Shown here one piece after another: positions 1 to 64,000 of a stretch of 64,000 nt of DNA. The notes under the pieces were generated by a model. That model had not been told where the DNA came from, searched no databases, and saw only the letters and a program-made list of their open reading frames with translations. The stretch comes from Kineosporiaceae bacterium SCSIO 59966 (GTDB lineage Bacteria; Actinomycetota; Actinomycetes; Actinomycetales; SCSIO-59966). Numbering within the stretch: the first letter of the stretch is position 1; every line of letters begins with the position of its first letter. The stretch is taken from contig CP052876.1 in NCBI GenBank assembly GCA_020881835.1, forward strand, positions 372,001 to 436,000, in the 5' to 3' direction. A program made the position numbers and the translations under genes.

Positions 1-209
1 GCGTCACCAAGCCGGTGACTCTCAAGGTCGAGTTCACCGGCGTGGCCACCGACCCGTTCGGCAACCAGCGGGCGGGCTTCTCCGGTGAGACCGAGGTCGA
101 CCGCGAGCAGTGGGGCCTGACCTGGAACGCCGCCCTGGAGACCGGCGGCGTGCTGGTCAGCAGGAAGGTCCGCCTGGCGTTCGACGTCAGCGCCATCAAG
201 CAGTCCTGA
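1..209 (+). CDS. YceI-like family protein, C-terminal fragment
   Basis: The reading frame is open from base 3 and enters from the left edge of the window, so only about 68 residues are seen. The visible part reads VTKPVTLKVEFTGVATDPFG and later WNAALETGGVLVSRKVRLAFD. This matches the last beta strands of the YceI lipocalin-like fold, which binds polyisoprenoid-type lipids. The family call is from recognition of this C-terminal pattern, so function is inferred. An ATG-like start inside the fragment (GTG at 15) is not a real start. The gene is followed by 290 bases holding repeat locus A. Confidence 0.7.
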   Translation, partial: VTKPVTLKVEFTGVATDPFGNQRAGFSGETEVDREQWGLTWNAALETGGVLVSRKVRLAFDVSAIKQS

Positions 210-353
210 CCTCGGGCCACCTCCCCGGCGCCGCGGTGGCAGGTCTCGTCCTCAGGAGACGTGGCGGCCACCGCGGCGCTCGTCCGTTGCGCGCCGCCGA
301 GAGTGGCGGGCTCGGGATGCCGGACTGCAGGAACGCCTCATGGCCCTCCAGCA

Positions 354-457
354 CAGAATGCTGCGTTCGGCGCTGCTGTGCCGGCGTGTCGCGCCGCCAA
401 CCCAGCATTCTGCGAGCCCGGCCGGGGGCCGGGTGGGTGGCGGGACTGCATGATCAC
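354..457. repeat. Composite intergenic repeat, locus A
   Basis: Bases 354-414 form a palindromic unit: it opens with CAGAATGCTGCG and closes with CCAGCATTCTGCG, with the conserved inner stretch CGGCGTGTCGCGCC before the closing arm. Bases 435-457 are one copy of the 23-bp unit in the minus orientation (variant ...GGGACTGCATGATCAC). The same two parts recur at five other loci. The locus lies between the YceI-like stop (209) and the MarR promoter. The rest of 210-487 holds no gene that I can support. Confidence 0.85.
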
Positions 458-487
458 GAACAGGGGGTTCGGGCTCATCACGAGGGG

Positions 488-493
488 TAGGGT
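488..493 (+). promoter_or_regulatory. -10 box TAGGGT of a leaderless MarR transcript
   Basis: TAGGGT fits the actinobacterial TANNNT -10 pattern and ends 6 bp before the GTG at 500. There is no Shine-Dalgarno sequence, so the transcript probably starts at or next to the start codon. No convincing -35 is visible. Confidence 0.5.
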
Positions 494-499
494 GACGGG

Positions 500-952
500 G
501 TGGTCCGGTGGCTGGACGCCGAGGAGCAGCGCGTGTGGCGCGCCTTTCTCGAGGCCGACCAGCGGCTGTGGGACCGGCTCTCCCGCGAGCTGGACGAGCG
601 CAGCGGACTGTCCCTGCCGGAGTACGAGATCCTCGTGCGGCTCTCGGAGGTCCCCGAGCGCGCGCTGCGGATGAGCCAGCTCGCCGACCGGCTCGTGCAC
701 TCCCGCAGCCGGCTCACTCACACCGCCCGGCGGATGGAGCAGCGCGGCCTGGTCCGGCGCGAGGCCTGTCCCGGCGACCGGCGCGGCGTCCTGTGCGTCA
801 TGACGGACGCCGGTTGGGACGAGCTCGTCGCGGCCGCCCCGGTGCACGTCGAGGGCGTCCGCAGCCACCTGTTCGACCAGATGACCCCCGAGGAGGTCGC
901 GGCCTTCGGGTCCGCGATGGCCAAGGTCGCCGCCCACCTGCGGGAGACCTGA
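500..952 (+). CDS. MarR family winged-helix transcriptional regulator
   Basis: A 150-aa protein of normal MarR length. Residues ~25-55 are the dimerisation helices and the start of the DNA-binding domain ([17 protein letters not shown]). Residues ~55-95 are the winged helix ([20 protein letters not shown], then [20 protein letters not shown] forming the wing). The C-terminal helix closes the dimer. Such proteins usually repress nearby or divergent genes and respond to small phenolic ligands; the target is not evident here. The upstream YceI-like gene is on the same strand, and YceI/MarR pairs are common, so regulation of that gene is plausible but inferred. The GTG start is chosen because a TAGGGT box lies 6 bp upstream. 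Confidence 0.82.
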
Positions 953-968
953 CCAGGGTCGTGCCCGT

Positions 969-991
969 GGGTGGCGGGATTGCATGATCAC
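969..991 (-). repeat. 23-bp repeat unit, locus B (single copy)
   Basis: One perfect copy of the unit that starts GTGATCATGCAATCCC, in the minus orientation, placed 17 bases after the MarR stop and 50 bases before hemL. The ATG inside it opens a spurious in-frame N-terminal extension of hemL (from 984). Confidence 0.85.
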
Positions 992-1040
992 GAAGGGGGG
1001 GATGGGGTGGGTGTGGGGGGCGAGCGGGACAATCGCCACC

Positions 1041-2414
1041 GTGACGACCTCCTCCGTGACGAGCCGGCAGCCCTACCCCGCTGACGCCCCCGCCTCGCAG
1101 TCGCTCTTCGAGCGGGCCCGCGCCGTCATCCCCGGTGGGGTGAACTCCCCGGTGCGGGCCTTCCGCGCGGTCGGGGGCACTCCGCGCTTCGCCACCCGGG
1201 GGTACGGGCCGTGGCTCGAGGACGCCGACGGGCGGCGGTACGTCGACCTCGTCTGCTCGTGGGGCCCGCTCATCCTGGGTCACGCCCACCCCGACGTCCT
1301 GGACGCCGTCCGGGACGCCGCCGGGCAGGGCTTCTCCTTCGGCATGCCGACCGAGCGCGAGGTGGCGCTCGCCGAGGAGATCGTGGCCCGGGTGGCGCCG
1401 GTCGAGCAGGTGCGGCTGGTCAGCAGCGGCACCGAGGCGACGATGAGCGCCGTCCGGCTGGCCCGAGGCGTCACCGGCCGCGAGCTCGTGGTGAAGTTCG
1501 CCGGCCACTACCACGGCCACGTTGACTCGCTGCTCGCCTCGGCCGGCTCCGGGGTGGCGACCTTCGCCCTGCCGGACACCCCCGGGGTCACCGGTGCCAG
1601 CGCGGCCCAGACCATCGTCCTGCCCTACAACGACGTCGCAGCCCTGGAGCGGGCCCTCGCCGAGCACGGTGAGCGGGTGGCGGCCGTCATCACCGAGGCC
1701 GCCGCTGGGAACATGGGTGTGGTCCCGCCGCTCCCCGAGTTCGAGGCCGCGCTGCGCCGGCTGACCCGGGCGCACGGCGCCCTGCTGATCAGCGACGAGG
1801 TGATGACCGGCTTCCGGGTGTCGCGCTCCGGCTGGCACGGGCTGGCCGCCGCCCGCCGCGCCGCGGCCGGCGAGCCGGACGTCGAGCCCGCCGACCTCTA
1901 CACCTTCGGCAAGGTCATGGGCGGGGGGTTCCCCGCCGCGGCCTTCGGCGGCCGGGCCGACGTCATGGCCTACCTCGCGCCCGCCGGGCCGGTCTACCAG
2001 GCCGGCACCCTGTCCGGGAACCCGGTCGCCACCGCCGCCGGCCTGGCCACCCTGCGCGGCTGCACCGACGACGTCTACGCGCACCTGGACGCCACCGCCG
2101 CCACGGTGTCCGCGGCGGCGTCCGAGGCGCTCACGGCCGCCGGGGTGCCGCACCTGGTGAACCACGCCGGCAGCATGTTCAGCGTCTTCTTCACCACCCG
2201 CGAGGCGGTGCACGACTACGACGCGGCCCGCGACCAGGACCTCGGGGCGTTCCGCGCGTTCTTCCACGAGATGCTCGCTCGCGGCGTCCACCTGCCGCCC
2301 AGCGCGTTCGAGGCGTGGTTCCTCTCCGCCGCCCACGACGACGCGGCGGTCGAGCAGGTGCTCGACGCGCTGCCGCACGCCGCCCGCGCGGCGGCGGCCG
2401 CCTCCGGACGCTGA
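1041..2414 (+). CDS. hemL: Glutamate-1-semialdehyde 2,1-aminomutase
   Basis: 457 aa. The enzyme moves the amino group of glutamate-1-semialdehyde to give 5-aminolevulinate, the tetrapyrrole precursor, using PLP in the cytosol. The N-terminus carries the family signature [20 protein letters not shown]. The PLP site motif is [18 protein letters not shown], with the Schiff-base lysine at about residue 291. Length is normal. The GTG at 1041 is preferred over an upstream ATG at 984, because that ATG lies inside a dispersed repeat and would add 19 non-family residues. GACAAT lies 7 bp upstream, so the mRNA may be leaderless. Downstream are a phosphatase and the cytochrome c maturation genes, the same order as in mycobacteria, linking haem supply to haem attachment. 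Confidence 0.96.
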
Positions 2415-2467
2415 CCGCCGGACCCTGACCGCCGAACCCCGACCGCCGGACCCCGACCGCCGGACCC
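2412..2467 (+). repeat. 14-bp tandem repeat, four copies, starting at the hemL stop
   Basis: Four near-identical copies of TGACCGCCGGACCC (two start with C instead of T, one has GAACCC). The TGA of the first copy is the hemL stop codon, and the second copy repeats the stop in another frame. It fills most of the hemL-phosphatase gap. Confidence 0.9.
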
Positions 2468-2497
2468 CAGCGTCACCGGGTTTGGGACACTGGGGCC

Positions 2498-3142
2498 ATG
2501 GCGAGGACGACCGTGCACCTGCTGCGCCACGGCGAGGTGCACAACCCGGAGGGGGTGCTGTACGGGCGGTTGCCCGGGTACCGGCTGTCCGACCTCGGTC
2601 TGGCGATGGCCGAGCGGGTCGCCGAGTACCTGGTCGGCGCCGGCCACGACGTCGCGCTCGTCGTCGCCTCCCCGCTGGAGCGCGCCCAGCAGACCGCCCG
2701 GCCGACCGCCGACGCCTACGGCCTACCGGTCCACACCGACGACCGGGTGATCGAGGCGGGCAACCACTTCCAGGGGCTGACGTTCGGGGTCGGCGACGGG
2801 GCGCTGCACCATCCCCGGCACTGGTGGCACCTGCGCAACCCGCTGCGGCCCTCGTGGGGGGAGTCCTACCGGTTCATCGCCGAGCGGATGCTGGCCGCCG
2901 CCGCCGACGCTGCCGCCCACGTCGAGGGCCGGGAGGCGGTCATCGTCAGCCACCAGCTGCCGATCTGGACGGCGCGCAGCGCCGTGGAGGGGCGCCGGTT
3001 GTGGCACGACCCGCGTCGGCGGCAGTGCTCCCTGGCCAGCCTCACCTCGCTGCACTACGAGGACGGCCGAATCGTCGGCACCAGCTACTCCGAACCTGCC
3101 GGTGACCTGCTGCCGGGGGCGAACAAGGTGGCCGGGGCGTGA
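2498..3142 (+). CDS. Histidine phosphatase family protein (phosphoglycerate mutase-like)
   Basis: 214 aa, cytosolic. The catalytic LLRHGEV motif is at residues 8-14, with the phospho-accepting His11. The second conserved region is around residues 50-66 (SPLERAQQTARPTA), with Glu82-type acid in VIEAGNHFQG, and the second histidine is in VSHQLPIW. The mycobacterial gene at this place (between hemL and resA-ccdA) is annotated only as a phosphoglycerate mutase-like protein; the substrate is not known and glycolytic mutase activity is unlikely. The ATG start is preceded by GACACT 6 bp upstream and no clear ribosome site. The stop overlaps resA by 4 bp, so it is probably co-transcribed with the cytochrome c genes. 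Confidence 0.88.
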   Translation: MARTTVHLLRHGEVHNPEGVLYGRLPGYRLSDLGLAMAERVAEYLVGAGHDVALVVASPLERAQQTARPTADAYGLPVHTDDRVIEAGNHFQGLTFGVGDGALHHPRHWWHLRNPLRPSWGESYRFIAERMLAAAADAAAHVEGREAVIVSHQLPIWTARSAVEGRRLWHDPRRRQCSLASLTSLHYEDGRIVGTSYSEPAGDLLPGANKVAGA

Positions 3143-3744
3143 ACCGGACGGTCCGAGCCCTCGCGCCGGCCGTGGCGGTGCTGCTCGCGGTCACCGGCTG
3201 CACGGCGTCCGACCCGCTGTCCCAGCAGGCCCGGGCGGGGGACGCCAAGAACTACGTCTCCGGCGACGGCACCATCACCACCCTCGCCCCGGGCGAGCGG
3301 GAGGACCCGGTCGAGCTGGCCGGTGAGAGCACGCACGGCGAGCAGGTCGACGTGGCGGCGTGGCGTGGGGACGTCGTGGTGCTCAACGTCTGGTACGCCG
3401 CCTGCGCCCCGTGCCGGGCCGAGGCCCCGGACCTCGCCGAGGTGTCGGCCGAGTACGCCGACGACGGGGTGCGCTTCCTCGGGATCAACACCCGGGACGA
3501 CGCGGCGAACGCCACGGCCTTCGAACGCACCTACGGCATCGGCTACCCCAGCCTGCTCGACGCCACCTCCGGGGAGGCGCTGCTCGCCCTGCGCGGCAAG
3601 GTGCCGCCGCAGGCGGTGCCGACCACCCTCGTGCTGGACCGGCAGGGCCGGGTCGCCGCCCGCGTGCTCGGCCGGGTGGAGGGCTCGACGCTGCGCGGCC
3701 TGCTGGACGACGTGCTGGCCGAGGCCGGCGGGGGTGCCGAGTGA
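3139..3744 (+). CDS. resA: TlpA/ResA family thiol-disulfide lipoprotein
   Basis: 201 aa. The N-terminus is a lipoprotein signal peptide ending VTGC, so Cys21 would be lipidated and the protein anchored outside the membrane. The thioredoxin domain has the active-site CAPC at residues 89-92 ([17 protein letters not shown]) and the cis-proline region [11 protein letters not shown]. In system II cytochrome c maturation such proteins reduce the CXXCH cysteines of apocytochrome c before haem attachment and take electrons from CcdA, which is encoded next with a 4-bp overlap. The GTG start overlaps the phosphatase stop. The role is inferred from context and family; a general envelope thioredoxin role is the alternative. 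Confidence 0.92.
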
Positions 3745-4493
3745 GCATCGGCAGCACCTTCGCCGAGACCGTGCTCAGCGGCCCGATGCTGCTGGCCCTG
3801 CCGGTCGCCGCGCTCGCCGGCCTCGTCTCCTTCGCCTCGCCGTGCGTCCTGCCGCTCGTGCCCGGCTACCTCGGCTACGTCACCGGGCTCACCGGCCAGG
3901 ACCTGGAGGACCAGCCGCGGCGCCGGGTCCTCGCCGGCGCCACGCTGTTCGTGCTCGGTTTCACCGCCGTCTTCGTCACCCTCGGCGCCGCCTTCGGCGG
4001 GCTCGGGGGCCTGCTGCAGCAGTGGACGGCGGAGCTCACCCGGGTCCTCGGCGTCGTCGTCCTGGTGATGGGCGTGGTGTTCCTCGGTGTGCTGCCGTCA
4101 CTGCAGCGGGAGCGCCGGCTGCCGTGGCGGCCCGCTGCCGGGCTGGCCGGCGCCCCGCTGCTCGGCGTCGTGTTTGGCCTCGGCTGGGCGCCGTGCGTGG
4201 GGCCGACGCTGGCCGCGGTGCTCGGGCTCACCCTGCAGCAGGGGTCGGCCGGCCGCGGCGCCGTGCTGACCGTCGCGTACTGCCTCGGGCTCGGCCTGCC
4301 GTTCCTCGTCGTCGCCGCTGGGCTGGGACGCGGTGTGCGCACGCTCGACGTGCTGCGGCGCCACCGGCTCGCGATCTCCCGGGCCGGCGGGGCGATGCTC
4401 GTCGTCGTCGGGCTGCTGCTCGTCAGCGGGGTCTGGACGACGTGGATGACCGCGCTGCAGGGAACCATTGCCGGCTTCGAGACGATCATCTGA
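3741..4493 (+). CDS. ccdA: Cytochrome c biogenesis membrane protein CcdA
   Basis: 250 aa, six predicted membrane segments. It carries electrons from cytoplasmic thioredoxin across the membrane to ResA. The two redox cysteines are seen: Cys35 in [17 protein letters not shown] and Cys152 in [11 protein letters not shown], the hallmark pair of the CcdA/DsbD core. The GTG at 3741 overlaps the resA stop by 4 bp. The open frame extends far upstream, but that part is antisense-like sequence without family similarity. ResB starts 1 bp after the stop. Confidence 0.95.
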
Positions 4494-4494
4494 G

Positions 4495-6063
4495 GTGAGC
4501 ACCGCACCCGTGGGCCCCACGCTGGGGGCGGCAGGCTGGGCGCGCTGGGTCTGGCGCCAGCTCACCTCGATGCGCACCGCGCTGTTCCTCCTGCTACTGC
4601 TGGCCGTCGCCGCCGTCCCCGGGTCGGTGATCCCCCAGCGCGGCGTGGACCCGGTGGCGGTGCAGGAGTACCTCGCCGAACGACCCACGCTCGGTCCGTG
4701 GCTGGACCGGCTCGGGTTCTTCGACGTCTACGCCTCCCCGTGGTTCTCGGCGATCTACCTGCTGCTGTTCGTCTCGCTGATCGGCTGCGTCGTGCCGCGC
4801 ACCCTCGCCCACGCACGCGCCCTGCGGGCCGACCCGCCGCGCACGCCCCGCCGCCTGGCCCGGATGCCGGCCCACCGGCTGGCCGTCACCGACGCCGCCC
4901 CCGAGGAGGTGCTGGAGGCCGCCCGGCGGCTGCTGCGCCGTCGCCGGTACCGGGTGGTCCGCCGGGACGACGCGGTCGCCGCCGAGCGCGGCTACGCCCG
5001 GGAGACCGGCAACCTGCTGTTCCACCTGTCGCTGGTCGGCCTGCTCGTCGCGGTCGCCCTGGGCGGCCTGGTGGGCTATCGCGGCCAGGTCGTCGTCCCG
5101 GTCGGCCAGGCCTTCGCCAACTCCCTGGCCGACTACGACACCTTCGACCCGGGGGTGTGGTTCGACCCGGCGGACCTGCCGCCGTTCCGGCTCACCGTCG
5201 ACGACCTGCGGGTCCGCTTCGAGGACCAGGCCGGCGGTTCGCAGTTCGGCGCGCCGCGGCTGTTCGAGGCGGACGTCACCGTCGTCCCCGAGCCGGGCGC
5301 GCAGCCGCAGCAGCGCACGATCGAGGTCAACGGCCCGCTCGGCATCGGTGACGCCCAGGTGTACCTCGCCGGCAACGGGTACGCGCCGCGGATCCGGGTC
5401 ACCGACGGCGAGGGCCGGGTCGCGTTCGACGACCAGGTGCCGTTCCTGGCGCAGGACGACAACTACTCCTCGACCGGGGTGGTCAAGGTCGTCGACGCCG
5501 CTCCGCAGCAGATCGGGCTCGGCGGGCTGTTCCTGCCGACGGCGGTCGTCGACCCCGAGCTCGGCCCGGTCTCGGTGTTCCCCGACGCGCGGGACCCGCG
5601 GCTGTTCCTGTCCGCGTGGGTCGGGGACCTCGGCCTGGACGACGGTGTGCCGCAGTCGGTGTACGAGCTCGACACCGAGGGGATGGAGCAGCTGCGGACC
5701 CCGGACGGCGCCCCCTTCACCGTCGCCCTCGCGCCCGGTGAGAGCGCCGAGCTGCCGGACGGCGCCGGCACCGTCGAGTTCGTCTCCCTCGACCGGTTCG
5801 CGGGGCTCACCGTGCGCGCCGACCCGGCGAAGGGGTGGGCGCTGGCCTTCGCGGTGCTCGCGATCACCGGGCTCGTCGCGTCCCTGTTCGTCCCGCGCCG
5901 CCGGGTGTGGGTGCGCGCCGGCCGGGACGACGAAGGGCGTACCGTCGTGGAGGTCGCCGGGCTCGCACGCGGTGACGACGCCGGCCTGGCCGGCGAGGTG
6001 GAGGCGCTCCAGCGGGACCTGCTCGAGCGCTCGGTCGGCGCCCCCGCCCGCACTGGAGGATGA
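4495..6063 (+). CDS. resB: Cytochrome c biogenesis protein ResB
   Basis: 522 aa. ResB is one half of the system II haem lyase that moves haem to the outside and attaches it to apocytochrome c, together with CcsB/CcsA. Membrane helices are seen at about residues 20-45 (MRTALFLLLLLAVAAVPGSV), 80-100 (FSAIYLLLFVSLIGCVVP) and 175-195, with the large external domain between 195 and 430 and a last helix near 440-465. ETGNLLFHLSLVG is a conserved segment. The GTG at 4495 is chosen because it directly follows the ccdA stop; an ATG at 4468 would overlap ccdA. The stop overlaps ccsB (ATGA). Confidence 0.95.
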   Translation: MSTAPVGPTLGAAGWARWVWRQLTSMRTALFLLLLLAVAAVPGSVIPQRGVDPVAVQEYLAERPTLGPWLDRLGFFDVYASPWFSAIYLLLFVSLIGCVVPRTLAHARALRADPPRTPRRLARMPAHRLAVTDAAPEEVLEAARRLLRRRRYRVVRRDDAVAAERGYARETGNLLFHLSLVGLLVAVALGGLVGYRGQVVVPVGQAFANSLADYDTFDPGVWFDPADLPPFRLTVDDLRVRFEDQAGGSQFGAPRLFEADVTVVPEPGAQPQQRTIEVNGPLGIGDAQVYLAGNGYAPRIRVTDGEGRVAFDDQVPFLAQDDNYSSTGVVKVVDAAPQQIGLGGLFLPTAVVDPELGPVSVFPDARDPRLFLSAWVGDLGLDDGVPQSVYELDTEGMEQLRTPDGAPFTVALAPGESAELPDGAGTVEFVSLDRFAGLTVRADPAKGWALAFAVLAITGLVASLFVPRRRVWVRAGRDDEGRTVVEVAGLARGDDAGLAGEVEALQRDLLERSVGAPARTGG

Positions 6064-7091
6064 CCGTGGACCTGGCCCTGCTCAGCGACGCCCTGGTGTA
6101 CTCGGCGATCGTCGTCTACACCGTGGCCCTGCTGGCCTTCGCCGTCGACCTGTCCGGCACCGGACGCACCGCCGGGCGGACGGCGTCCGAGCCCGAGCGC
6201 GAGCTGGCGTCCGTCGGGGCCGGCGTCTCGCCGCCCGTCGAGTCCGTGCCGCCGCCCGTCGAGTCCGTGCCGCCGCCCGCGGATGCCGAGCCCGGTGCTG
6301 CGGACGCCGCCGGGGGACCGGGCGGACGCCGCCGCGCCGCCGGGATCGCCGTGGCGCTGACCTGGCTGGCGTTCCTGCTGCACGTCGGCGGGGTGCTCGC
6401 TCGCGGCCTGTCCGTGCAGCGGGCGCCGTGGAGCAACATGTACGAGTTCTCCATCTCCGGGGCCGCGGTGGTGACCGGGGTCTTCCTGGTCGCCCTGGCC
6501 TGGCGCGACCTGCGCTACCTCGGCACCTTCGTCATCGGCCCGGTGCTGCTCACCCTGGGACTGGCCGTCACGACGATGTACACCCAGGCGAGTGCGCTGG
6601 CGCCGGCACTGCAGAGCGAGTGGCTGATCGTCCACGTCTCGGTCGCGTTCATCTCCAGCGCCCTGTTCACGATCGCCTTCTCGGTCAACGTGCTGCAGCT
6701 GGTCCAGGACCGCCGGGAGCGGGCCCGGGCCGCCGGCGCCCCACCGCGCGGCGGCCGCTTCATGGACGCGCTGCCGTCCGCCGCCGACCTCGAGCGCCTC
6801 GCCTACCGGCTCATCGCCGTGTCGTTCCCGCTGTGGAGCTTCACCCTGGTCGCTGGTGCCATCTGGGCCGAGGTGGCCTGGGGACGGTACTGGGGCTGGG
6901 ACCCCAAGGAGGTGTGGACGTTCGTCATCTGGGTGGTCTACGCCGCGTACCTGCACGCCCGGGCGACCCGCGGGTGGGACGGGCGGCGGGCGGCCTACCT
7001 GGCGATGGCCGGGTACGCCGCGGTCCTCGTGAACTTCGGGATCGTCAACGTCTTCTTCCCCGGCAACCACTCCTACGCCGGGATCGGCTGA
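6060..7091 (+). CDS. ccsB: Haem-handling cytochrome c synthase subunit CcsB/CcsA
   Basis: 343 aa, about eight membrane helices. The tryptophan-rich WWD-type motif WGWDPKEVWTF lies at about residues 278-288; it holds haem at the outer face for transfer to apocytochrome c. Conserved histidines occur in LHVGGVLARG and IVHVSVAF and near the end (HSYAGIG). It works with ResB, encoded just upstream with an ATGA overlap. Residues ~40-90 are a poorly conserved loop with an internal duplication (PPVESV twice), produced by a tandem repeat in the DNA at about 6230-6270. The gene ends the operon and faces the next gene tail to tail. Confidence 0.95.
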   Translation: MTVDLALLSDALVYSAIVVYTVALLAFAVDLSGTGRTAGRTASEPERELASVGAGVSPPVESVPPPVESVPPPADAEPGAADAAGGPGGRRRAAGIAVALTWLAFLLHVGGVLARGLSVQRAPWSNMYEFSISGAAVVTGVFLVALAWRDLRYLGTFVIGPVLLTLGLAVTTMYTQASALAPALQSEWLIVHVSVAFISSALFTIAFSVNVLQLVQDRRERARAAGAPPRGGRFMDALPSAADLERLAYRLIAVSFPLWSFTLVAGAIWAEVAWGRYWGWDPKEVWTFVIWVVYAAYLHARATRGWDGRRAAYLAMAGYAAVLVNFGIVNVFFPGNHSYAGIG

Positions 7092-7106
7092 GGCGCGGGC
7101 CGCCGC

Positions 7107-7460
7107 TCACGGCTCCTGGCGGCCACCGCCGTTGTCGTCCCGGCGGCGCAGGTCCTCCTCCCAGCGGCGCAGCCGCTCCTCCTGCGCCTGCTGCCGCTTG
7201 CGGTCCTCGAGCCGCCGGAGGAAGTCCGGGTCGTCGTCCGGGGCCACCGTCTGGCCGCCGCGGGGTGCGGGACCGGGGTCGGCGTGGTTACGGCCCAGCA
7301 GCACCCAGGCGATGGGTCCGAACACCGGCAGCAGCAGGATGACGAGCAGCCAGACACTGCGAGGCAGGCCCTGGAGCTCGCGCTCGTCCGTGCCCAGACA
7401 GTCCACGACGGCGTAGACGGTCAGGCCGATCGCGAGCAGGACGGCGAGCGCTCGAAGCAC
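7107..7460 (-). CDS. PLDc_N-domain small membrane protein
   Basis: 117 aa. Two membrane helices (residues ~1-20 and ~33-53) enclose the pattern DCLGTDERELQGLPRSVW and GPIAWVLLGR, which is the phospholipase D N-terminal (PLDc_N) membrane domain found alone in many actinobacteria. The C-terminal half is charged and probably coiled coil (FLRRLEDRKRQQAQEERLRR). No catalytic HKD motif is present, so it is not an active phospholipase. Function unknown. The GTG at 7460 has a TACAGT box 6 bp upstream, suggesting a leaderless mRNA. Confidence 0.85.
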   Translation of the reverse strand: MLRALAVLLAIGLTVYAVVDCLGTDERELQGLPRSVWLLVILLLPVFGPIAWVLLGRNHADPGPAPRGGQTVAPDDDPDFLRRLEDRKRQQAQEERLRRWEEDLRRRDDNGGGRQEP

Positions 7461-7466
7461 CTCACC

Positions 7467-7472
7467 ACTGTA
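7467..7472 (-). promoter_or_regulatory. -10 box TACAGT of the PLDc_N gene
   Basis: On the minus strand TACAGT is followed by 6 bases and then the GTG at 7460. It fits TANNNT and leaves no room for a leader. Confidence 0.45.
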
Positions 7473-7502
7473 CGTCGCGGGCGTACGGGCACGGGCCGGC
7501 GG

Positions 7503-7799
7503 TCAGCGGTCCCCGTCGACGGGTGGCCGCTCCAGGGAGGAGTCCTCGGCGGCGGCGTCCTCGTCGATGGCGCGGTCGAGCCGTCCTCGCCGCTGCGTCG
7601 TCCGCTGCTGGGTCCGCGCCGCGATGGCGGTGGTCATCTCCTCCCGGGCGTTGCCGAGCACGACGAACGACAGCGCCATGGACACCACCGCCGCGAGGAG
7701 TACGAGCAGCCACCCGCGCGCGCCGAGCACGAAGAGCACGCCGAGGACGGCGACGAAGAGGCCCAGCCGCAGGACGGTGTACTTCAGGTACGGGGACAC
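7503..7799 (-). CDS. DUF4229 domain small membrane protein
   Basis: 98 aa. Two hydrophobic segments (LKYTVLRLGLFVAVLGVLF and WLLVLLAAVVSMALSFVV) are followed by a charged tail; VSPYLKYT at the start is typical of DUF4229 proteins, which occur beside menaquinone genes in many actinobacteria. The function is unknown. I start it at the GTG at 7799: a TAGCCT box lies 7 bp upstream, while the longer open frame starting at 7853 begins inside a dispersed repeat (MITGRV...) and lacks family similarity. It could share a regulatory link with menA, which is next on the same strand, but 240 bp of repeats separate them. Confidence 0.82.
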   Translation of the reverse strand: MSPYLKYTVLRLGLFVAVLGVLFVLGARGWLLVLLAAVVSMALSFVVLGNAREEMTTAIAARTQQRTTQRRGRLDRAIDEDAAAEDSSLERPPVDGDR

Positions 7800-7806
7800 G
7801 TCCTCA

Positions 7807-7812
7807 AGGCTA
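7807..7812 (-). promoter_or_regulatory. -10 box TAGCCT of the DUF4229 gene
   Basis: Minus-strand TAGCCT lies 7 bp before the GTG at 7799, supporting the shorter start and a leaderless transcript. Confidence 0.45.
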
Positions 7813-7845
7813 GGCCGCCCCTCACCCCGCCGCCCCACCCTCCCC

Positions 7846-7990
7846 GTGATCATGCAATCCCGCCACCCTGCACGTCCTCCCCGTGATCATGCAATCCCGC
7901 CACCCTGGCCCACAGAATGCTGGATCCAGTCCAGGTCTGCCCGCGTGTCGCGCCAACAACCCAGCATTCTGGGTGAGGTGGGGTGGCGGC
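7846..7990. repeat. Composite intergenic repeat, locus C
   Basis: Two plus-oriented copies of the 23-bp unit (7846-7868 and 7883-7905) are followed by the palindromic unit 7913-7971 (CAGAATGCTGG ... CGCGTGTCGCGCC ... CCAGCATTCTG). A truncated minus copy (GGGTGGCGG near 7983) may follow. The locus lies just downstream of menA, which ends at 8041 on the minus strand, and upstream of the DUF4229 promoter. Confidence 0.88.
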
Positions 7991-8040
7991 ACGGCGCGTA
8001 CGGCGCGTGCTGCGCGTGCTGCGCGCAGCAGGGTTCCTCG

Positions 8041-8913
8041 CTACAGCGCCAGCCCCACCCCGAGCAGCAGACCGTAGGCCAGCTCGAACCGACCGGTGTC
8101 CCGCAGCACCGCGACGAGCGCGGGCCCGGTCGCCCCGCCGCGCACCGTGCGCACCGGCGTGACCGCCAGCGGGACGGCGAGCAGCCCGAGCAGCGCGCCG
8201 GGGCGGCCGGTGACCGCTGCCAGCAGGGCCGCGGCCAGGGAGCCGACGACCAGGACGACGTACAGCGAGCGGGTGCGCCGCTCACCGAGGCGGACGGCGA
8301 GGGTCCGCTTCCCGGCGGCGGCGTCCGTCGGCACGTCACGCAGGTTGTTCGCGACCAGGACCGCGCAGGCGAGCAGACCGACCCCGACGGCGCCGGCGAG
8401 CGTCGGCCAGGACACCTCGCCGGCCTGGGTCCACGTCGTCCCGAGCACCGCCACGAGGCCGAAGAACACGAACACGAACACCTCGCCGAGCCCGGCGTAG
8501 CCGTACGGGCGGCGTCCTCCGGTGTACGTCCAGGCGGCGACCACGGCGGCCGCCCCGACGAGCAGCAGCCACCACGACCCGGACAGCGCGACGAGGACGA
8601 ACCCGGTGACCGCGGCCACCCCGAGGGCCGCGACGGCGGCGTTGCGCACAGCCGGCGGGGCGGCGACACCCGACCCGACGAGCCGCAGCGGGCCCACCCG
8701 GTCGGTGTCGGTGCCGCGCACCCCGTCGCTGTAGTCGTTGGCGTAGTTCACTCCCACCTGCAGGGCGAGGGCGACGACGAGGGCGAGCAGCGCCCGCACC
8801 GGCTCGGTCGCGCCGAGCCCCACCGCGGCGCCGGTTCCCACGGCGACCGGGGCGACGGCGGCCGGCAGGGTCCGCGGTCGAGCGCCCTCGACCCACTGCG
8901 CGAGCGTGGCCAC
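8041..8913 (-). CDS. menA: 1,4-dihydroxy-2-naphthoate polyprenyltransferase
   Basis: 290 aa UbiA-fold membrane prenyltransferase with about nine helices. It joins the polyprenyl chain to 1,4-dihydroxy-2-naphthoate to form demethylmenaquinone. The first Asp-rich motif is NYANDYSDGVRGTD (residues ~50-63) and the second is NNLRDVPTDAAAGKRTL (residues ~180-196); both bind the Mg-diphosphate. The GTG at 8913 gives VATLAQWVEGARPRTLPAA, the usual MenA start, with a TAGCCT box 8 bp upstream. That box overlaps the stop codon of menE, so menA has its own promoter within the end of menE. Confidence 0.95.
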   Translation of the reverse strand: MATLAQWVEGARPRTLPAAVAPVAVGTGAAVGLGATEPVRALLALVVALALQVGVNYANDYSDGVRGTDTDRVGPLRLVGSGVAAPPAVRNAAVAALGVAAVTGFVLVALSGSWWLLLVGAAAVVAAWTYTGGRRPYGYAGLGEVFVFVFFGLVAVLGTTWTQAGEVSWPTLAGAVGVGLLACAVLVANNLRDVPTDAAAGKRTLAVRLGERRTRSLYVVLVVGSLAAALLAAVTGRPGALLGLLAVPLAVTPVRTVRGGATGPALVAVLRDTGRFELAYGLLLGVGLAL

Positions 8914-8921
8914 GGGCGGGC

Positions 8922-8927
8922 AGGCTA
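8922..8927 (-). promoter_or_regulatory. -10 box TAGCCT of menA, overlapping the menE stop codon
   Basis: The minus-strand TAGCCT starts at 8927; its TAG is the stop of menE (8927-8925), and it lies 8 bp before the menA GTG at 8913. This would give a leaderless menA mRNA. Confidence 0.45.
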
Positions 8928-10088
8928 GCCGCCGCTGCCCAGCGCCCGGGTGGCGAGGTCGACCGCGGCGGCCCGGTCCGGCTTGCCGATCCCGAGCAGC
9001 GGCAGCTCCGCCACGTGCAGGACGTGCCGAGGGGCGTGGGCGGCGCCCAGCCGCGCGGTCACGTGCGCGCGGACCGCCGCGGCGTCCGCCGCGCCGACGA
9101 CGAGTGCCGTCACGGCCTGCCCCCACTCGGCGTCCGGGACGCCGACGACGAGGCACGCCTCGACGTCCGGCAGCTCGCCGACGACCCGCTCGATCGCCGC
9201 CGGGGCGACCTTGCGGCCGCCGGTGACGACGAGGTCGTCGATCCGCCCGGAGACGCTGAGCACCCCGTCGTCGATCCGGCCGGCGTCGGCGGTACGGAAC
9301 CACCGGCCGTCGTCGTCCTCGGTGAACGCCTCCCGGGTCGCGGAGTCGTCCCCGCGGTAGCCGCGGGCCAGCACCGGCCCGCCCAGCCGGACCCGGCCGT
9401 CGTCCTCGACGGCCACCCGGACGCCGTCCAGCGGCCGTCCGTCGTAGACGCACCCGCCCGCGGTCTCCGTCATCCCGTACGTCGTCACCACGGCGACGCC
9501 CGCGGCGCGGGCCCGTCCCAGCAGGGCCGGGGACGTGGCCGCCCCGCCGACCAGGACCGCGGCGAACCGGGTGAGCGCCTCCCGGCCGGCCGGGTCCGCC
9601 AGCAGGCGGTGCAGCTGGGTCGGCACCAGAGCGGTGCAGGCGCGGGTGTGGCCGAGCCGCCCCGCCGCCGTCGCGAACGCTGCGGGGGTGAAGCGCTGAC
9701 TCACGTCCAGCACGACCGGTTCGGTGCCGGCCACGACGCTGCGCACGAGCACCTGCCACCCGGCGACGTGGGCGACCGGCAGTGCCAGCAGCCACCGGGC
9801 CGGACCGCCCAGCGCAGTGGTGGTCGCGACAGCCGAGGCGCGCAGGGCGTCCGCGCCGAGCTCGACCACCTTGGGTGCTCCGGTGGACCCGGACGTCGCC
9901 AGCAGCAGGGCGGTGCCCTCGGCCACCGGCTCGTCCACCCGGGCCACGGCGAGCAGCGGCCCGGCCGTCGGGCCAGGTGGCACCGGGAGCAGCGCCGGGC
10001 CGCTCCCGCTCAGGGCGTCGGCCAGCGCGGGCAGCAACCTCAGCACGTCGTCACCGGTCGGCACACCGACCCGCTGCACCCTGTCCAC
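8925..10088 (-). CDS. menE: o-Succinylbenzoate-CoA ligase
   Basis: 387 aa, an acyl-adenylate-forming enzyme that activates o-succinylbenzoate with ATP and CoA for MenB. The P-loop-like motif is LLLATSGSTGAPKVVEL (residues ~80), followed by VTTYGMTETAGG, then SGRIDDLVVTGGRKV and the C-terminal lysine motif GIGKPDRAA. The family is often longer; actinobacterial MenE is short like this one. The GTG at 10088 (VDRVQRVG) is 31 bp from the divergent gene start at 10120. The open frame continues upstream for 117 codons, but that part overlaps the divergent gene and has no family features. Start choice is moderately sure. Confidence 0.92.
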   Translation of the reverse strand: MDRVQRVGVPTGDDVLRLLPALADALSGSGPALLPVPPGPTAGPLLAVARVDEPVAEGTALLLATSGSTGAPKVVELGADALRASAVATTTALGGPARWLLALPVAHVAGWQVLVRSVVAGTEPVVLDVSQRFTPAAFATAAGRLGHTRACTALVPTQLHRLLADPAGREALTRFAAVLVGGAATSPALLGRARAAGVAVVTTYGMTETAGGCVYDGRPLDGVRVAVEDDGRVRLGGPVLARGYRGDDSATREAFTEDDDGRWFRTADAGRIDDGVLSVSGRIDDLVVTGGRKVAPAAIERVVGELPDVEACLVVGVPDAEWGQAVTALVVGAADAAAVRAHVTARLGAAHAPRHVLHVAELPLLGIGKPDRAAAVDLATRALGSGG

Positions 10089-10119
10089 GCACCATGGGTA
10101 CCAGTGGCAGGCTCGTGCC

Positions 10120-11430
10120 GTGGACACGAGGGTCGAGTCGGCGCTGCAGGACGTCGCTCGTCGGGAGCCCGACCTGGCCGACGCCGTCCGGGCTGCCTGG
10201 GAGGACCTCACGCAGGGGACCGGCGACGCCCGCGAGGTCAGCCAGTGGTGGCTGCAGATGTACCTGTGGGACGTCCTCGCCCGCCGCAGCGACGGGTCCC
10301 CGCAGTGGACGGTCCGGCTGGCTCGGGGCCTCGGCGACGTGCTCGCCGCGGCCGGCCTGGGCCGGTACGCCGAGCTCGCCCGCAGCGAGACCACCCGCGA
10401 GGTGCTGCTCGCCGTGGACGACCTCGAGGACTGGGCCAACCGTTACGCCGCCGCCCTTCGCGCCTCGGGGATCCAGCCCCCGGACACCGACCTCATCACC
10501 TGGGGGCCGGTGATGGGCCCGGCGGAGGCCGACACCTACGAGCGGGTGGCCAACGCCCTCGAGCTGTCGATGGTCTCCGGCGCTCACACGGCCGCCGGGA
10601 GGGGTTCGCGCGCGGTCCGGACCGGGTTGACGGACGCCGTGCTGACGGCGCCGTTCCGCGAGGCGGCCGGGCTGCGCCCGCTGCACGGCATCGCCTCGGA
10701 ACGGCTCGCCGCGTGGACCGACCGGTCCCCGGTGCTGGCCGAGCTGGCCGAGCCGCTGCGCGAGGTGCTGACCTCCGGCGTCCCGGACCGGCTCACCGGT
10801 CGCCCCGGTGACATGCCGCTGCTGGAGGCGCTGCTGGCGGTTCTTGCCGAGCCCGTCCGGCTGTCGGCGCGCGGCTACCTCCCGCGGGACGTCGTCCGGG
10901 CCTGGGCCGTGACCGCCGGCGTCGACCACCATCCCTCCGCGACCTCACCGGAGCACCAGAACCCGTACCTGACCCGGCTGCGGCGGGTGGCGCAGCGGAC
11001 CGGGCTCGTGCGAGTGCACCGGGGCGCGCTGGCTCTGACCGTCGCCGGCCGCGCGGCCGCGAGCGACCCGGAGCGGCTGGCTACCGCGGTCGCCGACCGC
11101 TGGTTCGGCACACCGCGGGACGCCGAGGCGGTGGCTCGTGAGGTGCTCACCCTGGCGCTCGCCGCGGACGGGGAGGCGGTGGTCGGTGACCTCGCCCGCA
11201 CGGTCCAGCAGGTCTACGCCGACGAAGGGTGGCGCACCGTGTCGGGGGCACCGGACCTCGGGCTGTGCCGGCACGTGCTGCACGAGTCGATCGAGGCGGG
11301 GCGGGTGCTCCGGCTGCTGCGGACCGAGCCGCAGGACCGGGTCAGTGCGACGCCGGTCGGAACGGCGGTGCTGCGGGCGGCGCTGCGTCACCACCTGCTG
11401 CACGACGGTCTCTCCCCAGCTCCCGCCTGA
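10120..11430 (+). CDS. Conserved hypothetical protein in the menaquinone block
   Basis: 436 aa, not recognised. The sequence is acidic and helical, without a signal peptide or membrane segment. Features: a Trp-rich helix SQWWLQMYLWDVLARR near residue 40, a segment with a TYERVANALEL helix near 150, and a second half resembling winged-helix repeats (LPRDVVRAWAVTAGV; LTRLRRVAQRTGLVRVHRGA; LTVAGRAAA), followed by a C-terminal WRTVSGAPDLGLCRHVLHES. This could be a DNA-binding or scaffold protein, but I would not assign a function. It is divergent from menE and convergent with menB. The GTG at 10120 is the first start that does not overlap menE; the coding frame remains open upstream. Codon use is like its neighbours. 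Confidence 0.75.
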   Translation: MDTRVESALQDVARREPDLADAVRAAWEDLTQGTGDAREVSQWWLQMYLWDVLARRSDGSPQWTVRLARGLGDVLAAAGLGRYAELARSETTREVLLAVDDLEDWANRYAAALRASGIQPPDTDLITWGPVMGPAEADTYERVANALELSMVSGAHTAAGRGSRAVRTGLTDAVLTAPFREAAGLRPLHGIASERLAAWTDRSPVLAELAEPLREVLTSGVPDRLTGRPGDMPLLEALLAVLAEPVRLSARGYLPRDVVRAWAVTAGVDHHPSATSPEHQNPYLTRLRRVAQRTGLVRVHRGALALTVAGRAAASDPERLATAVADRWFGTPRDAEAVAREVLTLALAADGEAVVGDLARTVQQVYADEGWRTVSGAPDLGLCRHVLHESIEAGRVLRLLRTEPQDRVSATPVGTAVLRAALRHHLLHDGLSPAPA

Positions 11431-11492
11431 CTCCACCCCCTGCCTGACTCCACCCCCTGCCTGACTCCACCCCCTGCCTGACTCCACCCCCC
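11425..11492 (+). repeat. 17-bp tandem repeat, four copies, over the stop codon
   Basis: Four copies of GCCTGACTCCACCCCCT run from 11425 to 11492 (the last has one change). The TGA in the first copy is the stop codon of the 436-aa protein. As at the hemL stop, the repeated unit contains the stop triplet. Confidence 0.9.
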
Positions 11493-11522
11493 GCCCGGTG
11501 GCCAGCCAAGAACCCCCCACTC

Positions 11523-11783
11523 GTGATCATGCAATCCCGCCACCCCCCGTTGCCCCGTGATCATGCAATCCCGCCACCCCCCACGCCCCCCGTGATCATG
11601 CAATCCCGCCACCCGCAGGCTCACAGAGTGCTGGCTCTGGCGCTGGTTTGTCGGCGTGTCGTGCCACCAACCCAGCATTCTCTGCGCAGAAGGGTGGGCG
11701 CTGGGTGGCGGGATTGCATGATCACCAATTGGGGTTGAGTGAGTGGCGCGCGCGCTGGGAGGGTGGCGGGATTGCATGATCAC
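11523..11783. repeat. Composite intergenic repeat, locus D (largest symmetric copy)
   Basis: Three plus copies of the 23-bp unit (11523-11545, 11557-11579, 11592-11614), then the palindromic unit 11624-11684 (CAGAGTGCTGG ... CGGCGTGTCGTGCCACCAA ... CCAGCATTCT), then two minus copies (11703-11725, 11761-11783). The copies thus face each other across the centre. The locus fills the gap between the convergent 436-aa protein gene and menB. Confidence 0.92.
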
Positions 11784-11805
11784 GGAAAGGGGTTGAGTGG
11801 GTGGG

Positions 11806-12732
11806 TCAGTAGTACCAGGGGAACGGGGACCAGTCGGGGTCCCGCTTCTCCAGGAAGGCGTCACGCCCCTCGACCGCCTCGTCGGTCATGTAGGCGAGCC
11901 GGGTCGCCTCGCCGGCGAACACCTGCTGGCCCATGAGGCCGTCGTCGACGAGGTTGAACGCGAACTTCAGCATCCGCTGCGCCTGCGGGCTCTTGCCGTT
12001 GATCTCGCGGGCCACCTCGAGCGCCGTCCGCTCGAGGTCGACGTGGTCGGCGACGATGTTCACCGCACCCATCTCGCGCATCTCCTCGGCCGTGTACGTC
12101 CGGCCGAGGAAGAAGATCTCCCGCGCCCGCTTCTGCCCCACCATGCGGGCCAGGTAGGCCGAGCCGTAGCCGCCGTCGAACGACCCGACGTCGGCGTCCG
12201 TCTGCTTGAACCGGGCGTGCTCCCGGCTGGCGACCGTCAGGTCGCAGACCACGTGCAGACTGTGCCCCCCGCCGGCCGCCCAACCGCTCACCACCGCCAC
12301 CACGATCTTCGGCATCGTCCGGATCAGCCGCTGCACCTCGAGGATGTGCAGCCGGCCGGCACGGGCGGCGTCGACCGTCTCGGCGGTCTCGCCGCTGGCG
12401 TACTGGTAGCCGGACCGGCCGCGGATCCGCTGGTCGCCGCCGGAGCAGAACGCCCAGCCGCCGTCACGCGGACTGGGACCGTTGCCGGTGAGCAGCACGC
12501 ACCCGACGTCCGGTGTCATCCGGGCGTGGTCGAGGGCCCGGTACAGCTCGTCGACCGTGCGCGGCCGAAACGCGTTGCGGACCTCGGGACGGTCGAACGC
12601 GACCCGGACCGTCCCGGCGTCCCGGCCGTCGACGACGTGCCGGTGGTACGTGACGTCGGTGAGGTCGCCGAAGCCCTCGACCTCCCGCCAGGACGACGGG
12701 TCGAACGTCTCCGAGACCGGCTGCGCGCTCAC
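11806..12732 (-). CDS. menB: 1,4-dihydroxy-2-naphthoyl-CoA synthase
   Basis: 308 aa crotonase-fold enzyme that closes the second ring of the naphthoquinone from o-succinylbenzoyl-CoA. Typical segments: FDRPEVRNAFRPRTVDELYR, the oxyanion-hole region AFCSGGDQRIRG and VSGWAAGGGHSLHVVCD, then QTDADVGSFDGGYGSAYLAR and the C-terminal family ending DPDWSPFPWYY. The start at 12732 (GTG, VSAQPVSETFDPSSW) is supported by a TATCCT box 8 bp upstream; a GTG at 12789 would give 19 extra residues. No operon partner; it is divergent from the antiporter gene. Confidence 0.96.
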   Translation of the reverse strand: MSAQPVSETFDPSSWREVEGFGDLTDVTYHRHVVDGRDAGTVRVAFDRPEVRNAFRPRTVDELYRALDHARMTPDVGCVLLTGNGPSPRDGGWAFCSGGDQRIRGRSGYQYASGETAETVDAARAGRLHILEVQRLIRTMPKIVVAVVSGWAAGGGHSLHVVCDLTVASREHARFKQTDADVGSFDGGYGSAYLARMVGQKRAREIFFLGRTYTAEEMREMGAVNIVADHVDLERTALEVAREINGKSPQAQRMLKFAFNLVDDGLMGQQVFAGEATRLAYMTDEAVEGRDAFLEKRDPDWSPFPWYY

Positions 12733-12740
12733 GGCGTCCG

Positions 12741-12746
12741 AGGATA
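12741..12746 (-). promoter_or_regulatory. -10 box TATCCT of menB
   Basis: Minus-strand TATCCT followed by 8 bases and the menB GTG at 12732. This indicates a leaderless transcript and favours this start over 12789. Confidence 0.45.
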
Positions 12747-12800
12747 GGGGCCTGCCGCTGCGGCCTGCGGCGGCGCCGGGGTGAGTCACTGCCGGTCGCC

Positions 12801-12806
12801 TAGGCT
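12801..12806 (+). promoter_or_regulatory. -10 box TAGGCT of the antiporter gene
   Basis: TAGGCT lies 8 bp before the GTG at 12815 and fits TANNNT; no ribosome site is seen. Confidence 0.45.
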
Positions 12807-12814
12807 CTGCGGTC

Positions 12815-14125
12815 GTGGAGCTCCCCGGCGACGCCCTCTACCTCATCGGGGGGATCGCGCTGCTCGTCGCCGTCGTGCTGCCGGGCCTCGTCAGCCGCCG
12901 CGCCATGTCGGTGCCGATGGCGTTCGTCGCCGCCGGCGTCCTCATCGGCCTGCTGCCGCTGCCCGGCGAGGTGGTGGTCTCCCCGGTCGAGCACCCCGTG
13001 GTGGCCGAGCGGCTCACCGAGCTCGGTGTCATCGTCGCGCTCATGGGCGTCGGTCTCGCCCTGGACCGCCCGCTCGGACTGCGTGGCTGGGCGTCGACCT
13101 GGCGGCTGCTCGCCGTCGGCATGCCGCTGTTCATCGCCCTGGCCGCGCTGCTCGGCTGGTGGGTGATGGGCCTGGCCCCGGCCACCGCGGTCCTGCTGGG
13201 GGCCGTCCTCGCGCCCACCGACCCGGTGCTCGCCGGTGACGTCCAGGTCGAGGGGCCCGGTGGCGGTGACAGCGCCGGCGAAGGGGACGCCCGCGACCGG
13301 GTGGACGAGGACGACGAGGCGCGGTTCGCGCTGACCAGCGAGGCCGGCCTCAACGACGGGCTGGCGTTCCCGTTCGTCTACCTCGCAGTCTTTCTCGCCT
13401 CCGGCGAGCACGGGCTCGGCCGCTGGCTCGCCTGGGAGCTCGTCGGGAAGGTCGCCGTCGGTGCCCTGCTGGGGTGGGCCCTCGGGTGGCTGCTGGCCCG
13501 GATGGCGTTCCGGTCGCGCAGCGACGCGCTCCGGCTGGCCGAGACCGGGCAGCCCGCCCTGGCCCTGGCTGCGACGTTCGTCGTCTACGGCCTCACCGAG
13601 GTCGTCGGCGGCTACGGTTTTCTCGCCGTGTTCACCGCGGCACTGGCGCTGCGGTCCTACGAGCGCCGGCACGCCTTCCACGCGACGATGCACGACTTCA
13701 TCAGCCGGCTCGAGCACCTGCTCACGCTGCTCCTGCTCCTGCTGTTCGGTGCCTCGCTGTCCTGGGGGCTGCTCGCCGACCTCACCTGGCAGGGCGTCGT
13801 CGTCGGCCTGGTCGCGCTGCTCGTCCTCCGTCCGTTGACGGCGGGACTGAGCCTGTCGCGGCGGCTGCCGCTCGGTGATCCGCGACTCAGCGGCAACGAA
13901 CGGCGCGTCGTCGCGTTCTTCGGTGTCCGTGGCATCGGCACCCTGTACTACCTGTCCTACGCCACCGCGCAGACCGGGTTCGACCAGGCCCGCGAGCTGT
14001 GGTCGGTCGTCGCGTTCACCGTGCTCGCCTCCATCGTCGTCCACGGCGTCCTGGCCACGCCGGCGATGGCGCGGCTGGACCGGTTGCGCGGCACGACCCA
14101 GGGAGCGGCGCGTGCGCACGACTGA
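12815..14125 (+). CDS. CPA1-family cation:proton antiporter
   Basis: 436 aa with about 12 membrane helices. It probably exchanges Na+ or K+ for protons across the cytoplasmic membrane. CPA1 signatures are seen: GAVLAPTDPVLAGDVQVEG (ion-binding aspartate region, residues ~130-148) and TSEAGLNDGLAFPFVYLAVF (the NDG motif, residues ~175-194), plus FFGVRGIGTLYYLSYA near residue 375. A charged insert (residues ~150-173, rich in Gly/Asp) sits between the two motifs. Substrate ion unknown. The stop overlaps the menC start region by 14 bp, so menC-menD are probably read from the same transcript; the antiporter is a frequent neighbour of men genes in actinobacteria. Confidence 0.88.
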   Translation: MELPGDALYLIGGIALLVAVVLPGLVSRRAMSVPMAFVAAGVLIGLLPLPGEVVVSPVEHPVVAERLTELGVIVALMGVGLALDRPLGLRGWASTWRLLAVGMPLFIALAALLGWWVMGLAPATAVLLGAVLAPTDPVLAGDVQVEGPGGGDSAGEGDARDRVDEDDEARFALTSEAGLNDGLAFPFVYLAVFLASGEHGLGRWLAWELVGKVAVGALLGWALGWLLARMAFRSRSDALRLAETGQPALALAATFVVYGLTEVVGGYGFLAVFTAALALRSYERRHAFHATMHDFISRLEHLLTLLLLLLFGASLSWGLLADLTWQGVVVGLVALLVLRPLTAGLSLSRRLPLGDPRLSGNERRVVAFFGVRGIGTLYYLSYATAQTGFDQARELWSVVAFTVLASIVVHGVLATPAMARLDRLRGTTQGAARAHD

Positions 14126-15152
14126 CACCCCGACCCTCGTCCCGCGAGTCGTCCCCCCGCTCGAGGAGCTCCTGCACGGCGCCGTCGTCGTCCGGCTGCC
14201 GATGCGGGTCCGGTTCCGTGGGATCGACGAGCGCGAGGCCGTCCTGCTCCACGGCCCCGCCGGGTGGGCCGAGTTCGCCCCGTTCGCCGAGTACGACGAC
14301 GCCGAGTCGGCGGCCTGGCTCGCCGCAGCCGTCGACGCCGGCTGGAGCGAGCCACCCCCGCCCCTGCGGGCCGCCGTCCCGGTCAACGCCACCGTGCCCG
14401 CCGTCCGACCCGAGGAGGTCGCCGGCGTCCTGGCCCGGTTCCCGGGGTGCACCACGGCGAAGGTCAAGGTCGCCGCCGGCGGCAGACTCGCGGACGACGT
14501 CGCCCGGGTCGCGCAGGTCCGTCGCCTGCTCGGCCCGACCGGGCGGATCCGGGTCGACGCCAACGGAGGCTGGGACGTCGAGACGGCGCTCGAGGCCCTC
14601 ACCGCCCTGGCCGTCCACGACCTCGAGTACGCCGAGCAGCCCTGCCGCACGGTGCCCGAGCTCGCGGACCTGCGCAGCCGGCTCGCCCGGGCCGGCATCG
14701 GCGTCCGGATCGCCGCCGACGAGAGCATCCGGCGAGCCGAGGACCCGTTCGCGGTGGCCCGGGCCGGTGCCGCCGACGTCGCCGTCCTCAAGGTCGCGCC
14801 GCTCGGCGGGGTGCACCGCCTGCTCGCGGTCGCCGAGGTGCTGGAGCGCCGGCACGGCCTGCCGGTCGTCGTGTCCAGCGCCCTGGACACGGCGGTCGGG
14901 ATCGCCGCCGGTGTGGCCGCGGCCGCCGCCCTGCCGCGGCTCGAGCTGGCCTGCGGGCTCGGCACCGGCGGGCTGCTCGCCGACGACGTGGCCGACCTCG
15001 CCGTCCGTGACGGGTCGCTGCCGGTGCAGCCCGTCGAGCCGGACCCCGAACGGCTGGCCCGCCTGGCCGCCGACCCGGCCACCCGGGACCGGTGGCTCGA
15101 CCGGGTCGCCCGGTGCCACCGTCTGCTCCGCACTGGAGGGTCCGGCACGTGA
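14112..15152 (+). CDS. menC: o-Succinylbenzoate synthase
   Basis: 346 aa enolase-superfamily enzyme that dehydrates SHCHC to o-succinylbenzoate. The catalytic KxK motif is TTAKVKVAAGG (residues ~117-127). Metal ligands are in RVDANGGWD, DLEYAEQP and IAADESIR, and the second lysine is in VAVLKVAPLGG. Start at the GTG at 14112 (VRTTDTPTLVPR), 14 bp inside the antiporter gene; the stop overlaps menD by 4 bp. The order menC-menD matches other actinobacteria. Confidence 0.94.
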   Translation: MRTTDTPTLVPRVVPPLEELLHGAVVVRLPMRVRFRGIDEREAVLLHGPAGWAEFAPFAEYDDAESAAWLAAAVDAGWSEPPPPLRAAVPVNATVPAVRPEEVAGVLARFPGCTTAKVKVAAGGRLADDVARVAQVRRLLGPTGRIRVDANGGWDVETALEALTALAVHDLEYAEQPCRTVPELADLRSRLARAGIGVRIAADESIRRAEDPFAVARAGAADVAVLKVAPLGGVHRLLAVAEVLERRHGLPVVVSSALDTAVGIAAGVAAAAALPRLELACGLGTGGLLADDVADLAVRDGSLPVQPVEPDPERLARLAADPATRDRWLDRVARCHRLLRTGGSGT

Positions 15153-16939
15153 ACGCCTCCACCGCCGCGGCGCGGGCCGTCGTCGCCGCACTGCGCGAGG
15201 CCGGCGTCCAGGACGTCGTGCTGTGCCCCGGGTCGCGCTCGGCGCCGCTCGCGTACGCCCTGGCCGCCGCGGACGCCGCCGGCGGGCCACGGCTGCACGT
15301 CCGGGTCGACGAGCGGGCCGCCGGGTTCACCGCCCTCGGCCTGGCCCTCGGCGGACCGGCGCCGGCTGCCGTCGTCACGACGTCCGGCACCGCCGTCGCC
15401 AACCTGCACCCGGCCGTGCTCGAGGCGCACGAGTCGGCCGTGCCCCTGCTCGTGCTCTCCGCCGACCGGCCGCACCGGCTGCGCGGCACCTGGGCCAACC
15501 AGACGACCGCCCTGCAGGCCGGGCTGTTCGGCGGCGCCGTCCGGCTGGCCCTCGACGTCCCCGCCGAGGACCCGCCCGGGCGCCTCGCCGGTGCCGTCCG
15601 GGACGCGGTGGCCACCGCGCGCGGGACCGGTGGCCGCCGCCCCGGCCCGGTGCACGTCGACCTCGCCTTCGACGACCCGCTGGTCCCGGACGACGACCCG
15701 CCGGTCCCGGACGACGACCCGCGGGCCGTGGACGACGACCCGCTCGCTCCCGGGACGGTTGCGGCCGGTCCCGCCGCCCCGGCCCGGGACGACGTCCCCG
15801 ACCACCCGGCCGCCGTCGTCCTTGCCGCCGGTCCGCGGACCGTCGTCGTGGCCGGGGCCGGGGCCGGGGACGACGCCCGCCGGCTCGCCGAGGCCGCCGG
15901 CTGGCCGCTGCTGGCCGAGCCGTCGTCCGGTGCTCGCGGCGGGCCGCACGCGATCGGGCCCTACCGGCTGCTGCTCGACGAGCCCGGTCTCGGCGGCCGG
16001 GTCGAGCGGGTCGTCGTCCTGGGCCGCCCGACGCTGTCCCGTCCGGTGACCCGGCTGCTGGCCCGCGACGACGTCGAGGTGGTGCACGTCGTCCGGCACG
16101 CCGACGACCCCCGCGCCGACGACCCCCGCGCCGGACGGGCCGTGCGCCGGGTGCCCGCCGTCCGTGCCGGCGCCGGAGGCGACGACGGCGGCTGGCTCGA
16201 GTCCTGGCGGCGTGCCGGCCGGCTGGCGACGGCTGCCCTCGACGACGTCCTCGACCACACCGCCGACCACGCCGTCGACCACGCCGCCGACCACGCCGTC
16301 GACCGGGCCGCCTACCGGGCGCAGGGAGCACCGCGGCCGCTCGACGGCCTCGTCCTGGCACGGGAGGTCGCCCGCGCCACCGCCCCGGACGACGTCCTCG
16401 TCGCGGCCGCGTCCAACGCGGTCCGGGACCTCGACCTCGCCGGCGCCCCGTGGGACCGGCCGCGGCGGGTGCTGGCCAACCGTGGCCTGTCCGGGATCGA
16501 CGGGACGCTGTCCACGGCGAGCGGGGTGGCGCTCGCGACCGGCCGGCGGACCCGGGTGCTGGTCGGCGACCTCGCGTTCCTGCACGACCTCAACGGCCTG
16601 CTCGCCGGCCCCGCAGAGCCGGAGCCGGACCTGCAAGTCGTGCTGCTCGACGACGACGGCGGCGGCATCTTCAGTCTGCTCGAGCACGGGGACGAGCGGT
16701 TCGCCACGGTGTTCGAGCGGGTGTTCGGCACCCCGCACGGCAGCGACGTCGCCGCGCTGTGCCGGGGGATCGGCGTCCCGCACCGGCCGGCCGTCGACCT
16801 CGCAGACCTGCGGACGGCGCTCGCCAACCCGCCGCCGGGACGCTCCGTGCTGCACGTCCGCGCCGACCGGTCCGCTCGTCGCGCCCTGCAGGCGCGGGTC
16901 GCGGACGCCGTCCGGGTGGCGGTGAACGGCCCGCGCTGA
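15149..16939 (+). CDS. menD: SEPHCHC synthase (2-oxoglutarate decarboxylase-type ThDP enzyme)
   Basis: 596 aa. It adds the succinyl semialdehyde-ThDP unit from 2-oxoglutarate to isochorismate. N-terminal motifs: CPGSRSAPLAYALA, VDERAAGFTALGLALGG, VTTSGTAVANLHPAV and ADRPHRLRGTWANQTT. The C-terminal ThDP/Mg region is VLVGDLAFLHDLNGL. Two low-complexity inserts are unusual: an Asp/Pro repeat (VPDDDPP..., DNA ~15672-15745) and a His-rich repeat (DHAVDHAADHAVD, DNA ~16252-16307); both are tandem expansions in linker regions between domains and should not disturb the active site. GTG start overlaps the menC stop by 4 bp. Confidence 0.94.
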   Translation: MNASTAAARAVVAALREAGVQDVVLCPGSRSAPLAYALAAADAAGGPRLHVRVDERAAGFTALGLALGGPAPAAVVTTSGTAVANLHPAVLEAHESAVPLLVLSADRPHRLRGTWANQTTALQAGLFGGAVRLALDVPAEDPPGRLAGAVRDAVATARGTGGRRPGPVHVDLAFDDPLVPDDDPPVPDDDPRAVDDDPLAPGTVAAGPAAPARDDVPDHPAAVVLAAGPRTVVVAGAGAGDDARRLAEAAGWPLLAEPSSGARGGPHAIGPYRLLLDEPGLGGRVERVVVLGRPTLSRPVTRLLARDDVEVVHVVRHADDPRADDPRAGRAVRRVPAVRAGAGGDDGGWLESWRRAGRLATAALDDVLDHTADHAVDHAADHAVDRAAYRAQGAPRPLDGLVLAREVARATAPDDVLVAAASNAVRDLDLAGAPWDRPRRVLANRGLSGIDGTLSTASGVALATGRRTRVLVGDLAFLHDLNGLLAGPAEPEPDLQVVLLDDDGGGIFSLLEHGDERFATVFERVFGTPHGSDVAALCRGIGVPHRPAVDLADLRTALANPPPGRSVLHVRADRSARRALQARVADAVRVAVNGPR

Positions 16940-16951
16940 GCGGCGCAGCAG

Positions 16952-16957
16952 TACTCT
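16952..16957 (+). promoter_or_regulatory. -10 box TACTCT of the LTA-synthase-like gene
   Basis: TACTCT lies 8 bp before the GTG at 16966, in the 26-bp gap after menD; this points to a separate, leaderless transcript. Confidence 0.45.
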
Positions 16958-16965
16958 CGACCGTC

Positions 16966-18903
16966 GTGTCCGTCCCCGGTGCCACCCGCCCCGCGCCACC
17001 CGTGCGCGAGCGGCGTCCGGCGGGCGGGCCGCACCGGTCCCAGCCGCGGCTGTGGCCACGCGTCCTCGGTCACGTGACCGCCACGTTCGTCCTGGCCCTC
17101 GTCGTCCTGCTCGTCCTGGAGTGGGCGCACGCCCTCAACGACCCGTGGGTGGGCGCCGCCGAACGGCTGGAGCAGCTGCCGCGACCCGTCCTGGCCGTCA
17201 GCGGCGCCGTCGTCTGGGGCGTGGTCGGACTGCTCCACGCGGTCACCGGGCGGCTGTGGCTCACCACCGGCCTGACCCTCGCGGCCACCGGGTTCGTCGC
17301 GTTCGCCGCCGACGCCAAGATGAGCCTGCGCTCCGAGCCGCTGTTCCCGACCGACGTCGTCTACCTGCGCCAGGCCGGGCTGCTGGTGGAGAGCATCGGC
17401 ACCGGCACCGCGCTCGCCCTGGTCGCCGCGATGGCGGCCGCCGTCCTCGTCACCTGGCAGGTGGCGCGACTGGTCCGCCGGCCGGGACGACGACGGTCGC
17501 CGACCCGGCAGCGGCGCCGCCTCGTGGCGGGCCTGCGAGTCGTCGCCGGGCTCGTCGCCGGCGTGGTGGTGGTCACCGCGGCGACCTTCAACGTCGAGGG
17601 CAACCCGCTGCGTGACGTGTACGAACGCGCCGGTGCGATCTGGGCGCCGTGGAGCCAGCTCGACAACTACGCCAAGAACGGCTTCGTCGCCGGCGCCCTG
17701 TACAACCTGCCGGCCACCGCGATGGACGAGCCACCGGGCTACGGTCCCGAGGCGGTCGCCGAGGTCGTCGAGCGGTACCGCGCGGCTGCCGTGGCGGCCA
17801 ACGTCGGACGGGACGAGGACGCGCTCGCCGACACGAACGTCGTCCTGGTCCTGGCCGAGAGCACCGCCGACCCCACCCGACTGGACGGCGTCGACCTGGC
17901 CGAGGACCCGCTGCCGTTCCTGCACGAGCTCATGGCGGACAACAGCTCGGGCACCCTGCTCGTGTCCGGCTACGGCGGCGGGACGGCGAACGTGGAGTTC
18001 GAGGCGCTCACCGGTCTGGCCGTGGCGAGCTACCAGGCGCAGGTGCACAGCCCGTTCCAGATGCTCGTGTCCCGCGCGTCGTCGTTCCCGTCCTACCTGG
18101 ACCGGTTCGCCGACCGGCCGACGCTGGCCCTGCACCCCTACGTCGGGGAGTTCTACCAGCGTCACGCCGTGTACCCCGCGCTCGGTTTCGACCGCGCCGA
18201 GTTCCGCGACACGATGACGCAGCGCAGCACCATCGAGGACGCCCCGTTCGTCTCCGACGCGGCCGTGTTCCGGGAGCTCGTCGACGAGCTGCGCGCGGAG
18301 CCCGAGCCGATGCTCGTGAACGTCGTGACGATGCAGAACCACGTGCCGCACCGCGGGTACTCCGACCCGGTGCCGGTGGAGGGCTCCTTCAGCGCCGAGC
18401 AGGCAGAGACGCTCGGGCAGTACGTCCGCGGACTGCAGCACAGCGACGCCGCGCTCGCCGAGCTGGCCGCCGAGCTCGACCGACTGCCCGAGCGCACCGT
18501 CGTCCTCTACTACGGCGACCACCTCGCGCCGATCTGGCCGGCGGAGGTCCTCGCGCAGAACGACCGCCTGGCCCAGTACTCGACCCCGTGGGTGGTGTTC
18601 GCGAACTTCGAGACCGAGCCCGTGCGGCCGGAGCACCCGATCAGCCCGAACCTGCTCGTGCCGCAGCTGATCGCCGCGACCGGTGCGCCGCTGACTCCGC
18701 TCGACGCGCTGCTGGCCGAGGTGCAGGCGGAGGTCCCGGCGCTGGGGACACTGGCGGTGCTGGACGGCGAGGGGCGCGTGGTCCCGGACGTCGAGGCGCT
18801 CGGTCCGCGCGCCCAGGCGGTGCTCGCCGACTACCGGCTGCTCCAGTACGACCTCACCGTCGGTGCCGGCTACTCCCGGGACGCCGTGTACACCGTCCCC
18901 TGA
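16966..18903 (+). CDS. LTA synthase-like membrane sulfatase (phosphoglycerol transferase family)
   Basis: 645 aa. Five hydrophobic segments in residues ~35-205 are followed by an extracellular alkaline-phosphatase-fold domain (residues ~270-600). Metal and nucleophile regions are visible: VVLVLAESTADP (ligand Glu), SGYGGGTANVEFEALTG (candidate Thr nucleophile), VVTMQNHVPHRGY and VVLYYGDHLAPIWP (Asp/His ligands). Family members transfer glycerol-phosphate or similar groups to cell-wall polymers; the actual polymer here is unknown. The GTG at 16966 has a TACTCT box 8 bp upstream. The same frame is open far upstream to 13999, but that region is the coding sequence of menC-menD in another frame and is not part of the gene. 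Confidence 0.88.
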   Translation: MSVPGATRPAPPVRERRPAGGPHRSQPRLWPRVLGHVTATFVLALVVLLVLEWAHALNDPWVGAAERLEQLPRPVLAVSGAVVWGVVGLLHAVTGRLWLTTGLTLAATGFVAFAADAKMSLRSEPLFPTDVVYLRQAGLLVESIGTGTALALVAAMAAAVLVTWQVARLVRRPGRRRSPTRQRRRLVAGLRVVAGLVAGVVVVTAATFNVEGNPLRDVYERAGAIWAPWSQLDNYAKNGFVAGALYNLPATAMDEPPGYGPEAVAEVVERYRAAAVAANVGRDEDALADTNVVLVLAESTADPTRLDGVDLAEDPLPFLHELMADNSSGTLLVSGYGGGTANVEFEALTGLAVASYQAQVHSPFQMLVSRASSFPSYLDRFADRPTLALHPYVGEFYQRHAVYPALGFDRAEFRDTMTQRSTIEDAPFVSDAAVFRELVDELRAEPEPMLVNVVTMQNHVPHRGYSDPVPVEGSFSAEQAETLGQYVRGLQHSDAALAELAAELDRLPERTVVLYYGDHLAPIWPAEVLAQNDRLAQYSTPWVVFANFETEPVRPEHPISPNLLVPQLIAATGAPLTPLDALLAEVQAEVPALGTLAVLDGEGRVVPDVEALGPRAQAVLADYRLLQYDLTVGAGYSRDAVYTVP

Positions 18904-18922
18904 CGGCCACGATCCCCTCCCC

Positions 18923-19239
18923 GTGATCATGCAGTCCCGCCACCCCTGGCCCCACACTCCGCTCCCCGTGATCATGCAATCCCGCCACCCCTGGCCCCAC
19001 ACTCCGCTCCCCGTGATCATGCAATCCCGCCACCTCCCGGGCCTGGGTGGCGGGATTGCATGATCACGGGGAGGAGAGGTCAGGTGGGCCGTCGAGGTCG
19101 CTGCACACCATCGCCGCGGAGCATCGGCGACGCCCGCAGAATGCTGGATTCGGCACGACTCTTACGGCGTGTCGTGCCACCAACCCAGCATTCTGCGAGT
19201 CGGACGGTGGCCGACAGGGTGGCGGGATTGCATGATCAC
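18923..19239. repeat. Composite intergenic repeat, locus E, with perfect stem-loop
   Basis: Three plus copies of the 23-bp unit recur every 45 bp (18923-18945, 18968-18990, 19013-19035) with near-identical 22-bp spacers. A minus copy at 19045-19067 pairs with the third to give a stem of about 21 bp around a short loop, which could terminate transcription. The palindromic unit follows at 19137-19195, then a minus copy at 19217-19239. The locus lies between the convergent LTA-synthase-like gene and menF. Its last copy contains the menF stop codon. Confidence 0.92.
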
Positions 19240-20549
19240 GGATGGGGTGGGGGTGGGGGTGGGGGTGGGGTGGGGTCGGGGCTGACGGCGTCCCGCACCG
19301 GCACGAGCTTGGCGTCGCTCTCGGCGAGCTCGGCCTCGGGGTCGGAGCCGGCGACGATGCCGCAGCCGGCGAACAGGCGCAGTCGTCGCGGGTCCGCCGG
19401 GTCGAGCCGGGCGCAGCGCAGGGCGATCCCCAGCTCCCCGTCGCCGCGGGCGTCCACCCAGCCCACCGGGCCGGCGTAGCGGTCCCGGTCCATCCCCTCC
19501 AGCTCGGCGATGAGCTTGGCGGCGGCCTCGGTCGGCGTGCCGCAGACGGCTGCGGTGGGGTGCAGTGCCGCGCCGAGCTCGAGCAGCGACGCCGAGCCCG
19601 CAGCGAGTACTCCGGCGACGTCGGTGGCCAGGTGCATGACGTTCGGCAGGTGCAGGACGAACGGCGACTCCGGCGCGCTCGTGCTCGTGCAGTACGGCTG
19701 CAGCGCCTCGACGACGGAGCGCACCGCGTACTCGTGCTCCTCGAGGTCCTTGCTCGACCGAGCCAGGGACCCGGCCAGCGCGAGGTCCCGCTCGTCGTCC
19801 CCGGTCCGCCGGATCGTCCCGGCCAGCACCCGCGACGTCACCAGCCCGCGCTCCACCCGCACGAGCAGCTCCGGGGTCGCGCCCACCAGCCCGTCGACGT
19901 CGAACGTCCACACCGACGGGTACCGCGCGGCCAGGCGGGTCAGCAGGTGTCGTGGGTCGACCGGCCGGTCCGCTTGCGCCTCCAGGTCGCGAGCGAGCAC
20001 GACCTTGTCCACCTCACCCGCGCCGATCCGGCGCACCGCCTCCCGGACGACGGACGCCCACTGCGGTCCGGACCGGACGCCGTCGGCGAACCGGACCTGT
20101 CCCGGCGACTCGGGTGCACCGGCCGGGGCCGGGGCGGCCGGCGCGGGCAGCGCACCCTCGGGGGCGACCGCCGTCACCCAGGACGTCCCACCACGGCGTC
20201 CGACGACGACCCGGGGGACGACGAGGACGCCGCCGGCGGGGGAGTCGTCGGCGAAGGAGAACGAGACGAACGCGACCGGCCCGGTGCCGGGCAGCCGGAC
20301 GTCGTCGCGGACGGCGACGTCGGCGGACACCCGCGCCCACACCCGGGCCGCGTCAGCGAACCGGTCCGGCCCGGCCAGGTCCACCCGCAGCGCCTCGCCC
20401 CAGCCGACCATCCCCTCGCCCCGGCGCACCCACGCGACCGGCGGGTCGTCGTCCGAGGGCGGCGGCAGGTAGGAGAGCAGCTCGCCTGCGACGTCGAGGG
20501 CCGTGGTGCGGGCCACGAGTCGCGCACCGGCGGCGGGGAGGGCGCTCAT
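19236..20549 (-). CDS. menF: Isochorismate synthase
   Basis: 437 aa chorismate-binding enzyme, the entry step of menaquinone synthesis. Conserved C-terminal regions: GEVDKVVLARDLEAQ (general base Lys), RVLAGTIRRTGDDERD, LHPTAAVCGTPTEAA, YAGPVGWVDARGDGELGIAL and LFAGCGIVAGSDPEAEL. Start ATG at 20549, with TAGTCT 8 bp upstream. The last 15 or so codons are a Pro/His run (SPDPTPPPPP...) read through a GGTGGG microsatellite, and the TGA stop is inside a dispersed repeat. The original stop was probably displaced; the catalytic domain is complete. Divergent from menG with overlapping promoters. Confidence 0.93.
   Translation of the reverse strand: MSALPAAGARLVARTTALDVAGELLSYLPPPSDDDPPVAWVRRGEGMVGWGEALRVDLAGPDRFADAARVWARVSADVAVRDDVRLPGTGPVAFVSFSFADDSPAGGVLVVPRVVVGRRGGTSWVTAVAPEGALPAPAAPAPAGAPESPGQVRFADGVRSGPQWASVVREAVRRIGAGEVDKVVLARDLEAQADRPVDPRHLLTRLAARYPSVWTFDVDGLVGATPELLVRVERGLVTSRVLAGTIRRTGDDERDLALAGSLARSSKDLEEHEYAVRSVVEALQPYCTSTSAPESPFVLHLPNVMHLATDVAGVLAAGSASLLELGAALHPTAAVCGTPTEAAAKLIAELEGMDRDRYAGPVGWVDARGDGELGIALRCARLDPADPRRLRLFAGCGIVAGSDPEAELAESDAKLVPVRDAVSPDPTPPPPPPPPHP
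19244..19275 (+). repeat. (GGGGGT)n microsatellite at the menF 3' end
   Basis: About five repeats of G4-5 T starting GGGGTGGGGGTGGGGG; on the minus strand it encodes the Pro-rich end of MenF. G-tracts could form a G-quadruplex on the plus strand. Confidence 0.85.
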
Positions 20550-20557
20550 CGGCGCAC

Positions 20558-20563
20558 AGACTA
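20558..20563 (-). promoter_or_regulatory. -10 box TAGTCT of menF
   Basis: Minus-strand TAGTCT is 8 bp before the ATG at 20549. It lies only 5 bp from the menG -10 box on the other strand, so the two promoters overlap. Confidence 0.45.
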
Positions 20564-20568
20564 AGCCG

Positions 20569-20574
20569 TACCCT
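20569..20574 (+). promoter_or_regulatory. -10 box TACCCT of menG
   Basis: TACCCT lies 8 bp before the menG GTG at 20583; leaderless layout, back to back with the menF promoter. Confidence 0.45.
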
Positions 20575-20582
20575 GTGCCGAC

Positions 20583-21284
20583 GTGAGCCGCGCCGACCTG
20601 CACAAGCAGCCGCACGAGGTCGCGGCGATGTTCGACGGCGTGGCCGGCCGCTACGACCTGACCAACGACGTCCTGTCCCTGGGCCAGGACCGGCTGTGGC
20701 GCCGGGCGGTGGTGCGCGCGGTGGACGCCCGCCCCGGGGAGACCGTCCTCGACCTCGCCGCCGGGACGGGCACCTCCAGCGAGCCGTTCGCGGACGCCGG
20801 GGCCCGCACCGTGCCGTGCGACTTCTCCCTCGGCATGCTGCAGGTGGGCCGCCGCCGTAGGCCCGACCTGTCCTTCGTCGCCGGGGACGCCACCCGCCTC
20901 CCGTTCGCCGACGGGGTCTTCGACGCGGTGACGATCTCTTTCGGGCTGCGCAACGTCGTCGAGCCGCAGCGTGCCCTCGCCGAGATGCTGCGGGTCACCC
21001 GTCCCGGGGGGCGGCTCGTCGTCTGCGAGTTCTCCCACCCGACGTGGGCGCCGTGGCGGACGGTGTACACCGAGTACCTCATGCGCGCCCTGCCGAGCGT
21101 GGCCCGGCGGGTGTCGTCGAACCCCGAGGCCTACGTCTACCTCGCCGAGTCCATCCGGGCCTGGCCCGACCAGCGGGCTTTGGCGGACGTCGTCCGCGGC
21201 GCCGGCTGGGAGCAGGTCGCCTACCGCAACCTCACCGGGGGGATCGTGGCCCTCCACCGGGCCGTCCGTCCGGTAGAGGCGTAG
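20583..21284 (+). CDS. menG: Demethylmenaquinone methyltransferase
   Basis: 233 aa SAM-dependent class I methyltransferase of the UbiE/MenG family; it methylates demethylmenaquinone in the last step of menaquinone synthesis. Motif I is [17 protein letters not shown] (residues ~53-69); the family signatures [20 protein letters not shown] near the N-terminus and [18 protein letters not shown] are both present. Start GTG at 20583 with a TACCCT box 8 bp upstream. The stop TAG is the first half of a possible -10 (TAGACT) for the next transcript. Confidence 0.95.
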
Positions 21285-21287
21285 ACT
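21282..21287 (+). promoter_or_regulatory. Candidate -10 box TAGACT for the menJ-nuo transcript
   Basis: TAGACT overlaps the menG stop. A start site about 7 bp downstream would put the Rex-like operator (21298-21315) right at and after +1, a usual repressor position. No clear -35 is seen. Confidence 0.35.
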
Positions 21288-21297
21288 TCCGGGGACT

Positions 21298-21315
21298 TCG
21301 TGAACACGTTCACAA
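21298..21315 (+). promoter_or_regulatory. Rex operator candidate (NADH/NAD+ redox repressor)
   Basis: The 18-bp sequence TCGTGAACACGTTCACAA matches the Rex consensus TTGTGAA-N4-TTCACAA at 13 of 14 fixed positions. In Streptomyces Rex represses nuo, cyd and other respiratory genes until NADH rises. Here it precedes menJ and, 1.5 kb on, nuoA-N. Confidence 0.7.
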
Positions 21316-21330
21316 GCGCCGCGTCCGTCC

Positions 21331-21384
21331 TGAGCACCCCGAGCACCTTGAGCAGCTTGAGCACCCCGAGCACCTTGAGCACCC
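21331..21384 (+). repeat. 9-bp tandem repeat, six copies, in the menJ leader
   Basis: Six units of TGAGCACCC/CGAGCACCT/TGAGCAGCT type, also readable as a 27-bp unit repeated twice. It sits between the Rex-like site and the menJ start, so it would be in the 5' leader. Confidence 0.85.
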
Positions 21385-21412
21385 GACCCGCCACGGCGAC
21401 GAGTGAGGCACC

Positions 21413-22714
21413 GTGACCCCCAGGCCCCCGACGGCGGCCGAGGCCGACGTCATCGTCGTCGGCGCCGGCCCGGCCGGTTCCACCGCCGCGCACTACCTCG
21501 CCCGGTCCGGCGTCGACGTCCTGCTGCTGGAGAAGACCGCGTTCCCGCGCGAGAAGGTGTGCGGCGACGGCCTGACTCCCCGTGCGGTCAAGGAGCTCAT
21601 CGCCATGGGCCTGCCGACCCCGTCTGAGGACGGTTGGATCCGCAACCAGGGGCTGCGGATCCTCGGGGGCGGGATGCGCCTGGAGCTGCCGTGGCCGGAC
21701 CTCGCCACGTTCCCCGACTACGGCCTCGTGCGGCCCCGGCTCGACTTCGACGAGGCGCTGGCCCGGCACGCCGTCGCCTCGGGCGCGACCCTGCTCGAAC
21801 GCACGAACGTGACCGGTCCGGTGCGGGACGACGCCACCGGCCGGGTCGTCGGGGTCACCGCCCGCCCGGTCGACGAGCGCGGACGGCGCACCGGTGAGGA
21901 GGTCGTCTACCGCGCCCCCGTGGTGCTGGCTGCCGACGGCACCTCCGCCCGGCTCGCGCTCTCGCTCGGCCTGGCCAAGCGGGACGACCGGCCGATGGGG
22001 GTCGCCGTCCGGACGTACTTCCGCAGCCCTCGGCACGACGACGACTGGCTGGAGAGCTGGCTGGAGCTGTGGGACGGCGAGCCGCAGCGGTCGAACCTGC
22101 TGCCCGGGTACGGGTGGGTGTTCGGCGTCGGGGACGGGACGTCGAACGTGGGCCTGGGCATCCTCAACTCCTCCTCGGCCTTCGGCACGGTGGACTACAA
22201 GGAGCTGCTGCGCCGGTGGGTGGCGACGATGCCGCCGGAGTGGGGGTACACCGAGGACAACCAGGTCGGGGAGGTCCGAGGCGCCGCCCTGCCGATGGGC
22301 TTCAACCGGACGCCGCACTACACCGACGGGGTCCTGCTGCTCGGTGACGCCGGTGGCATGGTCAACCCGTTCAACGGGGAGGGCATCGCCTACGCGATGG
22401 AGTCCGCCCGGCTGGCCGCCGACGTCGTCACCCAGGCGCTGGCCCGTCCGGACGCCGCCGCTCGGGAGCGTGCGCTGCAGGCCTACCCGCAGGTGATGAA
22501 GGACGCCCTCGGCGGCTACTACACGCTCGGCCGGGTGTTCGTCCAGCTCATCGGCAACCCGCACGTGATGAAGGTCGCCACCCGCTACGGCCTGCCGCGC
22601 CCGCTGCTGATGCGGTTCACGCTCAAGCTGCTGGCGAACCTCACGGACCCACGCGGCGGGGACGCGATGGACCGGCTGATCAACGGCCTGACCCGGATCG
22701 CGCCGGCCGCATGA
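21413..22714 (+). CDS. menJ: Geranylgeranyl reductase family flavoprotein, probable menaquinone reductase
   Basis: 433 aa FAD-dependent protein. The FAD-binding motif is VIVVGAGPAGSTAAHYLARS at residues ~13-32, followed by EKVCGDGLTPRAV, and the second FAD region is LLLGDAGGMVNPFNGEGIAY near residue 305. In mycobacteria the homologue next to men genes (MenJ) saturates one isoprene unit of menaquinone; the place in this gene order supports the same role. Start GTG at 21413, with GAGG 8 bp upstream. A Rex-like site lies 98 bp before the start. Related geranylgeranyl reductases of lipid synthesis are the alternative. Confidence 0.88.
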   Translation: MTPRPPTAAEADVIVVGAGPAGSTAAHYLARSGVDVLLLEKTAFPREKVCGDGLTPRAVKELIAMGLPTPSEDGWIRNQGLRILGGGMRLELPWPDLATFPDYGLVRPRLDFDEALARHAVASGATLLERTNVTGPVRDDATGRVVGVTARPVDERGRRTGEEVVYRAPVVLAADGTSARLALSLGLAKRDDRPMGVAVRTYFRSPRHDDDWLESWLELWDGEPQRSNLLPGYGWVFGVGDGTSNVGLGILNSSSAFGTVDYKELLRRWVATMPPEWGYTEDNQVGEVRGAALPMGFNRTPHYTDGVLLLGDAGGMVNPFNGEGIAYAMESARLAADVVTQALARPDAAARERALQAYPQVMKDALGGYYTLGRVFVQLIGNPHVMKVATRYGLPRPLLMRFTLKLLANLTDPRGGDAMDRLINGLTRIAPAA

Positions 22715-22754
22715 CCCCCGACCGCCCCGCCGCGTGCCCCAAACCGCAGGCCCC

Positions 22755-22760
22755 TAGGAT
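22755..22760 (+). promoter_or_regulatory. Candidate -10 box TAGGAT upstream of nuoA
   Basis: TAGGAT in the 129-bp menJ-nuoA gap would give a leader of about 75 bases ending in GAGGAGCGAG, a good ribosome site before the nuoA ATG. The operon may thus have its own promoter besides that of menJ. No -35 match and no Rex site here. Confidence 0.35.
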
Positions 22761-22843
22761 GGGCGCCGCCTCGGTCGGGCCAGGCCTACGACAGCGCACC
22801 GACCACGGCGCACGGACCGTGCGAGCAGAGGAGCGAGACGGGC

Positions 22844-23215
22844 ATGTCTGACGTGATCAACCCGTACATCCCGATCCTCGGACTACTGGCTCTCGCCGCC
22901 GGCTTCGTCGTCTTCTCGCTGGTGGCCAACGCGATCCTGGGACCGAAGCGCTACAACCGCGCCAAGCTCGACGCCTACGAGTGCGGGATCGACCCGACGC
23001 CGCAGGCCGCCGGCGGCGGCCGCTTCCCGGTGAAGTACTACCTCGTCGCGATGACCTTCATCGTCTTCGACATCGAGGTGGTGTTCCTCGTGCCGTGGGC
23101 GGTGGCGTTCCGGGAGCTCGCTCTGTTCGGACTCGTGGCGATGATGGGCTTCCTCGTGCTCATCACCGTTCCGTACGTGTACGAGTGGCGCCGCGGCGCG
23201 CTCGAGTGGGACTGA
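22844..23215 (+). CDS. nuoA: NADH-quinone oxidoreductase subunit A
   Basis: 123 aa, three membrane helices. NuoA is a small membrane subunit at the quinone-binding junction of complex I. The loop [20 protein letters not shown] and the helix [18 protein letters not shown] are the family signatures. First gene of the 14-gene nuo operon; 13 bp before nuoB. ATG start with a strong ribosome site. Confidence 0.97.
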
Positions 23216-23228
23216 CAGGAGAGAGCTG

Positions 23229-23783
23229 ATGGGGATCGAGGACAAGCTGCCCAGCGGCGTCGTGCTGTCGACCGTCGAGCAGCTGGTGGGGTACCTCCGC
23301 AAGTCGTCGGTGTGGCCGGCGACGTTCGGCCTAGCCTGCTGCGCCATCGAGATGATGGCCGTCGGCGGCCCGAAGTACGACATCGCCCGGTTCGCGATGG
23401 AACGGTTCGCGGCCACCCCGCGCCAGGCCGACCTCATGATCGTCGCCGGCCGGGTGAGCCAGAAGATGGCTCCGGTGCTGCGGCAGATCTACGACCAGAT
23501 GATGGAGCCCAAGTGGGTCATCTCGATGGGCGTGTGCGCGTCGTCCGGGGGGATGTTCAACAACTACGCCATCGTCCAGGGCGTCGACCACGTCGTGCCG
23601 GTCGACGTCTACCTGCCCGGTTGCCCGCCGCGCCCGGAGATGCTGCTCAACGCGATCCTCGAGCTGCACGACCAGATCCAGCACATGCCGCTGGGCGCCA
23701 ATCGCGTGAAGGCGGCCCGGGCTGCTGAGCAGGCCGCGCTGGCCGCCACGCCGAGCTCGCAGATGAAGGGGCTGCTGCGGTGA
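23229..23783 (+). CDS. nuoB: NADH-quinone oxidoreductase subunit B
   Basis: 184 aa. NuoB holds the N2 [4Fe-4S] cluster, the last in the chain before quinone. Ligand cysteines are in [13 protein letters not shown] (adjacent pair), [12 protein letters not shown] and [13 protein letters not shown]. The C-terminal tail is slightly longer than average. The stop overlaps nuoC by 4 bp. RBS AGGAGAG precedes the ATG. Confidence 0.97.
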
Positions 23784-24568
23784 GCGACGCCACCGACGAC
23801 GTACCTGACGGCACTCACGACGTGCCCGAGGGCGCCGACCGCACCCCGGCCCGTGCGGCCGCTGAGGCCGGCTCGGACAACCTGCCGGCCACCACGGAGC
23901 CGACCGCTGAGGTCGTCAGCGTCCGCAAGGGCATGTTCGGCGTGTCCGGGCCCGGCGACACCTCCGGCTACAACGGTCTGGTCCGCACCGTCGTCATGCC
24001 CGGGCCGAGCACGCGCCCGTACGGGGACTGGTTCGACGAGGCGGCGGACGTGCTCGCCGAGGTGCTCGGCGAGGACGGCGGGCCGGGGTGGGACGCCGCG
24101 ATCGAGAAGGTCGTCGTGGACCGGGGCGAGATGACGCTGTACGTGCGTCGGCAGCACCTGCTCGCGGTGGCCCGTGCGCTGCGCGACGACCCGGACCTGC
24201 GCTTCGAGATGTGCATGGGGGTCTCCGGCGTCCACTTCCCCGAGGACGCCGGGCGCGAGCTGCACGCCGTCTACCCGCTGCTGTCCCTGACCCACAACCG
24301 GCGGCTGCGGCTCGAGGTCGTCTGCCCGGACGACGACCCGCACATCCCGTCACTGGTGTCGGTGTGGCCGGGCAACGACTGGCACGAGCGCGAGGCGTGG
24401 GACTTCTTCGGCATCGTCTTCGACGGTCACCCGGCCCTGGCCCGGATCGAGATGCCCGACGACTGGCCCGGGCACCCGCAGCGCAAGGACTACCCGCTCG
24501 GCGGGATCCCGGTGGAGTACAAGGGCGCCACCATCCCGCCGCCGGACACCCGGAGGTCGTACCGATGA
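23780..24568 (+). CDS. nuoC: NADH-quinone oxidoreductase subunit C
   Basis: 262 aa peripheral-arm subunit. Conserved part from residue ~55 on: [46 protein letters not shown] (family signature) and [18 protein letters not shown]. The first ~45 residues (rich in Asp, Ala, Thr) are a poorly conserved extension seen in actinobacterial NuoC. GTG start; overlaps nuoB and nuoD by 4 bp each. Confidence 0.96.
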
Positions 24569-25935
24569 GCACCGCACCCGGCGGGACGCCGACGAGTCCA
24601 CGGGACCCGTACGCCACCGGCCCGGCCGACGAGGGCGAGGGCCTGCCGTCGTTCACCGTCGAGGGTGGCGACTGGGACGAGTTCGCCGCCGAGGCCTCGG
24701 CGCTCCAGGAGGAGCGCATCGTCGTCAACATGGGGCCCCAGCACCCCTCGACGCACGGGGTGCTGCGCCTGATCCTCGAGATCGAGGGCGAGACGGTCAC
24801 CGAGGCCCGGTGCGGCGTCGGCTACCTGCACACCGGTATCGAGAAGAACATGGAGTACCGGAACTGGACGCAGGGCGTCACGTTCTGCACCCGGATGGAC
24901 TACCTGACGCCGATGCACCAGGAGGCCGTCTACTGCCTGGGCATCGAGCGGCTGCTCGGCATCGAGGACGACGTTCCGGAGCGTGCCCAGGTCATCCGGG
25001 TGATGATGCAGGAGCTCACCCGGATCTCCAGCCACCTCGTCGCCGTCGCCACCGGTGGCCTGGAGCTCGGCGCGACGACCGTCATGACCAACGGGTTCGG
25101 CACCCGGGAGTACGTGCTCAAGGTGATCGAGCTGATCACCGGCCTGCGGATGAACAACGCCTACATCCGTCCCGGCGGGGTCGCCCAGGACATCCCCCCG
25201 GGCGCGCTGGACAGCATCCGCGAGGCCGTCCCGCTCATCGACCGCGGGATCCGGGACCTCGAGCGGCTCACGCTGGAGAACCCCATCCTCAAGGCCCGGA
25301 TGCAGGGCGTCGGCTACCTCGACCTGGCCGGCTGCGTGGCGCTGGGCGTCACCGGCCCGATCCTGCGCGCCACCGGGCTGCCCCAGGACCTGCGCCGTAC
25401 GCAGCCCTACCTGGGCTACGAGACCTACGACTTCGACGTCGTCACGTGGGACACCGCTGACGCCTACGGCCGGTTCCGGATCCGGATCGCGGAGATGCGC
25501 GAGTCGCTGCGGATCGTGGAGCAGTGCGCCGACCGGCTGCAGGAGATGGCCCCCGGCCCGGTCATGGTCGGCGACAAGAAGATCGCCTGGCCGGCCCAGC
25601 TCGCGATCGGCGGCGACGGGATGGGCAACAGCCTCGACCACATCCGGCACATCATGGGTACGTCGATGGAGGCGCTCATCCACCACTTCAAGCTCGTCAC
25701 CGAGGGCTTCCGGGTGCCGGCCGGGCAGGTCTACCAGGCGGTCGAGTCCGCCAAGGGCGAGCTCGGCGTCCACCTCGTCAGCGACGGGGGCACTCGACCT
25801 TACCGGGCGCACTTCCGCGACCCGTCGTTCAACAACCTGCAGGCGGTGGCCGCGATGTGCGAGGGCGGGCAGCTGGCCGACGTCATCGTCGCCGTCGCCT
25901 CGATCGACCCGGTGATGGGTGGTGTCGACCGCTGA
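24565..25935 (+). CDS. nuoD: NADH-quinone oxidoreductase subunit D
   Basis: 456 aa, the 49-kDa-type subunit that forms the quinone site with NuoB. Signatures: [17 protein letters not shown] (includes the quinone-binding His), [50 protein letters not shown] and the end [20 protein letters not shown]. The N-terminal ~45 residues are a variable extension. The ATG at 24565 overlaps the nuoC stop (ATGA); the open frame before it is nuoC DNA in another frame. The stop overlaps the nuoE ATG by 1 bp. Confidence 0.97.
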
Positions 25936-26819
25936 TGGCCTACGACGTCCCGACGCGCGAGCGGCTGGTCGCCGACATGCGTCAGATCATGTCCCGGTAC
26001 CCGCAGGAGCGCTCCGCGCTGCTGCCGATGCTGCACCTGGTGCAGGCCGAGGAGGGCTACGTCAGCCCAGACGGGATCGCGCTGTGCGCCGAGCTGCTCG
26101 GCCTCACCGCGGCCGAGGTGTCCGCCGTCGCCACCTTCTACACGCAGTACAAGCGGCACCCGAACGGCGAGTACACCGTCGGGGTCTGCACGAACACCCT
26201 GTGCGCCGTGCTGGGCGGCGACGCGATCTACGAGGCGCTCTCCGAGCACCTCGGCGTCGGGCACGACGAGACGACCGAGGACGGCTCGATCACCCTTGAG
26301 CGGATCGAGTGCAACGCGGCCTGCGACTACGCGCCGGTGATGATGGTCAACTGGGAGTTCTTCGACCGGCAGACCCCGGAGTCGGCCCGGGACGTCGTCG
26401 ACCGGCTGCGCGCCGGGCAGGACGTGGCACCGACCCGCGGCGCCGCCAAGGTCTGCACGTTCAAGGAGGTCTCCCGGGTACTGGCCGGGTTCCCCGACGG
26501 GCGCGCCGACGAGGGCGTCGGCGCCGGTGACGCGACGCTGCGCGGCAACGTCGTGGCCCGCCAGCAGGGGTGGACGCCGGAGCGCGGCGTGCCCGCCGGC
26601 GGCGGGCGTGACGGCGCGGCCGGTGGTGGCCCCGCCCTGGCGGCCGGCCAGCAGCCGCCGCGTGAGCGCAGCAGCGCTCACGACGCCCCCACGGTCCCGG
26701 CCGGCGAGGACGACCGGGGCGGGGCTCCGGCCGGCAAGCCGTCCGGTGACACCACCGCCGGGCCGCAGGACGAGGCGACCGGCACAGAGCCCGCCGAGGG
26801 CACGAGCGAGGAGGGCTGA
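25935..26819 (+). CDS. nuoE: NADH-quinone oxidoreductase subunit E with long C-terminal tail
   Basis: 294 aa. The thioredoxin-like 24-kDa subunit with a [2Fe-2S] cluster in the NADH-oxidising module. Ligands: C in VGVCTNTLCAVLG (two, spaced by four) and ECNAACDYAP (two, spaced by three). The core ends near residue 205. The remaining ~90 residues are disordered, rich in Gly, Ala, Pro and charged residues; this tail is much longer than in E. coli NuoE (166 aa). ATG start by TGATG overlap with nuoD. Confidence 0.95.
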   Translation: MAYDVPTRERLVADMRQIMSRYPQERSALLPMLHLVQAEEGYVSPDGIALCAELLGLTAAEVSAVATFYTQYKRHPNGEYTVGVCTNTLCAVLGGDAIYEALSEHLGVGHDETTEDGSITLERIECNAACDYAPVMMVNWEFFDRQTPESARDVVDRLRAGQDVAPTRGAAKVCTFKEVSRVLAGFPDGRADEGVGAGDATLRGNVVARQQGWTPERGVPAGGGRDGAAGGGPALAAGQQPPRERSSAHDAPTVPAGEDDRGGAPAGKPSGDTTAGPQDEATGTEPAEGTSEEG

Positions 26820-26820
26820 G

Positions 26821-28140
26821 ATGGCGACGCAACTCACCCCGGTGCTGTCCCGTACCTGGGACGTCGAGCGGTCCTGGACCCTGGAGACCTACGAGCGCCA
26901 CGACGGCTACTCCGCGCTGCGGACGGCGCTCACCCGCTCTCCGGAGGACCTCGTCCAGCTGGTCAAGGACTCCGGGCTCCGCGGCCGCGGCGGCGCCGGC
27001 TTCCCGACCGGGATGAAGTGGGGCTTCCTGCCCAAGCCCGACGGCGGACCGCGGTACCTCGTCGTCAACGCCGACGAGTCCGAGCCGGGCACGTGCAAGG
27101 ACGTGCCGCTGATGATGGCCTCGCCGCACCTGCTCATCGAGGGCGCGATCATCACGTCCTACGCCATCGGCTGCCACCACGCCTTCATCTACCTGCGCGG
27201 GGAGGTCGTGCACGTCTACCGGCGGCTGATGCACGCCGTCGAGGAGGCCTACGCCAAGGGCTACCTCGGCAGGAACGTGCTCGGCAGCGGCTTCGACCTC
27301 GACATCACCGTGCACGCCGGTGCCGGCGCCTACATCTGCGGTGAGGAGACGGCGCTGCTCGACTCCCTCGAGGGCCGCCGGGGCCAGCCCCGGCTCAAGC
27401 CGCCGTTCCCCGCGGTCGCCGGGCTGTACGCGCGGCCGACCGTGGTGAACAACGTGGAGTCGGTCGCCTCGGTGCCCTCGATCGTCGCCCACGGCGCCGA
27501 CTGGTTCTCCTCGATGGGCACCGAGAAGTCGACCGGTTTCGGGCTGTTCTCGCTGTCCGGCCACGTCACCCACCCCGGCCAGTACGAGGCCCCGCTCGGC
27601 GTCACCCTGCGTGAGCTGCTCGACATGGCCGGCGGCGTCCGGGAGGGCCACCGGCTGAAGTTCTGGACCCCCGGTGGGTCGTCCACGCCGATCTTCACCG
27701 AGGAGCACCTCGACGTCCCGCTCGACTTCGAGGGGGTGGCGGGGGCCGGCTCGATGCTCGGCACCCGGGCCCTGCAGATCTTCGACGAGACCACGTGCGT
27801 CGTGCGCGCCGTCCTGCGCTGGACCGAGTTCTACGCCCACGAGTCCTGCGGCAAGTGCACCCCGTGCCGCGAGGGCACGTTCTGGATGAAGCAGGTGCTG
27901 CGTCGCCTGGAGGCCGGGCAGGGCACCGAGCAGGACCTCGACAACCTCCTCGACCAGTGCGACAACATCCTCGGCCGCGCGTTCTGCGCGCTCGGCGACG
28001 GCGCGACGTCGCCGGTGACGTCGAGCATCCAGCACTTCCGCGAGGAGTACCTCCGCCACCTCCCGGGGCCAGGGAACCCTCACGGCGGCTGCCCCTTCGA
28101 CCCGGTCGCCGCCACCGTCTTCGCCGGAGCTGACGCCTGA
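26821..28140 (+). CDS. nuoF: NADH-quinone oxidoreductase subunit F
   Basis: 439 aa flavoprotein that binds NADH and FMN and carries a [4Fe-4S] cluster. The NADH/FMN glycine-rich region is [17 protein letters not shown], followed by [14 protein letters not shown] and [20 protein letters not shown]. Cluster ligands are in [17 protein letters not shown] and [10 protein letters not shown]. The ATG at 26821 is 1 bp after the nuoE stop. The stop overlaps nuoG by 1 bp (TGATG type). Confidence 0.97.
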
Positions 28141-30695
28141 TGACCTCCACCACCGGTACGCCGCGGACCGACCAGCCGGTCGAGACGGTCAGCGCCGTCA
28201 TCGACGGCATGGAGGTCAGTGCGCCCAAGGGGACGCTGATCATTCGTGCCGCCGAGACCCTCGGGGTGGCCATCCCGCGGTTCTGCGACCACCCGCTGCT
28301 CGACCCGGTCGCGGCCTGTCGGCAGTGTCTCGTCGAGGTGGCCACGCCCGGCCCCGACGGCTCCCTGCGGCCGATGCCGAAGCCGCAGCCGTCCTGCGCG
28401 ATCGAGCTCACCGAGGGGATGGTGGTCAAGACCCAGGTCACCTCCCCGGTCGCGGACAAGGCGCAGCAGGGGCAGCTCGAGTTCCTGCTGATCAACCACC
28501 CGCTGGACTGCCCCGTCTGCGACAAGGGCGGGGAGTGCCCGCTGCAGAACCAGGCGATGAGCAACGGCCGCCCGGAGACCCGGTTCGTCGACGTCAAGCG
28601 CACCTTCCCCAAGCCGATCCGGATCTCCAGCCAGGTGCTGCTGGACCGGGAACGCTGCGTCCTGTGCCAGCGCTGCACGAGGTTTGCCAAGGAGATCGCC
28701 GGGGACCCGTTCATCGAGCTGCAGGAGCGCGGCGCCCAGCAGCAGATCGGCACGTTCTCCCCGGCCGTGCTCGGCATCCACGTCCCCGACGAGTCCGTGC
28801 TCGACCAGGCGGGTGAGCCGTTCGCCAGCTACTTCTCCGGCAACACCATCCAGATCTGTCCCGTCGGTGCGCTGACGTCGGCCGCCTACCGGTTCCGGGC
28901 CCGCCCGTTCGACCTCGTCTCCTCGCCGTCGGTGTGCGAGCACTGCGCCTCCGGCTGCGCCCTGCGCGTCGACCACCGCCGGGGCACGGTGCTGCGCCGA
29001 CTGGCCGGGGAGGACCCGGCGGTCAACGAGGAGTGGAACTGCGACAAGGGGCGGTTCGCCTTCACCTGGCAGACCGCCGCCGACCGGGTCACCACCCCGA
29101 TGGTCCGGGACGCCGACACCGGCCAGCTCGTGCCGGCCTCCTGGAGCGAGGCGCTCGACGTGGCCGCCCGGGGACTGACCGCCGCACGGGACGCCGCCGC
29201 CGACGCCGCCGGGCAGCCCGCTGGGGTCGGGGTGCTCGTCGGCGGCCGTGCCACCGTCGAGGACGCGTACGCCTACGCCAAGTTCGCCCGCCTCGCCCTG
29301 GGCACGAACGACGTCGACTTCCGCGCCCGGCCGCACTCGGCCGAGGAGGCCGACGTGCTCGCCGCACGGGTCGCGGGCGCCGGCATGCCGGTCACCTACG
29401 CCGACCTCGAGCGGGCGCCCGCCGTGCTGCTCGTCGCGTTCGAGCCCGAGGAGGAGTCGCCGATCGTCTTCCTGCGACTCCGCAAGGCGGTCCGCAAGCA
29501 CGGCCTGCAGGTGGCCGCGGTCGCGCCGATGGCCACCCGGGGGCTGACCAAGCTGTCCGGGGCCCTCGTCGAGGCCGCCCCCGGCACCGAGCCGTCGGTG
29601 CTCCGGGCACTCGCCGCGTCGGCGCCAGAGGTCGCCGAGACCGCCGAGCTGCTGCGCCGTCCCGGCGCGGTCGTCCTCGTCGGGGAGCGGCTCGCCGCCG
29701 TCCCCGGCGGGCTCACCGCGGCCGCCGCCCTGGCCGACGCCACCGGCGCCGCCCTGGCCTGGGTGCCGCGCCGGGCCGGGGAGCGCGGCGCACTGGAGGC
29801 CGGCGCCCTGCCGACGCTGCTGCCGGGGGGGCGGCCGGTCGCCGACCCCGAGGCTCGCGTCGACACCGCCGCCGCCTGGGGCACGCCCGTCTCGCTGCCG
29901 GACGCCCCCGGCCGGGACACCACCGCCATGCTCGCCGCCGCGGCGTCCGGTGAGCTCGGCGCGCTCGTCGTCGGCGGCGTCGACCCGGTCGACCTGCCCG
30001 ACCCCGAGCTGGCCCTCACCGCCCTGGGCCGGGTGCCGTTCCTCGTCAGCCTCGAGGTCCGGCTGTCCGCGGTGACCGACCGGGCCGACGTCGTCCTGCC
30101 GGTCGCCCCGGTCGCCGAGAAGTCCGGCACCTTCCTCAGCTGGGAGGGCCGCTGGCGGATGTTCGAGCGCACCCTGCAGTCCCGCGCGCTGCCGGACCTG
30201 CGGGTGCTCGACGAGCTGGCCGCCGCCATGGGTGTCGACCTCGGCACGCCCACCGTCGAGGCCGTCCGTGGCGAGCTCGCCGAGCTCGGCGCCTGGGAGG
30301 GCGGCCGCCTCGCCGCCGCCCCCGCCGAGCCCGTCCGCCCGCCCGAACCGGCCCCGGGAGAGGCCGTGCTGGCCACCTGGCACCTGCTGCTGGACGCCGG
30401 ACGCCTCCAGGACGGCGAGCCGTTCCTGGCCGGCACCGCCCAGCGGGCCCACGCCCGGCTGTCCGCGGCCACCGCGGCGGAGGCCGGTGTGGACGACGGC
30501 GGCCTGGTCGAGGTCGCCACCGACGCCGGCGCCGTCCGCCTGCCGGTGGTCGTCACGGCGATGCCCGACCGGGTCGTCTGGCTGCCGACCAACTCACCAG
30601 GCAGCTCCGTGCACGCGACGCTGCGTGCGGGCGCCGGGTCCGTCGTGCGCGTCGCGGCCGTCCCGGCCGACGCCGTCGAGGAGGTGCAGGCGTGA
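28140..30695 (+). CDS. nuoG: NADH-quinone oxidoreductase subunit G
   Basis: 851 aa, the large Fe-S subunit. N-terminal [2Fe-2S] domain: [20 protein letters not shown]. The [4Fe-4S] His/Cys cluster region is [19 protein letters not shown], followed by the ferredoxin-like [13 protein letters not shown] and CPVGALTS. The molybdopterin-like part starts with a further cluster motif [13 protein letters not shown] ... [10 protein letters not shown] (N7-type ligands), then a large degenerate molybdopterin domain. The stretch from ~700 to the C-terminus (rich in Ala, Val, Asp) resembles the molybdopterin-dinucleotide-binding C-domain. ATG overlaps nuoF; the stop overlaps nuoH by 4 bp. Confidence 0.96.
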
Positions 30696-32032
30696 ACCTG
30701 CTGGCGTCCACCGCGGTCCCGTCCGCGGACTTCAGCAACGACAACGGGTGGGTCATCTTCGGGAAGATCCTCTTCGTCTTCGTCTTCCTCGTCGTCAACG
30801 TCGTCATCGTGATCTGGGCCGAGCGCCGGATCATCGGGCGGATGCAGCTGCGGCTCGGGCCGAACCGGACCGGCCCCTTCGGCATCCTGCAGAGCATCGC
30901 GGACGGCGCGAAGCTCATGTTCAAGGAGGACTTCGCTCCTCGCGGCGCGGACCGCTGGGTGTACCTGCTCGCACCGGCGCTGTCGGCGACCCCCGCGTTC
31001 CTCGCGTTCGCCGTCATCCCGCTCGGGCCCGAGGTGCGGATCCCGTTCACCGACATCGTCACCCCGCTCCAGCTCACCGACCTGCCGGTCGCAGTGCTCT
31101 ACGTCCTGGCCATCGGGTCGATCGGCGTGTACGGGCTGGTGCTGGCCGGCTGGTCCTCCGGGTCCACCTACCCGCTGCTCGGTGGGGTCCGGTCCACCGC
31201 CCAGGTGATCAGCTACGAGCTGGCGATGGGCCTGTCCCTGGTCAGCGTCTTCATCGTCGCCGGGTCCATGTCGACGTCCCAGATCGTCGCCTCCCAGGCC
31301 AACCTGTGGTGGGCGGTCACCCTGCTGCCGGCGTTCGTGATCTACGTCGTGTCGATGGTCGGGGAGACCAACCGGCTGCCGTTCGACCTGCCCGAGGCCG
31401 AGGGTGAGCTCGTCGGCGGCTTCCACACCGAGTACGCCGGGATGAAGTTCGCGATGTTCTTCCTCGCCGAGTACATCAACATGTTCACCGTCTCGGCGCT
31501 GGCGACGACCCTCTTCCTCGGCGGCTGGCAGGCCCCGTGGCCGCTCGGCGGCCCGATCTGGCCGGGTGCCAACGAGGGCTGGTGGCCGCTGCTGTGGTTC
31601 ACGGCCAAGCTGTGGCTGTTCATCTTCTTCTTCATCTGGCTGCGCGGCTCCCTGCCCCGGATGCGCTACGACCAGTTCATGAAGCTCGGGTGGAAGGTGC
31701 TCATCCCCTCGGCGCTGGCCTGGGTCGTCGCCGTCGCCGTGCTCCAGGGCGTGCGCCAGTTCACCGACGTCAGCCTCAGCACCGTCCTGTGGGTCATCGT
31801 CGGCGTCGCCGCCGTGTTCGTCGCCGCGAGCTTCCTGTGGCCCAGCCCGCAGGAGGAGGACGCCGGCCCGCCGCAGGGCGAGTTCGACCCGTTCGCCGGC
31901 GGCCACCCGGTGCCCCCGCTGCCGGGCCAGCAGCTCCCCGCCTCACCACGGCGGATGCGCCAGACCGCCGTCGTCGGCTCCACCACCACGTCGGACACCC
32001 CGACCCCGTCCGAGGAGGACACCCGTGGCTGA
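30692..32032 (+). CDS. nuoH: NADH-quinone oxidoreductase subunit H
   Basis: 446 aa with eight membrane helices; it connects the peripheral arm to the membrane arm and forms part of the quinone chamber. Signatures: [66 protein letters not shown] and [13 protein letters not shown]. About 65 extra C-terminal residues are a cytoplasmic Pro/Thr-rich tail. GTG start, 4-bp overlap with nuoG; 8-bp overlap with nuoI. Confidence 0.97.
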
Positions 32033-32663
32033 GTCCAAGGACCTGCGCCGTCGCGAGGACGACGACGACCGCCAGGGCGGCTTTCTCTCCGAGCTGCTCG
32101 CCCCGGTCGCCGGCTTCGGCGTCAGCCTCGGCAACATGTTCCGGAAGGTCGAGACCCAGCAGTACCCGGAGGAGAAGGTCCCGACCCAGCCGAGGTTCCA
32201 CGGTCGCCACCAGCTCAACCGGCACCCCGACGGGCTGGAGAAGTGCATCGGCTGCGAGCTGTGCGCCTGGGCCTGCCCGGCCGACGCCATCTACGTCGAG
32301 GGCGCCGACAACACCGAGGAGGCCCGGTTCTCACCGGGTGAGCGGTACGGCCGCGTGTACCAGATCAACTACCTGCGCTGCATCTTCTGCGGTCTGTGCA
32401 TCGAGGCCTGCCCCACCCGTGCGCTGACCATGACGAACGAGTACGAGCTGGCCGGCCCCAGCCGGGTCGGCCTCATCTACGAGAAGCAGGACCTGCTCGC
32501 CCCGATGCAGCCGGGGATGCTCGCGCCGCCGCACCCGATGGTCCCGGGCACCGACGAGCAGAGCTACTACCGCGGTGAGGTCACCGGCGCGGTACCGGAG
32601 CAGGAGCAGTGGGTCCGCCAGCGGTCGGCCGCTGCGGCCGCGCACGGCGAGGAGGCCCGATGA
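32025..32663 (+). CDS. nuoI: NADH-quinone oxidoreductase subunit I
   Basis: 212 aa ferredoxin-like subunit with two [4Fe-4S] clusters: [19 protein letters not shown] and [19 protein letters not shown]. The N-terminus (residues ~20-50, [20 protein letters not shown]) is the amphipathic anchor. The C-terminal ~50 residues are variable. GTG start overlapping nuoH by 8 bp. Confidence 0.97.
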
Positions 32664-33634
32664 GTCCCGCCAGCCTGCTCACCGCGCCGGCGCTCGCCCA
32701 GGTGCCGCTCGACCCGGCGACCCAGGCGCACCTCGGCACCGGGGAGACGGTGCTGTTCTGGGTGCTCGCGCCGCTCATGGTGATCGCCGCCCTGGGGCTG
32801 CTCTTCGCCAAGAAGGCCGTGCACGCCGCGCTCATGCTCGTGTTCGTGATGATCTCCCTGGCGGTGCTGTACGCGGCGCAGGAGGCGCCGTTCCTCTTCG
32901 TCACCCAGATCATCGTCTACACCGGCGCGGTGATGATCCTCTTCCTCTTCGTGCTCATGCTCGTCGGGGTCGACTCCTCGGACTCGCTCGTCGAGACCAT
33001 CCGAGGGCACCGGGTGCCGTCCTTCCTGGCCGGTATCGGGCTCGCGGTCGTGCTCGTCGCCGGAGTCACCGGCAGCGGGCTGCTCGGCACCGAGGTGCGT
33101 GATGCGCCGCTGCCGGTCGGCCTCGCCGAGGCCAACGCCGACGGCAACCCGGTCGGCATCGCCCGGCTGGTGTTCTCCGACTTCGTCATCGCCTTCGAGC
33201 TGACCGGTGCGCTGCTCGTCACCGCCGCGCTGGGCGCCGTCCTGCTCACCCACCGGCCGCGGCTCACCCCGCGGGTGACCCAGCGCGAGCTCGCGGCGCG
33301 CCGGGTCCGTGAGGGCACCCAGGTCACGCCGCTGCCCGCCCCAGGTGTGTTCGCCCGGCACAACGGGGTGGACATCCCGGCGCTGCTGCCCGACGGCACC
33401 CCCAGCGAGCTGTCGGTCTCCCGGGTGCTGCGGGCCCGCGGCCAGACGACGTCGCCGCTGCGGTTCCGGGACGACGTCCGGGTCATCGAGGCGGAGATCG
33501 GGCCGGACCACCGCCGCGGCGTCACCGGCTCGCAGTTCCCGACCGACGAGGCCGGCGACGCCAGCACGGAGGTGTCCGACGCCGACCAGGAGCCCGGGAC
33601 GCCGCAGGGGCGGCAGGACGGAGCGGACCGATGA
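32660..33634 (+). CDS. nuoJ: NADH-quinone oxidoreductase subunit J
   Basis: 324 aa, with five membrane helices in the first ~200 residues ([20 protein letters not shown] is the conserved TM3, FIG-like region). The following ~120 residues are a hydrophilic C-terminal tail; actinobacterial NuoJ is longer than E. coli NuoJ (184 aa), and this one is long even so. The ATG overlaps the nuoI stop by 4 bp. Confidence 0.95.
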
Positions 33635-33930
33635 CCATCACCAGCTACATCGCGCTGTCCGCGCTGCTGTTCGCCATCGGCGCGACGACCGTGCTGGTGC
33701 GCCGCAACGCGATCGTCGTGTTCATGGGCGTCGAGCTCATGCTCAACGCCACCAACCTCGCGTTCGTCACCTTCGCCCGGATGACCGGCGACCTGTCCGG
33801 CCAGGTCATCGCCTTCTTCGTCATGGTGGTGGCCGCCGCCGAGGTGGTCGTCGGGCTGGCCATCATCGTCACGATCTTCCGGACCCGCCGGTCGGCGTCC
33901 GTCGACGACGCCAACCTGCTGAAGTACTAG
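33631..33930 (+). CDS. nuoK: NADH-quinone oxidoreductase subunit K
   Basis: 99 aa, three helices. Conserved acidic residue in [16 protein letters not shown] and in [16 protein letters not shown]; both lie on the proton path. Overlaps nuoJ by 4 bp; 24 bp before nuoL. Confidence 0.97.
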
Positions 33931-33954
33931 AGACGGACCGAGGAGCGAAAGCCT

Positions 33955-35880
33955 GTGATCACCGCCTCTGCTGCCGCGGCCGACGTGCTGCCGGCGACCG
34001 GCCTGCAGTCCGCCGCGTGGCTGCTCGTCGCGCTGCCGCTGCTCGGTGCCGCCGTGCTCCTGCTCGGTGGTCGTCGCACCGACCGGTGGGGCCACTGGTT
34101 CGCCGTCGCGCTGAGCTGGGCCTCCTTCGCCGTCGGGGCGGCCGTGTTCGTCGCCATGCTCGGCTCGCCGGCGCAGGAGCGGGCCCGTTCGGTCCACCTG
34201 TTCGAGTGGGTGCCGGCCGGGGCGTTCACCCTGGACGCCGGGCTGCTCGTCGACCAGCTGTCGATGACCTTCGTCCTGCTCGTCACCTTCGTCGGCTCCC
34301 TCATCCACGTGTACTCGGTCGCGTACATGGAGCACGACCCCGACCGGCGCCGGTTCTTCGCCTACCTCAACTTCTTCGTCGCGGCGATGCTGCTGCTCGT
34401 GCTGGCCGACAGCTACCTGCTGCTGTTCGTCGGCTGGGAGGGCGTGGGGCTCGCGTCCTACCTGCTCATCGGGTTCTGGAACCACAACCCGGCGTACGCG
34501 GCGGCCGCCAAGAAGGCGTTCCTCGTCAACCGGGTCGGCGACTTCGGCATGCTCATCGCGATCTTCGCGATGTTCGCCGCGTTCGGCGCGGTCGACTTCG
34601 GCACGGTCCTCGGTGGCGCCGGTCAGGCCTCCGAGGGGCTGCTCACCCTCATCGGCCTCATGCTGCTGCTCGCCGCCGCCGGCAAGTCGGCGCAGTTCCC
34701 GCTGCAGTCCTGGCTGGGTGACGCGATGGCCGGTCCGACGCCGGTGTCCGCGCTCATCCACGCGGCGACGATGGTGACCGCGGGCGTCTACCTCGTCGTC
34801 CGCTCCGGTCCCATCTACGAGGGTGCGCCGACCGCCCAGCTCGTCGTCGTGGTCGTGGGCGCCATCACCCTCGTGTACGGGGCGGTCGTCGGTATGGCCA
34901 AGGACGACATCAAGAAGGCGCTGGCGGCCTCGACGATGTCGCAGATCGGCTACATGATGCTCGCCGCCGGGCTCGGCCCGGTCGGCTACGTCTACGCGAT
35001 CTTCCACCTGGTCACCCACGGCTTCTTCAAGGCCGGGATGTTCCTCGGCGCCGGCTCCGTCATGCACGGCATGGACGACCAGGTCGACATGCGCCGCTTC
35101 GGAGAGCTCGCCGGTCAGATGCGGACGACGTGGCTCACTTTCGGCGCCGGCTGGCTGGCGATCATCGGGTTCCCGTTCCTGTCCGGCTTCTGGAGCAAGG
35201 ACCGGATCATCGAGGCCGCGTTCGTCGGCGAGGGCTGGCGGCCGTGGGTGTTCGGGACCGTGACCCTGCTCACCGCCGGGCTCACCGCCTTCTACATGTC
35301 CCGGCTGTTCTTCATGACCTTCCACGGCCGACGTCGGTGGGACCCCCAGCAGCACCCGCACGAGTCACCGGCGCTGATGACCGTGCCGATGGTCGTGCTC
35401 GCGATCGGCTCGGTCGCCCTCGGTGGGCTGCTCGTCGTCGGTGGGGCGTTCACCTCGTGGCTGGAGCCGGCGGTCGGCTACGACCACGAGGCCCACCCGG
35501 TGCTGCCGGTCCCGGTCATCACCGGTCTGACGCTGCTGCTGGTCGCCGTCGGCACCTTCCTCGCCTGGCGCCAGTACGCGGCGTCCGAGGTCCCGGTCAC
35601 CGCGCCCCGCGGCTCCCTGGCCACCCGCGCCGCCCGGCGCGACCTGTTCCAGGACGACGTCAACGAGGCGGTGTTCATGCGCCCGGGCCAGTACCTCACC
35701 CGCTCGCTCGTGTTCGTCGACAGCCGTGGTGTCGACGGAGCGGTCGACGGGGTCGCCTCCGCGGTCGGGGGCGTGGCCAACCGGTTGCGGCGCCTGCAGA
35801 CCGGGTTCGTCCGCTCCTACGCCGCCTCGATGCTCGGTGGCGTCGTACTCGTCCTGCTGATGCTCCTGGTGGTGAGGTGA
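33955..35880 (+). CDS. nuoL: NADH-quinone oxidoreductase subunit L
   Basis: 641 aa antiporter-like subunit with about 16 helices. Conserved regions: [20 protein letters not shown] (ion-pair Glu), [20 protein letters not shown] (Lys and TPV), AMVKD-type [32 protein letters not shown] and [15 protein letters not shown]. The long lateral helix near the C-terminus follows the insertion of [22 protein letters not shown] start with GAGGAGCG upstream; stop 1 bp before nuoM. Confidence 0.97.
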
Positions 35881-35881
35881 C

Positions 35882-37429
35882 GTGCTGAGCTCCGGCTTCC
35901 CCTGGCTCACGACGGCGGGACTGATCCCGCTCGTCGGGGCGCTCGTGCTCTGGCTGCTGCCGGCCTCCGCCCGCCGGCTTGCCAGGCCCCTCGCGCTCGG
36001 CGTGTCCCTGCTGACGCTCCTCGTCGTCGTCGCGATGGCGCTGACGTTCGACGTCGCCGCGGCCGGCACCCACCAGTTCACCGAGACGTACCCGTGGATC
36101 CCCCAGCTCGGCGTGTCCTACGCCCTCGGCATCGACGGCATCGGGCTGACGATGATCGCGCTCGCCGCGGTCCTCACCCCCGTCGTCGTCCTCGCCGGCT
36201 GGCACGACGCGGGCACCGACCCCGCCCGGACGCGGACGTTCTTCGCCCTGCTGCTGCTGGTGGAGACGATGATGATCGGGGTCTTCGCGGCCCGCGACGT
36301 CTTCCTCTTCTACGTGCTGTTCGAGGCGATGCTCATCCCGGTGTACTTCCTCATCGGGATGTTCGGTGGACCGCAGCGGCGGTACGCCGCGGTGAAGTTC
36401 CTCCTGTACAGCCTGCTCGGCGGGCTGCTCATGCTGGTCGCCGTCATCGCCCTGTACCTGTCCGGCCCCCGTGGTCCCGAGGGCTTCCTGGTGGAGAACC
36501 TCGTCGGCCTCGACCACGGGGAGACCGCCGGCCGGCTGATGTTCCTCGGCTTCTTCATCGCGTTCGCCATCAAGGCGCCGATGTGGCCGGTGCACACCTG
36601 GCTGCCGGACGCCGCGGGCCAGGCGCCGCCCGGGACCTCGGTGCTGCTCGTCGGCGTCCTGGACAAGGTCGGCACGTTCGGGATGCTGACCCTGCTGCTG
36701 CCGCTGTTCCCGCAGGAGAGCCGGTGGGCCGCCCCGGCGATCGCCGTCCTGGCGGTGATCTCGATCCTCTACGGCGCTCTCGTCGCCATCGGGCAGACGG
36801 ACATGATGCGGCTCATCGCCTACACGTCGGTGTCGCACTTCGGGTTCATCGTGCTCGGCATCTTCGCGATGACCTCGACCGCGCAGAACGGCGCGGCCCT
36901 GTACATGGTCAACCACGGGTTCACCACCGCCGCGCTGTTCCTCATCATGGGGATGCTCGTGGCCAGGCGCGGCACCGCCCGGATCGCCGACTACGGCGGC
37001 GTCCAGCGGGTCGCGCCGGTCATCGCCGGCACGTTCCTCGTCGCGGGCCTGTCCAGCCTGGCGCTGCCCGGCCTGTCGAGCTTCGTCAGCGAGTTCCTCG
37101 TGCTCGCCGGCACCTACGCCCGCTGGCAGTGGGCTGCGGTGGTCGCCGCCCTCGGCGTCATCCTCGCCGCCGTCTACATCCTGCTGCCCTACCAGCGGAT
37201 GTTCACCGGGCCGGCGACCGAGCCGGTCAAGGCGCTGCCCGACATGCGGGCCCGCGAGGCCTGGGTGGTCGCCCCGCTGCTCGCCATCATCGTCGCGCTC
37301 GGCGTGTACCCCAAGCCCGTCCTCGACGTCCTCGACCCCGCCGTGCAGCGGACCATGCAGGAGGTCGGCGTGACCGACCCCGAGCCGACCGTGCCCGGTG
37401 CCGCCACTGCTGGAAGGGATGACCAGTGA
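35882..37429 (+). CDS. nuoM: NADH-quinone oxidoreductase subunit M
   Basis: 515 aa, about 14 helices. It is one of the three proton-pumping antiporter-like subunits. Signatures: YALGIDGIGLTMIALA, FYVLFEAMLIPVYFLIGMFG (key Glu), KAPMWPVHTWLPDAAGQAPP (Lys), YTSVSHFGFIVLGIFAMTS and FSEFLVL-like SSFVSEFLVLAGTY. GTG start right after nuoL; 4-bp overlap with nuoN. Confidence 0.97.
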   Translation: MLSSGFPWLTTAGLIPLVGALVLWLLPASARRLARPLALGVSLLTLLVVVAMALTFDVAAAGTHQFTETYPWIPQLGVSYALGIDGIGLTMIALAAVLTPVVVLAGWHDAGTDPARTRTFFALLLLVETMMIGVFAARDVFLFYVLFEAMLIPVYFLIGMFGGPQRRYAAVKFLLYSLLGGLLMLVAVIALYLSGPRGPEGFLVENLVGLDHGETAGRLMFLGFFIAFAIKAPMWPVHTWLPDAAGQAPPGTSVLLVGVLDKVGTFGMLTLLLPLFPQESRWAAPAIAVLAVISILYGALVAIGQTDMMRLIAYTSVSHFGFIVLGIFAMTSTAQNGAALYMVNHGFTTAALFLIMGMLVARRGTARIADYGGVQRVAPVIAGTFLVAGLSSLALPGLSSFVSEFLVLAGTYARWQWAAVVAALGVILAAVYILLPYQRMFTGPATEPVKALPDMRAREAWVVAPLLAIIVALGVYPKPVLDVLDPAVQRTMQEVGVTDPEPTVPGAATAGRDDQ

Positions 37430-39048
37430 ACGTCCTCGCCGCGCAGGTGACCACGTTCACCCCGCCGGAGATCGACTGGGCCGCGCTGGCGCCGGCGCTC
37501 ATCGTTCTCGGTGCCGGGGTCCTCGGCGTGCTCGTCGAGGCGCTGGCCCCGCGGCGCGGTCGGCGCGTCGTCCAGCTGGCCGTGGCCGTCGTCGCGCTGG
37601 CGGCCGCGGTGGTCGTCGTCGCCCTGCGGTGGGACACCGTCGGCCAGGACCTGGTCGGCGGCTCGGCGCTGTTCGACCACCGGATCAGCCTCTTCCTCAC
37701 CGGCACGCTGCTCGTCCTCGGCCTCACCGCGGTGCTCACGGTCGCCGAGCGCGGGGACAGCGGGGACGCCTTCGCCCCGCAGGCGGCGTCCGTGCCCGGC
37801 TCGGACTACGAGGAGGCCGCCCGGCGGGCGGGACTGCAGACCACCGAGGTCTTCCCGCTGATGATGTTCGCCCTCGGCGGCATGATCATCTTTGCCACGG
37901 CGGCCGACCTGCTGACGATGTTCGTGGCCCTCGAGCTGCTGTCGCTGCCGCTGTACGTGCTCGCCGGCCTCGCCCGGCGGCGCCGGCTGCTCTCCCAGGA
38001 GGCGTCCGTCAAGTACTTCCTGCTGGGAGCGTTCTCCTCCGGGCTGTTCATCTACGGCGCCGCGCTCATCTACGGGACGACCGGCACGGTCTCCCTGCCG
38101 GGCATGCTGGCCCGGATGTCCCAGGGCGGGGCGACCCAGCTGCTCGCGGACCCGCAGGGCGCGCCGAGCCTCATGCTCGTCACCGGCATCGTCCTGGTGC
38201 TGTCCGGTCTGCTGTTCAAGGTCGGCGCCGTGCCGTTCCACGCCTGGACGCCCGACGTCTACACCGGCGCCCCGACCCCGGTCACCGGGTTCATGGCCGC
38301 CGCCACCAAGGTCGCCGCGTTCGGCGCGATCCTCCACCTGCTGTTCTACGCCCTGCCCATCCCCGTGCTCGAGGACTACTGGGGGCTCGTCGTGGCGGTG
38401 ATCTCCGCCGCAACGATGATCGTCGGTGGTGTGGTCGCCGTCGTGCAGACCGATATCAAGCGGATGCTGGCGTACTCGTCCATCGCGCACGCCGGGTTCA
38501 TCCTCACCGCCATGGCCACGTCGACGGTGGCCGGCGCCCGCGAGCTGTCCATCACCGGCGTGCTGTTCTACCTGCTGGCCTACGGCTTCATGACCCTTGG
38601 CGCCTTCGCCGTCATCTCGCTGGTCCGCGAGCGGGACGCCGCCGACAACGTCACCGGTGAGGCCACCCACCTGTCCCAGTGGGCCGGATTGGCCCGCCGC
38701 GCCCCGGTGCTGGCCGCGGTGTTCACGCTGTTCCTCCTGGCGATGGCGGGGATCCCGCTGACCAGCGGGTTCACCGGCAAGTACGCGGTGTTCCTCGCCG
38801 CCGTGGAGGGCGGGTACGCCTGGCTCGCCGTCCTCGGGGTCCTCGTCAGCGTCGTCACCGCGTTCTTCTACGTCCGGGTGATCGTGCTCATGTACTTCTC
38901 GCCGCCCCCGGCGACGCCGACCGCGGTCGCTCTGCCCAGTCCCCTGATGGGTGCGGCCATCGCGATCGGTGCCGCGGTCACCCTCGTACTCGGCGTGCTG
39001 CCTGCACCCGTGCTCGACCTGGCGGCCAGCACCCTGGCGCTGCCGTGA
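37426..39048 (+). CDS. nuoN: NADH-quinone oxidoreductase subunit N
   Basis: 540 aa, 14 predicted helices. Signatures: FVALELLSLPLYVLAGLARR, FKVGAVPFHAWTPDVYTGAP, KVAAFGAILHLLFY, TDIKRMLAYSSIAHAGFIL and GIPLTSGFTGKYAVF. About 40 residues near 105-130 (GDSGDAFAPQAASVPGSD) are a hydrophilic insert between helices. GTG start. The stop overlaps the polyprenyl synthase start by 4 bp. Confidence 0.97.
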   Translation: MNVLAAQVTTFTPPEIDWAALAPALIVLGAGVLGVLVEALAPRRGRRVVQLAVAVVALAAAVVVVALRWDTVGQDLVGGSALFDHRISLFLTGTLLVLGLTAVLTVAERGDSGDAFAPQAASVPGSDYEEAARRAGLQTTEVFPLMMFALGGMIIFATAADLLTMFVALELLSLPLYVLAGLARRRRLLSQEASVKYFLLGAFSSGLFIYGAALIYGTTGTVSLPGMLARMSQGGATQLLADPQGAPSLMLVTGIVLVLSGLLFKVGAVPFHAWTPDVYTGAPTPVTGFMAAATKVAAFGAILHLLFYALPIPVLEDYWGLVVAVISAATMIVGGVVAVVQTDIKRMLAYSSIAHAGFILTAMATSTVAGARELSITGVLFYLLAYGFMTLGAFAVISLVRERDAADNVTGEATHLSQWAGLARRAPVLAAVFTLFLLAMAGIPLTSGFTGKYAVFLAAVEGGYAWLAVLGVLVSVVTAFFYVRVIVLMYFSPPPATPTAVALPSPLMGAAIAIGAAVTLVLGVLPAPVLDLAASTLALP

Positions 39049-40073
39049 GCGGAGCCCCCTCCGCCCGCGCGGGGACGGTGGACGGCGTCTGGGACGTCCC
39101 GGCGGCGGACCCTGTGCTGGCCGAGGACATCACCACCAGGCTGCTTGAGGTGGAGTCCCGGCTGCTCGACGCCGTCGCGCACACCGACGAGCTCGCCGAC
39201 TCCGTGTCCCGGCACCTCGTCCAGGCGGGGGGCAAGCGGGTGCGACCGATGCTGGCGCTGCTCGCCTCCCACCTCGGGGACCCCACTCGCCCGGAGGTCG
39301 TCGACGGGGCCGTCGTCGTGGAGCTCACCCACCTGGCGACCCTCTACCACGACGACGTCATGGACTCCGCGCCGGTTCGCCGGGGGGCGCCCGCCGCCCA
39401 CCAGGTGTGGGGCAACTCCGTCGCCATCCTCACCGGGGACCTGCTGTTCGCCCGTGCCTCGCGGATCGTGGCTGGGCTCGGGCCGCAGGCCGTCCGGGTG
39501 CAGGCGGCCACGTTCGAGCGGCTGTGCCTGGGGCAGCTGCACGAGACGGTGGGACCGCGACCCGGCCAGGACCCGGTGGACCACTACCTGCAGGTGCTCG
39601 CGGACAAGACCGGCTCGCTCATCGCCACGTCGGGTCGCTTCGGCGCCGAGCTGGCGGGCTGCGGCCGGGACGTCATCGAGGTGATGGTCGCCTACGGGGA
39701 GCGGGTCGGTATCGCCTTCCAGCTCGCCGACGACGTCATCGATCTCGCCGGCGCGGACACCGGCAAGACGCCGGGCACCGACCTTCGCGAGGGCGTCCCG
39801 ACCCTGCCGGTGCTGCTCGTGCGGCGGGCCGCCGAGCGCGGCGAGGCCGCGGCGCGGCGGCTGGTCAAGCGGCTGGACGGCGACCTGTCGGACGACGTGG
39901 TCCTCGCGGACGTCGTCCGGGAGCTGCGCGAGCACCCGGCGACGGAGGAGGCCCGGGCCGCCGCCCAGTCCTGGGCGCAGGAGGCGGTCGACGCGCTGGC
40001 GCCGCTGCCTGCCGGCGCGGCCCGGGACGCCTTGGAGGCCTTCGCCCGGGGCGTTGCCGACCGCACCCGCTAG
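39045..40073 (+). CDS. Polyprenyl diphosphate synthase (menaquinone side chain)
   Basis: 342 aa trans-prenyl transferase. Both Asp-rich motifs are intact: LATLYHDDVMDSAPVRRG (first, DDxxD) and FQLADDVIDLAGADTGKTP (second). Conserved GGKRVRPML near the N-terminus and GNSVAILTGDLLFARAS. It extends isopentenyl units to the long chain that MenA attaches; in mycobacteria the homologue GrcC is next to menJ. GTG start, 4-bp overlap with nuoN; so quinone tail synthesis is at the end of the complex I operon. The chain length cannot be read from sequence. Confidence 0.94.
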   Translation: MSGAPSARAGTVDGVWDVPAADPVLAEDITTRLLEVESRLLDAVAHTDELADSVSRHLVQAGGKRVRPMLALLASHLGDPTRPEVVDGAVVVELTHLATLYHDDVMDSAPVRRGAPAAHQVWGNSVAILTGDLLFARASRIVAGLGPQAVRVQAATFERLCLGQLHETVGPRPGQDPVDHYLQVLADKTGSLIATSGRFGAELAGCGRDVIEVMVAYGERVGIAFQLADDVIDLAGADTGKTPGTDLREGVPTLPVLLVRRAAERGEAAARRLVKRLDGDLSDDVVLADVVRELREHPATEEARAAAQSWAQEAVDALAPLPAGAARDALEAFARGVADRTR

Positions 40074-40078
40074 ACGCG

Positions 40079-40118
40079 GCCGGGCCCACACCGAGGCAGA
40101 CCGCGGCGTGGGCCCGGC
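40079..40118. terminator. Bidirectional terminator hairpin
   Basis: The arms GCCGGGCCCAC (40079-40089) and GTGGGCCCGGC (40108-40118) pair perfectly over 11 bp around an 18-nt loop. The position between the convergent polyprenyl synthase and phoX-like genes fits a shared terminator; there is no U-tract. Confidence 0.7.
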
Positions 40119-40129
40119 AGGTCGCTGGC

Positions 40130-42151
40130 TCAGCGTGTCCGGTACACCTGAACGACGGCCGGCCGCGGGCCCTTGACGTTGTCCGCCCGATAGACGGTCC
40201 GGCCGTACGGGAACGTGGACGCCGGCTGCTCCGGAGTGGCCCCGTCGACGTCGCCGGGGTGCTGGACGGCGACGAACACCGACGAGCTCTCGTCGTCGAT
40301 CACCGGACCGCAGGTCTCCGCACCGGTCGGGACGGCGAGGAACTGCTGCACGTGCCCTCGTTCGGGGCCCTCGACCGGCACCAGGTGCAGCGCGTCGTTG
40401 AGGCCCAGGTTGCCCTGCCCGTCGGTGGAGATCCACAGGTTGCCAGTCGAGTCGAACGCGACGTTGTCCGGGCTCGAGATCGGGGAGACCTGCTCCCTGG
40501 GGTATCCGGAGAAGTACGTGGTCGGGTCCTGCGGGTCTCCGCAGACCACGACGAGGGACCACGTGAACTCCAGGTCCGTCGCCTCCCGCTCCTGCAGCTC
40601 CACCACTTGGCCGTACCGGTTGGGGGTCCGGGGGTTGGCCGGGTCCGCGGTCGTCCTGCCGGCGTTGTTGGTCAGAGCCGCGTAGACGAACCCGTTGCCG
40701 GGGTTGCGTTCCACGTCCTCGGGCCGGTCCATCGGCGTCGGCTGGACGACGTCGGCGGCTGCCCGGGTGAACACCAGCACCTCATCCACCGTGAAGCCGG
40801 GGACCTTGGACTCTCCGTCCACGACCAGCGGCAGCCACGTGCCGGTGCCGTCGTAGGTCGCCGCCGGGTCCCCCGCCGCCTCGAAACGGGCGACGTACAG
40901 GTCGCCCTCCTCGAGCAGGGTCATGTTGTGGCGGCGGGCCGCAGGGCTCGGACCGTCCTGGAACCGGTCGCGGGACACGAACTTGTACAGGTACTCCCCG
41001 CCCTCGTCGTCACCCATCACCGCGACCGCGCGGCCGTCGGCGGCGATGCTCACGGTCGCGCCCTCGTGCTTGAAACGTCCCAGAGCGGTGTGCTTGCGAG
41101 GTGTCGACGTCGGGTCGCTCGGGTCGAGCTCGACGATCCAGCCGAAGCGGTTGACCTCGTTGGGCTCGTTCGCCAGGTCCCAGCGCGGCTCGACGGCGTC
41201 CCAGCCGCGCCCGGTCGAGCTGATCCCGTAGAGGGCGTTGCGCGGGTCGAGGTCGGCGTTGCGCTTGAAGTACCCCTGGAAGTTCTCCTCTCCGGAGAGC
41301 ACGGTGCCCCAGGGCGTCGTCCCGCCGGCGCAGTTGTTCACCGTGCCCAGGACGGTTGTGCCGCTCGGATCCGCGGACGTCCGCAGGTACGTCGAGCCGG
41401 CGGCCGCGCCGGTGAGGCGGAACTCGGTCTGCTGGTGGATCCGGCGTCCGTACCGTGAGCGCGGCACGGGCTCCCACGGCCGGCGGGGGCCACGCCGGGC
41501 CACCTCGACCACAGACATGCCGTGCGCGGCCATGGCGATGGCCAGCCGCTCCACGCGCTCCGCCTCGTCGGCCGGGACGCCGGAGAACATGAGGTCGTCG
41601 TTGGTGTACTCGTGGTTGACGACCATCAGGGCCCGGTTGCGCCCGGCCAGGGGGATGAACGTGAGGAAGTCGTTGTTGTAGCCGAACTGCTGCTTCTGGG
41701 CCTCGGCGCTCTGGTGGTCGAAGTCGAACAGCGGCGCGCCGGCGACCACCGGGTCGCCCCAGGCCATGATCGCCGTCCAGTCGTACCCGGCGGGTACGGT
41801 CAGTTCGTCGACGTCCGCGGCAGGAGCGGGGTCCAGTGGGGTGAAGGACAGTCCGCTGCCAGGCCGGGTGGCGACGGGCCCCTGACCGTGACCGGCTGGC
41901 GGGGCCGCAGCCGCGGGGACGCCGGTGGCGATGCCACCCAGCACGAGAGCGCCGAGTCCCCCGGCCAGTACCGAACGGCGGGAGAGCGCGGTCTCGGCGA
42001 CCTCGGCGAAGGTCGGGGAGCTGCTGCGGACGGCGTGAGCGTCCGCGCACTGGTCGGCGCACTTCCAGTGGCAGACGGTCGCGCTGCGGGTGCCCTGGGT
42101 GTGGCCGAGCATCCGCAGCAGGCGCCGCGGGGATTCGGGAGCGAGGGTCAC
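40130..42151 (-). CDS. PhoX family phosphatase (DUF839), Tat substrate
   Basis: 673 aa. A twin-arginine signal (SRRSVLAGGLGALVLGG near residues 55-75) follows a long n-region containing the cysteine pattern VCHWKCADQCADA typical of PhoX/DUF839 proteins. The mature part is a six-bladed propeller: LMVVNHEYTNDDLMF, NNCAGGTTPWGTVLSGEENF, RFKHEGATVSIAADGRAV and MDRPEDVERNPGNGFVYAAL (metal-binding motifs). PhoX-type enzymes are Ca/Fe-dependent alkaline phosphatases acting outside the cytoplasm; substrate untested. The GTG at 42151 is chosen because GGAGG lies 6 bp upstream; the open frame up to 42289 lacks family features. Confidence 0.9.
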   Translation of the reverse strand: MTLAPESPRRLLRMLGHTQGTRSATVCHWKCADQCADAHAVRSSSPTFAEVAETALSRRSVLAGGLGALVLGGIATGVPAAAAPPAGHGQGPVATRPGSGLSFTPLDPAPAADVDELTVPAGYDWTAIMAWGDPVVAGAPLFDFDHQSAEAQKQQFGYNNDFLTFIPLAGRNRALMVVNHEYTNDDLMFSGVPADEAERVERLAIAMAAHGMSVVEVARRGPRRPWEPVPRSRYGRRIHQQTEFRLTGAAAGSTYLRTSADPSGTTVLGTVNNCAGGTTPWGTVLSGEENFQGYFKRNADLDPRNALYGISSTGRGWDAVEPRWDLANEPNEVNRFGWIVELDPSDPTSTPRKHTALGRFKHEGATVSIAADGRAVAVMGDDEGGEYLYKFVSRDRFQDGPSPAARRHNMTLLEEGDLYVARFEAAGDPAATYDGTGTWLPLVVDGESKVPGFTVDEVLVFTRAAADVVQPTPMDRPEDVERNPGNGFVYAALTNNAGRTTADPANPRTPNRYGQVVELQEREATDLEFTWSLVVVCGDPQDPTTYFSGYPREQVSPISSPDNVAFDSTGNLWISTDGQGNLGLNDALHLVPVEGPERGHVQQFLAVPTGAETCGPVIDDESSSVFVAVQHPGDVDGATPEQPASTFPYGRTVYRADNVKGPRPAVVQVYRTR

Positions 42152-42263
42152 AGGAACCTCCGGGATGGCTCGAGCGGACCCGTGCGACGTTAGGAGCCGC
42201 ACCCACCCCCCGCCAGCGAAAGCCGGATGAACCGGACGTGAAACCTCGGTGCTCTGCGCTGTC

Positions 42264-43196
42264 TCAGGTCGCCGCAGCCTCGGCCGCACGAGCGAGCCGC
42301 GCGCGGGCCCGGCTCGATCGCAGCGTGTCCGCGGTGAGCACGACGAGCGCGGTCCAGACCAGGGCGAAGCCGGCCCACCGGGACGGTGGCATCGTCTCGC
42401 GGAAGACGAGCACGCCGATCGTGAACTGCAGCACCGGTGCGAGGTACTGGAGCAGCCCGATGGTCGTCAGTGGCACGCGTCTGGCCGCGGAGGCGAAGAA
42501 CAGCAGCGGGACCGCCGTGACCAGGCCGGTGGTCACCAGGAGCAGGGCGTGCGACGTCCCCTCGGTGGTGAACGTGCTGCTGCCGGACGCCCCCAGCCAC
42601 AGCAGGACGACGAGGGCGACCGGGGCGAGGACGGCGGTCTCGACGGTGAGGCTGGTCAGCGCGCCGACGCCGCGGCCGACCCGGTTCTTCACCAGTCCGT
42701 AGACGCCGAAGGAGAACGCCAGGGTGAGCGCGATCCACGGTGGTCCGCCGTAGTCGATCGTGAGCACGACGACGGCGACGGCGCCGATGGCGATCGCCAC
42801 CCACTGCGCCCTGCGGAGCCGCTCACCGAGCACGAGCACGCCCAGCGCCACCGTCACGATCGGGTTGATGAAGTAGCCCAGCGACGCCTGGACGACCTGG
42901 CCGGAGTTGACTCCGTAGATGTAGGTCCCCCAGTTCACCGCGATGACGGCGGCGGCGACAGCGAGCATGCCCAGCGCCCGCGGCGAGTGCAGCACCGCCC
43001 GGACCTCCCGCCACGTCCGCAGCACGACGACGAGGACCAGGCAGACGGCGAGCGACCACACCACGCGGTGCAGCAGGATCTCGATCGCGCCGGCCGGCCG
43101 CAGCAGCGGGAAGTACAGCGGGAAGACCCCCCACAGGAGGTAGGCCGCTGCGCCGTAGAGCGTGCCGCGGTGGACCTCGGATTCATGGGACGTCAC
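42264..43196 (-). CDS. rarD: EamA-type transporter RarD
   Basis: 310 aa, ten membrane helices in two repeats. The start GTLYGAAAYLLWGVFPLYFP and VVWSLAVCLVLV are typical of RarD, a drug/metabolite transporter superfamily member of uncertain substrate. GYFINPIVTVALGVLVLGE and LLQYLAPVLQFTIGVLVF are the matching conserved segments of each repeat. GTG at 43196, TAGCGT box 6 bp upstream; leaderless layout. The stop leaves 113 bp to the phoX start on the same strand. Confidence 0.93.
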   Translation of the reverse strand: MTSHESEVHRGTLYGAAAYLLWGVFPLYFPLLRPAGAIEILLHRVVWSLAVCLVLVVVLRTWREVRAVLHSPRALGMLAVAAAVIAVNWGTYIYGVNSGQVVQASLGYFINPIVTVALGVLVLGERLRRAQWVAIAIGAVAVVVLTIDYGGPPWIALTLAFSFGVYGLVKNRVGRGVGALTSLTVETAVLAPVALVVLLWLGASGSSTFTTEGTSHALLLVTTGLVTAVPLLFFASAARRVPLTTIGLLQYLAPVLQFTIGVLVFRETMPPSRWAGFALVWTALVVLTADTLRSSRARARLARAAEAAAT

Positions 43197-43202
43197 GGGC
43201 GA

Positions 43203-43208
43203 ACGCTA
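43203..43208 (-). promoter_or_regulatory. -10 box TAGCGT of rarD
   Basis: Minus-strand TAGCGT is 6 bp before the GTG at 43196; fits the leaderless pattern. Confidence 0.45.
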
Positions 43209-43266
43209 CCCGACCACTCGCCCGTCCCCCTCCTGATCACTCCGCAGCCCCCACCCACCCCCACCC

Positions 43267-43484
43267 GTGATCATGCAATCCCGCCACCCTTGTTCCCCGC
43301 CTCCAAGTCCCCCCGCCCCCCTCGCAGAATGCTGCGTTGGTGGCGCGACACGCCGCGAAAACCGTGCCGAATCCAGCATTTTGCTGGCGGGATTGCACGA
43401 TCACGAGGGGGCGCGGGTCGAGGGTGGCGGAATTGCATGATCACGAAGAGATGCCGGCCGAGGGTGGCGGGACTGCATGATCAC
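43267..43484. repeat. Composite intergenic repeat, locus F (inverted central unit)
   Basis: One plus copy of the 23-bp unit (43267-43289), the palindromic unit 43325-43384 in the opposite orientation to the other loci (GGTGGCGCGACACGCC after the first arm), a degenerate minus copy directly abutting it (43384-43404), and two more minus copies (43422-43444, 43462-43484). The locus fills the 306-bp gap just downstream of korB; no gene is present. Confidence 0.9.
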
Positions 43485-43502
43485 GAAGGGGGGAGTGGAT
43501 CG

Positions 43503-44600
43503 TCACCGAGAGGAGGGGACGGTCCAGGTGTCGGAGCCGGCGAGCAGGCGGGCGAGGTCCTCGTCGTCCGCGCCACCACCCGCGGCCCGCCGCGCGTCGT
43601 CCACCTGAGCTCGGACGAGGTGGTCGTAGGTCGGTCGCTGGACGGCGCGGAACACCCCGACCGGCACGTGCTGCATCGTCGGGTCGTCCAGCCGGGACAG
43701 CGCGAACGCCGCCGTCGGGTCCTCGGCCGCGACGTCGTGGACGACGACGGGCCGGTCACCGGCGTCCGCGGCGTCGACGACCTCGAGCCCGCCGTCCGGG
43801 CGGTGGACCACCACCCGCTCGGCCTCCGGTGCGCCGAAGCGCACCTCGCGGCCGTGCTCGAGGTGGATGAGCCGGGCCGTCGACTCCTGCCGGTCCTTGA
43901 GCACGTCGAACGCGCCGTCGTTGAAGATCGGGCAGTTCTGGTAGATCTCCACCAGCGCCGTCCCGCGGTGCTCGGCGGCGGCCCGCAGCACCGAGGTGAG
44001 GTGCTTGCGGTCGGAGTCCAGGGTGCGGGCGACGAACGTGGCCTCCGCGCCCAGAGCCAGCGAGACCGGGTTGAACGGGGCGTCCACCGAGCCCGCCGGT
44101 GTCGACTTGGTGACCTTGCCGATCTCGGACGTCGGGGAGTACTGGCCCTTCGTCAGCCCGTAGATCCGGTTGTTGAACAGCAGGATGGTCAGGTTGACGT
44201 TGCGGCGCATCGCGTGGATGAGGTGGTTGCCGCCGATGGACAGCGCGTCGCCGTCGCCGGTGATGACCCACACGTTGAGGTCGGGGCGCGCCGTCGCCAG
44301 CCCGGTCGCGATCGCCGGCGCGCGGCCGTGGATCGAGTGCATCCCGAACGTGTCGAGGTAGTAGGGGAAGCGTGAGGAGCAGCCGATGCCGGAGACCGCG
44401 ACGACGTTCTCCTTGCGGATGCCGAGCTCGGGCAGGAACGACTGGACGGCCGCCAGGATCGCGTAGTCGCCGCAGCCGGGGCACCACCGCACCTCGGAGG
44501 CGGAGGTGAAGTCCTTCTTGCCGAGGGAGACACCCTCGGCCAGCCGGGGGACGGCGTCCAGGCCGGTGCGGTGCGCGGGGGTGCCGAGGTCGGTGGTCAC
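43503..44600 (-). CDS. korB: 2-oxoacid:ferredoxin oxidoreductase beta subunit
   Basis: 365 aa ThDP subunit. Signatures: EVRWCPGCGDYAILAAVQ (Fe-S cysteines), AVSGIGCSSRFPYYLDTFG, and the ThDP motif WVITGDGDALSIGGNH followed by NNRIYGLTKGQYSPTS. It oxidatively decarboxylates a 2-oxoacid, probably 2-oxoglutarate, with ferredoxin as acceptor; in actinobacteria this acts in the TCA cycle. GTG start with a 4-bp overlap with korA. The open frame runs far upstream through korA in another frame; I exclude it. Confidence 0.94.
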   Translation of the reverse strand: MTTDLGTPAHRTGLDAVPRLAEGVSLGKKDFTSASEVRWCPGCGDYAILAAVQSFLPELGIRKENVVAVSGIGCSSRFPYYLDTFGMHSIHGRAPAIATGLATARPDLNVWVITGDGDALSIGGNHLIHAMRRNVNLTILLFNNRIYGLTKGQYSPTSEIGKVTKSTPAGSVDAPFNPVSLALGAEATFVARTLDSDRKHLTSVLRAAAEHRGTALVEIYQNCPIFNDGAFDVLKDRQESTARLIHLEHGREVRFGAPEAERVVVHRPDGGLEVVDAADAGDRPVVVHDVAAEDPTAAFALSRLDDPTMQHVPVGVFRAVQRPTYDHLVRAQVDDARRAAGGGADDEDLARLLAGSDTWTVPSSR

Positions 44601-46495
44601 GCGGGGACCTCCGTGTCGTGGGCGGGGTCGGGCTGGACCTCCTGGGCGAGCTGCGAGATCGCGTCGACGAGCTCGCCGGAGGTGAACGGCAGCCCGCGTA
44701 CGCGGTTGTAGCCGACGACGTCGACGAGGTACCGGGCGCGCAGCAGCAGCGCGAGCTGGCCGAGGTTCATCTCGGGCACGAGCACCCGGTCGTAGCGGCG
44801 CAGCACGCTGCCGAGGTTGGCCGGGAACGGGTTGAGGTGACGCAGGTGGGCGTGGGCGACGGACAGCCCGCTCTCCCGGGCGGCGCGGACGCCGGCGGCA
44901 ACCGGTCCGTAGCTGGACCCCCAGCCGAGGACGAGGACGCGCGCGGCGCCGTCCGGGTCGTCGACGTCGAGCGCCGGGACGTCGATGCCGTCGACCTTCG
45001 CCCGCCGCAGCCGGACCATCCGGTCGTGGTTGTCCGGGTCGTAGGAGATCTCGCCGGTGACGTCGGCCTTCTCCAGCCCGCCGATGCGGTGCTCGAGCCC
45101 GGCGGTGCCGGGCACCGCCCACGGCCGGGCGAGGGTCTGCGGGTCGCGCAGGTAGGGCCGGAACGCCGGGGTGACCCCGTCGTCGGCGAGCCCGTTCGGC
45201 GCGGTGGCCTGGTCGGCGTCGATGACGGGGAGGGAGGCGACGTCCGGCACCGCCCACGGTTCGGAGCCGTTGGCGAGGTACCCGTCGGACAGCAGCAGCA
45301 CCGGCGTCCGGTAGGTCGTCGCGATCCGGACCGCCTCGAACGCGACGTCGAAGCAGTCCGTCGGCGAGGCGGGCGCGACGACCGGGACCGGCGACTCCCC
45401 GTTGCGCCCGAACATCGCCTGCAGCAGGTCTGCCTGCTCCGTCTTCGTCGGCAGACCCGTCGACGGGCCGCCGCGCTGGACGTCGACGACGACGAGGGGC
45501 AGCTCGAGGGAGACGGCCAGGCCGATCGTCTCGCTCTTGAGGGCCAGACCCGGTCCGGACGTCGTCGTCACCCCGAGGGCGCCGCCGAACGAGGCCCCGA
45601 GCGCGGCCCCGACCCCGGCGATCTCGTCCTCGACCTGCATCGTCGTGACGCCGAACCGCTTGAGCCCCGAGAGCGTGTGCAGGATGTCCGAGGCCGGTGT
45701 GATCGGGTAGGAGCCGAGGACGAGCGGCAGGCCGGCGCGGTGCGCCGCGGCGACGAGGCCGTAGGCGAGGGCGACGTTCCCGGTGATGTTCCGGTAGGTG
45801 CCGGGCTTCGCCGGCGCGGGCGCGACCTGGTAGCGGACGGCGAACGCCTCGGTGGTCTCCCCGAACGCCCACCCTGCCTTGAACGCGGTGAGGTTCGCCT
45901 CGAGGATGTCCGGCTTCGTGGCGAACTTCGTCCGCAGGAACCGTTCGGTGCCCTGGGTACCCCGGTCGTACAACCACGACAGCATCCCGAGCGCGAACAT
46001 GTTCTTCGACCGCTCGGCGTCCTTGCGGGACAGTCCGAACGGCTTCAGCGCCTCGACGGTCATCGAGGTCAGCGGCAGCGCGTGCACCCGGTAGGACTCC
46101 AGGCTGCCGTCCTCCACGGGGTTGGTCGCGTACCCGACCTTGGCCAGTGCGCGGGCGCCGAACGCGTCGGAGTCGACGATGACGGTGCCGCCGCGGGGCA
46201 GGTCGGCGAGGTTGGCCCGCAGGGCTGCCGGGTTCATCGCGACGAGGACGTCGGGCTCGTCGCCGGGGGTGAGGACGTCGTGGTCGGCGAAGTGCAGCTG
46301 GAAGCTCGACACGCCGGGCAGCGTGCCGGCCGGCGCGCGGATCTCCGCGGGGAAGTTCGGCAGCGTGGCCAGGTCGTTGCCCAGGGACGCGGTCTCGGCG
46401 GTGAAGCGGTCGCCGGTGAGCTGCATCCCGTCGCCGGAGTCGCCGGCGAACCGGATCACCACGCGCTCGACGCGCTGCACCAGCTTGGTCGTCAT
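44597..46495 (-). CDS. korA: 2-oxoacid:ferredoxin oxidoreductase alpha subunit (gamma-alpha fusion)
   Basis: 632 aa. Residues ~10-190 are the gamma domain (RFAGDSGDGMQLTGDRF) and ~220-600 the alpha domain, with SYPITPASDILHTLSGL and TTTSGPGLALKSETIG, the ThDP/substrate region and Mg-binding. This fused form is usual in actinobacterial KorA. ATG at 46495, GACGAGGAC upstream serves as ribosome site. Divergent from the rsiG-like gene. The specific 2-oxoacid is inferred. Confidence 0.94.
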   Translation of the reverse strand: MTTKLVQRVERVVIRFAGDSGDGMQLTGDRFTAETASLGNDLATLPNFPAEIRAPAGTLPGVSSFQLHFADHDVLTPGDEPDVLVAMNPAALRANLADLPRGGTVIVDSDAFGARALAKVGYATNPVEDGSLESYRVHALPLTSMTVEALKPFGLSRKDAERSKNMFALGMLSWLYDRGTQGTERFLRTKFATKPDILEANLTAFKAGWAFGETTEAFAVRYQVAPAPAKPGTYRNITGNVALAYGLVAAAHRAGLPLVLGSYPITPASDILHTLSGLKRFGVTTMQVEDEIAGVGAALGASFGGALGVTTTSGPGLALKSETIGLAVSLELPLVVVDVQRGGPSTGLPTKTEQADLLQAMFGRNGESPVPVVAPASPTDCFDVAFEAVRIATTYRTPVLLLSDGYLANGSEPWAVPDVASLPVIDADQATAPNGLADDGVTPAFRPYLRDPQTLARPWAVPGTAGLEHRIGGLEKADVTGEISYDPDNHDRMVRLRRAKVDGIDVPALDVDDPDGAARVLVLGWGSSYGPVAAGVRAARESGLSVAHAHLRHLNPFPANLGSVLRRYDRVLVPEMNLGQLALLLRARYLVDVVGYNRVRGLPFTSGELVDAISQLAQEVQPDPAHDTEVPA

Positions 46496-46517
46496 GTCCT
46501 CGTCAACGTTCCGTCGT

Positions 46518-46529
46518 CCAGCATTCTGC
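46518..46529. repeat. Isolated half of the palindromic repeat, locus G
   Basis: CCAGCATTCTGC in the korA-rsiG gap matches the closing arm of the palindromic unit, but neither the opening arm nor 23-bp units are nearby. It may be a relic; 12 bp could also be chance. Confidence 0.4.
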
Positions 46530-46675
46530 CTGCTCCACGTCGATGGTAGGTGTTGGACCGGTCACTCGCTCACGGCGTCAGGGTGCCGTCGGCACGGTCG
46601 ACGAGGTGCGGGGGGACGTCCGGGGCCGATCGCCCACCAGTGATGGTCCTCGTGGGTGATCCCGGAGGGACTCTG

Positions 46676-46700
46676 CTCAGAAATCCGGGACAGCGGCCGA
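46676..46700 (+). promoter_or_regulatory. FliA/WhiG-type promoter upstream of rsiG
   Basis: CTCA (46676-46679), 16 bp, then GCCGA (46696-46700). The same layout occurs before flgN and flagellin. It implies that the sigma drives its own anti-sigma gene, with about 40 bp from the presumed +1 to the GTG at 46749. I recall CTCA-N15-17-GCCGAA as the flagellar promoter of Actinoplanes. Confidence 0.6.
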
Positions 46701-46748
46701 CCATGACGGTGTGATCGTCCCACCGACCGCGAGCGAGGTGCGCTGACA

Positions 46749-47342
46749 GTGCCACCTGATCGGCCGTCTCCGGCCAGCTCCCCGCAGGGCGGGCTCCGTG
46801 CGCCGTTCGAGGACGGGGACCCGCGGCACGGCGAGCGCCTCCTCGACGTCGCCCTCGTCCTGGGGTTCGACGACATGGACGAGGAGGAGATCCGGGCCCG
46901 TCGGGACGAGACCCAGACTCGCGAGGACCGGGTGTCGTACGTGCGCCGCCTGCTCCAGGGCCGGCTGGACGTGCTGATCATGGACCGCCAGCGACGGCAG
47001 CGGGCCGAGGACGGCGTGTACGGCTCCGGTGCTCGGACGATGCAGGAGCTCGTCGCCTCGTTGGCTCCCGCCCTGGCCGAGACCTCGGCGCGGGTCGCGG
47101 AGCGCTCCGTCGGCTCCGTCGAGGCGGTCACGGACTCCGTGGAGGAGTGCGAGGCGGCCGCTCTCGACCCGCGGACCAGCGTGCCGGCATCGCTGTCCGA
47201 CGAGGGCCTCCAGGCGGCCATCGAGCGGATCACGCAGCTGGAGCGCGGCATCTCTCGCCTGCGGCACAGCCTTCACGAGGTCATCGACGCGGCCAACGCC
47301 GAGCTGGACCGCCGGATGGACGAGGTGCGCCTGAACAGGTAG
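46749..47342 (+). CDS. rsiG: RsiG-like c-di-GMP-dependent anti-sigma factor
   Basis: 197 aa, helical, no membrane segment. RsiG of Streptomyces binds the sporulation/flagellar sigma WhiG only with two c-di-GMP molecules, through an E-x3-S-x2-R-x3-Q-x3-D motif on each of two long helices. Here residues 59-74 give a perfect copy (EDRVSYVRRLLQGRLD) and residues 165-180 a second with His in place of Gln (ERGISRLRHSLHEVID). The spacing between motifs (about 90 residues of acidic helix) separates the two helices. It lies at the edge of the flagellar cluster, has a CTCA/GCCGA promoter, and is divergent from korA. The GTG at 46749 is the first start after the promoter; a later start is possible as the first ~20 residues are unconserved. 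The role is inferred from the motifs. Confidence 0.82.
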   Translation: MPPDRPSPASSPQGGLRAPFEDGDPRHGERLLDVALVLGFDDMDEEEIRARRDETQTREDRVSYVRRLLQGRLDVLIMDRQRRQRAEDGVYGSGARTMQELVASLAPALAETSARVAERSVGSVEAVTDSVEECEAAALDPRTSVPASLSDEGLQAAIERITQLERGISRLRHSLHEVIDAANAELDRRMDEVRLNR

Positions 47343-47374
47343 TTCGACGGCGTGCTCGAGGAGCGGCTCGGTCC

Positions 47375-47680
47375 TCAGTCGTCGGGGAGTCCCGCCGGCT
47401 GGTCGTCTCGTCGCTGGCCCCCCGGGGGCCGCTCCGGCGCATCCTCCTCCTGCCGCGCAGCCAGGGCGTTCCGCAGCGCGTAGTGGTGCATCACCCGGTA
47501 CACCACCTCACACCCTGCCCAGCTGATGAGCAGTGCCGCGAGGATGCGAACGGCGAACGACTCCAGCGGCTCGTGCTGTGAGAGCAGGGCCGGGAGCTGG
47601 GGGACGGCGATCAGCAGGGTGCCGAGCAGGACGATCCCCACCGGAGGCCCCGGGGTGGCAGGCGGTGGTGTCGGTTCCAT
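47375..47680 (-). CDS. Small membrane protein in the flagellar operon, unknown
   Basis: 101 aa. A Pro-rich start (MEPTPPPATPGPP) precedes two helices at ~13-33 and ~42-60 (AVRILAALLISWAGCEVVY), then a hydrophilic tail rich in Gln, Asp and Arg. No family recognised. It is directly after the PilZ gene (the PilZ stop touches the ATG), the last gene of the operon, and faces rsiG tail to tail with 32 bp between. A structural or chaperone role near the flagellar base is possible but not supported. Confidence 0.72.
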   Translation of the reverse strand: MEPTPPPATPGPPVGIVLLGTLLIAVPQLPALLSQHEPLESFAVRILAALLISWAGCEVVYRVMHHYALRNALAARQEEDAPERPPGGQRRDDQPAGLPDD

Positions 47681-48319
47681 CTACAGCCCTCTCCGGATTG
47701 CTTGGCGCTGCCGGGTGAAGACGTACCGGCGAATGACGTCGGCGACACGTGGTGAGTGGTTGAAGCGGCCGGTCACCACCCACGTCCCGCTGTCGGTCTG
47801 CTCGCACCGCAGCACCACGAACGGCACGGACAGGTCGACGCCGTCCAGCGTCAGGTGCACAACGGTCGCCCGGCCCGTCGGCGGCTCGCTGACGAGCACG
47901 GCGCGCAGCCCCGTCTCGCTGATGTCGACGGTGTGCCCCGGGACCTCCGCAGCGCCCGCCGTGAACGTCATCGGCAGCCGGACCTTCTCGCGCACCGCCG
48001 CCCGGCGCTGCTGCAGCTGCCCTGGGCCCAGGGGACGAAGGACCCAGTCGTGCCGGTCATGGTCCTGCAGCTGTGCGGCGAGCGACCCTCGGCCCGCGGG
48101 GCTCTCCCAGAAGAGCATCACGCGCCCGTCCTCGGGAGGCAGCGCCGTGACCGCGGACCCGCCGATCAGCCGCACGGGTGCGGACACGACGAGGTCGTGC
48201 CTGGTCAAGGCCCGCGCCAGACTCTGCGCGAGCGCCGGGTCGGCGCCGAGCCGCACCTGCAGCGGTGTGCCCTCCCTGGGCCATGCTCGGGCCTCGAGCC
48301 GGCCGTCGTCCGCGGTCAC
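47681..48319 (-). CDS. PilZ-domain c-di-GMP receptor (YcgR-like)
   Basis: 212 aa. The N-terminal ~90 residues resemble the YcgR flagellar brake domain (beta-rich, LQVRLGADPALAQSL). The PilZ domain follows with the c-di-GMP motif RxxxR in QQRRAAVREKVRL and the DxSxxG-type HTVDISETGLRAVL. Such proteins slow or bias the flagellar motor when c-di-GMP is bound. Start GTG at 48319, overlapping the flhF-like stop by 4 bp; the longer open frame upstream belongs to that gene's DNA. Together with rsiG this makes two likely c-di-GMP inputs in the cluster. Confidence 0.87.
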   Translation of the reverse strand: MTADDGRLEARAWPREGTPLQVRLGADPALAQSLARALTRHDLVVSAPVRLIGGSAVTALPPEDGRVMLFWESPAGRGSLAAQLQDHDRHDWVLRPLGPGQLQQRRAAVREKVRLPMTFTAGAAEVPGHTVDISETGLRAVLVSEPPTGRATVVHLTLDGVDLSVPFVVLRCEQTDSGTWVVTGRFNHSPRVADVIRRYVFTRQRQAIRRGL

Positions 48320-49497
48320 CGGGCCCCCTGGTCGGCGAGCCGTGCGGCCAGCACGCCCGCCCACGCACTGCGGGTCGCGGGCCGACCGTCGAGGCGAGCG
48401 ACGGGGACGCCGACCGCGAGTACCGATGCCGGGTCCGCTGTCGAGTCGAGGTCGTCGACGGCGAGGGCGTCGACACGGCCCAGCCGCTCGACCCAGGCCC
48501 TGACGTCCTCCGGCTTGCGGGACGCTTCGACCACCGCCCACGTCGTGCACGGTTGGAGTGCACTGAGGGTCTCCGCTGCCCACTGCACGCCGCGAAGGCT
48601 GAGCGGCGCGTCCACCACGACGATCGTCGGGTGGGTTCGCCGGCTCCACTGGGCCCGTCGTTGCGCTGCACTCTCCGGGCCGCTGGCCCGCAGTCTGGCG
48701 GGAAGCCGCTCGGTCGGCCCCCCGCGACTCACCAGCGTGATCGCGTCGGCCGGTAGCCGGGTCTCGGCCGCCACGTCACGTGCGAGGCGCATCGCGGCGG
48801 TCGTCTCGCCCACCAGGGCGAGGACGTCCCCGTCGCCGAGCCGGGCAGCGGGCGGCTCGGGGAGCCGCATGACCGCTGTGACCATCGAGGTGAGTGCCTG
48901 TCCGTCCGGTACGGGGCCGCCGGGTGCCGGCAGGCCCGAGCGGTCCTCGACCCCCGAGAGCCTGGTGAGCTTGGTCAGCACCTCTCGGAACGAGGCCGAC
49001 TCGGTCGACACGGCGGGCCTCGCGGTGGCAGGTGGTGTGGCTGCTCGTGATGCGGCTGCTCGTGGTGCGGCTGCCGGTGCTGCGGCCGGCTCCTCGGGTG
49101 AGGCGGTCTGTGCTTCGTCACTGGCACTGGCACTGGCACTGGCACTGGCCCTGTCACTGTCACTGTCACGTCGCAGCGCAGCGAAGCGCTCCGCCGTGCT
49201 GACCCGGTCGGCCATCTCGGTCAGCTCGGTGGTGTCGGTGAGCCCGGTGGTGTCGGTGAGCCCGGTCGTGTCGGGCAGCCCGGTCGGGTCGGGCAGCTCG
49301 GTCGTGTCGGTCAGCTCCGTCGGGTCGGTCACGTCCTCGACCTCGACGAGGACCTCGAACCGCTCTCGGCTGAAGAAGCCGGCGATCCCCCCGGTGCGCA
49401 CCCGGTCAGCCTGGACGATGCGGGCCTCGGGACCGCACTCTCGGCGCACCCGAGCCAGCAGCTCGTCGAGGTCAGGTCCCTCAAGCTGTAACTGCAT
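48316..49497 (-). CDS. FlhF-like protein with degenerate GTPase domain
   Basis: 393 aa. The N-terminus MQLQLEGPDLDELLARV and ECGPEARIVQADRVRTGGI matches the start of FlhF, the SRP-type GTPase that places flagella. The G domain follows from ~215, but the P-loop is VGETTAAMRLARD and not GPTGVGKTTT, so the nucleotide-binding lysine is missing, and VVVDAPLS replaces the usual DTAG. The likely TKLD counterpart is VDDLDSTAD. The linker ~55-170 holds repeats: TDTTGLTD-type (18-bp units, DNA ~49205-49335) and Ser-Ala (DNA ~49122-49150). I read it as a pseudo-GTPase that kept the flagellar partner function. ATG at 49497 overlaps flhA by 17 bp. Confidence 0.75.
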   Translation of the reverse strand: MQLQLEGPDLDELLARVRRECGPEARIVQADRVRTGGIAGFFSRERFEVLVEVEDVTDPTELTDTTELPDPTGLPDTTGLTDTTGLTDTTELTEMADRVSTAERFAALRRDSDSDRASASASASASDEAQTASPEEPAAAPAAAPRAAASRAATPPATARPAVSTESASFREVLTKLTRLSGVEDRSGLPAPGGPVPDGQALTSMVTAVMRLPEPPAARLGDGDVLALVGETTAAMRLARDVAAETRLPADAITLVSRGGPTERLPARLRASGPESAAQRRAQWSRRTHPTIVVVDAPLSLRGVQWAAETLSALQPCTTWAVVEASRKPEDVRAWVERLGRVDALAVDDLDSTADPASVLAVGVPVARLDGRPATRSAWAGVLAARLADQGAR

Positions 49498-51529
49498 CCC
49501 GGGCAAGGTCGATCACACCTCTCGTCTCGATCTGGAGCCTGCTGGAGAGCTCGGAGTAGGCGATCACCGGCATGCGGGGGACGGTGACCCGGACCAGTCG
49601 CCGCACTGCCGCCCGCACCTGCGGCGCACAGACGAGCACCACCTGCTCACCGGCCTGCTCAGCGGTCTGGGACACCTGGGCGAGGTCGATCATCAGCTGC
49701 TCGGCGTCCTGCGGCCCCAGCGCCAGGAAGCTGCCGCCCTCGCCGGTGCGCAGCGACTCCAGCAGTCGCTGCTCGGTCAGCGGCTCGAAGGTCACGACCC
49801 GCAGCCGGCCGTCCTCGGCGAGGGCCGAGGAGATCGCCGGGCCGATCGCCGTCCGCGCGGCCTCGACCAGGGCTTCTGGGTCCTTGGAGGTGCGGGCACG
49901 CTCGGACAGCGCCTCGAAGAGCCGGGGCAGGTCCCGGATCGAGATCTGCTCGTCCAGCAGTGCCTGCAGCACGTGCTGCACCTCGCCCAGCGAGAGCTGG
50001 GAGGGGGTGAGCTCCTCGACCACCGTCGGGTGGCTCCTCTTCACCATGTCGACCAGTGACCTGACGTCCTCGCGGCTGAGAAGGCGACCGGCATGCTCGC
50101 GGACCACCTCGGCCAGGTGGGTGATGAGCAGGGACGCCCGGTCGACGACGGTGGCGCCGGCGATCTCGGCCTGCTGCGCGAACTCGGCCGGTACCCAGCG
50201 CGCCGGCAGCCCGAAGACGGGCTCGGTCGTGGGGGCCCCCGGCAGCGATCCCAGGTCGTCCCCGATCGCCAGCACGTGCCCCGCCGGGGCCTCGCCTCTC
50301 GCGACGTCCACTCCGTGGACCCGGATGGCGTAGGTGTGCGGGGGCAGGTCCAGGTTGTCACGGGTACGGACCAGGGGGATGACGATCCCGAGCTCGAGGG
50401 CGATCTTGCGGCGCAGCGCCCGCATCCTGTCCATCAGGTCCCCACCGCTGGCCACGTCGACCAGGTCGACGAGGTCGTACGCCACCTCGAGCTGCAGCGG
50501 TTCGACGCGCATCTCGGCGGCCAGCGCCTCCGGGGAGTCCGCCGCCGGGGCCGCTGGTTCGGCGTGCCCGTCGTCCGTCGCGACGGCAGGGGCGTCGGGG
50601 TCCGGGATGCGCAGCGTCGCCAGCAGCACGGCGCCGCCCACGACGAGGAACGGCATCATGGGCAGGCCAGGCACGAGGGCGAGCAGGCACACCGCGGCCC
50701 CGCCGAGGCGCAGCGCCTTGCGCTGGCGGGAGAACTGCCCGACCAGGTCGCTGGCCATGTCCCCGTCCGAGGTGGAGCGGGTGACGATGATCCCGGTGGC
50801 GACCGAGATCAGCAGCGCAGGAATCAGCCCGACGAGGCCGTCGCCGACGGTCAGCAGGCTGTAGGTGTTGACCGCCTCGCCCATCGGCATCCCACGCTGG
50901 ACGACGCCGGTGAAGAAGCCGCCGACGAGGTTGATGACGGTGATGAGGATGCCGGCGATGGCGTCACCCTTGACGAACTTCGACGCGCCGTCCATCGCCC
51001 CGTAGAAGTCAGCCTCCGCGGTGACCTCGGCGCGCCGGGTGCGGGCGGTGTCCTCGTCGATCAGACCGGAGTTCAGGTCGGCGTCGATCGCCATCTGCTT
51101 GCCGGGCATCGCGTCGAGGGTGAACCGCGCGGACACCTCGGCCACCCGGCCCGCGCCGTTGGTCACGACGATGAACTGGACGAGGACCAGAATGGCGAAG
51201 ACCACCATGCCGACGACGAGCGACCCACCGATCACGACGTGCCCGAACGCGTCGATGACCTTCCCGGCGTAGCCGTCCAGCAGCACGAGGCGTGTGGAGC
51301 TGACGTTGAGCGCGAGCCGGAAGATCGTGGCGATCAGCAGCAGGGAGGGGAAGATCGCGAAGTCCAGCGGCCGCTTCACCGACATGCTCATGAGCAGGAT
51401 CAGCACACCGGCGGTGATGTTGACCACCAGCAGCATGTCGAGCACCGCCGCGGGCAGCGGGACGACGAGCATGACGACGATCAGGACGACGGCGGCGGGG
51501 ATGGCGGTCTTCATCACGGTGCGGCCCAC
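49481..51529 (-). CDS. flhA: Flagellar export apparatus protein FlhA
   Basis: 682 aa. Eight helices in the first ~320 residues hold the proton-driven export gate; the FHIPEP-family signature is in ARFTLDAMPGKQMAIDADL, and the cytosolic domain (from ~350) docks chaperone-substrate complexes such as FliS and FliT with their cargo. Length is normal. Start at ATG/GTG 51529; the first residues MGRTVMKTAIPAAVVLIVVM fit a membrane start, with a second ATG six residues in as an alternative. FlhB and other export genes are not visible in this window and may lie beyond the right edge. Confidence 0.96.
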   Translation of the reverse strand: MGRTVMKTAIPAAVVLIVVMLVVPLPAAVLDMLLVVNITAGVLILLMSMSVKRPLDFAIFPSLLLIATIFRLALNVSSTRLVLLDGYAGKVIDAFGHVVIGGSLVVGMVVFAILVLVQFIVVTNGAGRVAEVSARFTLDAMPGKQMAIDADLNSGLIDEDTARTRRAEVTAEADFYGAMDGASKFVKGDAIAGILITVINLVGGFFTGVVQRGMPMGEAVNTYSLLTVGDGLVGLIPALLISVATGIIVTRSTSDGDMASDLVGQFSRQRKALRLGGAAVCLLALVPGLPMMPFLVVGGAVLLATLRIPDPDAPAVATDDGHAEPAAPAADSPEALAAEMRVEPLQLEVAYDLVDLVDVASGGDLMDRMRALRRKIALELGIVIPLVRTRDNLDLPPHTYAIRVHGVDVARGEAPAGHVLAIGDDLGSLPGAPTTEPVFGLPARWVPAEFAQQAEIAGATVVDRASLLITHLAEVVREHAGRLLSREDVRSLVDMVKRSHPTVVEELTPSQLSLGEVQHVLQALLDEQISIRDLPRLFEALSERARTSKDPEALVEAARTAIGPAISSALAEDGRLRVVTFEPLTEQRLLESLRTGEGGSFLALGPQDAEQLMIDLAQVSQTAEQAGEQVVLVCAPQVRAAVRRLVRVTVPRMPVIAYSELSSRLQIETRGVIDLARDAVTA

Positions 51530-51655
51530 ACCTGTGGTGTCGGATCGGGACTGCCCGGTCTTGAGCCGGGTCTTGAGCCGGTCGGCGGGTCTCGGGCAGG
51601 TTGGGCGGTTCCCGAAGCCGTGATCCGTCCGGTTGCCACCGGAGCGCGTCGCAGG

Positions 51656-52090
51656 TCAGGACAAGGGCAGTCGTTCGCGCAGCTGGTACGGGGAGCCGGT
51701 GAGGAGCACCTGGGCCGCGGTCCGGGTCCGAGCGTTGACGACGATGGGCGCGAACAGGTTCGCGGTGGAGTCCTCAGCCCGTTCGCCGAGGGTCACCACC
51801 GACAGCAGCAGCGCGTCCTCGGCGTCCTCCAGCCCGAGGGAGGTGGCGGTGCCGTCGTCGAGTGAGGGCGCGTACTCGGGGAAGTACACGGTGGGCGGGA
51901 CGACGACGAACTGGGCGTTCTCGTCGTCCAGGCTCCTCAGCACGAAGCACGGCACGTCGTCGGAGACGGAGACCAGCGCGAACCTGTGGGCTCCGGGGAA
52001 CCCGACGATCCCGGCAGGGATGGTGATCTCCGGGAGCTCGCCGGGCAGATCGGTCAGCACGGCAGCGACTGTATCCACGCCTGAGCGCAT
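51656..52090 (-). CDS. fliW: Flagellar assembly factor FliW
   Basis: 144 aa. FliW binds flagellin and CsrA; when flagellin leaves the cell it captures CsrA and relieves translation control of flagellin. Signatures: IVGFPGAHRFALV, FVVVPPTVYFPEY and TANLFAPIVVNARTRTAAQ. The last motif is the family hallmark. csrA normally follows fliW, but the next gene is flhA after 126 bp without a small gene. ATG at 52090, 8 bp after flgL; the first ~10 residues may be extra, as a GTG at 52060 is possible. Confidence 0.93.
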   Translation of the reverse strand: MRSGVDTVAAVLTDLPGELPEITIPAGIVGFPGAHRFALVSVSDDVPCFVLRSLDDENAQFVVVPPTVYFPEYAPSLDDGTATSLGLEDAEDALLLSVVTLGERAEDSTANLFAPIVVNARTRTAAQVLLTGSPYQLRERLPLS

Positions 52091-52098
52091 TCCACGCC

Positions 52099-53028
52099 TC
52101 AGCGCAGGAAGTCCACGAGCGACGGCTGGATGACCCGTGCCGTCGCACCGAGCGCGGCCTGGTAGGCGACCTCCTGGAGCTGCAGGTCGACGATCGTCCT
52201 GGCCAGGTCGACGCTCTCGGTCTCGGCGAGCCGGCTGGTCCCGGTGAGGACCTTGTCGTCCGCGTTGTCCCGCAGCGTCTCCACCCGGTTGAACCGCGCG
52301 CCGACCTGACCGAGGGTCGACAGCATCCGGTCGATCGCCGTGTCGAGGTCGCCGAGATCGGTGGTCAGGTCCTCCATGTTGACCTTCGGGTCGACGGCGC
52401 CGTCCGCGTCGGCGTCGGTGCGCAGGTGCTGGCTGATGCGGTCCAGGACGGCGAACAGCTGGGACGGGTCGCCGTCGTCACCGAAGACCGCTGGTCCGGT
52501 GAAGGACACCTCGACCGCGGTCCCGGAGGCAACGGTGCGCTTGAGGACGCCGTTGTCCCCGACGTACGTGCCGGTGGCGGGGTCGTACGCTGCCACGCCC
52601 GAGGTGGTGCCCCCGAACAGGGGCACGTTGAGGTACCTCGTGTTGGCGACCTCGAGCAGTCCCTGCCGCAGGTTGTCGATCTCGATGGCCATCGCCTCGC
52701 GTGCCGCCGGAGGGATCGCGTCCGTCATCCCGGCGACGGTCACCTCCCGGGCGCGGTTCACCAGGTCGAGGCTGCGGGTCAGCACGGTGTCCGCCGTGGC
52801 CAGCCACCCCAGGCCGTCCTCGGCGTTGCGAGCGTACTGCTCGGTGCGGGCGTTGTCGCCGCGCAGCTGCATGGCCTGCACCGTGCGGGTAGGGGAGTCC
52901 GACGGCCGGTTCAGCGAGCGCCCGGAGGAGAGCTGCTCCTGGAGCTGCTGCATGCGGTCGAGGTTGCCCTGCAGCCCCTGCAACGACGTCTGGGCGACGG
53001 TGCGCTGGGTGATGCGGAACGCGGTCAC
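52099..53028 (-). CDS. flgL: Flagellar hook-filament junction protein 3
   Basis: 309 aa. FlgL connects FlgK to the flagellin filament. N-terminal helices resemble flagellin (MTAFRITQRTVAQTSLQGLQ, LSSGRSLNRPSDSP), and the C-terminal helices (ESVDLARTIVDLQLQEVAYQ) complete the coiled-coil core. The order flgK-flgL is typical. A GTG start is encoded at 53028; the gene starts 30 bp after flgK. Confidence 0.94.
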   Translation of the reverse strand: MTAFRITQRTVAQTSLQGLQGNLDRMQQLQEQLSSGRSLNRPSDSPTRTVQAMQLRGDNARTEQYARNAEDGLGWLATADTVLTRSLDLVNRAREVTVAGMTDAIPPAAREAMAIEIDNLRQGLLEVANTRYLNVPLFGGTTSGVAAYDPATGTYVGDNGVLKRTVASGTAVEVSFTGPAVFGDDGDPSQLFAVLDRISQHLRTDADADGAVDPKVNMEDLTTDLGDLDTAIDRMLSTLGQVGARFNRVETLRDNADDKVLTGTSRLAETESVDLARTIVDLQLQEVAYQAALGATARVIQPSLVDFLR

Positions 53029-53058
53029 GGGAGTCTCCTGCCAGGCGGCCGGGCCGGC

Positions 53059-54438
53059 TCAGCGGCCCACCAGGCCGGTGCGGTTGATGAGCGTGTCGAG
53101 CATCTGGTCGACCGACGTGACGAATCGCGCCGCCGCCTCGTACGCCCGCTGGAACGTGATCATGTTCGTCATCTCCTCGTCGAGGTTGACACCGGAGACG
53201 GCCTCCCGGGCGGCGTCGACCTGGGCCGTCATCTGCGCCTGGATGTCGACGCGCCGGAGGCTGGTCTGCACCTCCACGCCGAGGTCGACGATGTACGCCC
53301 GGTACAGCGTGTCCGAGCTGCCGGTCGCACCCGCCAGCTCGGCCAGTCTCATCGCGTTCCCGCCGTTCCGGCTGCCCGCGGGAGACCCGCTCTCCGCGGC
53401 GGCGAGCTGAGTCGGGTCCGACAGGCCCACCCGGATGCTGGTCGCGGTGAGCGGCCCCGACGCGGACACGAACAGCGGCTGCCCGGCGTTCCCGGCCTGG
53501 TCCACCCCGTCGACGTGGACGGTGTTCACCGTGTCCGCCAGGGCCGCGGCGATCTCGTCGAGACGCGCGGCATGGCGCGGCAGGATCTCGTTCACCGAGG
53601 ACAGCAGCCCGCCCACCTGGCCACCCATGATGCTGGCAGCGGCTCCGTCCGCGGCCCAGGTCAGCTGTGCGGGGTCGGTGCCGGAGAGCTCCAGCTCGAG
53701 GGTGTCGGGACCGCTGACCAGAGGGCGGCCGGCGACCAGCACGGTCACCATGCCGTCCTGGTCGACCTGGCGGGTCGCGCCGACGAGGTCGGCCAGCTGG
53801 CTGACCAGCCGGTCCCGCTGGTCGGCCAGGTCGTTGGGGGACAGGCCGCTGCGCGTCGCCACCGAGACTGCCTGGTTCAGCTCGGCCACCCGGGTGGCCG
53901 TCGCGTTCACCTCCTCGGTCAGGGCGTCGAGCTGCTGGACGGAGACGTCACGCAGCCCCGTCAGGCCCGCCGCGGCCCGGTTCAGGCCGGTTGCCAGGGT
54001 CTCCGCCCGCTCCAGGAGCTGGGTGCGGGCCGCCAGGTCGTCAGGGTTGTTCGCGACGTCGTCCCAGCCGTTGAAGAAGTCGGACATCTGCGCCTGCAGG
54101 CCGATGTCTCCCGGCTCGGCGAACGTGGTCTCCACCTCGCGCAGGACCCCGTTGACGGCGCGGAGGGCCGCGTCGCGGCCGTGCTCGACGAGCGCCCGGC
54201 CCTCGAGGAACTCGTCGCGGACGCGGTCCGTGCCGTCGACGGTGACGCCGTTGCCGGCACCCGACCAGCGGGAGTGGACGGCAGGACTCACCGGGCCGTG
54301 GTTGGCCGACAGGTCCACCCGCTGGCGGCTGTAGCCGTCGGTGTTGGCGTTGGCGATGTTGTGGCCGGTCACCTGCAGGCCGCGCTGCTGCGCGTACAGG
54401 GACGACAGCCCGATGTTCAGACCGGAGAAGTTCGACAC
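53059..54438 (-). CDS. flgK: Flagellar hook-associated protein 1
   Basis: 459 aa. FlgK is the first junction protein at the hook end. N-terminal rod-protein motif GHNIANANTDGYSRQRVD (residues ~27-44) and the C-terminal motif EEMTNMITFQRAYEAAARF; these form the D0/D1 coiled coil. The middle is rich in Ala and Gly. The start codon is one base after the flgN stop. Export is by the FlhA apparatus with FlgN as chaperone. Confidence 0.95.
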   Translation of the reverse strand: MSNFSGLNIGLSSLYAQQRGLQVTGHNIANANTDGYSRQRVDLSANHGPVSPAVHSRWSGAGNGVTVDGTDRVRDEFLEGRALVEHGRDAALRAVNGVLREVETTFAEPGDIGLQAQMSDFFNGWDDVANNPDDLAARTQLLERAETLATGLNRAAAGLTGLRDVSVQQLDALTEEVNATATRVAELNQAVSVATRSGLSPNDLADQRDRLVSQLADLVGATRQVDQDGMVTVLVAGRPLVSGPDTLELELSGTDPAQLTWAADGAAASIMGGQVGGLLSSVNEILPRHAARLDEIAAALADTVNTVHVDGVDQAGNAGQPLFVSASGPLTATSIRVGLSDPTQLAAAESGSPAGSRNGGNAMRLAELAGATGSSDTLYRAYIVDLGVEVQTSLRRVDIQAQMTAQVDAAREAVSGVNLDEEMTNMITFQRAYEAAARFVTSVDQMLDTLINRTGLVGR

Positions 54439-54439
54439 C

Positions 54440-54937
54440 TCACATCGCCCCGTCGACGAGTCGGGGTCCCGAGGGGCGGGACGCGCGTCCGGAGGCGGTG
54501 TAGGTGCGGGTGGTCTCCGGCTCGCTGAGGGCGGCGAGCGCCTCGCGCGCTGCCCGGTGAGCCGCCTGCAGCAGGTCCCGGTTGGCGTTCGCGAGGGACT
54601 GGATCTCCTCGGTCGCCGCCATCAAGGCCTTGCGGTGCTCGGCCAGGATGTCACCCCAGGGGGCCGGGGCCGTCTCGATGAGCTCGTGCAGGCTCGGCGC
54701 GGCCGCCAGGCCCAGCAGCTCGGCGACCCGCTCCACCTCGACGGCCCGCGCCAGCTCCGCGCGCTTGATCTCCTCGAGCACCATCTCCACCTCGCGGGTG
54801 GCGTGCGGCAGCCAGCGACTGCGCTGGGCAGCGAGCACGAGCTGCTCCTCCTCCAGCTTGAACTGGAGCAGCTCGAGCAGCTCTCGCTCCCGCCAGAGCG
54901 TGCTGGACACCTCGCCCAAGGCTTCGCCCACGGTCAC
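54440..54937 (-). CDS. flgN: Flagellar protein FlgN (chaperone of FlgK and FlgL)
   Basis: 165 aa, all-helical. It has a FlgN-type helical hairpin: TLWRERELLELLQFKLEEEQ and LAAQRSRWLPHATREVEMVL. This protein binds FlgK and FlgL before export. GTG at 54937 has a GAGGGTGGA ribosome site; the longer frame starts upstream of the presumed transcription start and is less likely. A CTCA/GCCGA promoter lies 60-85 bp upstream, so this would be the first gene of an operon flgN-flgK-flgL-fliW-flhA-flhF-like-PilZ-small membrane protein. The FlgN call is based on context plus helical pattern. Confidence 0.8.
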   Translation of the reverse strand: MTVGEALGEVSSTLWRERELLELLQFKLEEEQLVLAAQRSRWLPHATREVEMVLEEIKRAELARAVEVERVAELLGLAAAPSLHELIETAPAPWGDILAEHRKALMAATEEIQSLANANRDLLQAAHRAAREALAALSEPETTRTYTASGRASRPSGPRLVDGAM

Positions 54938-54996
54938 TCCACCCTCGATCCGTCCGGCCGTCGACGACGGCCCGTGCTGCGCTGACAGCTGCACCA

Positions 54997-55021
54997 TCGG
55001 CACGCTGCGGAAAGACCTGAG
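54997..55021 (-). promoter_or_regulatory. FliA/WhiG-type promoter upstream of flgN
   Basis: On the minus strand CTCA (55021-55018), 16 bp, then GCCGA (55001-54997). It has the same spacing as the rsiG and flagellin promoters, and faces away from the sigma gene. Confidence 0.68.
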
Positions 55022-55084
55022 CAGTTCCGCAGCGCGGGGCCGGCCCGCGGACCGGAGACAGCCGGCCGGTGCCGTGGCGAACGG

Positions 55085-56044
55085 GTGAATTCGGTCGAAC
55101 GCCCGCCGTCACGGCTCAACCACGGACGGCGCCGCCCCGAGGCAGTCCTCGTGCCCAAGTCGCTGCTGTCCTCGGCGGACGAGGACGCACTGGTCCGTGA
55201 CCACCTCCCGGTGGTCGGCTACCTCGTCGCGGAGCTGGCGGGCCGGCTGCCACGTCACGTCAGCCGGGACGACCTGGTCTCCGCCGGGAACGCCGCGCTC
55301 GTCGCGGCGGTGCGCTCCTACCAGCCCGAGCGAGGCCCGTTCGGTTCGTACGCTCGCACGAGGATCCGCGGTGCCCTGCTCGACGAGCTGCGGCGGATGG
55401 ACTGGGCCGCCCGCTCCGTGCGTGCCGAGGTGCGCCGCCGTGACCGGGTCGTCGACGAGCTGACCTGCCAGCTCGGACGCCGGCCGGAGCGGGCCGAGGT
55501 CGCCGCCGCCCTGGGCATCTCCGTGCGGGACCTCGACGGGGTCGACGACGACGTCCACCGCTCCGTCGTGCTGAGCTACCAGCACGTCGCCGAGACGCGG
55601 GACGTCGCCGCCGAGCTGCCCGACGGCGCGCCCACCCCCGAGCAGGTGATCCTCGAACGCGAGCGGCAGGCGTACCTGCTGGCCGCCGTGGAGTGCCTGC
55701 CCGACCGGCTGCGTCGGGTCGTCGAGGGGTACTTCTTCGAGGACCTGCCGATGGCGGCCCTCTCCGCCGAGCTGGGGGTCAGTGAGTCGCGGATCTCCCA
55801 GATGCGCGCCGAGGCAGTAGCGCTGATGCGGGAAGGTATCGCCGCCCAGCTGGACGCCGGTGCCGGTGCCCGGGAGCCGCGCCTGGACGGTGCGGCCGCC
55901 CGCCGCCGGGCCGCCTACTACGCGGCCGTCGCGGCGCACGCGGACTACCGGACCCGGGTCAGCGTGCCCGCCCCGCGGACGGCGTCGTCCGGCCGGGAAA
56001 AGTTCCGCGGATCCGCTCAGGAAGAGGTCGCCGCCGCCGAATGA
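55085..56044 (+). CDS. fliA: FliA/WhiG-family sigma factor
   Basis: 319 aa. Region 2: [38 protein letters not shown] and [20 protein letters not shown], with [15 protein letters not shown] as region 3. Region 4 helix-turn-helix: [20 protein letters not shown]. The family directs flagellar (FliA) or sporulation (WhiG) genes; in this motile cluster with CTCA/GCCGA promoters it is flagellar. The last ~55 residues (Ala/Arg-rich, after MREGIAAQL) are an extension with no homology that I recognise. The likely partner is the RsiG-like protein at 46749. GTG start; no sigma-dependent promoter of the CTCA type is seen upstream, so housekeeping control is likely. Confidence 0.9.
56016..56041 (+). promoter_or_regulatory. 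FliA/WhiG-type promoter of flagellin
   Basis: CTCA (56016-56019), 16 bp, GCCGAA (56036-56041), placed inside the end of the sigma gene. Transcription would start near 56050, giving a leader of about 100 nt. Confidence 0.75.
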
Positions 56045-56050
56045 GCACCC

Positions 56051-56122
56051 GGCACGCCACGGACGGCGTGCCAGGCACCACCCGGAGTCCCACGGACGGG
56101 ACCCCGGCGCCCGCACCGGGCG
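56051..56122 (+). promoter_or_regulatory. Flagellin leader with three hairpins, two with ACGGAC loops
   Basis: Hairpin 1: GGCACGCC (56051-56058), loop ACGGAC, GGCGTGCC (56065-56072). Hairpin 2: GTCCC (56087-56091), loop ACGGAC, GGGAC (56098-56102). Hairpin 3: CGCCCG (56108-56113), CAC, CGGGCG (56117-56122). The ribosome site ACGGAGGAAGG follows. GGA in a hairpin loop, and again in the Shine-Dalgarno, is the pattern recognised by CsrA. CsrA itself was not seen in the window. Confidence 0.65.
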
Positions 56123-56147
56123 ACCAACTCACGGAGGAAGGACGACC

Positions 56148-56999
56148 ATGGGTCTCCAGATCAACCAGAACGTCGCGGCGCTCAACGCGTACCGCAACCT
56201 GTCGGTCACCGACGGCCAGCTCTCCAAGAGCCTGGAGCGGCTGTCCTCGGGCCTGCGGATCAACCGCGCTGCCGACGACGCCGCCGGCCTGGCCATCAGC
56301 GAGAAGCTGCGCGGCCAGGTCAAGGGCCTCAACCAGGCCGTCGCCAACGCCCAGAACGGCATCAGCCTGATCCAGACCGCGGAGGGCGCGCTCAACGAGT
56401 CGCACTCGATCCTGCAGCGGATGCGTGAGCTCGCGGTGCAGTCCGCCAACGACACGAACACCTCTGCCGACCGGACACAGATCCAGAAGGAGGTGGACCA
56501 GCTCGCGTCGGAGCTGACCCGGATCTCCGACACCACTGAGTTCAACACCAAGAAGCTGCTGGACGGCAGCTTCACCGCCGCGCAGTTCCAGATCGGTGCC
56601 AACGCCGACCAGACGCTCTCGGTCTCGATCGGGGCGATGGACGCGCAAACCCTCGGTGTGGGGACCCTCGACGGTGCGACGGGCGTGACCACCGGTCTCG
56701 ACGTCTCCACGGACGCGGCGACCGCGAGCAGCGCGATCACCACGATCCAGACGGCGATCGACTCGGTCTCCTCTCAGCGCTCCACCCTCGGTGCGGTGCA
56801 GAACCGCCTCGACCACACGATCAACAACCTGAACGTGGCGGCCGAGAACCTCACCGCGTCGGAGTCCCGGATCCGGGACACCGACATGGCCAAGGAGATG
56901 ACGTCCTTCACCCGGGCGCAGATCCTGTCCCAGGCCGGCACCGCCATGCTGGCCCAGGCCAACCAGGTCCCGCAGAGCGTCCTGCGTCTGCTGGGCTGA
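56148..56999 (+). CDS. fliC: Flagellin
   Basis: 283 aa, the filament subunit, exported and self-assembling. N-terminal D0/D1: [20 protein letters not shown] and [21 protein letters not shown]-terminal: [20 protein letters not shown] and VLRLLG. The middle (residues ~150-220) is short, so the D2/D3 outer domain is minimal. ATG at 56148 with GGAGGAAGG 7 bp upstream. Driven by the CTCA/GCCGAA promoter and followed by a strong hairpin, so likely monocistronic and highly expressed. Confidence 0.97.
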
Positions 57000-57015
57000 C
57001 CCACCTCCCCTGGTC

Positions 57016-57047
57016 GGGGTGGGGCGGGCACCAGCCCGCTCCACCCC
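57016..57047 (+). terminator. Intrinsic terminator-like hairpin after flagellin
   Basis: GGGGTGGGGCGGGC (57016-57029) and GCCCGCTCCACCCC (57034-57047) pair at 13 of 14 positions around a 4-nt ACCA loop. It sits 17 bp after the flagellin stop and 13 bp before flaG. There is no U-run, as usual in high-GC genomes. Confidence 0.75.
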
Positions 57048-57059
57048 TGAGGAGACCTC

Positions 57060-57371
57060 GTGAGCACCGTCCCGCTCCACCCGGCCGCTTCGGCGGACCT
57101 GCCGCGACAGCGCCCAGGCCTGCCGGCCGCCCCGTCCACCGACGCCCTGGTGGCACGGGCGCAGTCCGCCGTGGACAAGGCCGGCGTCACCGCCGACCGC
57201 GTGGTCGCCGAGCTCGCCGAGCACGAGCAGACCGGCCACCGCGTCGTCCGGCTGGTCGACGCCGACACCCGCCAGGTCGTCGGGCAGGTCCCGCCCGAGG
57301 TGGTTCTCGACCTCATCGCCTGGGCGATGGACGTCCAGCGCCGTAAGGAGGACCGCGATGGTCAGCATTGA
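57060..57371 (+). CDS. flaG: FlaG-family flagellar protein
   Basis: 103 aa. The C-terminal half (HRVVRLVDADTRQVVGQVPP and EVVLDLIAWAMD) matches FlaG, a small protein of uncertain role next to fliD; it may limit filament length. The N-terminal half is Pro/Ala-rich. GTG start with GAGG upstream; the stop overlaps the fliD start by 14 bp, so the two are translationally linked. Confidence 0.82.
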   Translation: MSTVPLHPAASADLPRQRPGLPAAPSTDALVARAQSAVDKAGVTADRVVAELAEHEQTGHRVVRLVDADTRQVVGQVPPEVVLDLIAWAMDVQRRKEDRDGQH

Positions 57372-58728
57372 CGGCCTGGTCTCCGGCCTGGACACCACCG
57401 CGCTCGTCCAGCAGCTCATGCAGCTGGAGCGCGCCCCCCAGGTGCGGCTGGCGAATCAGCAGTCCCAGCTCAAGACGACCATCACCGGCTACCAGGGCCT
57501 GAACACCCAGTTCTCGCTCATCGGCAACGCCGCCGAGGCCGCCGCCGAGGCTGCCACCTGGACGGCGGCCAGGGCCACCTCCAGCGACGACGCCCGGGTC
57601 GGTGTCACCGCGACCCCGGGGGCGCCGGCCGCCCGGCTCACGGTCGCGGTGCAGCAGCTGGCCACCGACCAGGTCAGCACCTCAACCGCCACGGTGTCGT
57701 CCCCCACGGACGGCGCCGTCACCACCACGGCGATCACGCTGACCAGAGGTGGCTCCACGACCGACCTCACCCTGGCGGGCACCAGCCTCGCCGACCTGGT
57801 CAAGGCGATCAACGACGCCGACGCCGGCGTCACGGCCAGTGCCGTGCAGGACACCCCCGGCAGCTACCGGCTCGTGCTGACCAGCACGGGCACCGACACG
57901 GTGAGCGTCACCGCGACAGCCGACGGCTCCGACCCCTTCACCACGGCGCTCGGCCCGCTGACCCAGACGTCCGCCGGCACCGACGCCGAGCTGCTCGTCG
58001 GCGGCCCCGGCGGGTACCTCGTCACGCGCAGCAGCAACACGGTCAGCGACCTGCTCGACGGGGTGACCCTCACCCTCAAGCAGGCGGACCCGAGCGCGGC
58101 GGTCACCGTCGAGGTGGGCCCGGACGTCGACGCCATCACCGCCAAGGTGGACAAGATGGTCTCGGCCGCCAACGCCGCTCTCGGTGAGATCTCCCGCCTC
58201 ACTGCCTACGACGCCGAGACCGGGAGCGCGGGAGTGCTGATGGGCGACTCGCTGCCCCGGCTGCTCCAGCAGCGGATCGTGGACGCGGTGCGCGGCAGCG
58301 GGGACGGCAGCGCCGGCGCTGCCGGGATCACCGTGACCCGCGACGGCACGCTGACCTTCGACAAGGCCAGGTTCGCCGAGGCGTACGCCGCCGACCCGGC
58401 CGGCGTCCAGGCCGCGATCGGTGCCGGCACCGACTCCGCTCCCGGCCTGGCCGCCCGACTCGACGCCGTCGCCGGGGACGCCACCCGGTCTCAGTCCGCC
58501 GAGGGCGGCCCCGGCCTCATCACCTCGGCGCTGGACTCCCGCAACCGGCAGGTCCAGGGCCTCACCGACCGCATCGCCGACTACGACCGGCGGCTGGAGA
58601 TGCGCGAGCAGACGCTCCTGCGGCAGTTCACCGCGATGGAGACCGCGCTCAGCGCCGCCCAGCAGCAGAGCAGCTGGCTGTCCAGCCAGCTCGCCGGACT
58701 GTCCACGAACTGGATGGGGAACTCTTGA
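57358..58728 (+). CDS. fliD: Flagellar filament cap protein
   Basis: 456 aa. FliD caps the growing filament and inserts flagellin. N-terminal motif DGLVSGLDTTALVQQLMQLE (residues ~4-23); a C-terminal coiled coil ends with RQFTAMETALSAAQQQSSWL. Length is normal. ATG start; the ribosome site is GTAAGGAGG. TGATG overlap with fliS. Confidence 0.95.
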   Translation: MVSIDGLVSGLDTTALVQQLMQLERAPQVRLANQQSQLKTTITGYQGLNTQFSLIGNAAEAAAEAATWTAARATSSDDARVGVTATPGAPAARLTVAVQQLATDQVSTSTATVSSPTDGAVTTTAITLTRGGSTTDLTLAGTSLADLVKAINDADAGVTASAVQDTPGSYRLVLTSTGTDTVSVTATADGSDPFTTALGPLTQTSAGTDAELLVGGPGGYLVTRSSNTVSDLLDGVTLTLKQADPSAAVTVEVGPDVDAITAKVDKMVSAANAALGEISRLTAYDAETGSAGVLMGDSLPRLLQQRIVDAVRGSGDGSAGAAGITVTRDGTLTFDKARFAEAYAADPAGVQAAIGAGTDSAPGLAARLDAVAGDATRSQSAEGGPGLITSALDSRNRQVQGLTDRIADYDRRLEMREQTLLRQFTAMETALSAAQQQSSWLSSQLAGLSTNWMGNS

Positions 58729-59120
58729 TGAGCACCAGCGCCTTGGCCCGCAGCCGCTACGCCCGCGACTCGGTGACCACCGCGTCCCCCGCCCGGCTGC
58801 TGGTCATGCTCTACGACCGGCTGGTACGTGACCTCGTCACCGCTGAGCGCGCTCTCGTCGAGCAGGGCGGCGCACCCGCTGGCGACGCCCGCGACGCGCT
58901 CCTGCACGCCCAGGAGATCGTCCTGGAGCTACGTGCCAGCCTCGACCTCGACGCCTGGGACGCCGCTGCCGGGCTCGCCGACCTCTACGCGTTCCTGCAC
59001 GGCGAGCTGGTCGCCGCCAACGTCGACCGCGACGTCACCCGCATCACCCCGTGCCGGCAGATCGCCGAGGAGCTCCGCGACGCGTGGCGGCAGGCCGCGC
59101 TGGCCACGGTGTCGCCATGA
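58728..59120 (+). CDS. fliS: Flagellin export chaperone FliS
   Basis: 130 aa, four helices. Signature ASPARLLVMLYDRLVRDLV and DLYAFLHGELVAANVDRD. FliS binds the flagellin C-terminus in the cytosol. The ATG overlaps the fliD stop; the stop overlaps the next gene by 4 bp. Confidence 0.92.
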   Translation: MSTSALARSRYARDSVTTASPARLLVMLYDRLVRDLVTAERALVEQGGAPAGDARDALLHAQEIVLELRASLDLDAWDAAAGLADLYAFLHGELVAANVDRDVTRITPCRQIAEELRDAWRQAALATVSP

Positions 59121-59410
59121 CCGCGCCGTCGTGGGAGGCGTGCCTGCGCGACCTCGCGGCGTCCCTCGCCGCCCAGCGCCAGGCCCTGGACGACGGCGCG
59201 GTCCCGGTGCCGTTCCAGCCTCCTGCCGGCCTCGGGCCCCTCCCGCGCCACCTGGTGCCCCGGGCCCTGGAGCTGCTGACCGAGAGCCGCGAGGTCGAGC
59301 GGCGGCTCGCCGCGGCGATGACCGGCGTCCGCCGTCACAGCGACGTCGCTCGACGGCTTCGCCCCGCCGCCGGCCCGGCCCCCGCCCGTTTCGTCGACCG
59401 GACCGGCTGA
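59117..59410 (+). CDS. FliT-like small flagellar protein
   Basis: 97 aa, basic, two helices separated by a Pro-rich loop (PVPFQPPAGLGPLPRHL). FliT, the chaperone of FliD, commonly follows fliS, and the size is right, but sequence similarity is weak. The ATG overlaps the fliS stop (ATGA). The tail (RLRPAAGPAPARFVDRTG) is low complexity. Hypothetical flagellar protein is the safe name. Confidence 0.6.
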   Translation: MTAPSWEACLRDLAASLAAQRQALDDGAVPVPFQPPAGLGPLPRHLVPRALELLTESREVERRLAAAMTGVRRHSDVARRLRPAAGPAPARFVDRTG

Positions 59411-59437
59411 AGCCCGCCGCCGGACAGGAGGACGACA

Positions 59438-61063
59438 GTGCGGTGGCAGCACCGGGCCGACGGGTACGTGTGGGCCGTGCCCGACCCGGGCGAGGACCTC
59501 ACCTTCGAGCAGGCCGTCCGCCAGGCCGACGAGCACGGCTGTGAGCGGCTTGACCTGGAGGCCCTCCAGGCGACCCTCGTCGACGGCGAACCTCGTGCGG
59601 TCGCCGTCCTCGGCCCGGCGTCTGCCGACGGCCGGCTCACGGTCGAGGTGAGTGACGACGGTCTCACCGCCGTCCTGCACGTCGAGCCGCCGGGCGCGCG
59701 GAAACCCCGACTCAGCCACGACGACGTCGACCGTGCGCTACGGGACGCGGGCGTGCGCCTCGGGGTCGACCGGAACCTCCTCGCCACGCTCCCCCTCGAC
59801 CGCCCGGGGAGCTACCAGGTGGCCTCCGGGTGGCCTCCCACCGAGGGTCGGCCGGGATTCCTCGAGTACGAGGTCTCCGTCGACCACGAGCTGCGCCACC
59901 GGGTCCGGGACGACGGCAGCGTCGACTTCCACTCCGTCGCACGGATGCCGAACGTGCGCGCCGGTCAGCTGCTCGCCGTCCTCGTCCCGCCCCTGCCAGG
60001 GGTCCCGGGGCGGGACGTTCACGGTGAGGTGATCGAGGCTCCCGCCGGGGAGCCGGCGGTCTTCCCCGAGGGTGACAACGTGTGGGTCAGCGACGACGGG
60101 ACGCGGCTGCACGCCGGGATCGACGGTCTGCTGGAGATCGTCGGGGAGAAGGTGTCCGTCCGCCCGGACCTCGTCGTCGAGGGCGACGTGGACTTCTCCA
60201 CCGGCTCCATCGACTTCGCCGGCGACGTCATCGTGCACGGGTCGGTGCTCCCCGACTTCTTCGTCACGGCGACCGGCAAGGTCGTGGTCCTCGGAGACGT
60301 CGACCACGCCAGGATCGACGCCAGCACCATGGTGTGGATCCGTGGCGCCCTGGTCGGTGACCGGGCACGGGTCCGGTGCAACGGCAACGTCAAGATCGGC
60401 ACCGTCCGGGAGGGACGCGTCGAGGCCGGGGACTCCGTGGTCGTCGAGCACGAGACGCTCGGGGCCGAGATCCTCGCCGGCGTCCGTCTCGTGCTCCCGT
60501 CGTCGCGAAACCGGCTCGCAGGTGGCGTGGTGCACGCCGGGGTCGAGGTGATCGCCGGGGAGATCGGGTCCATCGCCGGCATCCCCACGGAGATCACCAT
60601 CGGCCGCAGCCCTCAGGAGGTGGAGCTCCTCGCCCTGCTCACGGCAGAGCTGCGCGAGCACAGCACCGTCCTCGAGCGGGTGCTGGCCACGACGACCCCG
60701 CTGCGCCAGGAGCCCGAACGGATCGCCGAGCTGCAGGGTCGCCGGCGGGAGGCCGCCGACCGGCTGCTGGAGCTGGAGGCCTCGCTGCGGCGGCGTGTCG
60801 GCGAGATCGCCGACCGGCTGCGCCAGCTCGACCGGCCGGAGCTCGACGAGCAGCCCGGCCGTGTCGTCGCCCGCCAGGTGATGCGCCGCTCGGTGCGGGT
60901 TCGCTCCGGCGCGGACGTCGTGACCACGACGAGGGACCAGTTCCGCGTCGTCGCCACCCGGGTGAACGGGCGGCTCACCGTGGTACCGCTGGCACAGCAG
61001 CCCGCCGCGGAGCCCGCCCCGGCAGCGCCACTGGCCCAGCCGTCTTGGGCCATTCGGGGGTAA
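59438..61063 (+). CDS. DUF342/FapA family protein in the flagellar operon
   Basis: 541 aa. N-terminal ~170 residues carry a FapA-type region (VDRNLLATLPLDRPGSYQVA), then the right-handed beta-helix of DUF342 (residues ~230-390; repeats like GDVDFSTGSIDFAGDVIVHG and VVVLGDVDHARIDASTMVWI), then a long coiled coil (LELEASLRRRVGEIADRLRQ). FapA has been linked to flagellar assembly in Vibrio and is common beside flagellar or chemotaxis genes; the mechanism is unclear. GTG start with AGGAGGAC ribosome site. Its C-terminus is Pro/Ala-rich. Confidence 0.82.
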   Translation: MRWQHRADGYVWAVPDPGEDLTFEQAVRQADEHGCERLDLEALQATLVDGEPRAVAVLGPASADGRLTVEVSDDGLTAVLHVEPPGARKPRLSHDDVDRALRDAGVRLGVDRNLLATLPLDRPGSYQVASGWPPTEGRPGFLEYEVSVDHELRHRVRDDGSVDFHSVARMPNVRAGQLLAVLVPPLPGVPGRDVHGEVIEAPAGEPAVFPEGDNVWVSDDGTRLHAGIDGLLEIVGEKVSVRPDLVVEGDVDFSTGSIDFAGDVIVHGSVLPDFFVTATGKVVVLGDVDHARIDASTMVWIRGALVGDRARVRCNGNVKIGTVREGRVEAGDSVVVEHETLGAEILAGVRLVLPSSRNRLAGGVVHAGVEVIAGEIGSIAGIPTEITIGRSPQEVELLALLTAELREHSTVLERVLATTTPLRQEPERIAELQGRRREAADRLLELEASLRRRVGEIADRLRQLDRPELDEQPGRVVARQVMRRSVRVRSGADVVTTTRDQFRVVATRVNGRLTVVPLAQQPAAEPAPAAPLAQPSWAIRG

Positions 61064-61114
61064 TGCCCCGACGAGAACTCAAGGAGGCCGGCCCCCGGCT
61101 CCGAGAACCAGGGC

Positions 61115-61453
61115 GTGACCCAGCCGACCTTGGACGTGCTGCACAGCGCACTGAGTGGCCTGGCGCTGCGCCAGCGGATCATCGCGGACAACATCGCCAA
61201 CGTGGAGACACCGCACTTCCTCGCGGGACGTGTGGACTTCGAGTCGGCGCTGCGCGACGCCATGGCCGACGGTGACGGCTCGCTGGCCGAGCCGACCGTC
61301 GCGCGCTCCCTGGAGCCCACGCGGACGAACGGAAACAACGTGAACCTCGACCAGGAGACCCTCGCCCTGATCGACACGGGCCTGCGGTACCAGATGATCG
61401 CCCAAGCGGTCAGCGGCAAGTTCCAGCTGCTGCGGACGGCGTTGCAGCGATGA
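61115..61453 (+). CDS. flgB: Flagellar basal-body rod protein FlgB
   Basis: 112 aa. FlgB is the first rod subunit next to FliE. It has the rod motif IIADNIANVETPHFLAGR (residues ~23-40) and a helical C-terminus (LALIDTGLRYQMIAQAVSGK). GTG start; no clear ribosome site within 12 bp. 4-bp overlap with flgC. The proximal rod genes flgB-flgC-fliE are in the usual order. Confidence 0.94.
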   Translation: MTQPTLDVLHSALSGLALRQRIIADNIANVETPHFLAGRVDFESALRDAMADGDGSLAEPTVARSLEPTRTNGNNVNLDQETLALIDTGLRYQMIAQAVSGKFQLLRTALQR

Positions 61454-61848
61454 GCGTCTTCGGCGCCATCGGGATCTCCGGGTCCGGTCTGCTCGCGCAC
61501 CGCAAGTGGCTCGACGCCGTCTCGGACAACATCGCCAACATCAGCACCGTCACCGGCACCGACCAGGCCGCCTTCCAGGCCCGGATGGTCGTCGTCCAGG
61601 CCGACGAGTACGGCGAGGGCGGCGGCGTTCGCGTCGCCGGGGCCACCTTCGGGGACCCCGAGGGACGCCTCGTGCACGAGCCGGACCACCCGCTGGCCGA
61701 CGAGAACGGGTACGTCCGGTACCCCGACATGGACCTCGGCGACCAGATGGTCCAGCTGATGATCGCCCAGCGCGCCTACCAGGCGAACCTCACGGTCGTC
61801 GACCGCGCCCGTGACACGTACATGCACGCTCTGCAGATCGGGAAGTGA
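61450..61848 (+). CDS. flgC: Flagellar basal-body rod protein FlgC
   Basis: 132 aa. Motif [20 protein letters not shown] at the N-terminus and [20 protein letters not shown] at the C-terminus. Forms the proximal rod. ATG overlaps the flgB stop (ATGA). Confidence 0.95.
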
Positions 61849-62174
61849 CCGTGTCGATTCCACCTGTCGGCGGCCTGACCACCCCGCCCGTCCTGCCGAC
61901 CCTGCCCGGGGCCGACGCCCCGGCGGCCGCACCCGCCACCGGGCAGGAGCTGGCCGCCGACTTCGGTGCGATGCTCTCGGGCCAGATCTCGGCGCTGCAG
62001 GACCTGCACACCACCTCCGACCAGCTGGCCAGGGCCGCTGCCACCGGGGACCTGACCGACGTGCACGACTACACGATCGCGAGCACCCAGGCCGCGGTGG
62101 CCACCGAGCTGACCGTCGCCGTCCGTAACCGCGCGGTGGAGGCGTTCACCGAGATCATGCGGATGCAGATCTGA
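61845..62174 (+). CDS. fliE: Flagellar hook-basal body complex protein FliE
   Basis: 109 aa. The adaptor between the MS ring and the rod. C-terminal helices: [20 protein letters not shown] and [20 protein letters not shown], the second being the family hallmark. N-terminal Pro-rich segment. GTG start overlapping flgC by 4 bp. Confidence 0.93.
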
Positions 62175-63778
62175 TGCCGGGGCAGCTGTCCGCGACTGCC
62201 CGCCGGTTCCGTGAGATGTTCGCGGACTTCACGACCGGCCAGAAGGCCGTCACCGTGGTCGCGGTTCTCGCGGTACTCCTCGGCGGCGTCCTGTTCGCCA
62301 CCTGGGCGGCCAAGCCGACGATGGTGCCGCTCTACTCGGGGATGGAGTCCGCCGACGCCGCCGCCGTCGTCGAGGAGCTCAGTGCCGCCGGCACACCGTA
62401 CGAGCTGGCGGACGGCGGTCGCACCGTGCTCGTCCCCCAGGCCGACGTGCAGCAGCTTCGGCTGGACATGAGCGCGGCCGGGCTGCCGCAGCAGGCGCCG
62501 ACCGGCTACGCCCTGCTCGACGAGCAGGGCGTCACGACGAGCGAGTTCCGTCAGCGCGTCGACTTCCAGCGCGCGCTGGAGGGTGAGCTCGCGGCGACGA
62601 TCTCCACCATCGACTCCGTGCAGGCCGCCTCGGTGCACCTGGTGATGCCCGAGGAGCCCCTGTTCCAGGACGACGTCCGGCAGGCCTCCGCCTCGGTGCT
62701 CCTCACCCCTGCGCCGGGCAAGACCCTCGACTCCGGTCAGGTCCGTGCCATCGTCCACCTGGTCTCCTCCAGCGTCGAGGGCCTCGACCCCACCGCCGTC
62801 ACCGTCGCCGACAGCGCCGGGAACGTCCTCAACGAGCCCGGGCAGGACGGCGCGGCGGCCGCTGCGCAGGACGCGCGGTCCGAGCAGACCCGCGCCTTCG
62901 AGCAGCAGCTTGCCGACTCGGCGCAGGACATGCTGGACAAGGTGCTCGGCCCCGGCGGTTCCGTCGTGCGCGTCAACGCGGTTCTCGACTACGACGAGCG
63001 CACCACGGTCACGGAGTCGTTCGAGACCGACCCGGAGGCGCCGGCCGTCAGCGAGAGCATCTCCGTGGAGAACTACACCGGAACCGGCGTCCCCGTCGGT
63101 GGGGTGCTCGGACCAGAGAACGTGGAGCTGCCCGAGGGCGGCGGCGACAGCGAGTACGGCAAGGAGCAGACCGAGCGAACGTACGCGGTGGGCAAGACCA
63201 CCGAGGAGGTCACGGCCGCCCCCGGCACGGTGGAGCGTCTGTCGGTGGCCGTCGTGCTCGACCAGGCCGCCGCCGGCACCGTCCAGACGGCCGAGGTGCA
63301 GGAGCTCGTCGCGGCGGCGGTCGGGCTCGACGCCGGCCGCGGCGACGTCATCACCATCGACGAGATGGCCTTCGACACCAGCGCGGCGGACGCCGCGCAG
63401 GAGGCCGCTGCCGCTGCCGCCGCTGCCGCTGAGCGCGAGCAGATGATGTCGATGATCCGCACCGGGGTGATCCTGGTCGTCGTCGGCGCTCTGGTCGCGG
63501 TCGCACTGCGCTCGCTGCGCCGCCGGGAGCGCACACCGGTACCGATCCCCCTGTACCCGTTGCGGATCGAGGAGCAGCAGCGTGCCGAGCAGCTCACCGG
63601 GGCCGACGAGCGCGGCGCCCTGACCGCGGCCGACCAGCCGGCCCAGGTCCCGCGGCAGCTCCAGCCCGAGGAGGCCCGGCGCCTCGCCGTCCAGACCGAG
63701 ATCAACGATCTCGTCGAGCGGCAGCCCGACGAGGTGGCCCAGCTGCTGCGCGGCTGGCTCGCGGACCGGAGGGGCTGA
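62174..63778 (+). CDS. fliF: Flagellar MS-ring protein FliF
   Basis: 534 aa. Two helices: residues ~15-38 (AVTVVAVLAVLLGGVLFATW) and ~430-450 (IRTGVILVVVGALVAVALR), with the periplasmic ring-building domains between (GMESADAAAVVEELSAAGTP, LLDEQGVTTSEFRQRVDFQ). The C-terminal tail ETEI-type QTEINDLVERQPDEVAQLL is the FliG-binding motif. An Ala-rich segment (DAAQEAAAAAAAAAE) lies before TM2. ATG overlaps fliE by 1 bp. Confidence 0.95.
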   Translation: MPGQLSATARRFREMFADFTTGQKAVTVVAVLAVLLGGVLFATWAAKPTMVPLYSGMESADAAAVVEELSAAGTPYELADGGRTVLVPQADVQQLRLDMSAAGLPQQAPTGYALLDEQGVTTSEFRQRVDFQRALEGELAATISTIDSVQAASVHLVMPEEPLFQDDVRQASASVLLTPAPGKTLDSGQVRAIVHLVSSSVEGLDPTAVTVADSAGNVLNEPGQDGAAAAAQDARSEQTRAFEQQLADSAQDMLDKVLGPGGSVVRVNAVLDYDERTTVTESFETDPEAPAVSESISVENYTGTGVPVGGVLGPENVELPEGGGDSEYGKEQTERTYAVGKTTEEVTAAPGTVERLSVAVVLDQAAAGTVQTAEVQELVAAAVGLDAGRGDVITIDEMAFDTSAADAAQEAAAAAAAAAEREQMMSMIRTGVILVVVGALVAVALRSLRRRERTPVPIPLYPLRIEEQQRAEQLTGADERGALTAADQPAQVPRQLQPEEARRLAVQTEINDLVERQPDEVAQLLRGWLADRRG

Positions 63779-63781
63779 CCG

Positions 63782-64000
63782 GTGGCCGTCACCACGTCCG
63801 ACGTCGTCGTCGACCCGGCGGCGCAGGAGCTCAGCGGAGTCCAGAAGGCCGCCGTGCTCATCCTGCACCTCGGCACGGAGCACTCGGCCAAGGTGCTGCG
63901 GTCCATGCGGGACAGCGAGGTCGAGCTGGTGATGGGTGAGATCGCCCGCCTCGGCTCGGTGAGCAGCGACACCGTCGACTCGGTCCTCACCGAGTTCCAG
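63782..64000 (+). CDS. fliG: Flagellar motor switch protein FliG, N-terminal fragment
   Basis: 73 codons up to the window end, so partial. The visible N-terminal domain LSGVQKAAVLILHLGTEHSA and KVLRSMRDSEVELVMGEIA matches FliG-N, which docks on the FliF tail. GTG start 3 bp after the fliF stop. The torque-generating C-domain is beyond the window. Confidence 0.93.
   Translation, partial: MAVTTSDVVVDPAAQELSGVQKAAVLILHLGTEHSAKVLRSMRDSEVELVMGEIARLGSVSSDTVDSVLTEFQ

Follow-up and report, generated by a model that had tools for sequence, protein, structure and literature searches.

The locus described here raises the question of whether a c-di-GMP-dependent anti-sigma factor of the RsiG type, encoded at the edge of a flagellar gene cluster, acts on the flagellar sigma factor encoded nearby or on a different partner. 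According to a 2021 study (PMC8325347), RsiG and the sigma factor WhiG form the only known sigma/anti-sigma pair that is targeted by c-di-GMP, and this control was shown for sporulation. An earlier note on the stretch of 64,000 nucleotides that was analysed as a whole, here called the window, had classified the product of one gene, termed B in the following, as an RsiG-type protein and had named the sigma factor encoded at 55085 as its target.

Gene B and its flagellar neighbourhood

The reading frame of gene B (Table 1) is preceded, at a distance of 10 bases 5' of the start codon, by the sequence GAGG (identified by eye), and its G+C content of 0.79/0.48/0.92 at the three codon positions follows the pattern of a real gene. 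Both motifs reported previously, an exact one and one with a single exchange of Gln for His, were found again. When the protein sequence was shuffled 200,000 times, at least one exact motif occurred in 159 cases and two motifs with either Gln or His in none, and a six-frame scan of the 64 kb window yielded the two motifs of B as the sole stop-free matches, which rules out a chance origin. The search with a hidden Markov model of RsiG that the earlier note had proposed yielded a match to the Pfam family PF22802 in two stretches, with an E-value of 1.4e-19 and 70 bits at a cut-off of 27. The best solved relative detected by phmmer was chain T of 6pfj, the RsiG protein of Streptomyces venezuelae deposited as AmfC (E 2.4e-8), in agreement with the RsiG-type classification; NCBIfam contains no family for B and none for the standard RsiG copy (gene A, see below). 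Gene B was thus confirmed as encoding a twin-motif RsiG.

The AlphaFold2 model of B (overall pLDDT 79, pTM 0.65) comprises two long helices, residues 45-87 and 151-196, each of which carries one E-x3-S-x2-R-x3-[Q/H]-x3-D motif and has block-mean pLDDT values of at least 90, and two shorter helices within the joining loop. The helical hairpin, whose absence had been named as grounds for rejecting the classification, was therefore predicted, and the model has the antiparallel coiled-coil fold of RsiG. At E-values of up to 0.001, Foldseek matched B to only four PDB chains, all of them S. venezuelae RsiG (TM about 0.5-0.6, rmsd 8-10), including 6pfv with an E-value of 1.4e-4 and TM scores of 0.49/0.58. 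In a VIA-align comparison two RsiG chains ranked at the top with Z-scores of 11.3 and 11.2; since unrelated helical proteins reached up to 9.4 and since, as the tool cautions, a helical model scoring below about 13 may match through arrangement alone, the family assignment of B rests on its sequence, and the fold match supports it without proving it.

Among the known systems, the twin-motif RsiG of S. venezuelae (6pfj, 6pfv) is the best structural match and shares with B the two motifs on two antiparallel coiled-coil helices. It differs in that B is a second copy located in a flagellar instead of a nitrobindin neighbourhood, has His in motif 2 and has largely lost the loop and end residues common to standard RsiGs. 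The single-motif RsiG of Rubrobacter radiotolerans (7lq2 to 7lq4) likewise has the motif and the coiled-coil but is a homodimer of one-motif chains and displays a weaker similarity to B (E 0.028); type IV pili have been argued to be under the control of its switch (PMC8325347).

With respect to the gene neighbourhood, the flagellar cluster reported to adjoin B was confirmed by the assignment of FlhA, FliW, a flagellin-like protein, FlgK, FlgN, flagellin, FliD, FliS, FliE and FliF. Gene B is transcribed alone, toward the flagellar genes and not together with them; the PilZ gene is located two genes from B and fliA at a distance of 7.7 kb. The start of the PilZ gene is probably nearer to 48340, and a frame homologous to flhF follows flhA in 18 of 20 stretches from relatives.

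Table 1. Gene B, its motifs and neighbouring features in the window
Feature	Coordinates	Strand	Evidence or remark
Gene B, rsiG paralogue, twin-motif RsiG-family protein	46749..47342	+	197 aa, GTG start
Motif 1 of B	46923..46970	+	residues 59-74, EDRVSYVRRLLQGRLD; exact E-x3-S-x2-R-x3-Q-x3-D
Motif 2 of B	47241..47288	+	residues 165-180, ERGISRLRHSLHEVID; Gln to His, otherwise matching E-x3-S-x2-R-x3-Q-x3-D
Small 101-aa protein, hydrophobic in stretches (by eye)	47375..47680	-	convergent with B; unmatched in Pfam and NCBIfam
PilZ-domain protein (c-di-GMP receptor type), end of the flhA-flhF gene run	47681..48649	-	Pfam PilZ E 1.6e-10
FlhF-like protein	48316..49506	-	TIGR03499 E 1.1e-10, below its cut-off
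flhA	49481..51529	-	FHIPEP E 4e-253
fliW, flgL-like (Flagellin_N), flgK, flgN	51656..55003	-	Pfam
Inverted repeat	55003..55034		between divergent flgN and fliA
FliA-class flagellar sigma factor, not WhiG	55085..56044	+	Pfam, class tree, NF004935, GAE at the K57/G61/R62 places
Flagellin	56148..56999	+	Flagellin_N E 3.4e-49, Flagellin_C E 3.7e-31
fliD, fliS, FapA-domain protein, two rod proteins, fliE, fliF	57358..63778	+	Pfam

Three RsiG-family genes and the divergence of B

The genome, which consists of one contig of 3.10 Mb, contains three RsiG-family genes, termed A, B and C. Gene A, located outside the window at about 2743.7 kb, encodes a standard RsiG with two exact motifs and is flanked, as in many relatives, by a BKACE gene on one side and, on the other, by a gene of the nitrobindin type with a THAP4 heme-binding domain; within the stretches examined, a homologue of the latter was detected in 23 of 29 standard-clade loci, A included, and four of the six misses concerned stretches of less than 12 kb. 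Gene C, at 228.2 kb, has degenerate motifs and is located between the genes for a Crp-type regulator (crp) and an endonuclease III-type protein (nth). A and B share 35% identity over 130 amino acids. In an RsiG tree of 41 rows, which omits seven duplicate entries for genes of the window genome, B was placed inside a clade of 19 rows formed by the standard RsiGs of its own order (support 97/95), on a branch of length 1.86 that renders its exact place uncertain. A belongs to the same clade, and differs from B by its two exact motifs and its nitrobindin-type and BKACE neighbours.

A placement of B in a second RsiG-family clade, hinted at by the residues EDRVSY and by the His in motif 2, was rejected on the basis of the tree. 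This second clade comprises 11 of the 41 rows (support 100/100), with crp-like and nth-like neighbours in 8 of the 11; in 9 of the 11, motif 1 is complete and motif 2 conforms to [ED][ST]R[HF]D. Its members include L042 (9494-10914, genome G366), six genes around position 9000 of their loci (L032, L034, L036, L039, L030 and L012), one near 2800 (L046) and one near 4100 (L048). Six genomes (G059, G079, G092, G104, G125 and G407) contain two RsiG-family genes each, at separate places and one per clade. In G366 the second-clade gene shares 4 bases with what is probably the start of a gene for a WhiG-class sigma factor (L042:9494-10914), the encoded sigma factor having the residues KGR at the places considered below, and this arrangement suggests a translationally coupled anti-sigma/sigma pair.

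The divergence of B was assessed at conserved positions of an alignment comprising 43 of 80 kept loci and B itself, which were divided into motif, helix and other positions by a sequence-based scheme of our own. B kept 9 of 10 motif positions, 18 of 30 other helix positions and 11 of 32 positions elsewhere, i.e. 29 of 62 beyond the motif residues, compared with 10, 24 and 18 in the same sets of A. The residues lost from the N-terminal, loop and C-terminal parts of B probably include contacts to WhiG, and the retention of the motifs amid this loss points to selection on ligand binding. As the RsiG of another genome (G383) kept only 11 of 29 positions elsewhere alongside a WhiG with KGR, the loss of outer positions in B is compatible with WhiG binding.

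Orthologues of B were searched for in two data sets. Among 396 genomes of the order, with up to eight candidates scored per genome, 46 matched B, the genome of origin was the only one to match twice, and the best foreign identity was 41%. In a scan of GTDB contigs with one motif-1 pattern containing Gln, which may omit the window genome's own records, the best foreign identity to B was 38% among 80 kept of at least 556 confirmed loci. No orthologue of B was found in either set, and among the genomes listed (66 of the 396 and those of a further survey) none shares a family with the window genome. A counterpart of B beside flhA was found in none of 20 stretches from relatives, two of which are shorter than 8 kb, and among the matches listed in two whole-genome surveys the RsiG gene of flhA-bearing relatives was never located beside flhA. 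These comparisons characterize B as an additional, fast-diverging RsiG copy. With reciprocal best hits as its criterion, the 2021 study had found a second RsiG in one of 134 genomes (PMC8325347).

The earlier note had suggested that the His in motif 2 could alter ligand affinity or stoichiometry. The variant is present, but it turned out to be less special than assumed: the Gln place of motif 2 is occupied by His in 6 and by Phe in 3 of the 43 aligned relatives (9 of 43 together), in an alignment in which motif 1 cannot show His because the search pattern demanded Gln. The exchange of Gln for His is common in motif 1 across surveyed RsiGs, and the single-motif RsiG of C. woesei with His binds c-di-GMP with a Kd of 25 uM, compared with 12 uM for a Gln-bearing one (PMC8325347). 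In the published cases, fluorescence polarisation showed c-di-GMP to be bound about 15-fold more tightly in the presence of the sigma factor. Since six relatives have His at this place and a His-bearing RsiG binds the ligand, the variant of B is ordinary by sequence comparison and probably compatible with c-di-GMP binding. In family f17 (L019, L024 and L028), motif 1 of RsiG contains His, and motif 2 is degraded to AGRQD or QGRQD.

The flagellar sigma factor and WhiG

Two sigma factors of the FliA/WhiG type are encoded in the genome, the one at 55085 and a WhiG at 925.5 kb, outside the window. The WhiG equivalog NF004935 (cut-off 343 bits) yielded 408.5 bits for the 925.5 kb gene and 145.4 bits for the 55085 sigma factor. 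A quick tree of 73 rows, comprising 76 matches minus three duplicates (L008, L009 and L120), split cleanly into 35 rows of the flagellar class and 38 of the WhiG class (SH-aLRT 100). In S. venezuelae, WhiG contacts c-di-GMP via K57, G61 and R62, which are conserved in RsiG-binding WhiGs (PMC8325347). At the corresponding places, which were assigned from the K-x3-G-R spacing of another genome's WhiG (G072) rather than from the S. venezuelae protein, the genome's own WhiG has KGR and the 55085 sigma factor has G, A and E. KGR was present in 33 of the 38 WhiG-class rows versus none of the 35 flagellar-class rows, 29 of which have Glu at the R62 place. The bit score, the residues GAE and the lack of KGR throughout its class led us to reject the 55085 sigma factor as a WhiG. 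The proposal that it is the target of B consequently gained little from these data, as it has GAE for KGR and as a standard RsiG and a WhiG exist outside the window.

The own WhiG deviates at 1 of 116 conserved positions. The FliA encoded at 55085 deviates at 5 of 65, which marks it as an ordinary member of its class, and no co-adaptation was seen at these 65 positions. In 18 of 35 genomes the flagellar-class sigma gene is located within 55 kb of flhA on a shared contig; in the remaining 17 it lies on a different contig or at a greater distance, or flhA is absent. The own whiG gene (L236:9028-10044) follows a gene for a phage-integrase-family recombinase and precedes the gene for ribosomal protein S2 by about 2 kb, surroundings that we take to resemble the place of whiG in Streptomyces.

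Sigma factors with an altered KGR provide a control for the pairing of these residues with RsiG. In family f9 (L112, G026; L113, G008), where flhA is present and RsiG was not matched, the WhiG-class sigmas read TSR and TTR and have lost K57 and G61, as if the loss of RsiG had freed this site in WhiG. Genome G055, whose only RsiG-family match is degenerate and below the cut-off, has a WhiG-class sigma with NGR. Two cases count against the pairing. In genus g22 (L021, L025 and L029; RsiG near 9000), represented by three flhA-bearing genomes, the WhiG keeps KGR and the motif places of RsiG read EARDA and ETRLR, so that this protein is possibly an anti-sigma factor no longer needing c-di-GMP; in G014 a sigma factor with KAR is present alongside a good RsiG.

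Proposed role of B and its link to flagella

Among 59 genomes of the order, flhA was detected in 17 of the 19 RsiG-positive and in 6 of the 40 RsiG-negative genomes (Fisher p 5e-8, or 2e-7 without G055, which is RsiG-positive in this table). Collapsed to 19 families, with f8 set RsiG-negative as its one RsiG-family gene is the degenerate, below-cut-off copy of G055, the association was not significant (p 0.15). Outside the order, flhA was present in 11 of 54 RsiG-positive genomes, a set from which f33 (Streptomyces-like, as inferred) was excluded except for two rows, both without flhA. This association applies chiefly to the standard copy and not to B, whose own link to flagella is suggested by its position and by the co-occurrence of RsiG and flhA in the order. 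Actinoplanes possesses flagella and WhiG and has no RsiG (PMC8325347). RsiG and flagella are mentioned in separate passages of PMC13251363, and PMC13232838, on a Streptomyces phosphodiesterase that displaces RsiG from WhiG, contains no word starting with flagell-.

FlgM is the usual anti-sigma factor of FliA, is unrelated to RsiG and is not known to be armed by c-di-GMP; its regulatory niche is the one that B would fill if acting on FliA. FlgM (PF04316) was detected in none of 29 flhA-bearing actinomycete genomes, the own genome included, and was found in the controls Escherichia coli, Bacillus subtilis and Thermotoga maritima. The promoter pattern TAAA-N15-GCCGATAA with up to two mismatches did not occur in the window and occurred four times in the genome, compared with three times for the reversed control. 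In the window, a spacing of N14 yielded no match and N16 yielded one, inside the flagellin gene; five further stretches of the genome, scanned at spacings 14-16, contained one match, near the standard RsiG gene, and none by whiG or the flagellar continuation. None of these scans of the window, the whole genome and the five further stretches revealed a convincing promoter of the FliA/WhiG type. The position of B, the PilZ gene, the genome's 14 GGDEF matches (two of which lie no farther than about 6 kb from gene A), the absence of FlgM and the association in the 59 genomes count for a link of B to flagella, whereas the family-level p-value, the 11 of 54 genomes outside the order, the orientation of B and the absent promoter count against it.

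The explanation that we tentatively prefer is that B is a second c-di-GMP-armed twin-motif RsiG, acting beside the standard RsiG and with the WhiG encoded at about 925.5 kb as its likeliest partner. From the motifs and the predicted fold we infer that B binds c-di-GMP. At high c-di-GMP levels, the hairpin would bind a c-di-GMP dimer via the E/S/R/Q(H)/D residues of both helices, and the loaded protein would keep its sigma factor off RNA polymerase and release it at low levels. The partner would be the WhiG, which retains the c-di-GMP-contacting residues, and B would act alongside the product of gene A with an expression or affinity of its own. The family and predicted fold of B, its place in the standard clade, its retained motifs, the KGR residues and the single deviation of the own WhiG, the 14 GGDEF matches and the association of RsiG with flhA in the 59 genomes favour this explanation; the position of B, which by itself favours the 55085 sigma factor, the loss of outer conserved residues (11 of 32 kept), the missing orthologue, the weak association by family and outside the order and the absent promoter count against it. 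B borders the flagellar cluster and is convergent with PilZ-flhF-flhA, a location that suggests a coupling of c-di-GMP to motility through B, most likely an indirect one.

It appears rather unlikely that B is a c-di-GMP-armed anti-sigma factor of the 55085 FliA that replaces the missing FlgM, with the c-di-GMP contacts on the sigma side rebuilt. The distance of 7.7 kb between B and fliA, the neighbouring PilZ gene, the absence of FlgM from all 29 flhA-bearing genomes and the divergence of outer positions with retained ligand motifs are consistent with such a role, but FliA has G, A and E in place of K57, G61 and R62, and the Glu typical of its class reverses the charge at a phosphate-contacting place. 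Moreover, the ordinary FliA bears no sign of co-adaptation, and none of the 20 stretches from relatives, including the two short ones, has a counterpart of B beside flhA. The corresponding history, in which the standard RsiG was duplicated, the copy moved beside flagellar genes and its partner changed from WhiG to FliA, is doubtful. If the change of partner had taken place, c-di-GMP would act directly on the flagellar sigma factor, resulting in a switch from c-di-GMP via an anti-sigma factor to flagella.

We also consider it improbable that B binds c-di-GMP without acting on a sigma factor, serving either as a c-di-GMP sink or in the control of another partner, flagellar or as yet unnamed. The disappearance of conserved residues beyond the motifs, the long branch and the lack of an orthologue in the 396 genomes and the 80 kept GTDB loci would fit this role; a similar loss in G383, whose RsiG occurs together with an intact WhiG, and the full hairpin predicted for B, with its helices in the loop, speak against it. 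Least likely is that B is a functionless, degrading duplicate of the standard RsiG with an accidental flagellar neighbourhood, as might be read from its fast branch, its presence in a single genome and the degenerate motifs of other RsiG-family genes of the order (own C, G055, genus g22), since its frame, start and codon pattern are intact and since it retains 9 of 10 motif residues versus 29 of 62 other conserved positions, whereas motif residues are missing from the degenerate genes elsewhere.

A genome that encodes two twin-motif RsiGs, a single WhiG and a FliA without the known c-di-GMP contacts represents a natural test of switch duplication and partner choice, and the same gene set also tests whether the RsiG switch controls swimming. 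As a separate observation, the inverted repeat in Table 1 is perfect, with 10-base arms (by eye) and a 12-base spacer; its core is unique in the window at up to three mismatches and had no other exact copy among the loci compared, and the repeat represents a possible operator.
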